NCBI RefSeq assembly: GCF_030867145.1
Contig: NC_134429.1
Span: forward strand, 21,065,115-21,129,114
Length of the DNA: 64,000 nucleotides
Reading direction: 5' to 3'
DNA from: Opisthocomus hoazin
Lineage: Eukaryota > Chordata > Aves > Opisthocomiformes > Opisthocomidae
The notes beneath the pieces were generated by a model. The model saw nothing but the letters and a program-made list of their open reading frames with translations, was not told the origin of the DNA and ran no database searches. Both the position numbers and the translations under genes were made by a program. Below, in pieces: positions 1-64,000 of the stretch; the stretch's first letter is position 1; each line of letters starts with the position of its first letter.

Positions 1-46
1 CCCCGCACCACCGCCGACCGCTGCCCCGCACCACCGCCGACCGCAG
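1..46. repeat. 23-bp tandem duplication at window edge
   Basis: Two near-identical 23-bp units (beginning ccccgcaccaccgccgaccg) lie head to tail and are cut by the window start. They sit inside MEGF6 intron 3. The array probably extends to the left, but its copy number cannot be seen. Confidence 0.7.
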
Positions 47-3000
47 CGACCGGCCAGCAGAAGTGACCCAGCAACCTGCAAACATGCACGGCATCCTCGG
101 GAAAGCCTCCTCTGCTGAAGCAAAGGCTTTGGCTTCAGTGGCAACGACAGGGGGAAGAAGGAGTGCCATGTTTTTGCCCTGCTAGGAGAGTTAGGGGCGA
201 TTCCCTTCCCAGGGCACGCGCGGGGGTAGCGGAGCTGCTGGTGTCTGTGAGCTGATCACAAGCAGCGAGCGACCCCGCTGCAGACCCACGGCCAGAACCG
301 GCCCCCACGCTCAGGAAAAGCACTTTCCAGAATAATACCAGAACCGGCCTCTCCGCAGAACTTCGGCAGTCACATTTCCTTTTAAACAGCCAGACTGCGT
401 GCGTCAGGGTAAAGAGCATTTGCAAGGATTTCGCTTTGTAGAGGAAAAGCCCGAGATGTTTCAGACCGACTTCAGAGCCCTGCGTGCTCCTGGCCACGCT
501 CCCGCCACGTCTGCAACCCCTCGGGCTGAATTCTCATTACGTGGGAAAACAGCACAGCAGCATCTCCTGCATCAACCTTACCTGGGCTCCTGAGCGCAGA
601 CGGACTAAATTAATAAATGAGTAAATAAAAATGCCTGAAAAAGCCATTTTTTCTTTTCTCAAGCTGCAAGGCTGCCAGTTCTGCATGCCCTGACTGCTTT
701 AAGGAAAAAGCTGGAGAATTAGATACATCTCCAGCAGGCACAGCCCGAGAGCCGACCGCTGGCTATGGTCCCCAGGAGACACCGGCGAGCGCCCGGCGCG
801 GAGGGCAGCGCGCGGTCCTGGCACCGGCCAGTGGAGCAGCCCCGGACCAGAGGGCTCCATACTCCGCTCGAGGCCAGCGATGACATGGCACCTTCGCAGT
901 GACCGACCGAACAGACAAAGCCTGTGATTAAATTGCAACCCCACGTACGAGACGGGACGGCCAGAAACCAGCGGCGACCGCGCTCACCGGACTGAGGTTT
1001 CCCCACGCACGCTGCCTGCAGCTTTTCCCTCCTCTTTGCAAGCTGGGAGCCCCAGGTTCCTCTTCCCGTTCCAGCTAAAGCTGTAGCTAATTAGTAACAG
1101 AAAAAGCAGGCCTGTGAGTACACATTTCTTTTTGTCTCATTATAACTGGGGAGGAAAAGCACCCTGCGCAGGCTTCCAAAACTGGCTCTGAAATACTTGG
1201 CACAAAATATCCCGTGCCTACTCCAAAACACCAGTTGTGCATTCAGCAGAAAAAGCAATCACAGGTGGCAACCGCTCAGGGAGGGGGTTTGCATTTTGGG
1301 GTACGTTGGCAGGACATTTTGTGCACGCCAGAAGAGAAATTTGCAACGTTACCAACGCGTTTTCAAAGATAACTTGAAACTTGACGACATCTACACAAAA
1401 TCAGAGATGGGAAAGAGCAGGTACCACCTGCTCAGAAGAAACCCAAAGCTCGTGGGCGTCAGCTTGCCACGCCTGGAGAAATTCCGTCCCTCCTGGCTAC
1501 AGGTCTGCGGGCAGTGGCGTTGGTGGGAGTCACGCTGCGGTGGTACGAGCATCCCCTGCAATCACAAGGGGTTACAGAGCCCTCTTCTCTGCCCACCCTC
1601 ACCTCCAGCCTCCTGCCCGCTAAGTAACGAAGCCGATGTAGTTATTGCCCTGCAGATTCACCTCCTCAGAACTCCTAAATGCCAAAAGGTTTCCTCGGCT
1701 GCACAAAGCTCGTCGACAGCTCGCGTGAAGCTGCCCAAAATAGTCAGTGTCCTGGTGAGCATCTGGAGAGAGACAACTTGGCGCTTCGTTTGGGGCTCAG
1801 CGACAGTCAAATCACCGGGCTGAACCCGCTGCAGCCAGCCCCGGGTGCTCTGCTCTCACGTATGGACACCACTCCTACCGTAATGAATCCTCACAGCCTG
1901 CTCTAGCTGGAAATCTAACGGCCACATCGTGAAGCTTCCCACTGATCTCCTCCTAGCCTTGAATCCTCCACATATCAAATATGGCTCTGGTTTTTTCCTA
2001 CTGAAACACAACCGACTTCCTAATTTCTCCTCCATCCTACACAACGCTTTCCACCCGGTCTGCAGTGATGAAGAAGGCTTTCTGCAGGTTTAGGTGAATA
2101 TGACATGCTACAAATCTGCATGCTTGCTGTAAAAGCACCCACTCTTACCAGACAAAGCCACGCACCTACTTTCAGGGCGTTTGCTCTCCCACCTCTGCCC
2201 GCTCTGAGGCACGGCTGGCAGACCCAGGAGCTCCCTTGCAGCCAAGCCAGCCCCGGCTCCGAGTGACAACCTCAGCTCGTTCCAAGTCTCCTTCTCACTG
2301 ACATCCAAGCTCCCCAAACTTTGCACCTTAGATGCACTAAAGCCGAAATACTTGATCCTCCATGCAGGCTCTTTTGAGGACCTGACGATATCTGAAATCC
2401 CCCCTCCAAAAAAAGAAAAAAGACTATTTTGTAACACAAAGGTAGCATTGAAGTCCAAATACCCATCTACCCAAACTAATGAAACAGTGATGAAATGCTG
2501 TTTCAGAAAGCCAGTTATCTTCTGATCTAATGTTTTAGTCACTTTTCATAGCCACGTATCCCTGGGGACCGTGGCCACCCCGTATCAATCCCGTGCTGGC
2601 CTGCTGGTGCAGAATTCTGGAGCTTGGGAAACGCCTTCCCAAGCCCCCTGCTCAGCGGAGCCGTGCGGCGCCGGTGACCGCCAGCGCTTCCCCGTGCGTG
2701 CCCTCCCGCGCCGCCAGGCAGCAGGAGCTCGGGGCAGCCAGCGCTTCGTTGCCGCTTCCCATCTCCGCGTGTGCGAGAAGATTTCCCAGGGCTGCAGCTG
2801 AAGTTTTCGCTGGCTCTGGTCTTGCGAGAAGGGCTGTCCTCTGCTTGCTCCCTTTCCCTCAGGCCACAACTCTACCAGATAGAATTGACTGAGTGGCCAA
2901 ACTGCATGAGAAGGTGGTTTGGTTTTCCCCGAATCCATCACCTGCAAGCCCGGCTGCCTGATGCCCGGTTTGCCGGCAGTGCTCAGCCCCCTGTTTGGCA

Positions 3001-4051
3001 AGGCCCAAAGCACAGCGATGGAAAATACCAGAAGCAATCGCAGCGACGCAAATCAGGGGTCAGCAGACCCGGGGGTTATTCCTGTTATTTCCTGAGTGAC
3101 CCGGACAGCCCCTGCCCCGCTGCAGCCGGGCGCACCGAGAGGCAGTCGTTGCAGCCCGCGTCCCAGCCCCGCGGGCCGAGGGGCCGAGGGTCTCCTCCTC
3201 CCCTGCGCCTTCCAGCCCGCCGCAGACGAGCTCCCAGCTCGGAGCCACGCAACGTAATGCGATGGAAATGTGGGAAAAGGGCAACAACGCTGTTCTGGGA
3301 AACGGGAAAGAAAAGGTAAATTACAGAAAGCGGCGCCGTCCTCTGTTTGCAAGGCCAGACCACGTCTTTCCTTTCGCCAGGATTTAGCAAGGTGGGATTC
3401 TTGGGGAGTCGGAGACAAGAGGCTGATTTAAAAGGAGAGCGATGGAGGAGAGCGTTTCCCCTACGAGGTGCGGGCTCAGCAAAGCACCTCGCAGCCACCC
3501 TCTGCGTGCCCAGCGGTGGTGTCCCCGGGGAGGGCACGCTGGAAGTTCAGCCACTGCCACGCTTGATCCGGGGCGAAAGGTTCAGGAGTTCGGTCAGAGC
3601 CCCTCAGCTGACAAAACAATGAGCCCGCAGCAGCCAAGAGGGGATGTACAAAGGAAAGCCAGCCTAATAGGGGAATTAATTCGTTAACCGGACACGTTTC
3701 CTGCCAAGCCTTCCAACCTGCACGGCAAACAGCGGAGCTGCTCCCCCGATGCGGGCTCGGCGCTTGTCCGGGCGACGCGGCGAGCCGGGCTCGGCCGTGG
3801 CTGCGGAGCGAGCCCAGCAGCAGCCCAGCACGGCTGCGGCAGCCGGCCCCGCTCGCCGGATGGGGAGCGACAGCTGAGCAGAGCTGGCAGGGAGAAGCGC
3901 GGTTCAGCACGGGGTAGCTCACTCTGGAACCTTTTAATAGGCCATTTGTGACTAATAAAAGTTTCTCTTTTAATGAGGCAATTAAAATTCAGCTGCTTTT
4001 GACTCAGCCCTTGCGGATGCTCGGAGGGGTTTTCATCGTGTCTCGGACTCT

Positions 4052-4093
4052 GATGCTTCCTCCCACCAAACGATGCTTCCTCCCACCGCCAAA
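4052..4093. repeat. Imperfect tandem duplication of about 21 bp
   Basis: The string gatgcttcctcccacc occurs twice in succession. The second copy carries a small insertion before the shared caaac tail. Intronic, with no evident function. Confidence 0.6.
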
Positions 4094-5210
4094 CGAACAT
4101 TAGTCCTCCTTCTTTACCGAGGGCCAGGCTCTACCTCTACCTGAGCTAAAAATCAGAGCAAAGCGTGATCCTAACGAGGGCTGGATAAAAACTGAAGATA
4201 AAGACAGCTCGGGATGGCAGCTGACGCTTCAGACCCGCAGCTCCAGGCGAGTTCCTCCAGTAGCTCCATGGAGGCATCCAAAGACCAAACCGCACCGCGG
4301 TGCCGGGCAGCCGAAGGTCACACAGCTGCACGGCGGCTAAACCGCTTCTTGGCCAGGCTGTGCTCGCCTAGGCTGCCCCATTTCCTTGGGCCAGCTCTTT
4401 AAAAACCGACTCGGGTATCTCCATCCCGCTCCGCAGCACAGCCAGGCTCTCTCCCAGCTGCTGACCCAGTCTGGACCAAGGCCACGCGGCCTCGCTGCTG
4501 CCCCAGCCCGAGCAGAGAGCCCGTGTGCTCTGCAGGAGCGTGCAGTCGGGGCAGAGCACTGGCACCTCCTGCACAGTTCACAGGCAACATTTCAACCACG
4601 ACAAGGTCATCACGTACTAAAACTTCTACTAACGGTCTCCTCTTTAGCCTCTTCCATATTCATTGCTCTCCTTGGTGCCCTCCTGCCTCATCGCGTCGTC
4701 TCTGGATGCAGCAGGGGCTGGCCCAAGCGCAGAGACGCGCTGTCTGCCGCTCACCTCCAGCTCCTCCATGCAGACTCGGTGGGACTCGGCTTTTCAACAT
4801 CTCGAGCTGAAAGCAGAGATCATGGGGACTACCAGGCACGCAGGCCCCTCGAACTAATCAGCAAGGGCTTTAACTGCGTCATCGAACCCATGGGGAACTG
4901 AAGCAGCATCTCAGAGGCCACTTGAACCTGAGAAGCTTAGTCTGAAAGTCAGTCTTATCAGTAATCGGGCAGGGAAAGAACCTGATGCCATGCTAAAAAT
5001 GCAGAGGGTGCCTTGACTTCTGACCTTTTTCCTTCCCAGACGCGACTGAGCAGATGAATGCTCCAAGGCAGAGGGCAACGGAAAGGCAGCGAGCCCTCAC
5101 ACTTCTGCTGCCAGCAGCAGAGACGGGGCAGAGCGCAGGAGGCCGAAGGGAACCAGGCACCCTGCCCTTACCAGGTGAGATCTGACAGCTCCAGGGGTGC
5201 CATTAGCAAG

Positions 5211-5655
5211 CACAGAATCACAGAATAGTAGGGGTTGGAAGGGACCTCTGTGGGTCATCTAGTCCAACCCCCCTGCTGAAGCAGGGTCACCCAGAGCAGG
5301 CTGCACAGGATCTTGTCCAGGCGGGGCTGGAATATCTCCAGAGAAGGAGACTCCACAGCCTCCCTGGGCAGCATGGGCCAGGGCTCCGTCACCCTCAGAA
5401 GGAAGAAGTTCTTCCTCATGTTCAGACGGAACTTCCTGTGCCTCAGTTTGTGCCCATTGCCCCTTGTCCTGTCGCTGGGCACCACTGAAAAGAGCTTGGC
5501 CCCATCCTCCTGACACCCACCCTGCAGATATTTATAAGCATTTATTAAGTCCCCTCGCAGCCTTCTCTTCTTCAGGCTGAACAAGCCCAGCTCCCTCAGC
5601 CTCTCCTCGTAGCAGAGATGTTCCAGTCCCCTCATCATCCTTGTAGCCGTTGTAG
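5211..5655 (-). mobile_element. CR1 LINE, 5'-truncated, minus orientation
   Basis: On the plus strand the element begins with cacagaatcacagaat, the reverse complement of the terminal octamer repeats of avian CR1. It continues with the typical conserved 3' segment (ggaagggacctctgtgggtc, gtccaaccccc). The minus strand from 5638 to 5255 keeps an open frame for the last 127 residues of the reverse-transcriptase ORF, with the usual tail motifs [24 protein letters not shown] and ESPSLEIF. It is 5'-truncated, as nearly all avian CR1 copies are, and sits in MEGF6 intron 3 in the same orientation as the gene. It looks fairly young because its ORF tail is uninterrupted. Confidence 0.95.
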
Positions 5656-8600
5656 CATGGCTGCCACGATTTCCAGCGGCGCAGCAGGAGAGGAACTAAG
5701 ACATCAAATATTCTTTGAGACCCATGAGGTCTCTGTGGAGCCAGTAGCCTTCAGACCGCTGGGCTCAGCGCCGTTTTACAGGGTGTTCCTATGAAATTCT
5801 CCGTCTCTTCCCAAGCTGCCTGCTCCCAGCAGCGCCCACGCACTCCGAGGCACCGAGCACTGCCCTCGCAGCTCTGTACTGGCCGTTTGCCCACCTGTAA
5901 GTGCTCAGAGCACAAACCTGTGCGTGAGGAAGAGGAGCGCGACTCTTTCTTGGCTACAGACAGCCACCAAGCCAGGCAATGAGCACGCTCGGCATGGTGG
6001 CTACAATGGGACAAGCTCCCTTCTTCCAGGCCCCAGCGCAGGCTCTGGGAGTCCAAACAACGCGACTGAACCAGTACCCACCACAGGTTTTAACAATTTT
6101 TAAGGAAAAGTGATGAACAGTCCAGCATTTGGAGCAGAGAGCACTGCGCTGAAGAGATGCCAGCCTCCAAGGGAGAGCGAGAGAAGGTGTCCTCCCCGGA
6201 GTGATTCCACCACGCGCTGCCCAGCAGCTCTAATTAAACCGTCCACAGCAATGGCCTCCCACACTTTGGTACCCCTGGAAGACGATCAATGATCTCCGAA
6301 GGCAGATGGGAAGGGCCACAAATCCCCGTCGACACATTTTGGCATAGCTTCATCGCCTTTAGCAGAGAGTGAACGCAGGCTGCCTCGCGATTGCTATATA
6401 CGAAATAGAAAATCCTCTGACAAATATAATGCCCTGGCTATGTTTCCCTGTCTCAGCAGTTCACTAATAGTCACTGACTCCTTTCCCCTGTCAGACCTTC
6501 CTACAGCCTCTTCTGGTCTAGAAGAACATGCTCGTACTAAGGCCCAGGCCACCAGCAGGAAAACTCGTCACAGCCCTGCAGAATGAAAGCTGGAGCTCCT
6601 CGGGACGGAGGATTTAGCGAGACAGAAACCAGAAGGGTTCCCCAGGACAGCTGGGAATCCAGCACACGCTTCCTTGCGAGCTCATGCCAGGTCTGGGCAA
6701 CCTCTGCCTCTGGAAACTAAGCCCTCTCTGCCATAAGCACCAGCTCCACGCTACCACATCAGCGATGCTCTCAAGTTCTGGTTTCTCCCTCCTGCCACGC
6801 CAAAACTTCTCGAGAAGTGGTTTGAAGCCGGCCATGGCCCTCCCTGATGCACCACACACATCCCACCCGAGTCGCTCACCGGCCAGCGCTCACACCCCAC
6901 CTCAAAACCCCACCAGCAGCTTGGCAGCAATTTCTGCTGAGTTTTCAGCGTTCACGTCGCTCTCCTTGCGCAGAGAGCAGCCGGGCTGGCCGTCCCCAGG
7001 GGCTGCGAAGCAGGGGACGAACCCACACAAGCTGCCTGTCACAGGGGTACCGTTTCAGACGCTCGGGGTCAGCCCAACGCAGAGAGCCGGCTGAGCGCTG
7101 CCGGGACGGCCGGGCAGCCTCCGGAGCTGTGGAGTGGACCCGCAGCTGCCCAGCGCTACGCCCCGGCACGGGGCACTTGGTTTGCACGTTCGTGTCCTTC
7201 CTGCTAAACACTGACCGTGTCACCCTCAGCGCACTTTGAAACACAGCGGTTAACGGATGGAAGCGAGGGAAAAGCACGGGCTTTGTAACCTGTTCTTCAG
7301 CTTACACCCCAGCTGCGAAACACCCACTAGCTTTCCCACTCTTGGGAACAACACACAGAAAACCTGCAGGCAAGACCCAGCTAAAAGAGAGCAACAGGAA
7401 CTGCTGACCTACGCGTGATCGGAAAGTGAGCACCAACGGCTTGCCCGTCACAGCGGCAGCAAGTTTGAAACCAAACAGGAGAGCGGAGGTATCTTGTCTC
7501 CAGAAGGGCTGGACCTCTTCCGTTCCTGTCCGACCGCCGCGAGCCGCCCAGCGAAGACCATCGCCCAGGCTGCGAGCGCTGGTCCCCAGGACGGGGATGG
7601 TCAGTTAGGAGCGCGCCCTGAGCAGCTCTCCGCTTCCTTCCTGGATGGAATTACTCACTTCCTCGGCAGGAAAAACCATTTCAGAACGCACTTTTCTGAG
7701 TTCATCCGAGGTCATTCTCCGCTCGCTGGCCGCGGGTTCTTAGGCCCCCACGGAGTTTCCTCTGGCACGGTGGGGCTGCTCTCCTGCGTTCAGGCTTTTG
7801 CACAGGAAGAATAAAGATCAGCTTGCTAGACACACCTTTTTTTCCTTTTTTTTTTTTAAACCTTTGCTTCAAGCATCAAAGCACAAGGAAGGTATAGGCA
7901 GCCTCTTGAGAGAACAAAAGATGACTAGCTGTGGGAGATGGCTTCCTGTACTGTAGGTCAGTTACGACCAAAATTGCCTTTACAACGGAGCTGGACACGG
8001 CTGGCTTTCATGCCCTTGATGGTGAGGCAGTCAGATCCCAAAGGCTTTGTTGGTTCGCCTGCCTATTGCTTGCAAGAAAGCTGCTTTTCTATGGCGAGGG
8101 CAGGAGTGCACCTCCACGGTCTAATCCAGAAAAGATCAGAGCTCCGTTATTCAGCTAGGCAGAGAATTAATAATATATCACAGGGAGCGTGTGCAGTGCT
8201 GCCTTGATGGGGACATTTATTTCTACACATATGCTCCGCTAAACCTTTGTTTGATTCAAAAGAAGATTTTCCTTTGCTCTCAGCATCTCAAAAGCAAAGT
8301 TTAATTTAAACATTTCCCCAGCTGGCCGCGGCTGCAGTGTTGGGGGGAAGGAGCCGGGAGCTACGCAGCGTCTGCCTCCCATGCCAGGCAGTGCAGCCTG
8401 GGGGGGAGGCAGGAATATGGGGCCCACGAGGATAATGCTGCCTCTGTCTTCTGCAGTAACAGCATAAAATCATCTTATACACGAGTATTCACACGTCCCT
8501 AGCCTGACTCGCTTTCCAATTCGCATGCACAGCGCAGCTTCCCCGCACGGCTGGGAAGCAGACACTTCCACGCCTGCTTTGCAGGGAGTGACACCAGGGC

Positions 8601-9549
8601 GAACATAAAAGGGGAGGAAAGCCAGCCAGAACCCAAAAGTCTCCAGCTCCGCGTGCCTGCTGCAAACGTGACGAGGCCGTCGCTTCACCCGTGCCGGCGG
8701 TTTGCCTTCTCCTCTGAGGCTGGTGCTGTGACCTCCCTTGCCGGACCCCACCAGTCCTCACCCGAACGCTCTCCCCCGGGCGAAGGGGAGGACTGCGGAG
8801 ATCTCTGACCTCTGGCAGGGGCACCTCAAGCTCAGCGAGTCTTAAAAATAACAGAATTAGCACCCGACACGCCCTCCCAAAGGCGCTGAGGAGTGGCATC
8901 CCTTCACGCGTGAGCGGATGAAGGGATCCCGCGCTTACTCGGGGCGAGGAGCGGGGAACGGCCGGGGAGCACGCCCCGAGGAGCGGCCGCGCTCTGCCAG
9001 CCAGCATTCCCCGAGCAGCGCAGCGAAGCCCGGCTTCGCAGCCCGCGCGTCACGAGGCACCGGCCACCTCCTCCACGGACGCCGAGTAAGAGCACCCAGC
9101 CATCACCAGCCACACAGACAGCAACCACTGGTTTTTATAACGAAAAGTCCACTCAGGGCCTGGATTCGGGCTTTCCAGAGCTTCTGCCAACGGCAGCATT
9201 CGAAACACTGGTTTGGGCTTGATTTTAAATGTTTAGTAGCATTTGGCAACTGGATACACGGATGCGACTCTGAAAACCCTTTCATGCTGCGGTGAGGACA
9301 TTCTCCAGAAACGGAAAGCAACACACAGCGCTGCCTGGGGAGCCAGAGAAAAATCCTTCTGACACACAGTTAAAACAAATAAGTATAAAAAACCCAGAAG
9401 CAAACAACAACACAAAACCCCAGTTCTTTTTAAAGACATTTTTGTAGCATTTACGGCAGGCACGGGACTTGAAAAAAGCACCCTGAGCCAAAAAAACCAA
9501 TCGTGAGGGCAGCGCGCGCAGAATCGCACCCGAGCTGCGCGACACTCAC

Positions 9550-9659
9550 GGTGGAGGCAGCCGGCGTCCCCTCCGCGCTGGGACCATCCCGGGCAGCACC
9601 TGGACGCGGTCCGGTACCCGAGGCCGTACGCCTGCCTGTAGCCCGTCCGGTACGCCGTC
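9550..9659 (-). CDS. MEGF6: MEGF6 coding exon 3 (EMI domain, second half)
   Basis: 110-nt exon with acceptor tttcag at its high end and donor GTGAGT at 9549-9544. It encodes the second half of the EMI domain, with the tyrosine-rich stretch TAYRTGYRQAYGLGYRT followed by the diagnostic SRCCPGW and GCLH. It enters in phase 2 and leaves in phase 1. Confidence 0.92.
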
Positions 9660-12600
9660 CTGAAACACAAAACGAGAGAGCACCCGGGCAACGCTCGCTC
9701 CTGGGAACGAGGAAGCCGGAGAGAACAGAATTTATAACTCTATGGATGTCAGTAAAATGAGGAATTGGGTTTTCAAATGTGCTGATGCTTTTTTCCACCT
9801 GGTCTAGCAATGATCGCTGATGCTAAGAAAATACTTCTTAATTTACTCTGATCAGGAACACGAGAGACTGGGGCATCCAGGTCCTCATAACACTGCTGGC
9901 TCTTTTCTCCTTTTCTAAACTACTTCATAGCTCTGTGCTCCTCTCTTAAACTACTTGTTAAGAAAGGAAGTTTAAATTTTAAGAACAACAGGTATTTCCC
10001 TCCAGCCTTAGTGAGGATGAGCAGGTGTCTCCAAGGTGCTGGCGAGCTAAACAAACCACCAGAATCCTGATGGGAATTTCACGCTTCTCAAAACGCTCTC
10101 CACGCAGCTGCCTTCGAGATCGCCGGGCTCCCGCGGGTCGAGGCGGGCAGAACGGACGCTGCGACGGAAAGAAAAGGGCGTTCGCCTCCTCGGTTCTCCC
10201 TCCGCCGCGCCCGCAGTGACCCTGCACAGCCAGCACCGGCCCGGCCACGCGCGTCACCCCGGCCCTCCAGAAAGGGCTCGGAGCCCTCTCCAGCCCAGTG
10301 CCACAGTGGGACATGGCACTGGGACCCCCCTCCAGAAAGGGCTCGGAGCCCTCTCCAGCCCAGTGCCACAGTGGGACATGGCACTGGGACCCCCCTCCAG
10401 AAAGAGCTCGGAGCCCTCTCCAGCCCAGTGCCACACCGGGACATGGCACTGGGACCCCCCTCCAGAAAGAGCTCGGAGCCCTCTCCAGCCCAGTGCCACA
10501 GTGGGACATGGCACTGGGACCCCCCTCCAGAAAGAGCTCGGAGCCCTCTCCAGCCCAGTGCCACACCGGGACATGGCACTGGGACCCCCCTCCAGAAAGA
10601 GCTCGGAGCCCTCTCCAGCCCAGTGCCATAGTGGGACATGGCACTGGGACCCCCCTCCAGAAAGGGCTCGGAGCCCTCTCCAGCCCAGTGCCACACCGGG
10701 ACATGGCACTGGGACCCCCCTCCAGAAAGGGCTCGGAGCCCTCTCCAGCCCAGTGCCACACCGGGACATGGCACTGGGACATGGCACTGGGACCCCGCAC
10801 CGGGACTTGGCACTGGGACCCCCTCCCAACACAGTGGCCGCAGCCCCACCTGGGCAGGGGATGCTGCAGGTCCCTTTCACAACTCCTAGTAGCTACTCCC
10901 AGGGTGGGAGTGGGGGTAGCAAAGCACGGATTGATCTGAAGCATAAATAAATAAAAGCAACACGTTTTCTCCCCCAAAAATTTTATGTTGTGTGTGTGTG
11001 AAAATTGAAACACAGATAAAACTTTTGAAGCTGATTTTTAAAGAGCTCCTTTGGCAGAACATGAAACTACTCCACCAAAACAAATCAGACAAACAACAAC
11101 AAATACTTGGCACAGCAGATGTGCTGTACTTGTCCGCTGAAAATATTTACCCTAACTCAGCCTAGTTGTTTGATTTTGTCTGAATGTTTCTACAAATAAA
11201 ACTAAATAACGGTGAACCATCGATTCCCATGAAGGAAACCTTTGGCTGCTCTGCTGTGCCAGCCAGCATATGGAAGCACAGCTGAGAAAAATAAAAGCAG
11301 ACACCGATTTTTTTGTACGAGCTGTTAACAAATTATGAAGGAAATGCTCGTGCTGCAGAAGCAGCTGAGAAAGCGCTTTGCAGTCACCAGGGCAGCAGAG
11401 CAGCTTGCAGTCGGGCGCAGATCCATGGGGATCCCCTCGGCGTCGGAGCCAGCCCCAGCCCAGGACCGTAACGCGGTGGGCAGGGCGCGTTAGGAAGCCC
11501 GGGAGGATGCGACAGGTGCGGGCGGGTGCAAACCCAACAGCACCCACGGCACGGCCGCGCTGGGAAACGCCGTCCTCTCCATCCGAAACGCGCAGGGCTG
11601 GACGGCAGCGAGCAGCCTCGCCATCTGCCCAAGCTCAGAAAGCCATTCCGAGAAGTAGGAGGGTCAGGCAGCTCAGGACGAACCCTTCTGCCCCAGCAGC
11701 ACCCTGAACCCCCCCACCCCACGAGCCCTGGTGGGCTCTGTCAGAGGCTTCAGCTCCTTCAGTCAGCCCGAGGGGGTTTGCAGGGAGACACAAATATTTG
11801 GACAGCCCCAGTTGCCTCTGGCTATCTGGATGCTGCAGGCTGGAAAGAACCGCACAGGAGATACTTTATCTTCAATGTTTCTGCTTGCTTTTGTGTTTTA
11901 AGGAGTCCCTGGCACAGAAAATGTTGAATGAGCCAGAACTAATGGAACGCAGGCTTAAAAACCCTGCTGTGTCCTGCTGCTGGAAAATCCGCTTCCAGCC
12001 CCTCCGGGACAGCGCCGTCATTCCTCCGAGCTCCGTTACCGAGGGCTGAGCAAAGCTACCTTCTGTTGTCACCCAGTTCGGGAAAGTTACACAACCAGTA
12101 GTAAAAGCCATCACTTTACCACGCGCAGCGCAGCGGATGCTCGGTCCATCTGCTGAGGAGCAGCCGCCGGCCCTCTGAGCAGGCAGGGCCCGCGTCCCGG
12201 GGGTGCCGAGCAAGGCTGGTTCGGATTTTTAGGAAGCGTTACAACCCCGTGCTCTCGGCACAGAGACGACTCTTACGAAAACAAACCTGGTTTTGGAACG
12301 CACGAACTCAGCAGACAACTGCCCTCTCCGCTGCCCCCCGTCCCGGGCTTGCCGCGGGCTCTGACCCACCCCAAAGTCCCCAGCCACGCTCGCAATCGCG
12401 CTCAGCGCTCAGGCAAAATGATGGGGCTGTAGCAGGGTCTGCAGAAGCCCAGGCGTGCCCGGGAATTTTAGGAAATCGGCTAACGGTGATGAACCCAGGG
12501 CTGGAGCCCCCGCAGCCGGCTGCTCCTCGCAGGCGGCAGCGCCCAGCCGTGTGCCGGGGAAGGGAAGAGCAGACGCTGGATTCTCCTAGTCACGTCCATG

Positions 12601-15600
12601 AGCTCAGAGGCACCGAGGCCAATTTCAGGCCAGCCCTGCGCGTGTCAGACCCTGAAGCTGTTACTGCCCTTCCCGAGCCCCGCGCTGCCGCAGCCGGGTC
12701 CAACCGGAGCCGCTCCAGCGGGCGAGACCGCGGCCGCGCAGCATCCCTGCGAACGCCGAAACCGCGCGCCCCGCTGCCCTCGGTCGCTCGGCACAAGGGA
12801 GCTTGGCAGGGGATCCTCCATCTACTGGAATAAGCCTGCTGCGATGGCAACTCCCAAACAAAGTTTAGAGTCAGGGGATACGGGACAGAATCCTGCCTGG
12901 GGAAAGCTTTGCCGATGGCCCCTCTACTGTACTCGCTTTTAAAGCCCCCCGGGTGAAACCCCTCGCAGCACCCCTAGGCTTCACCTGCCTGTCTTCACCA
13001 GGAACAGAGTTTTAGCACCAGGCTGTTCTGACATTTATAATGAAGCATGACAGAAGGTTTTTTCACTTCAGTTCCTTGATTTACAATGCCAGAAACGCAC
13101 ATTAAAGAACCACAGGGACAGCTGGGTCTGCAGAGTCCCCAGCCTTTGAAAGTAGAGGCCGGCAGGGCACCTATCATCTCAGAGTCCCCTCCTAAAACAC
13201 AGTCAAAAGACGGACTCTGTTTGCTCCTTTATCATCACCACAGAGATATCATCACCGAGATAATTACTGGCAATTACAGGTTAGGAGGAATTCCTAAAGT
13301 CAAGACTTTAAAGCTGTCTCTAGTCCAAGATGCTGCTTTGAAACTACTGCTACCGTCGTTATTTTGTAGAGGCTTGTAACCGCCTCATGAGCCCGGAGAA
13401 GCAGCCGGAGCGCAGACGCAGCTCGGGCACGGCGTAGTTTGGCTGCTGCGTGGATACAGAGCGCGTTACCTGCGCTGCTGCACGTGGCCATAGTCCTCCC
13501 CCTACAAATCGCCCCTGCTTGTTTCCCCGCTCCCAGCGAAGCCCGGCCGGCGACGCGAGGCTCGCCCCGGTCAGCTGAGCCACCGCGGCGGTTTTCCGCG
13601 TGGAGTACGTTCAGGCTCCTTTCTCACACGTCCAAGCCCACCTCGGCCGAGCTGCGCAATGAACCTCACCGGGACCCAGCTACTGCCTTCAGCTCTGTAA
13701 ATCCACAGAGGCACGGAGACGCCTCGGCTCTGAAGCGGAGACATCGAGGGATACAGGAGCAACGCACGTGATGCGCTGAAGCCGCTTCATTAACACAGCG
13801 TGACCGGAGGGGACAGACGCCGGACACCGTCGGAACGCCGGGAGCGGCTAAGCACAGCGACGAGGCTGCCGCAGAACAGCGGCTCCAGGAACTCCTCAAC
13901 AGCTTCAAGATGGTCAGTGCCACAGACTGCCAGGCAGGGTCAGGAGCCCCTCCAGCTACACGCACACAGGGTTTACAAAATTTCTCATAGTCTCTCGGTT
14001 TCAGCCAAGAAAAACATCCACTGAAAGCACTCTGCTATTTACAGCTCACTGGCGGGTTCAGAGCCACATCTCTCCCCGCACGTAGCTCTCCGTTGCATCG
14101 ACCCCTACACGAACTGCTCCGTTTCCTCGATGCCAGCCCCACTGAAGCCCGGTACCAAGTCCTTTCCCCTCTCCCCGGAGAGCCCCAGCCCCGCTGCCCG
14201 GTCACCGAGGCTCCCCGGCGGGCACCGAGCAGTGACGGGGACTGTCTCCAGCGCCCGACCGCAGCCGGGGCAGCAGGATGGGCACGCTGGCTCACCCCCT
14301 CTGCTGAGGTCCCACCGGCGCAACGGGCTCTGCCCTCTGAAACGGAGCAAGCAGCTCGCTTCCCCGCTGCTGCTGGGGAGAAGGGATCCATTCTCCGCGC
14401 GCAGGGAGCGAGCCAAGCCCGGAGGAAGCACACGTACCTCCGCTCGTAGCCCGTGCACCACCGCCGTCCTCCGCAGTCCTGCTTCCAGACTTTGACGGTG
14501 CGGGTGAAGGCCTGGACGCATGGCTGCCGGTGCCCCACGATCGCCAGCTCCCGCTCGGCGCAGACGTTTGGCCTGGCGGAGGGAAGCAGAGGAGGGGTGC
14601 GGGGGTCTGGACGCTGCCGCGAGGGGAGCGCGGTGCTTCCACGCTGCAGCCACGGGCAGCTCCGCTTCCTCACAGGCAGCAGGAAGATCTACGCAACACA
14701 CAGTATTTTTAAACTCCCTGATTAATTAAATTGGTGCAGGGCAAAGCGATCTGCCAGGTCAGCCAGCCACAGGCAGCTGTCAAGCGCAGCCCACCCGCCT
14801 TCCCCCACAACGCCGGGGTCTGGTGCTCTCACAAACAGGCAGCGCGTTCCCAGCGTGGCACCGGCACAGCAGACAGCGCAAGAATCCGGCTGCTGCTCCG
14901 ACACGTGTCGTCAGGCCCTCCCGAGCCAGCGAAGCGCTGGAGAACTACGAGGCGAACACCACAACCCGCATTTATAGATGGAAAATCGCCACGCAGAGAG
15001 GGGACAGGCTGGGTAACCCCGCGCTGCTCCGTCCTGAGCCCCCTCCTCGCGCCTCCGACCTGCAGCCCGCGGCGAGCTCGGGCACGGCGACAGCGACGCG
15101 GGTTCACAGCACTGCGACAGAGCAGGCTGCAGGCAGGGGGGGACGCTGCCGGCATTTCGTACCTCTAGGTCCCGGGACACTCTACAGCCCACCTGAAAAG
15201 CGCAGCTATTACTTTTCCACTGACACATTCAGGCTAATTTTTCGCCTTCCCGCAGAGAGGACGCATCGCAGCAGAGGCAGCAGCCTGCTACCACACAATC
15301 CTTCCCAGTGCGTCCCTTCTGCCCACCCTCCATTAACACGGGAACACATCTGCTCTCTTTGCACCTGGGGGATCATTTTCATGACTATTGCCACTGCAAA
15401 CGCCAATGATAGCTGCATCTTCCGACAGTGCTTGGGGCAAGAAATCATTCTGCCACTAGAGATGATATGTAATTTTATCAATACTGCTTTAAATCAGAAT
15501 TCCGTTTGCTGTCTTAGATGATTTCTCCCTCATTCAGAGCTACGGGCTGCAAGACTAATTCCAGTAAATAAAGTGAACATATATAATAAGGTGAGTAAGA

Positions 15601-17166
15601 AAATGAGGAAAACACCATTTGCACTTTATTTCTTTTCTAATCCTAACTCTCCTTCGCCAAACACGAGTCAGTAGTTTTAACTAAGAATGAAGAGGGAACA
15701 TCTGTCCCTGACTCAGTAAGTTATGAGCTGTCTGGGACCGCTTCTGTTGCCTCCAATTCTGCAAAAGGGACCGAGAGTTTTCACAAAAATACCTTCTATA
15801 CAGAAGTCACCCTGAACCATTTGGACGTGGCGCAGCAGAGCGCTCGCAGCCGGCATCTGACCGCGCAGGACGCTCGACCGCGCCGCTGCTCCCGCAAGCC
15901 GGGCAGTGCCTTTGGGGCTAAGGGCACGGCTCCTTCCCGTCCAGCTTCGCTCCAAGCCCCCCTCTCCTCACCCCCAGACGCGGCCACCGCCGAGCTGCAT
16001 GGCTGGCGCAGCTCTGCACCCACCGCTTCACCAGCACAGCGGTGCCCGGCGCTGACGGCGGCCGCCAGCGAAGCCGTCCGAGCTCCGAGCGTCTCCACGC
16101 ACAGAGAGCCGCCAGCCGACGCCGAGAGCGGCATCCCCCCCCCAGCCCCTCGCTGCCAGCCGGCAGGCGCCTCGCCTCCGAGCGGGCTGCGCGTCCGAGG
16201 GGCGGCGGGGGGGAACCCCAGGAACGGGGCTGGCAGCGGCACCGCTCCGCTGCCGTTTGCCACGGCGAAGAAGGGTCCCTGCGTGCCCCAGAGAGCGGCT
16301 GTGCGCAACGGGAAGCGACAGCACGTCCCAGGCGGGCGGCCTCCTCGCTCCGACGCCTTGGCACGCGTCTCTGCTCCAGGGTCTCATCCAAGAAGCCCTA
16401 AAAGCACTTGTCACGGCAGGAGCACAAAGCCTCTGACACGGGGAGAAAAGGCATCCTCCTGCAAAGCCTTTTTCTGCTGAAAAGGACCCCGCTTCGATGA
16501 CAGTTAAAGGCGTCAGGGAGAGCGGCTGGGGGTCAGCACGCCGTGCCACACTGGGCTCATTTACAACCAGCAGAGCAATCCCTCCGCTTCGAGAGGTCAT
16601 CTTCTGGCAGGAGACCAAAAGTGCAAGGAAGTTTTCCAAAGAAGCCAAGTGATTAACACCAAACTGTAACTGTAAAATTTCATTAAAAGGAACGGACTAC
16701 GTGCTGCTAGAGTAACGGCGAAAGAGCGACAGAAACAGGCAGTAAGAAAGAGATACACGAAGTGCAATAAACACCAGCAGCTCCGTGACAAAAGGCCAAA
16801 CTATTTGCACAACCACCACCTCTTGTGCTCGCACAATAGCAACATTTCAGTCTAAAACAGCGAGTCACCTCCTACAAGCAAAGGCCACCCCGATTTTCAA
16901 ATTTCTGTTCACCTTTCTGTGCATCTGGTGCTGGGATAAAGCAACACAGCGCAGCCCTCCCTCCCCCCCCACTCCCTCTGCTCCTCCGTTTACCTTTGAT
17001 GTTCAAACACTGTGTTTAGCTTCTGCCCTGCAGTTCCCTGCTCTGCAGAAACCCTCCGGGACTCTTTTCTTGCTACTTACATATGGGGCTGAAGTTTGTT
17101 CCCAGAAGCCAGAGCAGACGCTCGCAGCGCAAGGACGAACGAGAGTGCCACGGCACGAAGCCCCAT
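9550..17166 (-). CDS. MEGF6: MEGF6, 5' coding part (exons 1-3), gene continues past left edge
   Basis: MEGF6 is a large secreted or extracellular-matrix protein with an N-terminal EMI domain followed by many EGF-like repeats; its molecular role is poorly defined. The window encodes the first 110 residues or so: a hydrophobic signal peptide (residues 1 to about 21, ending ALASG) and then a complete EMI domain (about residues 31-110). The EMI cysteines are in the expected order: NVC, QPC, QDC, RWC, RCCPGW and GCL. Exon phases (2, 2, 1) join perfectly, and the methionine before PNVC is split across the exon 1/2 junction. The start at 17166 has a strong context (gccgcgATGg); the upstream frame is open but has no ATG. 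The EGF repeats must lie to the left of the window. The minus orientation next to plus-strand TPRG1L matches the human order. Confidence 0.93.
9660..14437 (-). other. MEGF6: MEGF6 intron 2
   Basis: 4.8-kb intron holding a 65-bp minisatellite (10265-10830) and otherwise unique-looking sequence. Long open frames here are either repeat-driven or GC-driven. No other exon or RNA gene was recognised. Confidence 0.8.
10265..10830. repeat. 65-bp minisatellite, about 8 copies
   Basis: Eight units start at 10265, 10330, 10395, 10460, 10525, 10590, 10655 and 10720, exactly 65 bp apart. They are followed by shortened degenerate units to about 10830. Variable positions are ggg/gag before ctcgg and cagtg/caccg after ccca. 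Units 3-4 and 5-6 repeat the same variant pair, which suggests expansion by a 130-bp dimer. The unit contains almost no stop codons on either strand and its length is not a multiple of three, so long open frames appear in most frames. They are artefacts of the repeat, not genes. It lies in MEGF6 intron 2. Confidence 0.97.
14438..14572 (-). CDS. MEGF6: MEGF6 coding exon 2 (EMI domain, first half)
   Basis: 135-nt exon with acceptor cag at 14575-14573 and donor GTACGT at 14437-14432. It encodes PNVCAERELAIVGHRQPC and continues to WCTGYERR, the first half of an EMI domain. The first base completes the split methionine codon; the last two bases (AG) pair with the G of exon 3 to give arginine. Confidence 0.94.
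14573..17080 (-). other. MEGF6: MEGF6 intron 1
   Basis: 2.5-kb intron with no recognised exon, RNA gene or dated transposon. The part at 15.8-16.4 kb is GC-rich with many open frames in all registers, as expected from base composition. Confidence 0.8.
17081..17166 (-). CDS. MEGF6: MEGF6 coding exon 1 (signal peptide)
   Basis: 86-nt coding part of the first exon, from the ATG at 17166 to the donor GTAAGT at 17080-17075. It encodes 28 residues beginning MGLRAVALSFVLALRASALA, a classical secretory signal with a hydrophobic core, followed by the short linker GNKLQPH. It ends with AT of a split ATG codon. Confidence 0.92.
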
Positions 17167-17400
17167 CGCGGCAGCTCCTCTCTCCCCGCCGCGGTGCTTC
17201 CAGCGGGCGCCCGCAGCTCCCCGCAGCCCCCGGCCGGCGAGCTCCTGCTCCTCGGAGGATGCTCCTGCTCCTCCCGCTCCCGACCTGCCGCCGTCTCTCG
17301 CTCCGGCAGAGCGCAACGCTGCTGGAGCACCCCGGGGTTCCTGCGCCGGGACGGCAGGTCTGTCACGCCGGGAGCCTTCCTCCCAGATGGGCTCAGCTCA
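17167..17400 (-). promoter_or_regulatory. MEGF6: MEGF6 5' UTR and CpG-rich promoter
   Basis: The sequence just upstream of the MEGF6 start codon on the minus strand is strongly GC- and CpG-rich, typical of a CpG-island promoter. No TATA box was noted, and the transcription start site cannot be placed from sequence alone. Confidence 0.5.
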
Positions 17401-18660
17401 GCGCGTTTCCTCAGTCCGTGGGAAGTGACTACCGTGCAGATTGTCACCGGGTTTTTCCCCAAACCAAACCTGGCTTCTTACGCTGCTTTGCTTGCGGTGA
17501 AATGCGCTGAAGTGACTTTTCCTTCTGGCGTTTGCTGCCTGCCAAAGCCGCAGACCCGGTGGCTCACAAGACCTGGGTTCTGTCCAGCAAGGAAGCCCCG
17601 GCTGGGCTGAGCTGGGTGCGAGTCGCGCTCCGCTTTGCTCCAATGTAGAAATCGGCACCCGGTAAGGGAAAGGCAGGAGCAGGGGTGCTCCCCTGCGCGC
17701 AGACACCCACCTCCCGGAGGGCTCCTCCAGCAGCGGGCAGAGCTGGCTCACCCCACCGGCACGGCCGAAGCCATCCCCCTGCTACAGCCCCCCACCGTCC
17801 TCCGGAGACGGGACCCACCAGCTCCGGCACCCCCTGCACACGCTCCGAGCAGCGTCCCTGCGTCTCACCGGAGCAGCAGAACTTTCCTCCTGCCTTTCCC
17901 AGGTCTAGCTCCCTTCCCTCACACGCTCTCCTGGCTCTTCCCTTGCTGATAGCCAGAAATCCCTCCCACCAGCCGTGCCCAGCCCCGCAGAGGAGGGGGA
18001 AACCCTGCGAACGGGAGCAGAGAGGGTTCGGGTTTGTTTCTCCCAAGGCAGCTCTCCCGCACTGCCCAAGGCCGGCTCCGCACACAGCACCCCAAACCTC
18101 CTTCCCAGCAGCTCTACAACCCCCCCGCAGAGGTTTAACCCTTCCTCTCTAACAGATAACGGCACTGCTCGCTTCCCAAGGAAGTTCGGCCGGCGTGCGA
18201 AGCGGGCAGGGACAGACCCGACCCGCGCTCGGCTGCTCCCGCGCTGTCCCCAACCCGTCCCAGGCTGGAGGGAATACACCGGGCAAGGCTCTCACCGAGG
18301 AGCATCGGCCAGGCCTAACAGAGGGGAAGGCGGCATCTTCCACTGTTCCTGCAGAAGCAAGGCAACTGCAGAAAGACGTTTTACAATGACAGAGAGAGCT
18401 CTAGGGCACAACAAGCTCAGGCCTCTGTTTTCCTGTCAGGACTTTTCGTACCGTAGGAAACCGTAAGACTGCTCCCGGTTGGTCGTCCGGTGCTCACCTG
18501 CCACTGCTACCCCAGAGCGCTCCCCACGCTCAGCTGCCCCGCGGGCTGGACCCAGCTTTGGCAAACACAGCGCTGGGCACGCGGGACCTGGGCTTCCCAG
18601 ACACCCAGGAGAAACCTCGGGCTCCAGTCCCTGCCGGCCCCGGGCAACGGCCGGCTGGAA

Positions 18661-18683
18661 GGGACCGGGGAGGGAAGGGGGGG
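18661..18683 (+). other. Potential G-quadruplex run
   Basis: Four runs of three or more G on the plus strand are separated by loops of 1-3 nt (ggg-acc-gggg-a-ggg-aa-ggggggg), which fits the simple G3+N1-7 quadruplex rule. Intergenic between MEGF6 and TPRG1L. Function unknown. Confidence 0.4.
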
Positions 18684-19278
18684 CCGCTGGGCCCCCAGCC
18701 CCGCGGGCAGAGCCTGGAGCGTGGATCCCTCCCCAGGACACGGCTCGGCGGCCGGGGACAGGGATGAACCCCAGTGCTGCCTCCCGGGTACCGAGGGGAT
18801 CCTGACAGCCTCCCGCAGAGCGGGGAGGGGGCTCCCATGGAGAAACCGGTGCTGTGAACGTGGTGCCAGACGTTACCGAGCACAAAGCCAACGCTACAAC
18901 GCTGCTGGAACTCGCTCCAAAGCCAGCCACGAGGCTTCCCGATTAAGCAGGCTCACGCGAGCGAGGTCGCAAAGAGAACAGCAGAGAACTGGCGAAACCC
19001 GTACGGAAGATGGATACCTGACACCCACCACCGTCGGTGAAGTCCATTTAACATGCTTCCAACTTCGCGCTGTTTCCCAGCCCAGCTGCCGGCTGCAGAT
19101 GTCATCCCCTGGCTCGGGGTAACACAGCCCTGGAAAGCGGTCACCGATGCGATACGGTTCCCCAGATAGCGATGACAGGAGGTGTGACAGCGCCAGAGAC
19201 CACAGCAATGCAAACACCAGTCTGCCATTCCCTCCCTGGCATCGCCCAGCCTTCGCTGCCGAGTGTGCCCAACGTGGC

Positions 19279-19390
19279 GTGGAATCACCAAGGTTGGAGC
19301 AGACCCCTGAGCTCACCCAGTCCAGCCGTCACCCCAACGCCACCGTGCCTGCGAAACCCTGTCCCCAGGTGCCACGTCTGCAGGGTCTGC
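19279..19390 (-). mobile_element. Old CR1 fragment, minus orientation
   Basis: The pattern gaatcaccaaggttggag, agacccctgagctcaccc, agtccagccgtcacccc and ccaccgtgcctgcgaaacc follows the 3' region of an older avian CR1 class read in reverse complement. It is much more diverged than the other two minus-strand copies and lacks intact terminal octamers. Confidence 0.75.
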
Positions 19391-20214
19391 CCCACCTCGG
19401 CTCTGGGGCTCTGAGCTCGTGGTTCTGCCCCGCTCCGTCACCCTCCCGCGCGTCCCCTGTCCCACCATGCCCAGAAAACTTCACCAGGGGGATTTTGAGG
19501 AGTTTCTACATCTGGTCACATTTCTCCCCACAGCTGCTCAGCCCCTGCAGCTCCCTGAACCCCCCCGCTGCAGGGTGCCGCAGGCTCCCCCTCCACCCAC
19601 CCGAGCCGAGGAGCACCCCGACGTGGGCCGAGCCCGGGGGTCCCCACGTGTGCGTGCCCACCGTGGCCCACGGCAGCCCTCGGACAGCCCCGGCTGAGCG
19701 CAGGGACGAAGCACGCATGCCCCAGCAGCCCCCCACCCCACCGCCCACCAGCGCTGGCCCCCCCCCAAGCCTACTAAACCGCGTCGCGGACTCGGGGTGC
19801 AGCAGCTTTCTGCCACCGCGGACGTGAAAAGAGCTTTGAGGCGGGGACCGGGCGGGCCGCGGAGGGAGCGCGGCACACCGGCTGCGCATCGCACGCAGGG
19901 GAACAGGATTTTCTTTGCCGTCAGAGAAGAGCGCGTCGCTTTTCGGGTCGGGGGACCGAAGCTGGCTGGGACCGGGTGGCAGAAACCCAGAGCAGCTCAG
20001 GAAGCCTCGGGATGTTTCCACCCAACATCAGCCACCGCATCGAACCCAGCCTCTGTCAGAGAATTAGCGTTGGTTCACGTGCTTAAAAACCAAGCTCTTC
20101 TCAAAAATCCTCATTCATATTCTCTAAGATGCTACAGGAATGACTTCCGGGAGACAATTAAAATGAAAAAATTGTCTTGATTATTAGATCTTGAAACATT
20201 AGACCACAAAATTA

Positions 20215-20234
20215 TCGCGATGAGTGCATCGCGA
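20215..20234. promoter_or_regulatory. Perfect inverted repeat upstream of TPRG1L
   Basis: TCGCGATG and CATCGCGA form a perfect 8-bp inverted repeat around a 4-nt spacer, about 190 bp upstream of the TPRG1L start codon at the edge of its CpG island. It could be a paired factor site or chance. No factor is assigned. Confidence 0.35.
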
Positions 20235-20239
20235 GGCAT

Positions 20240-20426
20240 TGCAGCCGAACACCGTGACGGGCGGAGCGCGGGCAGGCTGCGGGGGTCGGACCACGCGGCC
20301 CGTCCAGCTCCCTCCCAAGCCCTCCCGCCCCGCAAGGCGGGCTCCGCACCCGCCCCGCCCCGCAAGGCGGGCCCGGTCCCGCCCCGCACCCCACCCTCCC
20401 TGGAAGGCGGCCCGCCCGGCCCGGCC
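20240..20426 (+). promoter_or_regulatory. TPRG1L: TPRG1L CpG-island promoter and 5' UTR
   Basis: Very GC- and CpG-rich DNA directly before the TPRG1L ATG. It contains two 19-bp direct repeats 30 bp apart (20324-20342 and 20354-20372), each with a GGCGGG Sp1-like core and its reverse complement. The arrangement suits a TATA-less housekeeping-type promoter. The start site is not determined. Confidence 0.6.
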
Positions 20427-24650
<4,224 letters not shown>

Positions 24651-26310
24651 AATGAACTGCATTTCATCTTTTCAAGGGAAAGTGATCTGGGGAGGGCACG
24701 CTGTGGGGCAGAATACCCGATAATCCAAGTGAAGGACGTCAGGGGAAGGAGAGGGGTGGTTGTAGACCCAGCTGCTGACGGGAGGCCCTGGTTGGTATGG
24801 TCAGGTCAGACTGATCTGAAGCAGACAAGGTAGTGTCATTCTTGTATTTTGCATCTAATTTACAGTTCTTTGTGGTTCTTGCACAGGGCTAGTGAGCAGC
24901 GGTATTTTCCATCTCTAACTACATGTTCTTCCTTGTTAATTAAGTGCGATTGGCATCTACTACAAACACTGTATCCAAGATTCAGTAGAATGTTCATGCC
25001 GTATTACAGCTGTGTCCCTATATATGGTGTCAAATCATGTAGCATGCTTGGGACTGATGTGTGTTGTTCAGAGGTATTAGTGCTCACAATTACAGCAATC
25101 GTAGCCTTTTGATTAATGCCTGTTAAGAATTTTGAAAGCTGTGTCAGTCATTCTTCAGCAAAACAGAGTCAGCAAATTTTGTTAGAGCTGTACTGTTGTG
25201 TCTGCTCAGAAGCAGTGTACATCAACTAACACTTTGCAAACTGAAGTGTATGGCTGAATATGTGTTTATTAGCTTTTTGTAACAATACCTCCATCTAAGA
25301 ACCGAGTCTAACTTCCTCGTTTCTTACGTGTTTTCTTGCTGCAGCCATAGATAAAGACTCTTGAGAGAATATTGCCAAAAGCCTCACAAACACATTTGCC
25401 TTCAAAGCTATTATTTGTAAAACTGAAAAGGAATTCTATTTTTTATTAGATTTATATTCTTAGCAGTTTTTCCTTAAATCTACTCTAGTTTGGGACAGCA
25501 GCAGTACAGGACTCTAATGGAGATAGATAAAACTTTAAGCACTGTACCTCAGTCTCGATTTATACATTCTTGCACTTAACCTCATACAAACATCCAGCAA
25601 TGAAATTCAGAAGCAGCATAAGCGACACCACAACTGCAGTTGCTCATGAGGTTACTCTAACAAGCTTTTTGACGATGTATGACCTTCTATACAGGCCATT
25701 TTATCAGAGCATTTATCTGCGCGACTGCAATACTGAATAAATGCCGTGCTGCTGTGGTGGTGTTCTGAACTTAAAGTAGATGTGTGTTTATGAAGCCTAT
25801 GTAAAGCTAAAGTCATGATGGAATGCAACAAGTTGCATGCCCCGCTCCATGCATTTTCTAAGATACCTATTTAATTTTCATTAATCTTGCAGTAAAGTTA
25901 AATTTCAACTCCATTTGTTCTTTGTTCTTCATTTTGTGGAGACCGAGGCTGTGAAATTAAGTAGCAAAAGAAAACACATCCAATAAATTCCTGAACAGCA
26001 GGCTCCCTTCCTTTGAAGAACACAGTGGCTGGCTACTCAGGTTAAAGATAAAGGATACTCCAGCTGCCCTTTCCCTGCCGAACCGTCCGCTCCAGTTTGG
26101 CACTAGATAGTTGGGCCGAAAGCTCCCATTCCGGCTGCCTGTAATGCATCATTCTAAAGCATCAGTTATGGTCCTTCTTGTACAGATTCAGTATAACAAA
26201 TCTGTGGCAGACCTGGCACAGTTACTGTCACCTGTTTACATATCTAGTCTGGAAAGGCAAAATTATTACCAATGGCTTAATTTGCTTCCTGAATAAAGAC
26301 CTTGTTTTGC
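24651..26310 (+). other. TPRG1L: TPRG1L 3' UTR and trailer
   Basis: Non-coding, AT-rich sequence after the stop codon. AATAAA hexamers occur at 25736-25741, 25982-25987 and 26292-26297. The first gives a 3' UTR of about 1.1 kb and is followed by GT-rich sequence (gctgctgtggtggtgttctg), typical of a cleavage downstream element, so it is the best candidate. Confidence 0.6.
25736..25741 (+). terminator. TPRG1L: Candidate TPRG1L polyadenylation signal
   Basis: Canonical AATAAA about 1.09 kb after the stop codon with a GU-rich stretch just downstream. Two further AATAAA hexamers at 25982 and 26292 are alternatives. Confidence 0.55.
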
Positions 26311-26551
26311 TTTAACAGTAAATGACTTGCTAGAAAGTATCTTACTGATATATCTACTTCTGCTACAATATTTCATTCTCATGCACCAGAAAAATCTGTT
26401 GTCTTACAAGATTAGATAGAAGCTGTGCTGTTGTGTGCAAAGAACTGTTTAATAGCTACACAGTCACATCACTGATCCTACAGAAACAGACTTTAGAAGG
26501 GAGAAGTGCAGGTTTATAATTAGTCAGAACAAGTTTGTAACTATCAAAATA

Positions 26552-26557
26552 TTTATT
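26552..26557 (-). terminator. WRAP73: Candidate WRAP73 polyadenylation signal
   Basis: Plus-strand tttatt reads AATAAA on the minus strand, about 330 nt after the WRAP73 stop. It would leave a few hundred bases between the convergent TPRG1L and WRAP73 transcripts. Confidence 0.5.
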
Positions 26558-26883
26558 GGCAGTTATAAAAATTAAATAATAGCTATACATTATATACACA
26601 CAGCTACAGTTTTAGAAAATAAGGTTTCATAGTTGAAAAAGATCAAGAGAAAGTTCAACTACATCAATACTAAAGCTTTCTTGAAATCCGGGCTTCATTC
26701 TCTACGCTTTAGTTGCTACATCACTTCATTCAAATGCACTCACGGTACTTTACACACACGAGTTTGGTTACGGCCCTTCAAATAAATACTTAATAAATAC
26801 AAAAACTTCAGACTGGGCAACAGGATTTGACCCCTTTCCTCACTCTTCCTCAAACTTGCGAGCGTTTTTAATGCAAATGATTG
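26558..26883 (-). other. WRAP73: WRAP73 3' UTR
   Basis: AT-rich non-coding sequence between the WRAP73 stop codon and the candidate polyadenylation signal. No other feature seen. Confidence 0.55.
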
Positions 26884-26993
26884 TTATTTTACCTCTTCTC
26901 TTTCCAAGTAACACACACAAAAGTTGTCCTTACTCAGAAGCGCCATGGAGTCTCCGCTGGAATGCCAGGAGAGAGACACGATCTGGAAGTCAC
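26884..26993 (-). CDS. WRAP73: WRAP73 coding exon 12 with stop
   Basis: 110 nt after acceptor ctgcag. It encodes [20 protein letters not shown] and [16 protein letters not shown], then TAA at 26886-26884. The end differs from human, which I recall continuing about ten residues further. The sequence GAG|GTAAAA five codons before the end of the frame could act as a donor to a further exon; I prefer the simple stop. Confidence 0.88.
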
Positions 26994-29900
26994 CTGCAGA
27001 AACAGATCAGAGTTTGTCAGCGAGAAGCTGACAGTCCATCCTCCTGCTCCAGGAAGAGGTAGCTGGAGTCACACCCTTGCCAAAAATACCCTCCCCACCC
27101 TGGAAGCCGTAGCAGGGTGCTCCATTTTGTTACCGCTGCAGTAGTGCCGGTCCGTTGTCCAACACAGCCGTGCAGATAAGCCCAATTACTGACTCTGCCC
27201 CAAGCCTGCGAGCACTGTGCGCTCCGCACACAAACACAGATTTTGTAGACTCATCATTTTAATGCAAATGGGTGCCACAAGATTGTTCACTGGTGCAGAG
27301 CTGCGTACCCCAATGACAGTGCAACTCCTTGGGCACAGAGGAAAAAGGTGAATCTCTGCGATTCCTTTTCTGGTTAATACGCAGAAAGGCATTTATGTGA
27401 TCTAGCTAATGGCCTCGTATCACTTGCTGCCAACCAGAAAACTTCCCATCACGCAGGCTCACTTAGAGTTCAGGTTCAGGTATGTTCTATCTTTCCACAG
27501 CAGATTTACCATGGGTGTTTTTCCCCGTTAGTTTTGTTGTAGTTTAGCTGTTTTCAGAATACCCAAAAACATCACAGGCATTTCAGAGCCTTCATTTCAA
27601 CACCTGGCATTCTGCACAACTACAGTTTCTATGTAAATAAACCGATACGAATATAAAGCTTGAGAAAGAGCTCAACATGCCATATGACTGAAGCCACAAT
27701 TACATCATTGTTAGCCCCTGTGCTCTGTCCTTCATATGTTTTTATCATGTTTGCTATGTATTATTATAAGCTCCTCTTTTTTGAGGACAGAAATACCAGC
27801 TTTTGAAAAAGCTCCAAGAACACACCCGAGCCATTTACATGACAATGCTCAGACCGATTTTTAAGGGGAAAAATATTTTGTAAGCAAGAAGCTAACGCTG
27901 GCTTGTGGAGGTTACTGCAGCCTTACCCTCCACGGGAACCTGCACCGCCACGCAGCCAGCTGGGGACCATAAGTAGACTTTGCTATTTCCTGTGCATACA
28001 GCAAGGCGAGGCTGCCGCGGATCCCACTGGAAAGACTGGATCGCACACAGCTGCTCCAAGACTACAAACAGCTTCAGCTTCTGAATGTCCCAGATCCAGA
28101 CAGCATTAGGAATGTTATCTGTCAGAAAGGGAAGATGTAATCATGTAAACACCTGAGAGAGAAACAGATCACACTTCTTTTTTACTTTCAGAAATGGGCA
28201 TTAACTGAGGTCTAACACAACACAAACACCGCAGGTTTAACATCACTAGAGTTTTGCCTAGCAGTGCCTTCGGATTCACTCTGGAAAAATTACAAAGGAT
28301 AAAAGAAATGACTTAGTTTTTCTTCCAGTGCTTCACTGGCTTTTATAAAATTATTCACAATTATTCTAGTGTTGATGGGGTTTTTCCTCTGAACCACAGC
28401 TTATGCATCCAGACATAGTCAGCCCTTCAGGACCATCGAAGGGAGAGATGAAACGTTAATTCCATGACTTTCACTACTTGAGGTAATGAAAAGCCCCCTA
28501 CCACAGGTTGTGAAGAGCTCTGCCTTTCGAGAGACACTTGCTGTAAACGGAGGACGAAGGATTTGTGTCTTTCATTTTCTAATACAGTGAGCTCATATAC
28601 ATTTGAAGAAATAAAAAGCATATTATTTTCATTAAATATAAAGCCAAGAGTAAGTTAATGCACTGATAAGCAGTTCTGGCAGCTCACAATACTTTACATA
28701 TGCTAGGAGACATAGGTTGAATTTCCTCTGTAGTTACATGTTTGCACAATGAGAACTGATTTTCAACAGCACCATGAGTCTTCTCATAGTGCAAAATAAC
28801 TCGCCAATTATTGTCCCTATTTCTTTTATGAAAACACACCACAAAATGAGTAGGTTTCCCCATTAATATGGGCCTGTGGGAACTTACCATTTTTGGTTGC
28901 CAGGAAACAGTTATCTGGACTGAATGCCAACATCCCAATTCCCATTTTGGGATTTGCCCTGTCAGCAACTGGCTTGATGTACTGTAAAGAAACTGGCACC
29001 TCGGAAATGTCATCTGGAATTTGAAATAGAAGTACATTATTAAGCAAGCCTGAATGGACGAAATAATTAAATTCCAACTGTTCAAAACCCCTCATCTCTG
29101 AACTGATAGGGCCATAATTTACTCTTCTCCAAGCTGTTCCAATCAAAAACTTCAATTGTTTTAAGATACTGCATCTGCATATAAACAGCTTGCTATTCTT
29201 GCCCCTCTACATACAACAGAAAGGCTGGAAATCCAGGCAAGTTGGAGATTAAACTATGAAAAAAAAGGAGATATCAAATTTTCTACTACCTTTTAAACAG
29301 TATTTCAAACAAATACTAATGCAAAACAAAGGTGATTTACAGTACCACAAGCAATGAGACAGTAAAAAAACCAGAAAAAAATACGAGTCATACACTGTCT
29401 GCCATCTCTTTAGTATTTCAAAGCCTCTTGTCTGCAGGCATATTTAAAGCATTGCTACAACTACAGCTTCTTAGACAAAAGGCCCTTTTCATGTTCTGCT
29501 TTCTTACACAACCTCATACCTCAGGGATTAATTACTATCCTAAAACAGACAGCAAGGCTGTAACACTCCTGATTTTTTTTTTTTTCTAATTATTGGAACT
29601 GCCACATGCTGTGCTAAGACTTCTAACTGCTAGAATCAGGTGAACTATTGCAATTACCTGCAACAGTTAAACTAAGCAGCGTTTAACCTGCCCTCAAGCC
29701 ACCATGCAGACAGCAGTCCCTCTAGCAGGGTGCCTACTGCCCTTGCAGCTCCTCAGTGAACTCGGGAGCCTTGAGCAGAGCATCCAGAGGATCCATTCCA
29801 GCATCAGAGGCAGAGTTCGCCTATAATGCTGAGTTACAGAAAGACTGTGCATGGCAAACTCAAGTGTCTCATTTTAGTAAACTTTGGCTTACATTTACTC

Positions 29901-32900
29901 TGTGTGCTGAAGAGAGAACTAGCCAATGCTCTTGCTGGAGGGAAAGAAAGTCTCTCTGTTTCAACAGATGGGGATTTCTCCACTTCTTTATACACAATCT
30001 ACAAAGAAACAAGCGAGAGTTCTACAGAAGGGCCTTGGAGAATTTGCACATGGGCTATTACCAGATCATCCACATCCCACTAGCTCATATTCAAGTGTAT
30101 TACATCTCAGCAACCCCTAGTTCGTCAGTGGAGGAAAGGGCTTCAGCAGGCAAATACCAAATCCAGCGTTCTCTGTGAATCATTTGCTATTTGGAACCAG
30201 GATCAGGAAAACACTCCCGTGACAAATAAACGAACCTTGAAGTCTACGAAGAATGAGTCTGCCAGAGTACACCTCACTCATTATTCCTGAGAGCTAAATC
30301 TGGCAGTACAATAAATCATCTTCATCACAATGGGAACGCAGATTTCATTTTTGCGACAAAGAATCTTTAATCAGATACTATCATAAACAAATGCAAAGTG
30401 CAGCACCGCAGAAGGAAACAGCAAAAATATTTTAATAGCGTGCCTACAACATACTACTCCCAAACAAAAGCACCAGGACCAAATGCACCAACTGCAATTC
30501 TCGTCTGTGTAGTAGAGATTAACAGAGCTACTTCCATTTGTTTTCCATTACATCTTTCACACCTAACGGGAAGTAAGGGCATGAGAAGTTTTGCTGAGGT
30601 GTGTTTAATGGATTAGGCCTTGTTTCTGGTTAAGAGGCATCAACAGATTCACGTGAATATTGCAGACCTACAGCCTACACATGCAAACTCTTACAAGGCT
30701 GGCTGTCCAGACACAAGACTAGGCCTTCCCCTGCAGCAGCATGCAGCACTACTACACTGGGTGTTCTTTTTACCTTAACGGATGAGAGCAGCTTGTGACT
30801 TCTGCAACAAAAGCTACAGCTCTGCGCCTCATGCCAACCCCCCAGAATCTGCTGGGCCTTGCATATACAGGTACACGAGGGTAAAGATAAATGATGACAG
30901 ATGTTTACAGGAAGTGTTCTTCAGGAGAGCTGGATCAGCTTGCACACACAAGATGTAAATCATACAGTTCAAATGCTGTTTAAAGTTGCGAACTGTATCA
31001 AGTTAAGACAAATCTCTCCTGTTAAGTTTCCCAGTTTGTCATCCTCTGCACACCCAAATCTGTAATACAATCACCATACACGTGAAAACACACTGGCCTA
31101 CGACAGAATTCCTCTGAGACTCTATTACTGCTGAAGCTGAGAGGATCATACATGCGTATTCCAAACTTGAAAGGATTCCTCTGTTTTTCTGACATCCCCA
31201 AATTTTCATGCAATTCCCCAAGCCCTATTTACACATTAGGACGTGAAAAAGCAAGGGCTCCAGAATGAAATGGATTTACCAGCGCCTTCCAGATACAAAC
31301 AGCAGTGTCACAGCACTGCTACAGATTCAGTGGATTTTGGATCCATACTCACAGTCTTCGTGTTAGCAATGGTTGCTGGATGCTCAAACTCTGTGATCTT
31401 CTTCCATGTTACATGGTTCAAGATACGCACCTAATTCAAGAAAGCATTGCAGGACAGAACTGTCATGACAAAGCTCTACAAATGGTAGAGATTAAAAAAA
31501 AAAAATAGAGAGAGAAAGTAAACCTATTTCTTACCTTTTCATCATAGCTGCCAATTGCCAGAAATTGACTGCTGGGACTCCAGGCGATAGATTTTATGCC
31601 TAGTGACCATTCATAAGCCCGATACGTGGATAGCAGTCTGCCATCAAGGGAGTACAGCAATATTTTATACTGAAACAGAAATAGATTAATTCTGAAGACT
31701 AACAATACTGTTAAAAGCCATGGACAGGAAAAACCATTCCTTCCAAACTCTCCCTGCTTCAAATGCAGCAAATTAAATATAAGGGGCACGGTCTCTTATC
31801 TGTGACATGAGATAAGAGGCTCTAGGCTTCCAGTTTGGCTCTTCTGGCACTCTCACAACACGGCCACCCCTTCCCCAAGAACACAAATACCCCACTGGGC
31901 CTGAACAAGGGCCCACCCAGCCCAATGCTCGTCAACAACGTCCACAGCAGATGCCATTAGGGAAGGCTGTCATGGTCCTTCGGCATCTGCAGCCCATCTC
32001 ATCAGCGACGTTACAACCCTGCCCATTCCCAGGGGTATTTGTTTTGATCGTAACTTTATGGCCACGGGAGGACACTTTTCTATAGCTAGAAGATTACTTA
32101 GTCAGAGCAGAAAGGATAGCAATTTATAGATTAACTTAGATATAGCTTTTTGGATTAGTACTTTCACTTAACTGTAAAATTACTGTGCAATGCAAAGTAA
32201 AATGGTAGAAGAGTCTTACGGAAGAATTCTTTCATTATTTCAATAGTGGCTTCTGCAATGTTTACATTTTTTTTTCCCCAAGATAAATTAGAAAGAAAGC
32301 TAATGAGATAATTTGCTGTCATTAAAGATTTACATAACAGTTTGACATATGCTTGTAAGGGCATCCATTACTAATACCAGCACAATATTTAAAATGGTTT
32401 GAGTTGAGGCTTTGTTATGACTAAAAGAAAAAAGTTGTAGCACTAGTTATTTCCGTTACTGCTTTATACGTGGCTAAAAACCAACTTGAACTCTCCAAGA
32501 AAATAATCTGCTGTTTCCTCGTACCTCCAGACACGTATCCCACACTGCCAGAACACAGCCATTAGGAGCCCATTCAATCCCAAACAGATCTTGCGTTTCA
32601 GTGTCAAAATGCTGCCCCCAAGAGAGAAAAAACAAAACCATCTGAAATATTAGGCTAACAAATACTGGTGCATCTGACCAACATAATTCTCAGTTTTATC
32701 CTTTTAAGTGCTACCACAAATGCAAAAGAGCCTTTTGCATGCCAGCGTAGAAACAGAAATATTTACAGTATGCTGCATTCGCTGCTTCTTTGCTTTCCCT
32801 TTACAGAAAAAGCAAAAAAGTTGCTATGCCTTAAGATGAGCAGCATTTTGTAAGCAGACAAAAGTAGTTACACTGAATCAGTCAAGAAATCTAGCTAGCC

Positions 32901-35900
32901 TAATTCCTTGCCTCAGAAAGACCAGCATAGCTTAGGAACATGACAAGCATTTAGTGGCATTTCCCAAATTTTGCTACCAGCTTCTAATGAGACTCAGAAA
33001 CCCTGAACCAGAGGTGACACTACATACGGACTAGTTCTTCCCGGGTTTTAATTTCACAGATCCATCCGGTCCTCTGATGCATGCCAATGTGCACCCTTCA
33101 CAGACCATTCTCATTGTTAAACAGGAAATACGACACTTTATATTATGCATTGCAAATGATCACTTTATCAAGCATTTGATGCTGTCATTGTTATTCATGT
33201 AGCACAGTTTATTGTAAATAAGCTCATGCAAGAATTTAAGGGCAGAACTTCTGCATTCCATCAGAAATTCTTTACACATATATAGTATGTATTGGCCTCC
33301 TGAACAGAATACTGCAGTGGCAGGCTGCCTGCAGGCCAGCGAAGGAGCCACATGCTGGACAGAAAATGCATTGACAAGTCTAAAATCAGAGCAGCAAATG
33401 ACTGAGCCTAACGTCGTGTGCAACATATGCTTGTGGTCTACGCAGAAGCAGTGGAAGGTGAGGACATATCTTACTCTCAGTAGCTGCCAGTCGCTGCATA
33501 CAAAGATGCTGACGAAGTCCTTGCAGTCACGTCTTTCTGCTACTGCCATATAGCGGCCGTCCTTAGTGAAAGCTATCCCTGTCAAAGTTAATTAAAAAAA
33601 AAAAAAAAGAGAGAGAAAACACCACAGAATAGCTGACAATTCTCCAAGGAAAATCAGTTACTCCCAGTTCAAAGAGGAAATAAAGAAAGAAGGAAAAATA
33701 TCTTCACAGCAGATCACATTAATCAAGGCAATGCATAGTGTTACTAATTTGTTTGTGTTGGCAGTTCTTAAACTTTGAATATACTATTTCTAAGGATGCA
33801 GCTTCACAGACATCGCAGAGCTTCAGCATGCTTCAAAAAACCCACATTTGATTACTGACAGACAGTTGTTACATAAAAACCACAGACTTCCAATAAACAG
33901 TTCATTTAGTCTAGCTAAATGGATTAGTTGTGCAACCACTCGTACTCCACCAGCTTCCAGGCATTGGTCCTCATCCACCCTTATTTTATATGTAACACCT
34001 AATTGTCTTTGTCATCTATGGGATCTTACTATATACGAGCCCCAGGGAGGAAACTGCTAACCACAGCCATGTGGCTACAGTCCTGACACGAGTTTCCCTT
34101 TCAAATATTTTCAAGCGTAGAAGATGACAAAAGCCACTCTGGATTAGTGCTTTTCATCACCAGTGCATCCAGCTTAATTTAATGCCTTAAAGGACCCTTC
34201 AGAGGCGAACACAGCAGAGCTGGCACATAGATGGATGCAACCCTTCACCCACAGCGAGCACGGGACAGCCCCGCAGCACGCCTTGGCGCACGGCAGCGGG
34301 TGGCACACAGGTACGGATCTCGGAGCCGTGCATCCCTGCGGGCGAGCTAACCCCGCAGCAGGGAGAGTGCCAGAGCCTCCTCCGAAACACACGTTTCACC
34401 ATTACACATCAAACTCGCTTCCCTCTCTCTGCCCTATTAAAAAACTCCCACTGCTGTGTTAGATTTGTGACACTTACCCTGCTGACAAGCCTTGGGGTAC
34501 TTGATGTAAGATACAGATTTTGTACACAAGGACCACACAGTTATCCGCAGCTGTCTCAGACAGAAAGAGACAAGGAAGTATTTGTTTATTTTTGTAGATT
34601 AAAAAAAGTAAATAGAAACTCATGAACCTAATTCAACAACACAAAGCAGATCAACCCATCTTCTGTGGTTAATCAAACTTTGCAGCTATTCTACGCAGCT
34701 CAAACACAAAGCCCTTACGAGTAACTGCGAGGAATTACCTCCCAACTGCCTTCAGTTAGCAAGGCTACTTCTGCCACATTAACACTACAGGCACACAGGA
34801 TACTCTAGAGGGGTATGAGATGCAGGACACCAACACGGAGAGAAGCTCTTCATTCACATTCGAGTTACCGATACCAGCAGGAACCTTGCTCCGTGACCGC
34901 CAGCGTATCACACACAGACACTCTTCAGCTGGAAAACCAGTTTCATCAGTCTCGAAAGGAGGTTTCTTGCATTTATGAATGGACGAGAATTTACCGCAGC
35001 TTAAGAACATAGTATCTCTTGTGAAAAGGCTGCTAAGTATGAGCATTTGGTTGTATTTTTCAACTTTTAGACAGGCTCAGCTTTGACAGCTAATTTGCAT
35101 TTTGCTCTTCCCTCTTCAGCCACCCGCAAGAAGGCAACACTACGTAGTTACTGGAAGAATTAGAAAAGAACTAAAATCTGGTATCCAAAGGAAGGCATTA
35201 AACATCTCATTTGGAGTATTTCTGGTGGCTCGTGCATCCATAAAACACAAAAACTGCAGAGAAGGCAGTCAGCTGCAAAACAAGCCTCTCCACAGCTCTT
35301 CAAGGTCACAGCCCGCATTCTGGAAGCTCTGCGTTGCCATCTGCAGATTATTCAATTAAAAACAAATACTTACTCTCCCTTAGCAACGGCAGCCACACCA
35401 GACATATGTGCATTAATCAGTGTGTCATGTGAACCTCTGCATTTATATCCGGAGCGAGGAATGTTTCCAGGGTAAGTTTTTTCTTGTGTTTTCCTACATT
35501 TCATTGCACCAAGGTACGAGATTCTAGAAGGCCTGCAGGTAAAACTACTTCTGCGGTAAAGCGTCACGGTCATAAAGCTACCTTCCCCAGAACTACTGAA
35601 CAACAAAATCAGTTCCGATATGTTATATATAAATAAAACTGCAGCCCTGCCTACCACTTCAGCACCCTCCTGCAGACCATCAGCATCACCAGCAGTCTTG
35701 GGAGGAAGTTTCTGCTGCGCTTTCTCGCACGTGCGTCCTCAATGCACATTCTCCTTCTCTGAATAATTGGCACTATTCAGTGGTGACAGAGGACTCCAAC
35801 GTAGCATCCTATGTATCTGTTCCACCCGGTAACGCTACAGACTGTGCACTGCAACAGAACGTGGAGGAGTTTTTTCACTGCTGCCATGATCATTTTTGCT

Positions 35901-38900
35901 AGAAAGCATGATACAAGTAACTGACCTGGTGCTCAAACCAGGCTTCAGAAGCCTAATAAATGCTGCCTCCCTCCAGAGCTCCGCGGAGACCCAAAGCAAA
36001 AGAGCAGCATTAGCTGTTCTCCCTACTGCTTCTTGTACACAGAAGAAAGTTTTGAGATTTGAAGAGACAACACAGAAATCAGTTGGGTGTTTCTAAATTT
36101 GTTACAGGAAAGTGCACAGCCAGGTCGGATTCCAGTCCACTTCTATCCGAAGTTAAAAAAGGTACTGGACCACTGTTTAATACAGTGTTTATTATTCTCT
36201 TTATTTTACAGGTACGAAATTACAGCGAGACATCTATAGTACCACCTTTAAATTTGGCAGGTCCTAGAGGAATCCACTAGATTAGCAACATTAATCAAGT
36301 TTTATCACTGCAACTGCTCACTTCCGGACATACAAAAATACAGCATTGTTAGTCTGCTCTGCATGCAAGATTTACTTTAAAAATACCAACACAATGCCTA
36401 CTCACATTCTTCTGTAGCAACTGCAACAGTGATATGCTGCTTGCTCCTGTTACTTGCAGTGTTAAATGTACTTGCTGCTGTTCCTCCCTCGACCAAAACA
36501 CGCAGCATACACACCACACATTCTACAGCCACTTAAAACAAGCTTAGCAGCTGCAAGCTTTGAATGCTGAGGTCTGGATCGTAATTTTTCCTGACAAAGG
36601 CATCCAAGTTTACCTTTGTGCTGCTACTCGGCCTCACAATCAACTCACCTGGCTGCTGTGCATCACGCACACTTCTACCCTGGACCACATCGCCTGGCTC
36701 AGAGCCTCAGATCAAGGCAAAGCCTTACTGCTCCCACCAAGCTCAAGTCCATCAGAAGAGGAAAAATCTCTGGAGGTGAGAAACAGCACATCACCTGCAG
36801 GGCTCTTACTGTCACCTCGGCCTTGCCTGAGGCTCCACTACAGCAGAGAAAAGGCAAGCACACCTTCATTCTGAGAAGTCTTTCTGCATCCATCTCCACG
36901 TCATCGTTGGGTGCAGTCCTCTGCTTGCTGTTCAGACAGAACCTTCTCTAAAAGGGTCAAAGTTCCGTAACTCCCCAGAGAAGACACTAATAATGGCTTC
37001 CCACTCCCCAGAGAAGAGACTAATAATGGCTTCCCTGTTCATTCTTGTCATGTTGCACTTAACTGCTGAGCATGCACTTGATCGACACCACAAGCTCCTG
37101 TAACACTGAACGCTGATATTGTTGGAGTGGTAGTGTATTGCCCCCCACACCTCCCCAACACATCACTTCTAACATATATGGCATAAACTGCCATAGTGCC
37201 ACGGCAGTGCTGGGAAGAGACTACAGAACACAACCACCACACACCCATGGGATGTTTACACCCAGTCTACAACAAGCCCACAAAAATACACCTTCAAAAC
37301 CAAAGACCTATTATTATACTGGATGCCTACAACCCTTTGATAACCAAAGCACTTCCTCTTCAGACCTCAGACTCCAAATCAATCACAACGTACCCATAAC
37401 AACTAATAAGATCCTCTACTCAACTTCGGTGTCTCTCTCCTGAAAAGGCTGCAAGCTCGTAAGGGAAGCACACAACTGCAGGTTGGAGACCACGCATATG
37501 CTCTGCCATAACTTCATTGCAACCTCTTGCCCAAATCACACAGGTTGTGGCCTAGTGTTAGAAACACGTAAAAGCAAACCATTTTGATTCCCCAAATCAG
37601 GATTTTTTTCAGTTGTTCTGTCTGCGTACACTCAAACATTTTTATGAGCTGAGAAAGTTACGTTATGGGCTTAAAATATGGACTTCACACCTATCTTACA
37701 TGGATTAACAATATGTTTACAATTAAATTGTGACAAAAAGGGAGAACCTTCATATTCCCAGCTGGAACTAAAACATTATTCAACAATCCTGCCCAAGTTG
37801 TCAACATAAACTAGCCCAAGAAAAATTCCTCCACAGCCAGCAGATATGATTACGAGAGACAGAAACATAAAATGCACAGACGGTGAAAAAACAAAGCGAA
37901 ACACTTCAAAAATCACAATAAACTGCATTGTTCTTTTTTGCTTTTCTCAGAGACTTTGTGGCAAAGGGACAACTGCTTTTACAGCAGGAGAATAGATCAT
38001 GGTCAATCAAGTCTGCAGCAAGCACTCCTTTTTCACTGGTCATTTTGAGGGGTACTTTCTCTTTAGTGTAGGTGACTCGATTAAGTGGAGTTGTCAAACT
38101 CAAATCTTAATGATAATTCTGTCTGAGAAGTTTTCAGCTGTTGTTTTGCAGTGGAAAAACAAACCAAAAGCAGAAGCATTTTTAAAATAGCCTAAAAACA
38201 GCTGAGAAATAAAAAGTATTTAGATGGTAACGTGATAAACAGTCTCCAGTGCTGGGTTCAGGACTACGTCCCAACGTTGACAGCTACAGGCAGGTGTAAG
38301 ACTGGTGATTTTCAATAGATAAAAACACACTTTTAAACAACCTGGCATCTCAAATGACTGTCAACTTTTGTCCCAGACTTGACTGGGTCACAAGGCCTCT
38401 TTACATAGCAGTGTCTGTCAGCACCGGATTTCAGAAGATTATTCAGAGCACATTCCTCGACAGAAAGCATTTTTCAACCAACGTAGCCATTTACAGTTAC
38501 TAAGGATTAGCTCCAATACACACAGAAACACACGCTTTTTTTCCCCTGCTGCTGTAGTTCGAAAGAAGCTCCTTAATGCCTCCATACCTAACATGGAACT
38601 AGAGAAAGTATCTTCAAAGTTTCCTAAAAGAAACACTCAAGCACAATGCTGCTGATCTTCACACTATTTATCACCAAAAATGAGAATCACAAGGAAGCAG
38701 AGGATCCATTTGCTTTCTCTACACCTTTTAACCGCAGCTCTTGCTTAAGCTCTACATGTGCCCATGAACTCGAGTGGAACGATGGCACTGTAAGAGGAGA
38801 GATACCCAGTACAACACCTTCCACAGGACAAACTGACAACGTGGGATTTTCTAGCAAGCAGCTTGCTGTGCTACACACAGCAGGCATGCAGAACTGCCTC

Positions 38901-41900
38901 ACAGAGCAGGTTTTGGCAGGAGAGGAAGAACCTACTACAAAAGAAGTAACAAACGATAGCAATGGGACAAGCTGCTTTCCTGTGCACTGCGTGAATCAGT
39001 ATAATTAACGTGGTGTTCCAACTTTTTCAGATTCTAGACAGACTTCGCACAGCAGGCTTTCAAAATGTATTTTTCCAACTAATTGAGCTTTGCTCTCGGT
39101 TAGTGAAATGAGAAAGCACTGCCTCAGTTCCACCCCCCCCCAAAAAAAAACCCCAGCTTTTCCTAACAGAACTGTACTCTAGCTTGGTATAAACAACAAG
39201 GTGATGAAAAATCAAGTTGCAACTATTCTGACCACTTCTCACATGTACCTGTAAGATATAAGCGGACAATTAAAGCAAAAAAAAAAAGCCTTCCAAGTTT
39301 GGAACTACCTTTGAATACATCCAGCTGCCCAGTAAAACTAGGTTTTGCCTGGCAAAACCAAGCAAGTCTGTATCTCACCGTGCAGTTTGCCAGTCTGGAC
39401 AGCAGCGCTGACAGTCTCCAACAGCAGGCAATCCTCCAACCCAGCCCAGCAAGATTTGAGGAACAAGCCTACATCTTTTCTACATCTCTGCAGGACTGCC
39501 ATCCCAGATGCTGGCAGAATGACCCCTCCACACATAACACTTCAGCTAACATACAGCACAAAGATGCTTTCAAAAATCTCAGGCAAGTAACTAGGTACCA
39601 CACACATTTTTGTAATTAAGCACAGCAAATTCTCTGCATCTGCCAGTGATCCACTATCAAGTGAAAGGACAGAGTCTCTACACACTTTCTCTGATAAGAC
39701 TGTGTCGTTTAGTTCCCTTGTATACCATGCTGTTTATTGCAGTAACCGTGTAAAGGTTTAGACAGGTACCTCTGCCATCCAATATTACTGCACATTGTGT
39801 AACAACTCTTGGACCCAAAAAACCTGCCCATTATTACAGACTCTTCTCCAATAAAATGATCATATTTGCAGAGTTATGTTAATATTAAGCACGTATGAAG
39901 CATTGCTGCCGATCTCAAAAGACCAGAGTCAAAATGGGATTTTGGAAACGTGGGTCAGAATTCTGCTGCACTCATCTCAAATTAGGAACTGCACACCAGT
40001 CACATCAAAAAACCCACAACATTATTCACTATAATGCTGACCACAAAAAGAACTTGACTGCAAGTTAGCTGGCGAATAATTTTTCTGAGGCACTAGTAAC
40101 TATGGATTGCTAGAAATAAATTAGCACAACCATATCCATTAAAAAAATCTAGGAATAAGAAAGTTATTTGTGAGCTTACAGTGGAGCTCACGTGTTGACC
40201 TGAAGAATTACAAGCACGAGTAATTAGTTGATGCCATTTGAGAAAGTCACACTACCACAGCCAAGCTGCACTGGCTGACAAGGAAGCTCTGAGCCCTCCA
40301 AGCAATCGCTGAATTCGATAACGTACATAATACACCACTATTAAGTATCCTGACAGTTTCTGTCTCAAGCACTGCTCACGCCTGTCCCACCAGACCATGG
40401 ATTTAGCAGAGCGAGAGTAAACACAACTCAGACATCGGCATAACCCAGGCAGCTGTCTGACAAAAGCTAATTTAGCAACCTGTTTACAGCTGGAAAGAAA
40501 ACTTATCCCAACACAGATGCCAACTTGGCAAAGGCTTAATGAAATCCTCTAAGGTCAAACCAAGTTCTGTTGGGAGGCAATAAATACTTGCTAGTCCACC
40601 CCCACACACACGTGCCACGAGATACTCGCTGGCAGCACACAGCACCAGCCCTCAGTTTGGGTTACTGACTGGCAGGCATGTCTCTTCCGACTTCAGGTTG
40701 AAATTTTAGAGCCTTTTTTTTATTTTAATAGCCACCAGGGTGATTCATTCCTGGGAAAACTAAGGCCCAAATCCATAACCCCTCGTAACTCACTATCTAG
40801 AGGGGAAGGGGAATGGAAAGAGACTGCTTTATAGCCAGAAAATCTCTACCCCAGTCAGCACTAAAACTCCTTGCCAGCACTAAACATCCTTGCCAGAGAA
40901 TTCCCCCATGCGTGCATCAGGAACTACACCATAGCTGTGCGCAGGTTTCTCCACGGGTTCCCTTGAGAGCAAAGGATTTGCACTAACTCCAGTCCGCACA
41001 CACAGATTATAAAATCCCTCGTCTATATTCCACCAACATTGGTATTTGCAGGAAAAAAGGAAGAATCCTGCAGTGTAACATTTGAATTCAGTGCTAGTGA
41101 GGGTTATGACACAATAACCCGTCATCGAAAATCCATCTACAGCTTTGATAAGGGTAAATAAAGCACAGAGAAAGATGTCTTGCAGGTAGTTCTTAGCTAT
41201 TTGCTGATCGTTCATCGAATTCTCAGCTCTAATCCAGAGACTGGGAAGGTGGAGAGTCAGACTTCCACACGCCTTCCAACAAGCCCAGTGCCCAGCATCC
41301 ACAATCCCATCCGGATTCCAGAATATGGTTCTTAACCAGTAAGCACTTGCACGTGTTTTAATTTTCATGTTGCAAGTGGTTCTATCAACAGCAGTCTTAC
41401 TCCCATGTGTAAAATGAAACAATTATGAAAGTATTTTCAGGATCTGGATGTAAATCTCATCCCATAGGTCAACAAACCTAAGCCCATATTTTCTAATTCC
41501 ATAGCCGCTCTTAAATGTTTATGGCTGGGGGTTTGGTTTTTTTTTCCGCTAGAAACCCTGAGCCTTCCCTGAGCTACAAGCAACACAGTTGATTTCCAAA
41601 ATTGCTTCGATGAACGCCAGTGAGCCCTACACTTTTCTCAAACACATAACTGTACCTTCGAAGCTAAGTGTCCATTTTCTATCTTGTCATCAGAAGCAAG
41701 AGGATAAAATGTTAACAGAAAACTAACATCTAAACCGGAATTAGCCTAGATCACACAGATGAATATAAGACAACCATATCCGCATTCTTTACCACCACTA
41801 CAGCTTTAAGAGCTTTAGGTTATTTTAAGAGGCAAAGGGCAGACAGTAACATCTGATACCCCCGAGAGCAATCGTGACTTCACACTTACATGGAACTCGG

Positions 41901-43363
41901 TCGTGTTGAGAATGTGACGACCATCCGGACTCCAGCATGAAGCCACCAATCCTGCTGAGCCCTCGTCTATCTTGCAGTGCCAGTCCGGCTGCTCCAGGGA
42001 CCAGACCTCGGTCAGAGAGGAAAGCAAACCGACAGTGCAGGAACAAACAGCTCCCCGAAACCTCTGCTCCAGCCGAGGAAGGGCTCCCGCACCACATACC
42101 AGAGAGCTCAGGAGATCACTGAACGCCCGTGGCCATGAAGGACTGGCGCTGGATCCCACTACAAAAGTAAGCCCTGCATCTCCGTGTATTAATACACATT
42201 GTAAAGTAAGGTTTTGGTTTTTTTTTTTCCTGTGACGAATATTCTGAACATCCAACACTTAAAAGTTTTCATTCATTTAATGAGTTTGCATGTATTTACT
42301 TTCTACTGCACTAAGAAACTGGTAAGGTAATCTCCAATTTTGATTTGTTTTGATAAATATTTTCATTCTAAATTTGGGTTTGTTTTTTTTTTCAAACTAA
42401 GATGTTTGTCATGGTTTTAAAAACAACGGCATGCTGGGCTACCCTCACACCATGCGTTATCAATAACAACGTCAGCTACGTTAGCAAAAGCACTGAACTA
42501 GTGCTCTCCCTCGGGCCACCCACGAATCCCCAGCGGGAGACACACGCTGCCCTGCCGCTGGCCTTACCTGCACCACCCCACGCTTGTACATGGCGCAGAG
42601 TATGAACAGGGAGTCGGACGACCACTCGACATACTGGATCTGGTCCAGGCAGGTGTACAGCTGGAGCAGCTGCAGGGTGCTCGCGTCCCGAACCACCAAG
42701 CGGTACTGCACGCACGAAGCCTGCGCCGCAACGAAACCGGAGCTGAGCTGGTGCTGGGCTCCAGCCACGGCCATAATGAAACCGGAGCTTAGCCGGTGCC
42801 GGGCTGCAGCCCTAGCCTGACGAACCGGCGTGCTGCCGTTGCCCAGGTGCGCTGCGGGCGCAAGCAGGAATTTTAATTTCAGCAGGGCTTGATGAGGCTG
42901 TGCTCTGCTGCGAGCGGCGGCAGAAACAGTTAAACCGGAGGCGACGGGGGGGTTATATTGACAAACCCAATCCCCACTCGTTCCAGCACCGCTAGTTAAC
43001 CCGTTAACCAGTTCTGCTCTTAAAAAACCATTATTCTTTGCCTCGTAACTGTGATTTAACGAACCGTCACCCGGTCGCCGCCGCACAGAGCCGCGCTGGC
43101 GAACAGCCCCGCCGCACGCCGGCGGCTCGGTGCCCGCAGCACCGACCAGGCCCCCGCCCCGGGGAAAGGCCGCTGCCGGGCTGCGGCCTGGCCCGCCCCG
43201 CGCTGCCGCCGGGCGCTCGGCCCCGCCGGTCCCCTCGGGCCGCGGGCGGGCGGGAGCGGCCCCGGCGCGACGCGCCCCGCCAGCCGCCACTCACCAGGCA
43301 CCGGCCGTCGGGAGAGAACCTGCCGAGCAGGCCGGAGAGCTTGAAGAGCTCCGAGAAGTTCAT
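26884..43363 (-). CDS. WRAP73: WRAP73 (WDR8) WD-repeat protein, complete, twelve coding exons
   Basis: WRAP73 is a centrosomal WD-repeat protein that acts with SSX2IP in centriolar satellites, spindle anchoring and cilium assembly. The twelve exons (69, 153, 117, 73, 104, 87, 135, 78, 106, 126, 192 and 110 nt) sum to 1350 nt, or 449 aa, against about 460 in human. Every junction is GT-AG and in phase. Recognisable blocks in order: [198 protein letters not shown]; and [14 protein letters not shown]. The WD-type W-D/S-P pairs indicate beta-propeller blades. It runs opposite to TP73, as in mammals. Intron 3 is long at 7.3 kb. Confidence 0.97.
26994..27926 (-). other. WRAP73: WRAP73 intron 11
   Basis: 933 bp; no other feature seen. 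Confidence 0.88.
27927..28118 (-). CDS. WRAP73: WRAP73 coding exon 11
   Basis: 192 nt, acceptor tctgacag, donor GTAAGG. It encodes [55 protein letters not shown] and VAVQVPVEG. Two WD-repeat blades are visible. Confidence 0.96.
28119..28887 (-). other. WRAP73: WRAP73 intron 10
   Basis: 769 bp; no other feature seen. Confidence 0.88.
28888..29013 (-). CDS. WRAP73: WRAP73 coding exon 10
   Basis: 126 nt, acceptor attccag, donor GTAAGT. It encodes (Y)[18 protein letters not shown], then [16 protein letters not shown] and CFLATKN. The first tyrosine codon is completed by the last T of exon 9. Confidence 0.95.
29014..29892 (-). other. WRAP73: WRAP73 intron 9
   Basis: 879 bp with a poly-T tract near 29572-29586 (plus strand). 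No other feature seen. Confidence 0.88.
29893..29998 (-). CDS. WRAP73: WRAP73 coding exon 9 (variable linker)
   Basis: 106 nt, acceptor ctttgtag, donor GTAAGC. It encodes [20 protein letters not shown] and [15 protein letters not shown], plus one base of the next tyrosine. It matches the start (YKEAEKSP) and LSFPP core of the human linker exon but is otherwise poorly conserved, so it is easy to miss in homology searches. Phases on both sides require it. Confidence 0.9.
29999..31352 (-). other. WRAP73: WRAP73 intron 8
   Basis: 1354 bp; no other feature seen. Confidence 0.85.
31353..31430 (-). CDS. WRAP73: WRAP73 coding exon 8
   Basis: 78 nt, acceptor gaattag, donor GTGAGT. It encodes [20 protein letters not shown] and IANTKT, matching the human segment [18 protein letters not shown]. 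Phase 0 at both ends. Confidence 0.95.
31431..31534 (-). other. WRAP73: WRAP73 intron 7 (short)
   Basis: 104-bp intron, the shortest in this gene, with donor GTAAGA and acceptor TAG. Confidence 0.9.
31535..31669 (-). CDS. WRAP73: WRAP73 coding exon 7
   Basis: 135 nt, acceptor tttcag, donor GTAAGA. It encodes [36 protein letters not shown] and LAIGSYDEK, a canonical WD-repeat blade. Phase 0 at both ends. Confidence 0.97.
31670..32524 (-). other. WRAP73: WRAP73 intron 6
   Basis: 855 bp; contains a probable old CR1/L3-like remnant near 31.88-31.99 kb. Confidence 0.85.
31878..31990. mobile_element. Possible ancient CR1/L3-like remnant
   Basis: The strings gcccacccagcccaatgctc and agcagatgccattagggaag resemble a highly diverged amniote CR1/L3-like repeat (typical ccagatgctttagggaagg core). 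Only a profile search would settle this. Confidence 0.35.
32525..32611 (-). CDS. WRAP73: WRAP73 coding exon 6
   Basis: 87 nt, acceptor gggggcag, donor GTACGA. It encodes [20 protein letters not shown] and LAVWDTCLE, matching human [18 protein letters not shown]. Phase 0. Confidence 0.96.
32612..33474 (-). other. WRAP73: WRAP73 intron 5
   Basis: 863 bp; no other feature seen. Confidence 0.88.
33475..33578 (-). CDS. WRAP73: WRAP73 coding exon 5
   Basis: 104 nt, acceptor tttgacag preceded by a long T run, donor GTAAGA. It encodes (G)[17 protein letters not shown] and [17 protein letters not shown], nearly identical to mammalian WRAP73. Confidence 0.96.
33579..34477 (-). other. WRAP73: WRAP73 intron 4
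   Basis: 899 bp with a 17-bp A run (plus strand) at 33592-33608, which forms the poly-T tract of the exon 5 acceptor. No other feature seen. Confidence 0.88.
34478..34550 (-). CDS. WRAP73: WRAP73 coding exon 4
   Basis: 73 nt, acceptor gacag, donor GTAAGT. It encodes [20 protein letters not shown] and ACQQ plus one base. It matches human exactly except that the final LQ is QQ. Too short for a simple ORF scan; placed from the phase-0 end of exon 3 and phase-1 start of exon 5. Confidence 0.95.
34551..41889 (-). other. WRAP73: WRAP73 intron 3 (7.3 kb)
   Basis: The longest intron of the gene. It is AT-richer than its surroundings and holds a 33-bp tandem duplication at 36970-37035 and short low-complexity runs (39132-39151). 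No exon, RNA gene or clear transposon recognised on either strand. Confidence 0.85.
36970..37035. repeat. 33-bp tandem duplication
   Basis: Two consecutive copies starting actccccagagaaga and ending taatggcttccc, with one difference. Located in WRAP73 intron 3. Confidence 0.9.
41890..42006 (-). CDS. WRAP73: WRAP73 coding exon 3
   Basis: 117 nt, acceptor ctgaccgag (an AG preceded by G, with a good pyrimidine tract), donor GTAAGT. It encodes [20 protein letters not shown] and [19 protein letters not shown]. Phase 0 at both ends. Confidence 0.96.
42007..42567 (-). other. WRAP73: WRAP73 intron 2
   Basis: 561 bp; no other feature seen. Confidence 0.9.
42568..42720 (-). CDS. WRAP73: WRAP73 coding exon 2
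   Basis: 153 nt, acceptor ggcgcag with an unusually weak pyrimidine tract, donor GTAAGG. It encodes [40 protein letters not shown] and [11 protein letters not shown]. Phase 0 at both ends. A 45-bp intronic duplication lies directly at its acceptor. Confidence 0.96.
42721..43294 (-). other. WRAP73: WRAP73 intron 1
   Basis: 574-bp GC-rich intron. In the reading frame of exon 2 it is open for about 190 codons up to the exon 1 donor, but no ATG opens that frame, and the intron length (1 mod 3) puts it out of frame with exon 1. Confidence 0.88.
42730..42819. repeat. 45-bp tandem duplication at exon 2 acceptor of WRAP73
   Basis: Two copies of a 45-bp unit, starting at 42730 (aacgaaaccggagctgagct) and 42775 (aatgaaaccggagcttagcc), with several mismatches. 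The proximal copy begins 10 bp from the exon 2 acceptor and so supplies its pyrimidine tract and probably its branch point. Confidence 0.85.
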
Positions 43364-43740
43364 GGCGGGAGCGGCCCCGGCGCGGTTTAAACCCGCCCGC
43401 CGCGGCCCTGGCCCCGGGGCGGCAGCGGGCGGAAGGGGCGGGAGCGGGTGCGGCCGGGCGGCCAATCAGAGCGCGGGGAGGCGGGTGGGGCGGTGCCGCG
43501 GGGCACGCCGGGAGCTGCAGTCCCGCGCTCCGCGCGCGGCGGCGGGAAACGGGCGGGAAGCCGTCTCGTGAAAGTAATTATGATGCAAATGAGCCGTTAA
43601 TGAGGGCAGACGCCGATCTGTCACCCCCCCCTTCCACCGCCTGCCTCCGCTGCGGCCCGCGGCGGCCGGCCGGGCCTCCCCGCCCTGCCTCGGCGCTTTC
43701 CCGCGGGCAGCACCCCCCGCGCCCGCGCGCTCCGGCTAAT
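43060..43740. promoter_or_regulatory. WRAP73: WRAP73 CpG-island promoter
   Basis: Very CpG-rich sequence spanning WRAP73 exon 1 and its upstream side, without an obvious TATA box. Being divergent from TP73, it may also influence TP73. The start site was not placed. Confidence 0.65.
43295..43363 (-). CDS. WRAP73: WRAP73 coding exon 1
   Basis: 69 nt from ATG (cccgccATGa) to donor GTGAGT. It encodes 23 residues, [20 protein letters not shown] and RCL, matching human [20 protein letters not shown]. Phase 0. Confidence 0.96.
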
Positions 43741-43762
43741 TACGGCTCCTGGCTAATTACGG
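43575..43762. promoter_or_regulatory. Octamer and homeodomain-type motif cluster
   Basis: A perfect ATGCAAAT octamer (43583-43590) and three TAATTA cores (43575-43580, 43737-43742, 43754-43759) lie within 190 bp just outside the WRAP73 CpG island. The last two are inside a 12-bp direct repeat (ggctaattacgg). These are consensus matches only. Confidence 0.35.
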
Positions 43763-44324
43763 AGAGCAGCGGGACCGCGGGCGGGCTGTCGCGGGAGGTT
43801 CCCCGCCTGGGACGGAGCAAAGCTGCCAAGTGCAATGGCAGCGCACCGCCAAACTGGACACCGGCGTGATGGGAATAAATCAATAATCAATAAAGCTCTG
43901 TGGGGAGAGCGGCCGGCGAAGGGCGAGGAGCCCGGCCAGCCCTCCCGGGGCCCACAGCCCCTCAGGGGTCCCGCAGCCCCCCGCCCCACTGCTATGGGGA
44001 GCAGAGGAGCCAGCTGCGGGGACCGAGGGCCGTGGCGGGGACAGCTGCGTCCCAAAAGCGGCTCCATCTGTCAGGCACCGAGCACAAAGGCCTCGGAGGC
44101 CTCGGCGTGGGGTGGGCAGCAGCCTGGCAGCGTGTGGGACCCCCACCTCCCCGCCCGGAAAACGGGCAGCCCCCGCCATCTGAAAAATAAAGCTCGGGAT
44201 CAGAGCAGGCGTTTGGATCTTGCTTTCGTTACGGATCGGGCATTTGGGCCCCCAAAATGGGTCACAGTAACTCTGGTGTGTCTGGGGGCTGGTAAATGCG
44301 TCTGCGTTCTGGCCCTACGCGTGA

Positions 44325-44822
44325 CGAGGGGACAGACCCTGACTACGAGGGGACAGACCCTGATGATGAAGGGACAGACTCTGATAGACAACGAGGGGAC
44401 AGACCCTGATGATGAGGGGACAGACCCTGATAGAAAATGAGGGGTCAGACCCTGACAGACAACGAGGGGACAGACCCTGACGATAAGGGGACAGACGCTG
44501 ACAGAAGACGAGGGGACAGACCCTGACGACGAGGGAACAGACCCTGATAGAAAATGGGGGGACAGACCCTGATAGACAACGAGGGGACAGACCTTGACAA
44601 GGGGGCAGACCCTGATGATGAAGGGACAGACCCTGACAGACAACGAGGGGACAGACCCTGAAAATGAGGGGACAGTCCCTGATAGACAACGAGGGGACAG
44701 ACCCTGACAGACGACGAGGGGACAGACCCTGATGATGAGGGGACAGTCCCTGACAGAAAATAAAGGAAGAGACCCTGATGATGAGGGGACAGACCCGGAT
44801 GACGAGGGGACAGACCCTGACG
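44325..44822. repeat. Degenerate minisatellite (gaggggacagaccctga units)
   Basis: About 20 copies of a core gaggggacagaccctga separated by short variable spacers (tgatga, tagacaac, cagacgac), giving irregular periods of roughly 15-30 bp. The minus strand is open in all three frames across it, so any predicted serine/valine-rich protein here is a repeat artefact. Confidence 0.93.
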
Positions 44823-45523
44823 GCCGCTCTGCAGCCACCGCCTGCCCCAGGCTGTCAGTCTCTGAACAGAGACGGGTGACTTAAACGCGCTGCCGGTGAC
44901 TGAACAGCCGTGAGCACCGCTCGCCGCTCTCCCCCGGTGACCGAGGGCGAGTGACCCACGGAACGGCAGCTCGAGAAGACGGGAGCCAGCGAGAAGCTGC
45001 AGCAGTGAGTCCGCACAGCACAGATAGAGTCTCGTGGCTGCTGGGTTTGTATCAGAAAAGTTCAATCTCCATCCACTGCCGCTCGGGTGGGTCTCGGCAA
45101 GCCGTGTGTCCCACCGCGGGACGCAGCGCGGTGAGACGCGGGCCCTTGCTGGTCCCCGGGCGGGCTGCCCCGGTCCTCGCTGCCCAGGAGGGACGAGCTG
45201 GTCATTCTGACCAACGCAAGCACAAAAGCAGCTCGGCCACCGGTCTGGCGACGGGACGAGCCTCCTTCAGCGCCGCGGGCTCTGCCACGTCTCCTTCCCC
45301 GCTTCGTCAGGGTTAGACCCCCGCAGCCGCCCCGGGCGCGGTGCTGCCGGGTGGCTGCCGGAGCCCCGAGAGCCAGCTTGCCCCCGAGCCCCTTTGGCAC
45401 TGGTGACCAGCTTAATTCCCCGGCACGCTTGGCTGAGCATTCCCCACCCCCCTGCGACTGGCTCCTATTCCAGGAAGGAGCGCGCAAGCCTTTGCCTCAC
45501 TTTTCACATAGCTTTCAGCAGCT

Positions 45524-45545
45524 CCAATGTCATCGCCTAGGCGAC
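45524..45545 (+). promoter_or_regulatory. TP73: Candidate RFX X-box next to a CCAAT motif
   Basis: ATCGCCTAGGCGAC at 45532-45545 fits the general X-box pattern RYYNYY-N(1-3)-RRNRAC and includes the 12-bp palindrome tcgcctaggcga. A CCAAT pentamer sits 3 bp upstream (45524-45528). It lies about 110 bp before a possible exon 1 donor of TP73. Experimental support is unknown. Confidence 0.35.
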
Positions 45546-48500
45546 CGGGACGCTACTTGATTGTAGTGCAGTAAATAACATAGGTCCTCAATCCCAGGCC
45601 GCTCCTGTCCGCGGGAGACCTCCGGGGGAACTCCAGACGCCTGGGGAGCCAGAGCAGGTAGGAGGAAAAAATTGACAAAAGGGAAACCCCTTGCTATTTG
45701 TGTGGGGGGGGGTTACTCAGCACGACCCTCTCTCAAGCGCTCGAGGACGCAGCTGGAAGATGATTTGTGGCTGCTTTGCTTCGTAGCGTGGTTACACAAT
45801 ATTAAAGCGCCTTGGAAAGTTTGCTCCCAAGTGCCTTAGACCCAGAGTTGAAGCACTTGTGGAGGAAAAACCAAGCCTTGAACGGGAACTGCAGCGGTGG
45901 GGCTGGGTACCGGGAGGATGCTGAGCTGGCTGCCCGCCGCTGGGTCCCGCTCGGCTCCGGGGAGGGACGGCGAGCGGGCAGGTTTAGCTGCCTCCTGCCC
46001 CGCCACGAGCTGCCTGTCCATGGCTCTGTCCGGCAGAGAGGAGTTCTGTCCAACCTGCCTGCTCCTTGGGAAGAAAATCATTGTTAATAAGCTGCTGGCC
46101 CCCAAGGAGGGCTCCTGAGATGCGGGTGCGCTGCAGGAAAGCTCGCTCGCTCTTGGTCACTGTTACAAGCCTCGTTTCACAGGCGTGACTTTAATAATCT
46201 GGGAGAAATGAGCAATAGCACGGGGTAGTGTTGGCGCCTTGGGATCTGTCAGTGTTTTGCAAACGTGATTTGCTGCGGGTTGGATGAGCCTGGTGGTTCT
46301 CGGTGTGCGGAGGGGAGGAGAAGGTCCAGAGGCCGGTGCACAAACCGTCAAGCAACACACAGCAGCTCGATGTGAGAGCTGGAAATTGCTCTCAGAAGTC
46401 TTCCTCTCACAGGATGGGCCGAGAGTCTTTAGGAACTGGGAACAGCCCTGTTATGCAGGTGCATTTATCTCCCTTTAAGGAGGCTGCAAAATGCTGTCGT
46501 GTTTCATTCTAGGCTGTTCGAGTGGCAGGATGGCGTCAAATATGTTATTGCTGGGTGAAATAGCTACAGACATTTCTAAGCGCCTAAAACTGAGGCTGAA
46601 AGTTAACGGTGAGGTCAGAGATGCTGCTTCTAGAGGATGCAGAAGCTCAGCTGCCAGGCGTCACGCTCAGCAAGGCTTCGGCCCCCTCGTGATGCCCTTG
46701 GTACCCTTCACCCTCCTTGTGGTGGTGAAAGAAGGAAACTGAGTTTAGAATAATTCCAAGAATATATTCAGACTCCGTGGTCAAACTGGGGGCTGAATGG
46801 AGCAGGGTTGAATATATGCGAGTTCATCGGCTCTGCTTCTGCAGAGTTGTTCCCTGTCTGGGGTGGCTGCAGTGGACCTCGGTGCCTGCTTTTCGTTCTC
46901 CTGCATCCCGGGGGCTGGGGGAGAAGTGGCTGCTTCAGCTACGCTGCGGCTGACCTGGCGTTTCGGATATAGCCAAAGTCACAGCAGTGGGGAAAAGACT
47001 GAGGACACCGAGTGTTTCCATCCTGATCCTTCGGGAATCGCGTCGGTGGCGGTTAGCGGGGAAGGTACGTGGACAGAAGGAACCGGCTCCTGCAGCCCCG
47101 GGGGTTGGCAGCCCCCGGCTCCGTGCTCTGCTGGCTGCGGACCGAGCTGAGCCCCAACGCAAGCCACGGTGCAGATTGCCTCTTCGCAGGCTGCGTCTCG
47201 GTCCTCCTGCCCTTCCTTTTCGGAGTGCGGTTTCCCTGCAATGCCCTGACCTGCAACAGAGGGAAGCAGCAATCCAGCGAGCGGCAGAGCCGGCGTGGGG
47301 AAGCACGGGGAGCAGCTCTCCGGAGGCAAACCGCGCCAGCAGCCTTGGCACCCGGCACCGGACCCTCCGCTTGGCGCATTTCGGTCTTGCTTCCTCCAGA
47401 AGCCTGCAGTAAATGCAGTGCACGTGCTGCCGCGGGCTCCCGCAGCGCAGGCTGCCCGCGGGCAGCAGCCCCGGTGCCAGCCACGCCGAGCTACCCCATG
47501 GCCTCCCGCCCGCGTCGGGGCGGAAGGGACAGAGGGGTCCTGGCCGCACCCTTCCCTGGGCAAAGAGATCTTCAGTTTAACAAGCGGGTCTGGGTCTCTG
47601 GAGGAGTTAAATCCTCCTGACGGAGGGTTGGCCAGAGAGCTCTTTCTGGCAGAAGTCGGGGTGGTACCTCAGGTCTTTCCGTTGGTGCTGGGAAGCGGGT
47701 GACATCACGGGCTGGCGCAGGTACGGCAGAGGCGAAATAGCCTCCAGACGGACCTGGGGGCTGGAAGTGGCGGAGGAGCTGGGCCTCGGCTGCGGCTGGT
47801 CTCGAGCTCTGCCGCTGCCGATGTGTTTAGCCCCAGGTTAGTGACCTCCCGGTGCCGTTTACACAGCCCGAGGCACTGGGAAGGCGGTGACATCCAAGCC
47901 ATCTAGCACTGCTTCTCCAGCAGTGCTGGGTTAGTCTTTAAGGCTCTTCCTGGTTCACCTTTAATTAAGCTGTGCCACAGGGCCCCCGCTGCTCTCGATG
48001 GGGTGTTCTTTCCTTCTGCTGGACCTCCCCATCAGAGGGCTTTCCCGACTTCCCTGAATGTGAATTCCTCCACGGTTCATGGCATAATGGGGCTCTAAAT
48101 GGCACCTCCTGTTAAACTACACTGTGCCCGCACCACTGCCAGCCTCGGGGAACACCCTTGCGAAGTGTTTCGTGGTTCTGTGTCCCCGTGGATGCCCGGC
48201 TGGCAGGCTGTCACGCTCGCTGCAGGGATGCTTTCCCGGGCTGCGTGGCGATCGCTGCAGCAGGGATGCTCATGAACAGCCCGAGCTTCTCCTCGTGCGG
48301 TGAGGTTTGGAGCTCAGAGGTGAGAAAATGCTGCCCTGGCTTTGCAAGCGTCAACTGTGCTTTGAAAGAGAAAGGGAACTTCCGAAACGCCCTTAAAATG
48401 TTCAGATTTTTTTCTTTCGAAAACGAGTGCAGCCACGTGGTTAGAGCTGGTGTCACCCATCATGACCACACAGCCGGGGCGGTGCGGAGGTGCTCGCTTC

Positions 48501-50798
48501 GCTGCAGGGAAAGGCCTGGCCCCTTCCCGAAGCTGCCGCTGCCCTGGGCCAGGGGAAGCAGCATGGAAGCAGGGTAAGGCCACCCGCAGTCGCCCGCCTC
48601 AGCTCTAGGCTTTCCCTCTGCTCAAAGCTGCCGTGTAGGTCCTTTCGTTTCTCTGTGTGTCACACGTGGGACGAGGAGGGATGGGAGGACGCCAGGCTCT
48701 CACTGCTGGCTCTTCCGTGGTGGGACCCGCGGGGAAGGAGCCCTCCTCCGCTGTGCAGACCCTCCTGCGAGCTCCTCCGGGGATGCCGCTTCTCGCAGAC
48801 GAGTCGCAGACGCAGCAGCAAGCAGCCCGTGGGACCAGCCGTCGGGGGACACCGCCCCGCTTTCGTTTTACCTCCTGGCCCCCCAACCGCCGGTCCCAGC
48901 TGACGCAGAGGGGCCCGGGCGACCCCGAGCATCACTCAGCTAGAAAGTGGCTCCCTCGCGCTCGGCGGCTCGAGCCCCAAAAGCAGGAAGCTTTCGGGCT
49001 TTCACTATTAGATGTCGGTACCGAGTTGAAACGAGATGCTAACGCTGGCGTGGGTAAAAGGAGTAGTCAGATGGTGCCTGGGGAACATCCGTGTCAAGCA
49101 GGGCAGGGAAATGGTCCTGGTGCTTCTGGGGAGCAGGTGAGGGAGGAGGAGGACGCTCAGATGGCGGGGCTGCCAGCAGAGGAAGGCAGCGTGGGGCTCA
49201 AGATGGCTCCGCAAACGCTGCCGCTCCTGCCGCTGGGGTCGGAGAGGTGCTGGGCACAAAGGGAGAGCCGAGGTAGGGTGCGGGCTGCCTTCGGCTTGAG
49301 AGGGGCCAAGAAACGTTGTCCCGGGGCCGGAGGAGCAGGTCGGATTGAGGGTGGCTCTGGCTGTGCCCGGGCAGCCGCGTGCAGAGGCTTTGGCTGAAGA
49401 ATGGGCTTTGCCACCGACCTCCCGTGCGCAGCGCGGGGTGAGCGGAGCGCCTGCTCCCAGGGACGCTGCCCCGTCTGCAGAGCAGCATTCCTGCCTTGTG
49501 TCACCTGGAGGGCGTAATATTCCATTCAATAATGTTTCTTAGAAGTGGGAAGGTCATTTCAGTGTCTGAACAAGCGATATTTAGGATATCTTGCCCTGTG
49601 CATGTGAGGCTCTTACCTGTCTTTGTGCCTGTGCGGATTTGTGGCACTTCCAAGTAGAGCTTCCTGAGAAAAACATGCTGGCCTGTTGGCAAACGATGTT
49701 CCTGGGATAAAAGTTGCTCTGTGCCTGAAGTGGACAAACCCAGATCAGGCCTGGAGGGCTGCATCGAAACGGGCAGGCTTCTTCTGAAGTGGCCCCTGGT
49801 GACGGGGGATGCCTCAGCTCCTGCCAGCGCTCCGAGCTCTGCGATCCCGCTTTCCTGGCGTGCCTTGCTGGGAGCTGGTGGCAGCCGAGGATGTCTCGTG
49901 TGCCAGCCTACAGGGTATGGCCCGTGGCCTGAATCTGTGGCACTGCTGGGATTCAGAGACAGGGGTGTCTCTCCCATATTCCCCAGATCCGTGGAGCAGG
50001 ATTTCCCCACAGCTCCGCTGGTGCTGGGCCCTGAGCAGCCAGGCACAGGGGCTGCTCTCAGGGGGCAGGGACCACACCGTGCAGCCCGGCAGCCCGGACA
50101 GGGGCTGCAACGAGGGTGCCTTCGGCTCTCGTTCTTGCTGAAGATTTTTTTTTTGCCTCCTATCTTGGGGTTTCGGTTTGATTCAGAGAGCTGATACTCA
50201 GGAGTTTGGTGTTGCTGTGTCTACCCGGAGAGTCTCAGCTCTTTGCTGAATGAAGCTGCTCCAGAGTGACTGCTAAGAACAGTGGTGTGACCCCTGCCCA
50301 GGACGGGGGCTGCTGTTTGTGCCCACGCTGAAGCACACTGTAAATATCTCAAATGGAAGCCTTGAGTCACAGGATCAGTGCTTAGCAGAGCCGGGCTGAC
50401 ACCCCACCGCCCTGCCGCTTTGGCCCCTTCCAAAATACCCACATACTCGTAAGAACATCGGCCCGCGACCTCGTCACCAGAAATGCCACCCCTACGGGAA
50501 AGCCCGGCGGGTTTATTTTGTGATCTGCAGCCCTGGTCTGCAGCGAAGGTGTTTCCAGTCGCCTCGCGTCCCGTGCGAGCCGTCCTGCGGTGCAGCAGCC
50601 TCCAGGGCCGGCTGAGCTTGGCTCGCCCCTCCGCCCACCGCCCCGTGCCCGCAGCCCGCGCCGGGGCGAGGGCATCTCCCCACGACGGGTCCCTGGGGGT
50701 CCGGTCCCGCCGCGAGCGGGGTCCTTCGCCGGGCGCTCGGCTGGCGTGAGACGGCACGGCAGCAGTGCTGTAACCTCGCCGTTTCTCTTTGCCCCTAG

Positions 50799-50835
50799 AG
50801 TGATTTATCCTCTGTCGGAGTCCCCCTCTGTGAAG
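50799..50835 (+). other. TP73: TP73 exon 2, 5' UTR part
   Basis: Short untranslated start of exon 2 after acceptor gcccctag. The 5' end could instead be 50801, since a second AG follows. The last bases (cggagtccccctctgtgaag) align loosely with the human sequence before ATGGCCCAG. Confidence 0.6.
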
Positions 50836-50894
50836 ATGTCCCAGTCGTCTCCAGCCGATGAAGGCACAACGTTTGAGCACCTCTGGAGCACGCT
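50836..50894 (+). CDS. TP73: TP73 coding exon 2 (TA start, activation domain)
   Basis: 59 nt from the TA initiator ATG (gaagATGt, A at -3) to donor GTAAGT. It encodes [19 protein letters not shown] plus two bases of leucine. It contains the complete F-x3-W-x2-L helix core that binds MDM2 and p300-type partners in the p53 family. Confidence 0.96.
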
Positions 50895-53800
50895 GTAAGT
50901 GGTGGCTGATGCTCTGCCTTGCGGTGTATTCTGAGGCAGAACTGGCTCTTTCTCTGTCATCTGTGTTAGCACACAGCGTTAGCATGGCCCAAAGGTAGAG
51001 AAGTTTCTTTCACATGCTCCACCTCTCCTGTACTCCTTTTCCACATTCAGAATTTTGCTCCCAGACTCCGATCTCTCTGCTCAGATCATTTCTTTTGCCA
51101 AACCCCTTTGCTCTGGTGATGCTGGGCAGCTCAAAGACTGCGGAGTTTGCAGACGCTGAAAGCAGGGCCCCACAAACCTTGTTTCAAGGCGTTGGATGCT
51201 GCTTCTGAAGCGGGTTGTGTGGCTGCCAGAGTTTTCAACGTGCATGATAAATGCCAGGGCAGGAGAGCTGCAAAGCACGGCGCAGCGTTCCCGCAGCGCG
51301 GTGCCCTCGTGCAGTTGGAGGTCGGCATCGGGGCGCGACTCCTCTCGCTCGAGGAAGCAAAGGTGTTCGGGGAGCAGAAACGCCTCCGCAGCAGCTGGGA
51401 CGGGAGGCACTGACTCGTCCCCGTGGGCAGAGGAGAGCAGCCGGGCCGTGTCCCCCGTGCCCGGCATGCTGAGGAGCCCACCGCCCGCGGCAGCGCCCGG
51501 GGCCCTGCCCGTGTCCCCGTGGGCAGAGCAGGGCTGCAGAGAGTGCAAGCACCAACACACGCGGCTGGTTTTCCTCAACCATGGTCCTCAGAGCTGGCGT
51601 TGGTAGGTGACACCATCTGCCTCGGTGCAGGGCCACGTGGAGATGCTGTCAGGGCCAAGGCAAAGGTCCCCTTTCAGCTGGGACGCTTGCCTGTGTTGTG
51701 GCAGGGGACGCTGGGACCAAGCCTGGGAGGATGCGCTCTTACCCGTCAGCCTCCACTCATGAGGTCACGAGGCTTGGCTGCCTAATTAAAATGGGTGTTT
51801 TCTAAAATTAAACATCTCCCTGTCACACTCAGACTTTTGCAAGTCTTCTGGCCTTTGAGCCTCATGGTCTGATCAAGCAAGGCCTGTGCTTCATCTCATC
51901 CTCTTTCTTCCCTGGCCTCCTCTCACTTAAAGCCACCCCAAGGTGACGGATATGCTAGAGGAGCTGGGTGGATGAGAACTCCCCGTCTCTGCTTGCTTTA
52001 CCCGCCAGGCAACAGTTTGCCTGAGCAAAGCCCACTCTGCCACGTGAAAATAGAAGCAGAGGATGGAGGGAGAGGTTGAGAAGGGGACAAGGTTCAAGGG
52101 ACTCGCAGGTTGCTGGGTGGTGGTGGCGCAGGCTGCGCTGGAGAGCTGGAGGGCTGACGGTCTGCCATCGCCTCTTCCACAGGGAGCCAGACAGCACCTA
52201 CTTCGACCTCCCCCCGCCCAACCACACAGGCAGCAATGAGGTCTCCAACCGCACAGAGGTCACGATGGACGTCTTCCAGATGAGGAGCATGGACGACTCG
52301 GTCATGGTGAGTGTGCTCGGGCTGCACGCGTGGGAGCTGCGTCGAACCCAAACTTCTTTTCCCTGCGGAGGGCTGGGGGCTCTGTGGTGGGGACTGGGAC
52401 GCTCGCTGGTGCGTACACCGAACACGGGCACTCCAGGGGCAGTGCTGCTGCCGTTTGTGCGGGGTCTGATGCCCTGTGCTCGATGGCTGCGCTGCGGGAC
52501 TGCAGCCGGGTGGTGCAGCCGTCCATAAATGGTGGCTACTTATTAATAATAACATTGCTGCGTGCAGCAGCAGGGGCTCCAGGCTGTAACGGCGATGGAG
52601 CTCGAGGTCCTCGACAAGAGGAGAGTAGAATTTGCTCTGCTATAAACACGCTGCGTAGTAAAAGCTGTTTGTGAGCTGCTGGCGAGGCAGAGCTGCTAGA
52701 GGGGAACACTGCGGTCCCGGCGCCCAGCTCTGCTCCCACCGCGGTCCCCGAGGGTCCGTGCCGTTGCTGTAGGCACTGCTCTCCAAGAAGCTGGTGCGTC
52801 TCCGTCTAAGGCAAAGGGTTTGAAAAGCGTAGCGGGCGTGCGAGACGCCCGGCTCGCCTGTGCGTGTTCAGTGCCCGGAGCAGGGCGGCCTCCTGGGAGC
52901 ATCCCCGAAGCAGCGCCGGCCGCTGGCAGCATCTCCCTCCAGAAAGCCGCCGTTTCCCTCCTCGACAGCTTGCATCCCCTCCCCCAGCCCCTTTTTCCCT
53001 CGCTTTTCTTTTCTTTCCCTCCCTTCCCCGGGCTTTGTCTGCAGTGGGCAGCAGCCTGGCGGAGGGATCAGGCGGAGGCCACGGTGCTAATTGGGAGCTG
53101 CCCCTCGCTGCGCTTGCCGTCGCCTTTCTTGCCGTTCCGGCTGTAACCGAAGCTGAGCCCGGTGGGAATCGGTGCAGCCCGGGGTGCTGCCGGGGCTGGG
53201 TGAGCGCTGGCCTTGCAGGGCTCTGAGCACAGCAGCTGCACACAGGAGGGCAGAGCCGGCTCCTGGCCCTTGCTCGGGATAACGAGCTGGTTGTAAATAT
53301 ATACATTGGCCCGATCCTGCAACCGAGCTGAGCTCCCAGAGAGCCACGGCCAGCTCTCGCCGTCTGGCATCACCAAAACGCCTGGCGTGCTGACGTGCAT
53401 GGAAATAAATGCACAGGTAACGTGGGGCTGCCGGCCCGAAAGGCAAGACACGGGAGCTGCAGTGGAGGAGCTGCCCAGTCTGCTCTGCAACCCGGTGCTC
53501 GTGATGCTCGGCAGCGCCGGAGCGGGCGTGCGGGAAGCAGCGGGTGCTGCGGCACCCAGTGCCAGCGCTGGTGCTCGGTGGCTGCGAGCAGGCCACCCAA
53601 ACGCTCTGGGACCTGCCCTCCAGCTGCGGGTGATGCTCCGTCTCGGCGTCGCACGGATGCTGCATCGCTCCTCAAAGCCTGTGTCAGGGTCGTATGCGAG
53701 GAGGGGCTGTGATTAACGATGTGAACAACTCCTCAGCCCCCCGGAGCGGTGTTTGCTTGGAGACGGCTTCAGGGCCGGCGGGTTGGGCAGTGCTTTGGGC

Positions 53801-56800
53801 TGTGTGACGCCGCCGCTGACATCCTTGTGCCTGGGTCCGCGTGTGCGCACCAATGTTGGGAGGAGGGGGATGCACGCTGGTTCCAGCCTCGGAAATACGC
53901 CACGCTTTGAACCGCTTATCTGCTTCTGCCTGTAGCCTTCCACGGTGTGGTCTGGCTGTAGGAAACACCGTTCACCCCTCTGCCCAAGTCGGAAGGAAAT
54001 ATGCCTGGTCGCACCAGATATCCACCTATCCATATCTATCTGTCTAGATGTCTATCCATAACTGTCCCTCTAGATATCTATCTAGCCATCTCTCCCTGTC
54101 TGTCCATATCTATCCATCTAGGCGTCCACCTATCCATCTCTATCCATGGATAACTCCGTATCTCGGAGTAGCTACACCATCTGGTCGCTGCAAGAGCAGC
54201 CGCTGTGGTCTGCTGGTAAAGGGTGCCGGCCAAATGGGTTTCCACCCCAGTGAGGCTGCAAGCAGCTCTCTGGATTGGAGTCTGGCTGGGTTTGATGATG
54301 GAGCTGGACCCCCGCTCTCCCTGCAGTGGGAATGGTTGGTATCGCCCAGTCCATCACTGGGCAAGCTGGGGCCTGCCCTGTGCGTTAATGAACAGTCATG
54401 AGGGACAGAAAGGGGTGGGCCCCGTTTTGTTGTTGGATGCAGCTAGTTGACAGAACTAAGGGAGATGAAAAAAGCAAAAAAGCCAACACACAGCGGCACA
54501 CGGGTGGCCAGCGCAGCATCCCCGGCGCTGCCCGCCCCGGCTCCCAGCGCAGCATCCCCAGCGCTGCCCATCCCGGCTCCCAGCGCAGCATCCCCGGCGC
54601 TGCCCGTCCCGGCTCCCAGCGCAGCATCCCCGGCGCTGCCCATCCCGGCTCCCAGCGCAGCATCCCCAGCGCTGCCCATCCCGGCTCCCAGCGCAGCATC
54701 CCCGGCGCTGCCCACCCCGGCTCCCAGCGCAGCATCCCTGGCACTGCCCATCCCGGCTCCCAGCACAGCATCCCTGGCACTGCCTGCCCCGGCTCCCGCG
54801 CTCCCAATTCCAGCCGCCTTCCCACCCCGGCCATCCCCGCTGCCGCCCCGACCCCATGACTCCCGTGGCGGGACACTTCCCAGCGCTCCGTGAATCGCAA
54901 GACGACTAAAATGCTGTACATCAGCGACCCGATGCAGCATTATACCACGGTAGGTGCTACTCGTCATTAACGGGATTTCTCTTTCTGCTCCTTATTTGAA
55001 ATCGTCCTCCGCCGCCGAGGCAGGAGCTGGGCACGGGCTCCGGCTCTGCCTGCTGAGCCTCCGTGCCCGCCACTGCCCGGGACATGCCGAGGCTCGGTGT
55101 GGCGTGAGCCTTCCCACGGCTGCACGAAGGAGCTGCGGCTGCTCCGGCCGCGAGCCGTAACCGGTGTCAGCGTGGGATGCTGCAGGCTCGGTGGCTCGGC
55201 CGGCCGTTAACCATAACCAGTGTCAGCGTGGGATGCTGCAGCCTTGCTGGCTCGGCCGGCCGTTAACCATAACCAGTGTCAGCGTGGGATGCTGCAGCCT
55301 CGGTGGCTCGGCCGGCCGTTAACCGTAACCGGTGTCAGCGTGGGATGCTGCAGGCTCGGTGGCTCGGCCGGCCGTTAACCGTAACCGGTGTCAGCGTGAG
55401 ATGCTGCAGCCTCGGTGGCTCAGCCGGCCGTTAACCGTAACCGGTGTCAGCGTGGGATGCTGCAGCCTCGGTGGCTCGGCCGCGCGTTCCTCTCTGGCTT
55501 TGCCTGATCCGCTGCTTGCAGAGCCCAAGGTGCGGTGTAAACCTTTGGTGCGAAGCGCAGAGGCTCCCTCGCCTGCGTACGTGCCGATGGGAGGGGGGGT
55601 AGCTGGAGCATCCCTCCAAGGAGCAGCCTGTGGTGCTGAGCACCAGCAGCACCAGTTTCTCTTCCACTGGGGACCTCCTCAGCCGAGCTCACGGCACGCA
55701 CCCGGGGCCCCAGGCAGGCTTTCCTTCCCTGCTTTAGTGTCTCTGGGAGGGCAGAGCGGAGGAAATGGGACCTGTGCTTGCAGGTGATACATTTTCAGCC
55801 CCATCCTCAAGCGCTGAGCTCGCTCTCTGAGTCAGGAGGGTTTTGTGTCTGCTCTCTGGCGTTCAGAAAAGTTAGATACAGGCATGGGTGCAGGTAGAGA
55901 GCGCGGTGCGGTGCTGCGCTTCCCGACCAGAAATTACTTCATTCCTCTTTTTTTGTCATAACTGAGTTGGTGTAAAGCACGTATGAAGCAGGTTCATTTT
56001 GTGCCATAGTGCTGTCACTTGGGAGGTCATCGCTGCTGCAGTCATGAATATTTATTTATGTGTGTGTATAAACGTGTGTGCGTGTGTATTAGAGACTTAG
56101 ACACACAAGCGCTGTGTTGGGCTTGTTGACTCACATACAAACCCTCATGCTTTGGATCTGTCTTTTAAGGGAATGCTTCCAAAGTTTAGGCAATTTTTAA
56201 ACACAGGTTGGTGGCTTTCCCCCTGCACCTGACTCTGGGTGTCTCTGCCAGCGGATGTGCAGAGCCCCGGTACTGGGTGCTGCCTGCTGCTTTGTGCTGG
56301 CAGGGGGTCCCGGCGCGGGGTGGCCAGCCCGGCTTGCAGCAGTGATGCTCTGGGTCTCGTGTCTCCTTCGTGTGCGGAGAGGTGGTCGTTTTTCCCGAGG
56401 CAAGGCTCTCTCCTGTGCGGAGTCAGGGTGCTCCTCTCAGCAGGTCAGTGCCACTTTGCCCACCCATTCAGCCCTGCAGCCGCGGGCTTCGGCTGCTCCC
56501 AGCACCGCCAGCTCACAAAGCAATGCAGGGAGGAGTTTTGTGGAGTTTTTTTCTGGCCACTTCCAAGGGCCACCTCACCCCTAGCCCACCCGAGCTCGTG
56601 GGTCCCGAGCGGCAAATATTGCTGGGAGGCAAAAGGCTTCCCAGCCACTTCCCACCGCGGCAGGAGATGAGCGACCGCGGGAGCAGACGTGCCGTGCTCT
56701 GCCGGGCGGTCTGGACGTAGCCCGCTTTTCCTGAGCACACACGTACGTGTGCAAGGGCAGCACTGAAGATCGCCTCGTTTGCTCGTCAAGCGCAGAGCGC

Positions 56801-59038
56801 TTCGCTCTCCATTCATTCCTCCAAAAGGCACGTGGCTGGGTCCAGGGCGCGCGTGCAGCCCGTGCCCCGGGGCCTTCCGTTCTCCCGGGAGAGCAAAACA
56901 GCTCGGCCGTGATGCTCGTGGATTATCCCGGCTGTGGATCAGCCCTGACAAGCAGCAATCGCTTTTCTCCTTGCTGCTCTCCTCCTGTCCGACGCCTGAG
57001 CTTTGCCTTTCGAGGGTGAGCGGTGCTGCACGTCTTCCAGCCGCTGCCGCTCGCCGCCGCGGCTGCCCCGGCCCGGCAGCCCCCGCCGGGCAGGTCCCCT
57101 GCTGATGGCAACGGTGTCCCATGGGCAGTGTTAATGCCCATTTTGCTGAAGTTTCTTGTAACTTCTGCTCCAGGTGAAGCCTGGGATTGTGGAAAGCTTG
57201 GCTGGGGGTGGTTTGTCTTTGGCAGGGCTATTTCTAGAGCAACGAGAAGGAATAGAGGGGTTTACGCACATGTTTTAGGGGAGAAAACGGCTGTATGTGT
57301 AAAAGCAAGCCAGATCTTGTTCAGCATTCCTCCAGTTAGTCACAGGCTCCAACGACCTTGCGAGAGATGCAGACAACAGGAGAGCTTTCCTGGAGAAGGC
57401 TGATTGCCTTTAAACCATTATACATCGCAGACGGTTGGGTGAGGTTGGGATCCCAAGTTAAAACACGTCTCCTGATTCCTAAGCTGTGAGCCTCGCAGCC
57501 CTTCGGAGGAGACGGCAGATGGCCCAGCCTGCTGGGCTGCGGGACGGCGGTGGTCGCCTCCCAGTAGCTCCCAGTCTCCCAGAGCCGCCCCAGCCGGCGC
57601 TGGTGGCTGGAGGGGTGGTGGAGGACGGTGGGGTGACCAGCAGCAATGCAACGGCCGCTGCGCGTGGTCACCGCGGAGCCCAGGCAGCCGCCGGCAGCAC
57701 CGGGAGGGCAGCCCTCGGGCGGCTCGGGAGTTGCAGATTTCCGGGGGGAAAAAAATCCCCCTTGCTTTGAGAAACAGTTACGTCTGGGATGTATTTTTTT
57801 AAATGTTAGTCTATTTCTTTACCATAGAAAAAATGATTTTTTTGTCTGATTTTCAGATGAGAGATTAAGGTCACTTTAGCCACGCAGCTTTTGAGAACGT
57901 AGCTTTGCTTAGGCTCTGCCTGCAGGTGAGAGAGCTGCCGGCTCTTACTGGAAGTATCTGACAGTAGTTGTTCGGAAGAGGAATAAGACAAAAAACATCA
58001 TAAAAAGTGCAGATTTGGTCCAGCATGCCTGGAAGAAGAGCCAGCACATGCATAAACAGGGGCGCTTGCTCTGTGCCCTCGCTGCAGCGTGCTGCACCAC
58101 AGCTACGCGCGGCGCGGGTTTGAGGTTTTCCCCAAATTAGACCTGGATCAGCGGAGCCGCTGAAAGCAAACATCCCGGCTGGGAAAGGAATTGCACAAAC
58201 CGCCATTCAGGGCTGGCTCTGCCCGGGGGAGCGCTCCCAGAAGCGGTGTGCGTGTGTGCACGCGTGACGGGTCTGGAGAGCCGGTCGGACGCCGAGCGGT
58301 GCGGTCGCAGCGGGCGCGATGCCCTCGTCCCAGGGCCGGGCAGCTGCCCCAAGCCGCGATGCTCTGGGCGCTGGGAGCCCGGCGTCGAGCAGAGCCCGGC
58401 GTGGGACAGGGTTGTCACCCCCCACCCACAGCGGGGCATCTCCCACACCGGAGCAGAGCCCAGAAACTCCCTGGCCGGTCCCTGGCTGGCAAAAGCGTGG
58501 CTTTGCACCGCCAGGTGTGCCAGAAGCCGGGGGTCTCAGCGCCTCCGGAGAGGACGGAGCGGGTACGGGGGCTGATTGCGGTGTGTTGGCTTTACCCCTT
58601 GCACAAGCGGTGACCTGATCAAAAACCCAGGTGACCCGGCCCAGCTCTTTCTGCTGGCTTTCCCGCACGCTGGCCCTTTAAGGAGGCTGTAACAGGACAC
58701 CTGGAGCCCTGGAGAAGTGTGGCTGAGGTTTCCATGTCTCTAAACTGGCTGGTGTTTTCTTTTTTCCCTCCTCCCCTTTTCCCTTCCTCCAGTCCCAGTT
58801 CAATTTGCTGAACAACAGCATGGATCAGAGCATCGGCAGCAGAGCAGCCTCCACCAGCCCCTACAGCTCCGAGCACACCTCCAATGTCCCAACGCATTCG
58901 CCCTACTCGCAGCCCAGCTCTACCTTCGACGCCATGTCCCCAGCTCCCGTCATCCCCTCCAACACTGACTACCCCGGTCCCCACCACTTCGAGGTGACCT
59001 TCCAGCAGTCCAGCACCGCCAAGTCAGCCACCTGGACA
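50836..59038 (+). CDS. TP73: TP73, 5' coding part (TA exons 2-3, deltaN exon, exon 4), continues past right edge
   Basis: p73 is a p53-family transcription factor acting in apoptosis, neural development and the multiciliated-cell programme. Full-length TA isoforms start in exon 2. deltaN isoforms start in an alternative exon driven by an internal promoter and act as dominant-negative regulators. The window encodes 143 TA residues: the acidic transactivation segment with the MDM2-type motif F13-W17-L20 (FEHLWSTL); [12 protein letters not shown]; the second activation segment MDVFQM; then exon 4 with [53 protein letters not shown] and STAKSATWT, the beginning of the DNA-binding domain. Exon 5 (expected to start YSPLLKKLYCQ) was not found before 64000, so intron 4 exceeds 4.9 kb. 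Both TA and deltaN entries join exon 4 in phase 0. Confidence 0.97.
50895..52182 (+). other. TP73: TP73 intron 2
   Basis: 1288 bp; no exon or repeat recognised. Confidence 0.88.
52183..52306 (+). CDS. TP73: TP73 coding exon 3 (TA-specific)
   Basis: 124 nt after acceptor ttccacag, donor GTGAGT. It encodes [36 protein letters not shown] and DDSVM. The first block is nearly identical to human ([11 protein letters not shown]), the middle is diverged, and MDVF is conserved. Confidence 0.96.
52307..54358 (+). other. TP73: TP73 intron 3, part upstream of the internal promoter
   Basis: About 2 kb of mostly GC-rich intron with pyrimidine-rich tracts near 52.97-53.03 kb and a TATC-type microsatellite at 54.02-54.15 kb. 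No exon recognised. Confidence 0.8.
54017..54150. repeat. Degenerate (TATC)n-type microsatellite
   Basis: Interrupted tetranucleotide array built of atcc/atct units (tatccatatctatctgtcta and similar) over about 130 bp, roughly 200 bp upstream of the internal TP73 promoter element. Confidence 0.85.
54359..54378 (+). promoter_or_regulatory. TP73: p53/p73 response element of the internal (P2, deltaN) TP73 promoter
   Basis: GGGCAAGCTGGGGCCTGCCC consists of two abutting decamers, each with one mismatch to the p53-family half-site RRRCWWGYYY. It differs at one position (G for A at position 11) from the element I recall from the human deltaN-p73 promoter, which lies about 60-75 bp upstream of the start site and through which p53 and TAp73 induce their own inhibitor. 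The flanking sequence (ttaatgaacagtcatgaggg) also seems to resemble the human promoter, from memory. Its position before the deltaN exon is as expected. Confidence 0.8.
54379..54508 (+). promoter_or_regulatory. TP73: Probable P2 core promoter and start of deltaN 5' UTR
   Basis: By analogy with the human spacing, transcription should start near 54435. TA-rich ttaatgaac at 54386-54394 could serve as a weak TATA-like element. If so, the deltaN 5' UTR would be about 475 nt and include the 36-bp minisatellite. No direct evidence for the start site. Confidence 0.4.
54509..54796. repeat. 36-bp minisatellite, 8 copies, before the deltaN exon of TP73
   Basis: Eight units start at 54509, 54545, 54581, 54617, 54653, 54689, 54725 and 54761, exactly 36 bp apart, each of the form cagcgcagcatccc-(c/t)-(c/a/g)-g-c ... 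cccggctcc. Variation is limited to a few C/T and G/A positions. Because 36 is a multiple of three, frames stay open and encode 12-residue repeats in several registers. It ends 115 bp before the deltaN start codon. Confidence 0.97.
54911..54949 (+). CDS. TP73: TP73 alternative first coding exon of deltaN isoform (exon 3')
   Basis: 39 nt coding [13 protein letters not shown], followed by donor GTAGGT. It matches the shape and several residues of the human deltaN-specific peptide, which I recall as MLYVGDPARHLAT: same length, same phase-0 junction to exon 4. The ATG has A at -3 (taaaATG). It replaces the transactivation domain of exons 2-3, giving the inhibitory isoform. Its 5' boundary is a transcription start, not a splice site. 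Confidence 0.92.
55157..55490. repeat. 56-bp minisatellite, 6 copies
   Basis: Six units have the anchor tgtcagcgtg at 55165, 55221, 55277, 55333, 55389 and 55445, exactly 56 bp apart. Each unit includes ggccggccgttaacc, a palindrome-rich core (FseI- and HpaI-like strings), with gtaaccgg/ataaccag variants. It starts 208 bp after the deltaN exon. Confidence 0.97.
56055..56090. repeat. TG-rich microsatellite
   Basis: Interrupted (TG)n tract with TA and CG steps; intronic. Confidence 0.7.
58793..59038 (+). CDS. TP73: TP73 coding exon 4 (common; proline-rich linker and start of DNA-binding domain)
   Basis: 246 nt, 82 residues, phase 0 at both ends, acceptor cttcctccag, donor GTAAGT. It begins [20 protein letters not shown] and ends [16 protein letters not shown], very close to human p73 from PTHSPY onward. 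The second AG, 6 nt into the exon (tcccag), could serve as an alternative acceptor, removing only Ser-Gln. Confidence 0.97.
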
Positions 59039-60204
59039 GTAAGTTGCACGTCTTCTTGCCTTCTCGAGAGCGATGCTTGCTGCTGCCGGCGGTGTTTTCG
59101 GCTGGCCGGCCGCGAGCACCCGAAGGTCTCAGTGGTGTTTCGCAGCGGGCACGCTCGCGTGGGGAGCCCGCCTGACGGGGACTTCACCCGTGCAGGTGGT
59201 CCTGGAAAGTAAAACGTGCAGGAAACGTCAGTGCTTGCTTTTCAGGGGTTTTCTCTACAAGGGCTGTTAATTGAATGTAACTTCTCTCACAGCCGTTCCC
59301 TAAACTGCGGTAAATGTCCCTGAAAATCACAAAGCTGGAGAAATGTCCTGGGGAGATACCTGCCTTGTTCTGCTGGTGCTTCCCTACACATTCGCCAGCG
59401 ACCGCTGTCAGAGGCGAGGCAGTGGGCGAGACGGACTTTTGCTTGCGTCTACTGGGGCCCTTCTCACCTTTGCCGTTAATTCTCGCTTGTCATTTACAAT
59501 CCTTTTTCATCTTGTACCAGAAGAGTAACTTAATCTCTAGCAGTCACAGCAAAATAACAGAGCAGGTTTTTCACCGAAGAGGGATCACTGCGTGGCATCA
59601 CGCCGCGTGGGGTGTGGGCGCAGCAGCCCGGTCCTCGGGAGCGGAGACGCGGGTTTGGTTCACTGCCGACCTGACCGCCCGTCTGCAGCCCGGCAGAGGA
59701 GCCCTCTGCAGACCAGGGACGCAGGAACCGGGCAGAGCGTACCAGGGCTGCCTTGCTTTTTGTGGCAAAAGGTCCTAAATTCACATCCTGGCTCCTGGCT
59801 CAGTGTGGAAACTGTCCCTCTTTTTAAGAAAAAATAGCACTTGTGGCCGGAGTCGGAGGCACGTGTGCCACGGCTGTCCCCTGAGCGCCTGGGAGAGGCA
59901 GGGGCAGGGGCTTTCTCCTCCGGGCAGCATCAGCAGAGCAGAAGGGCTGGGGCGAGAGAGCCGGCAGCACAAGGCAGCAGCGGGGTCTCCGCTGGGGCTG
60001 CGGCTTGACGTGAGCACGAAACAGGCAGAGCAGACCAGGAGAGGTGTCTCAGCCCGAGGTGCGATAACGACTTTTATTTTTGGAAGCTGATGTGTTTAAT
60101 TGCTAAGACAGTCCTTCCTGCCGCCGACAGAATGCGTCTCGGGATGCTTTTGTGCAGGGCAGACCCCGGGCTGTGGCCGGGTGCTGCTCCGCTCGCTGCT
60201 GCTG

Positions 60205-60276
60205 GCACGGCACGGCACGGCACGGCACGGCACGGCATGGCACGGCACGGCACGGCACGGCACGGCACGGCACGGC
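60205..60276. repeat. (GCACG)n pentanucleotide microsatellite, about 14 copies
   Basis: A near-perfect array of the pentamer cacgg with a single catgg interruption. It lies in TP73 intron 4. CpG in every unit makes it a potentially methylated block. Confidence 0.97.
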
Positions 60277-62854
60277 GGGTTGCTCCCGGTGTGTCGTGGT
60301 AAGAGGGTGCAGGAGGGGACGGGCTACGGCAGCTGCCGCAGCGCAGGGTCCGTCCCTGTGAACACCAGCAGGCAGGCAGAGCTGGCGAGCCGGCAGCGAG
60401 CCGGCCGCGAGCCGGCTTTGAATGCGGCCAAATTCACGGCTGGGGAGCGGAGCAGCTTCCCTGTCCGGGCACCAGAGCTTCACAGCTTCACTGCCGAGTC
60501 GTGCTGACCAGGGGCTTGGGACCAGCACCGCGATTAAATACGACTTGCCCTCGTAGGAGCGGTTAAGTGTTCACTGTTTTCCACTGCCTTTCCTTGCGAG
60601 GTGTTGCTACAGGATGCGTTTCGTTAGGTTTTGGATGAACTGAAGGTGCTCAGGGCAGGCTGTGACTCCAGCCCACCCCTATCCCTGTTGGGGGATAACT
60701 CACAGCAGTTAAAAGCAAAGCTGCACAAGGAAAGGCGGCGTTCCCGTGCCGCAGAAGTGTCCGAATGGAAACCGAGCCCACGGTGATGCAGGGGGTCTCG
60801 TCCCGGCGTGGAGGGAGGAGGACGGGGAAGTGCCTGAAGCTCTCTTGCCGCTGTCCCCGGCTGGCGGTGCCGGGGGGAAGGCTTTGGGACGGAGCGGACA
60901 CAGCCCGGCTGGGGGCTGCGGGACCCCCCCGACAGCGCGGCGGGCAGGGCGTATTCGTGCGCATCCAGAGATGGAGAGAGCACCTAGCAAGATACTCTCT
61001 GTGCTCACTTTAATTAGTAGTAAGGAAATACCCTTCCCTCACCCCAGATGATGCACTCTGCAGCTGCAGGGACTAAACCAAAAAAGCCACTAAGGTCTTC
61101 TTGGCTGGTTGTCCCCAGAAGAGCGTAGGGAGCAGCAAGAGGCTCCCCAAGGCGGTGCCACCCAGCGAGGGACCCCGGGACAACCCCTTCCCTTGCCGGA
61201 GCCACCCCACCCGCCAGGCATCTTTCCACAACTCCAACTAAACTGAGCGTGACTGTCTCGGCATCACCCGGCGCCAACCGGGCTCCTGTAGCTGAGGTGT
61301 CCTGCGGGAGCTGGGCGAAGCAGGACAGGACCACTTCTTTCCTCAAGCCTTTGTGTGAAGGTGGCCTTTCTACGTGGGAGCAGCCAGTGCCACGTGGATG
61401 CTGTGAGAGCCCTTGGGGAGCCGCTGGACTCCAGAGATGCTCCGTGAACACACCTGGGCAGCCGTGGACACCGGCAGAGGATGGTCCCTGGGCTGGGGGC
61501 TGAGGCTGCCGAGCGTGCGGCTGCAAGGGGGGGGTCTGCGGGGAAGTGGAGGGCGGAGGAGTGAGATGCCTGGATGGGCTTTAACGCTTGGCAGGGCGGT
61601 GGGTGAGCTGTGCGTCCCCCGAAGGAGGGCTGGCTGCAGGGCTGGCACCGGGCAGCCCGCCGTTCCCCGCGCTGAAGCTGAGCCTCACGAGAACAGAAGT
61701 GAGCAGGCAGCGCCTTGCACCCTGGAAAGAGCACGAAGAGCGGTCCTGCTGCAGCGACAGCCAGATTCGCTCCGTCTCCTCCCGGCTGGTGGCTGTCCCA
61801 GCCACGCAGCTGCACGTTTGGTGCTGGAGGACAGGGCTGCTGCCTTCCTCCTGCTCCCCTCGAGGTCTGCGTAGCCACCGCCGCGCTGAGAGTCTGTCCT
61901 GGTTAAATGGGGAAAAGCAGCCAGCACAAAAACGTGCGTTATATGTTGCCAGAGAGTGAATATACAAACAGTGATGTGGGTCCCCAGTGCGGTTCCCTAC
62001 GTGAGCTGTCAGTGCGTAGGTAGCAGCATGCAGGCAAGGCTCGGAAAGCTGCGAGGAAACGCAGGCACGTGGGGAGGACTGTTAGGTGCAGAGGCCGCGG
62101 GGCTGGGGAGCGTGACGCCTGACGGCTCGGTGACGTCCAGCCACGGGCAGCCGCGTTACCCATCCCGGTGCCCGAAAGGACGCGCGTGGTTGGATTCAGC
62201 TCGGCGAAAGAAACAGCACTGCCCGTTTCATCGGCAGCTGGGGCAGCCTCGTGGCTCCCGATGCTTTAAGGTTAACGGCACCAGATAACGTAGGCCAGGC
62301 CCGCTGTGAGCGCTGGGCACAGGCTGGCCTTGCCAGGCAGCGTTTCGGGGCAGCGCGGAGCCCTCCGCCCGGAGGAAGGCTCGGCCAGACCGGCGGCTCC
62401 GAAGGCCTCCTGCAGTCTGTGGTCGGGTCACGGAGAATCCAGCCGAGGAGGGATGGACAGCTGGTGCGCGGGCAGTGCCAAGCCAAAGAGTTTGATGCGA
62501 GTCGCCTTGTCAAGCGGTTTGACGTGGCTTTTTGACACAACCATAAGCTGGGGTGGATGGAGGAGCGTAGCCCCGTAGATTCCTGTTTTTGAAGGGTTTT
62601 GACCAAACCCCTCTGTCTATTCCTCTGGGAGGTCTGGCGTTATCCGTTCTCCCGTGCTTAGGAGAGGAGGCTCCGCAGGACCCCAGGGCTCCCGGCCGAG
62701 GGCCAGTCTGGCTCTGCAGGACCTGGGCAGGCGAGCACCACCTGGGCGGGGGGAGCACGGTAGCACCGAGCCCACTGCCCTCGTGTGCAGTTCTCGTGTC
62801 CGCACTCCAAACCCTCTGTTGACAAAACAGAAGAGGCTTGGGAGGGAAATCCAA

Positions 62855-63320
62855 AGAAGATGAAAGGTTTGGAACAGAAGCCTTGTAGGGTGATACCAGA
62901 GAAACGTACTGCATGAAAGGTCTCCACGAGAAGAGTAAGGGTGGCTTGATCACAGCCTGCATGGGAGATGGTTTCTGATAGCAGACAGCTCTTTAATCTA
63001 ATAGAAAAAGACATAATGAGATCCAGTGCTTGGAAGCCGAAGCCAGGCAAATTCAGACTAGAAACAAGGTGGAAATTTTTTAACAGTGAGGATAATTAAC
63101 CGTAGGAACAATTTACCAAGGAATGCGGTGGCTTCTCCAACTCCTGAAGTATTCAAATGAAGAGTCTGCGTATCTCTCACAAGATAAGCTGTGCTTCAGG
63201 CAGACACCGTGGGCTCAACGCAGAACGAGGAGGCAGAGGTCTCAGGCCAGCAGCTCAGGGAACCCAACCGGAGGATCGTCGTCTGTCCTCTCTAGCCTTA
63301 AAACGCTGGATTTCTAAGTT
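62855..63320 (+). mobile_element. Ancient CR1/L3-type LINE fragment, plus orientation
   Basis: The order of blocks follows the 3' ORF region of the old amniote CR1/L3 family: gatgaaaggtttggaacaga; ggcttgatcacagcctg; gatccagtgcttggaagccg; gccaggcaaattcagactag; tttttaacagtgaggataat; taaccgtaggaacaatttac; and near the end tctctagccttaaaacgctg. The frame is broken. It is much older than the minus-strand CR1 copies in this window. Confidence 0.88.
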
Positions 63321-64000
63321 TAGGAAGTGGGTGAATGGAGAAGGGGCAAAGACTTGGGACATGGGCTTGGGGCTCGGTTTACCAGAACCAGGTCTGTCCT
63401 GGCAGAGGGGTGCCAGGCAGCGGGTGGGTGACGCTGGATGTCCCCACTCCGGGGCTGGGCTCTGAGCACCGCACATTGCCACAAACTCCGAACCCGATCG
63501 CCCGGGCTGGTCTGTGCTGTGGGAAGCCCCCGGGCTGCCGCCGCCTCCCTTTTCATTTTTAATGGCCTTCTTATCAGCAGAGAGCAGTGGCCAGATGCTG
63601 AAAATAAGGTTTTCCCTGTAGGTTCGAACCCCCCTCTGGTAGGCTGCTCCGACGGGGCTGGGAGGAGGACCGGGAGCTGCAAGACGGGGCATGCCGGCAG
63701 CCTGCCTGTTTGCTGGAAGCTGTCAGGGCTCTCGGTTCCCCGGAGCTGCCCGTACACGCTAGAGCCGCGAGCCGATCTCGGCTGTTTTCTCACCGGCAGC
63801 CCCTCGCCACGCCGGCCAGCTGGTAACTGATAGATAATTAGTATTTTTCTCAAGTCGGGTTTGCGGCAGAAACGCTACCACGTGCGCCAGAGCCAGCAGA
63901 AGCGTTAATAGGGTCTTTGGCCTCCCATGGCCTGGCTGCGAAAGGACGTGGGGGCTCAAGCCCCCCGCACGGGGCAGCTGCCCGGGCTTGCATGGAGCCC

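Follow-up and report, generated by a model that had tools for sequence, protein, structure and literature searches.

A very probable avian orthologue of the p73-responsive element of human TP73 promoter P2

The p73-responsive element in promoter P2 of human TP73 is reportedly treated in Nakagawa 2002, Grob 2001, and Kartasheva 2002. The circuit at this gene is described as a loop: deltaN-p73 is induced by both p53 and TAp73 and acts back on the two as a restraint (PMC8227208 and PMC10117100). PMC8227208 calls it analogous to the p53-MDM2 loop, and the two are alike in that a p53-family activator induces its own inhibitor; they are unlike in that MDM2 represents another gene and another inhibitor, whereas the p73 inhibitor is an isoform from the activator's own gene. 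In Table 2 of PMC6696488 (after Nakagawa et al. 2002), the human deltaNp73 element is printed as "-76 GGGCAAGCTGAGGCCTGCCC -57," its CCTG core is labeled non-canonical, and it is scored as yes for p73, no for p53, and no for p63. According to PMC3597522, p73 sits on the element in human cells by both ChIP and DNA pull-down, the element is activated by p53 and p73, and deltaN-p73alpha mRNA falls on p73 silencing, while p53 knock-down left deltaN-p73alpha unchanged in lymphoblastoid cells. In PMC8121313, p53 loss cut TAp73 but not deltaN-p73 protein, with H3K4me3 slightly down at the deltaN-p73 promoter. The initial annotation of the DNA studied here had stated that p53 and TAp73 induce human deltaN-p73 through this element; the p53 arm of that statement is disputed in print, by the "no" of PMC6696488 and by the p53 knock-down and p53-loss results.

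We examined a window, that is, a single 64-kb stretch of presumably avian DNA, in which a candidate counterpart of the human element lies within intron 3 of the TP73 gene and on the same strand (Table 1). Its letters on the + strand read GGGCAAGCTGGGGCCTGCCC, composed of the decamers GGGCAAGCTG and GGGCCTGCCC as half-sites with a spacer of 0, and its distance to the deltaN ATG is 552 bp (54911 - 54359); on both the abutting half-sites and the distance, the initial annotation agrees with the window sequence. Within the gene, the element has TA exons 2 and 3 upstream and deltaN exon 3' downstream. Exons 2 and 3, when joined by inspection, encode the beginning of the transactivation domain intact, and the reading frame continues into exon 4 from the TA exons as well as from the deltaN exon. 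In tblastn searches of the 64-kb window with a provisional human p73 sequence, exons beyond exon 4 were not found, and the rows at 20896-21462 (E 0.001, 23% identity, internal stops), 54370-54149 (E 0.1), and 61210-61245 (E 0.53) were taken as chance. An identity as TP63 was rejected: when the deltaN exon is joined to exon 4, the piece matches a provisional human deltaN-p73 sequence at 74/95 and a provisional deltaN-p63 sequence at 62/99, and the predicted gene product is p73 rather than p63. A PDB search with the same joined piece returned the p63 chain 2rmn as the best of 8 sequences (query 55-95), the p73 chains covering query 64-95 or 66-95, and Pfam gave 0 families for these 95 residues. 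Elsewhere in the window, we observed a 20-kb stretch of 39-46% GC (22001-42000) between flanks of 54-68% GC (2-kb bins), a tandem array at 44322-44820 around ACGAGGGGACAGACCCTGA, for which the unit lengths 25, 46, and 71 bp were obtained, and at 5211 what we take to be the tail of a CR1-like repeat, which would be in keeping with an avian source of the window.

Table 1. Features of the TP73 locus in the window
Feature	Coordinates	Strand	Basis
TP73 exon 2, TA start codon at 50836	50799..50894	+	tblastn with provisional human p73 sequence; borders by inspection
TP73 exon 3, remaining transactivation domain	52183..52306	+	tblastn; borders by inspection
p73-type response element, two abutting half-sites	54359..54378	+	19/20 versus human P2 element as printed in PMC6696488
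Conserved start-site block of promoter P2	54429..54467	+	37/39 versus merged human oligos (PMC3880278, PMC3689819, PMC5020693)
Predicted deltaN-p73 transcription start	54435	+	mapped from human +1 (reporter primer ending at +19)
Upstream ORF of 142 codons through the minisatellite	54465..54893	+	ATG shared with human shRNA target
Conserved deltaN 5' leader segment	54472..54491	+	17/20 versus human deltaN-p73 primer of PMC5369777
36-bp minisatellite, 8.2 copies, in predicted leader	54508..54801	+	tandem-repeat units
deltaN exon 3' coding part, GTAGGT donor	54911..54949	+	tblastn and sequence inspection
TP73 exon 4, common to TA and deltaN forms	58793..59038	+	tblastn

Set against the human element as printed in PMC6696488, the sole change among the 20 bases falls at position 11, where the window has G for the human A, a purine for a purine within the R class of the consensus, and the single-base difference given in the initial annotation is thus confirmed. 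The second-best place for the human element in the 64-kb window has 4 mismatches, and no more than 1 mismatch was attained by 0/200 64-kb Markov surrogates in each of two runs, the best surrogate in one of these runs having 2. The general p53-family site consists of two RRRCWWGYYY half-sites with a spacer of 0-13 bp, from which the window element departs twice, by a G at position 10 and by the CCTG core in its second half. Because the human and window elements have both of these departures in common, common descent fits and independent origin does not; the conserved CCTG core also fits a p73-favoring site. Copies of the 20-mer numbered 0 in viral_contigs and were found in 3 stretches of genome_contigs, all titled bacterial metagenome-assembled genomes, a count that, with about 1 expected per 257 billion bases, is uninformative on vertebrates.

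Human oligos printed in open papers served as the orthology anchors for the surrounding sequence, a comparison of one window with short oligos in which 12 human pieces were placed on the + strand of intron 3, each with 500 surrogates of the size of that intron. A human deltaNp73 promoter reporter ending at +19 has the reverse primer GTTGTTGGATTCAGCCAGTTGACAG (PMC3880278; gene strand), and its window counterpart is GTTGTTGGATGCAGCTAGTTGACAG at 54429-54453. Overlapping oligos, namely two deltaNp73 shRNA targets of PMC3689819 (one of them also in PMC5705756), a primer of PMC5020693, and an shRNA of PMC10182610, extend the human sequence to 39 bases. For three of the 12 pieces, namely the element, the start-site block (37/39), and the leader piece (17/20), 0/500 surrogates were as good, and their order along the window is the human order; over 64 kb, 2/200 surrogates were as good for the leader piece. 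A lack of alignment to the human P2 block, which the initial annotation had named as counting against its claim, is not what we found, the human P2 oligos aligning at 37/39 and 17/20. The forward primer of the PMC3597522 pull-down is intermediate (8/500; 54282-54296, gapped), and its reverse primer is weaker (45/500; 54514-54526). Seven of the 12 pieces, of which two belong to the leader and one covers the start codon, are at chance level, each being equaled by between 136 and 496 of its 500 surrogates: the -1700 forward (228), ChIP1 reverse (326), ChIP2 forward (496), and ChIP2 reverse (357) primers, the PMC4649515 leader primer (489), the PMC3689819 RT forward primer (411), and an siRNA over the ATG (136). 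One human ChIP primer overlaps the -1700 primer. In the 64-kb comparison, the ChIP1 forward primer was equaled by 173/200 surrogates, and the ATG primer of PMC5369777 fits the window best, with 5 mismatches, at 54907, its place at the true ATG (44/200 surrogates did as well). The suggestion that the element would be conserved above the flanking intron holds against the other human P2-region primers but fails against the neighboring start-site block, whose conservation is equal to its own. Together, the conserved pieces span 54359-54491 (133 bp), of which 54379-54428 (50 bp) lies outside the human comparison; the conserved block would start near 54282 if the pull-down forward primer is homologous.

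Counting back from +19, where the human reporter ends, places human +1 at a predicted 54435 in the window, and the element would therefore occupy -76 to -57, as printed for the human one. This spacing argument assumes that PMC3880278 and PMC6696488 number from one start site, and the exact agreement of coordinates itself supports a common numbering start in both papers. An equal position of this kind implies that the 76 bp have neither gained nor lost bases on balance. What the locus shares with human TP73 P2 thus comprises 19/20 bases, both departures from the p53 consensus, the position relative to the start, the location in intron 3 5' of exon 3', and a conserved start-site block downstream; it differs in one base, still a purine, and in the 294 bp of minisatellite in its predicted leader.

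With a unit length divisible by 3 and an array that is stop-free in every + frame, the upstream ORF from ATG 54465 stays open for its 142 codons and ends 17 bases 5' of the deltaN ATG, and ATG 54437 opens a second, overlapping upstream ORF of 140 codons. The ATG at 54465 is also human, an shRNA target of PMC3689819 ending in GGGAGATG. Nothing else at the locus was as unexpected as this upstream ORF in the leader, which should depress deltaN translation if the start is at 54435 and the leader is unspliced. A minisatellite unit at 54514-54526 resembles the PMC3597522 pull-down reverse primer at 12/13 bases, and there is a weak hint that the array may have grown from an ancestral leader segment. 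A second minisatellite, with a 56-bp unit, 6.1 copies, and 93% matches, lies just 3' of the deltaN exon (55144-55482). A scan of 54300-54950 for bacterial-type promoters and terminators, a method unsuited to a vertebrate promoter, recovered nothing.

By the p53 consensus alone, the site at 54359-54378 is at chance level. It matches at 18/20, with CCTG replacing CWWG in the second core, and a scan of the 64-kb window for RRRCWWGYYYRRRCWWGYYY with ≤2 mismatches recovered 3 sites against 2.85 expected, ≥3 sites being present in 56/100 shuffles. The other 2-mismatch 20-mers, at 57303-57322 and 38174-38193, are of the same chance frequency; in the 1 kb 5' of the deltaN ATG on the + strand, the element is the sole 20-mer with <5 consensus mismatches. 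These counts would suit a degenerate p53-like 20-mer without common origin with the human element, but such an account is next to impossible in view of the 19/20 identity, the equal position, and the conserved neighbors. Chance, which the consensus would not exclude, is rejected through the alignment to human oligos, and the element counts as real because of orthology, not because of a consensus match. In another reading, which we consider distinctly unlikely, the block was conserved as a core promoter and the 20 bp were kept for another factor or for architecture, with no p73 control in birds. Conservation of the element does not exceed that of the start-site block, and the core promoter as a whole could be what is under constraint; the chance-level consensus match and non-canonical second core lean the same way. 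However, the human element has both departures too and is reported as p73-responsive (PMC6696488) and p73-bound (PMC3597522), and the window differs from it just by purine for purine.

The long upstream ORFs lend themselves to another account, unlikely in our judgment, by which the output of the loop is uncoupled at translation, the minisatellite-borne ORF keeping deltaN-p73 low and the loop weak or conditional in this lineage. The two ATGs, 54437 and 54465, and the close approach of the longer ORF to the deltaN start codon speak for it; against it, an unspliced leader that begins at 54435 is a presumption, the array length may vary or depend on the assembly, and ATG 54465 is also present in human, where deltaN-p73 is made. 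Uncoupling at translation is compatible with an inherited, p73-bound feedback element, and both can hold together. A picture of this combined kind, which we regard as quite unlikely as a whole, is that the feedback element goes back to the amniote ancestor as a promoter module of fixed position and that in this lineage a coding-frame minisatellite gave the deltaN leader a long upstream ORF, such that transcription of the inhibitor was kept and its translation became separately gated.

The reading that we favor, at a probability of about 0.8, is that the element is an inherited bird-mammal orthologue of the human P2 p73-responsive element, bound by TAp73 and closing the deltaN-p73 feedback loop. 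Orthology itself is very probable, and in cis there is good support for inheritance of the feedback element. Given the 19/20 identity, the -76 to -57 position, and the 37/39 block and 17/20 leader piece in order, the cis half of the loop would most simply predate the bird-mammal split; to that extent, namely for the cis element with its position and conserved neighbors, the proposal of the initial annotation that the feedback loop was present in the bird-mammal ancestor is borne out. TAp73, made from the upstream promoter of TP73 itself, would sit as a tetramer on both half-sites and act on the transcription start ~76 bp downstream, near 54435. The resulting transcript would yield deltaN-p73 without the transactivation domain, which would block TAp73 (and p53) and so close the negative feedback loop. 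Binding, the actual start site, induction, and dominant-negative action in the window's animal are presumed by analogy with the human system.

Among the matches listed in our literature searches (titles and abstract starts, with most subscription journals outside their scope), there was no report of an avian deltaN-p73 promoter or of conservation of the element, and p73 goes unmentioned in PMC12954441, which deals with missing avian genes. The present case is, as predicted from sequence, a p73 response element of a known kind, orthologous to the human one, in a lineage without a report among those matches. Individual p53-family binding sites are generally held to turn over quickly, and the bird-mammal split is some 300 million years old. 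The comparison suggests that p73 self-inhibition, as known in humans, arose before that split, and it yields a prediction that applies directly to cells of the chick. Conservation of the non-canonical CCTG core hints at selection for a p73-favoring over a canonical p53 site. Against such quick turnover, an element kept at 19/20 and at an equal distance from the start site over this span would mark this autoregulatory step as central to p73 and not confined to mammals.
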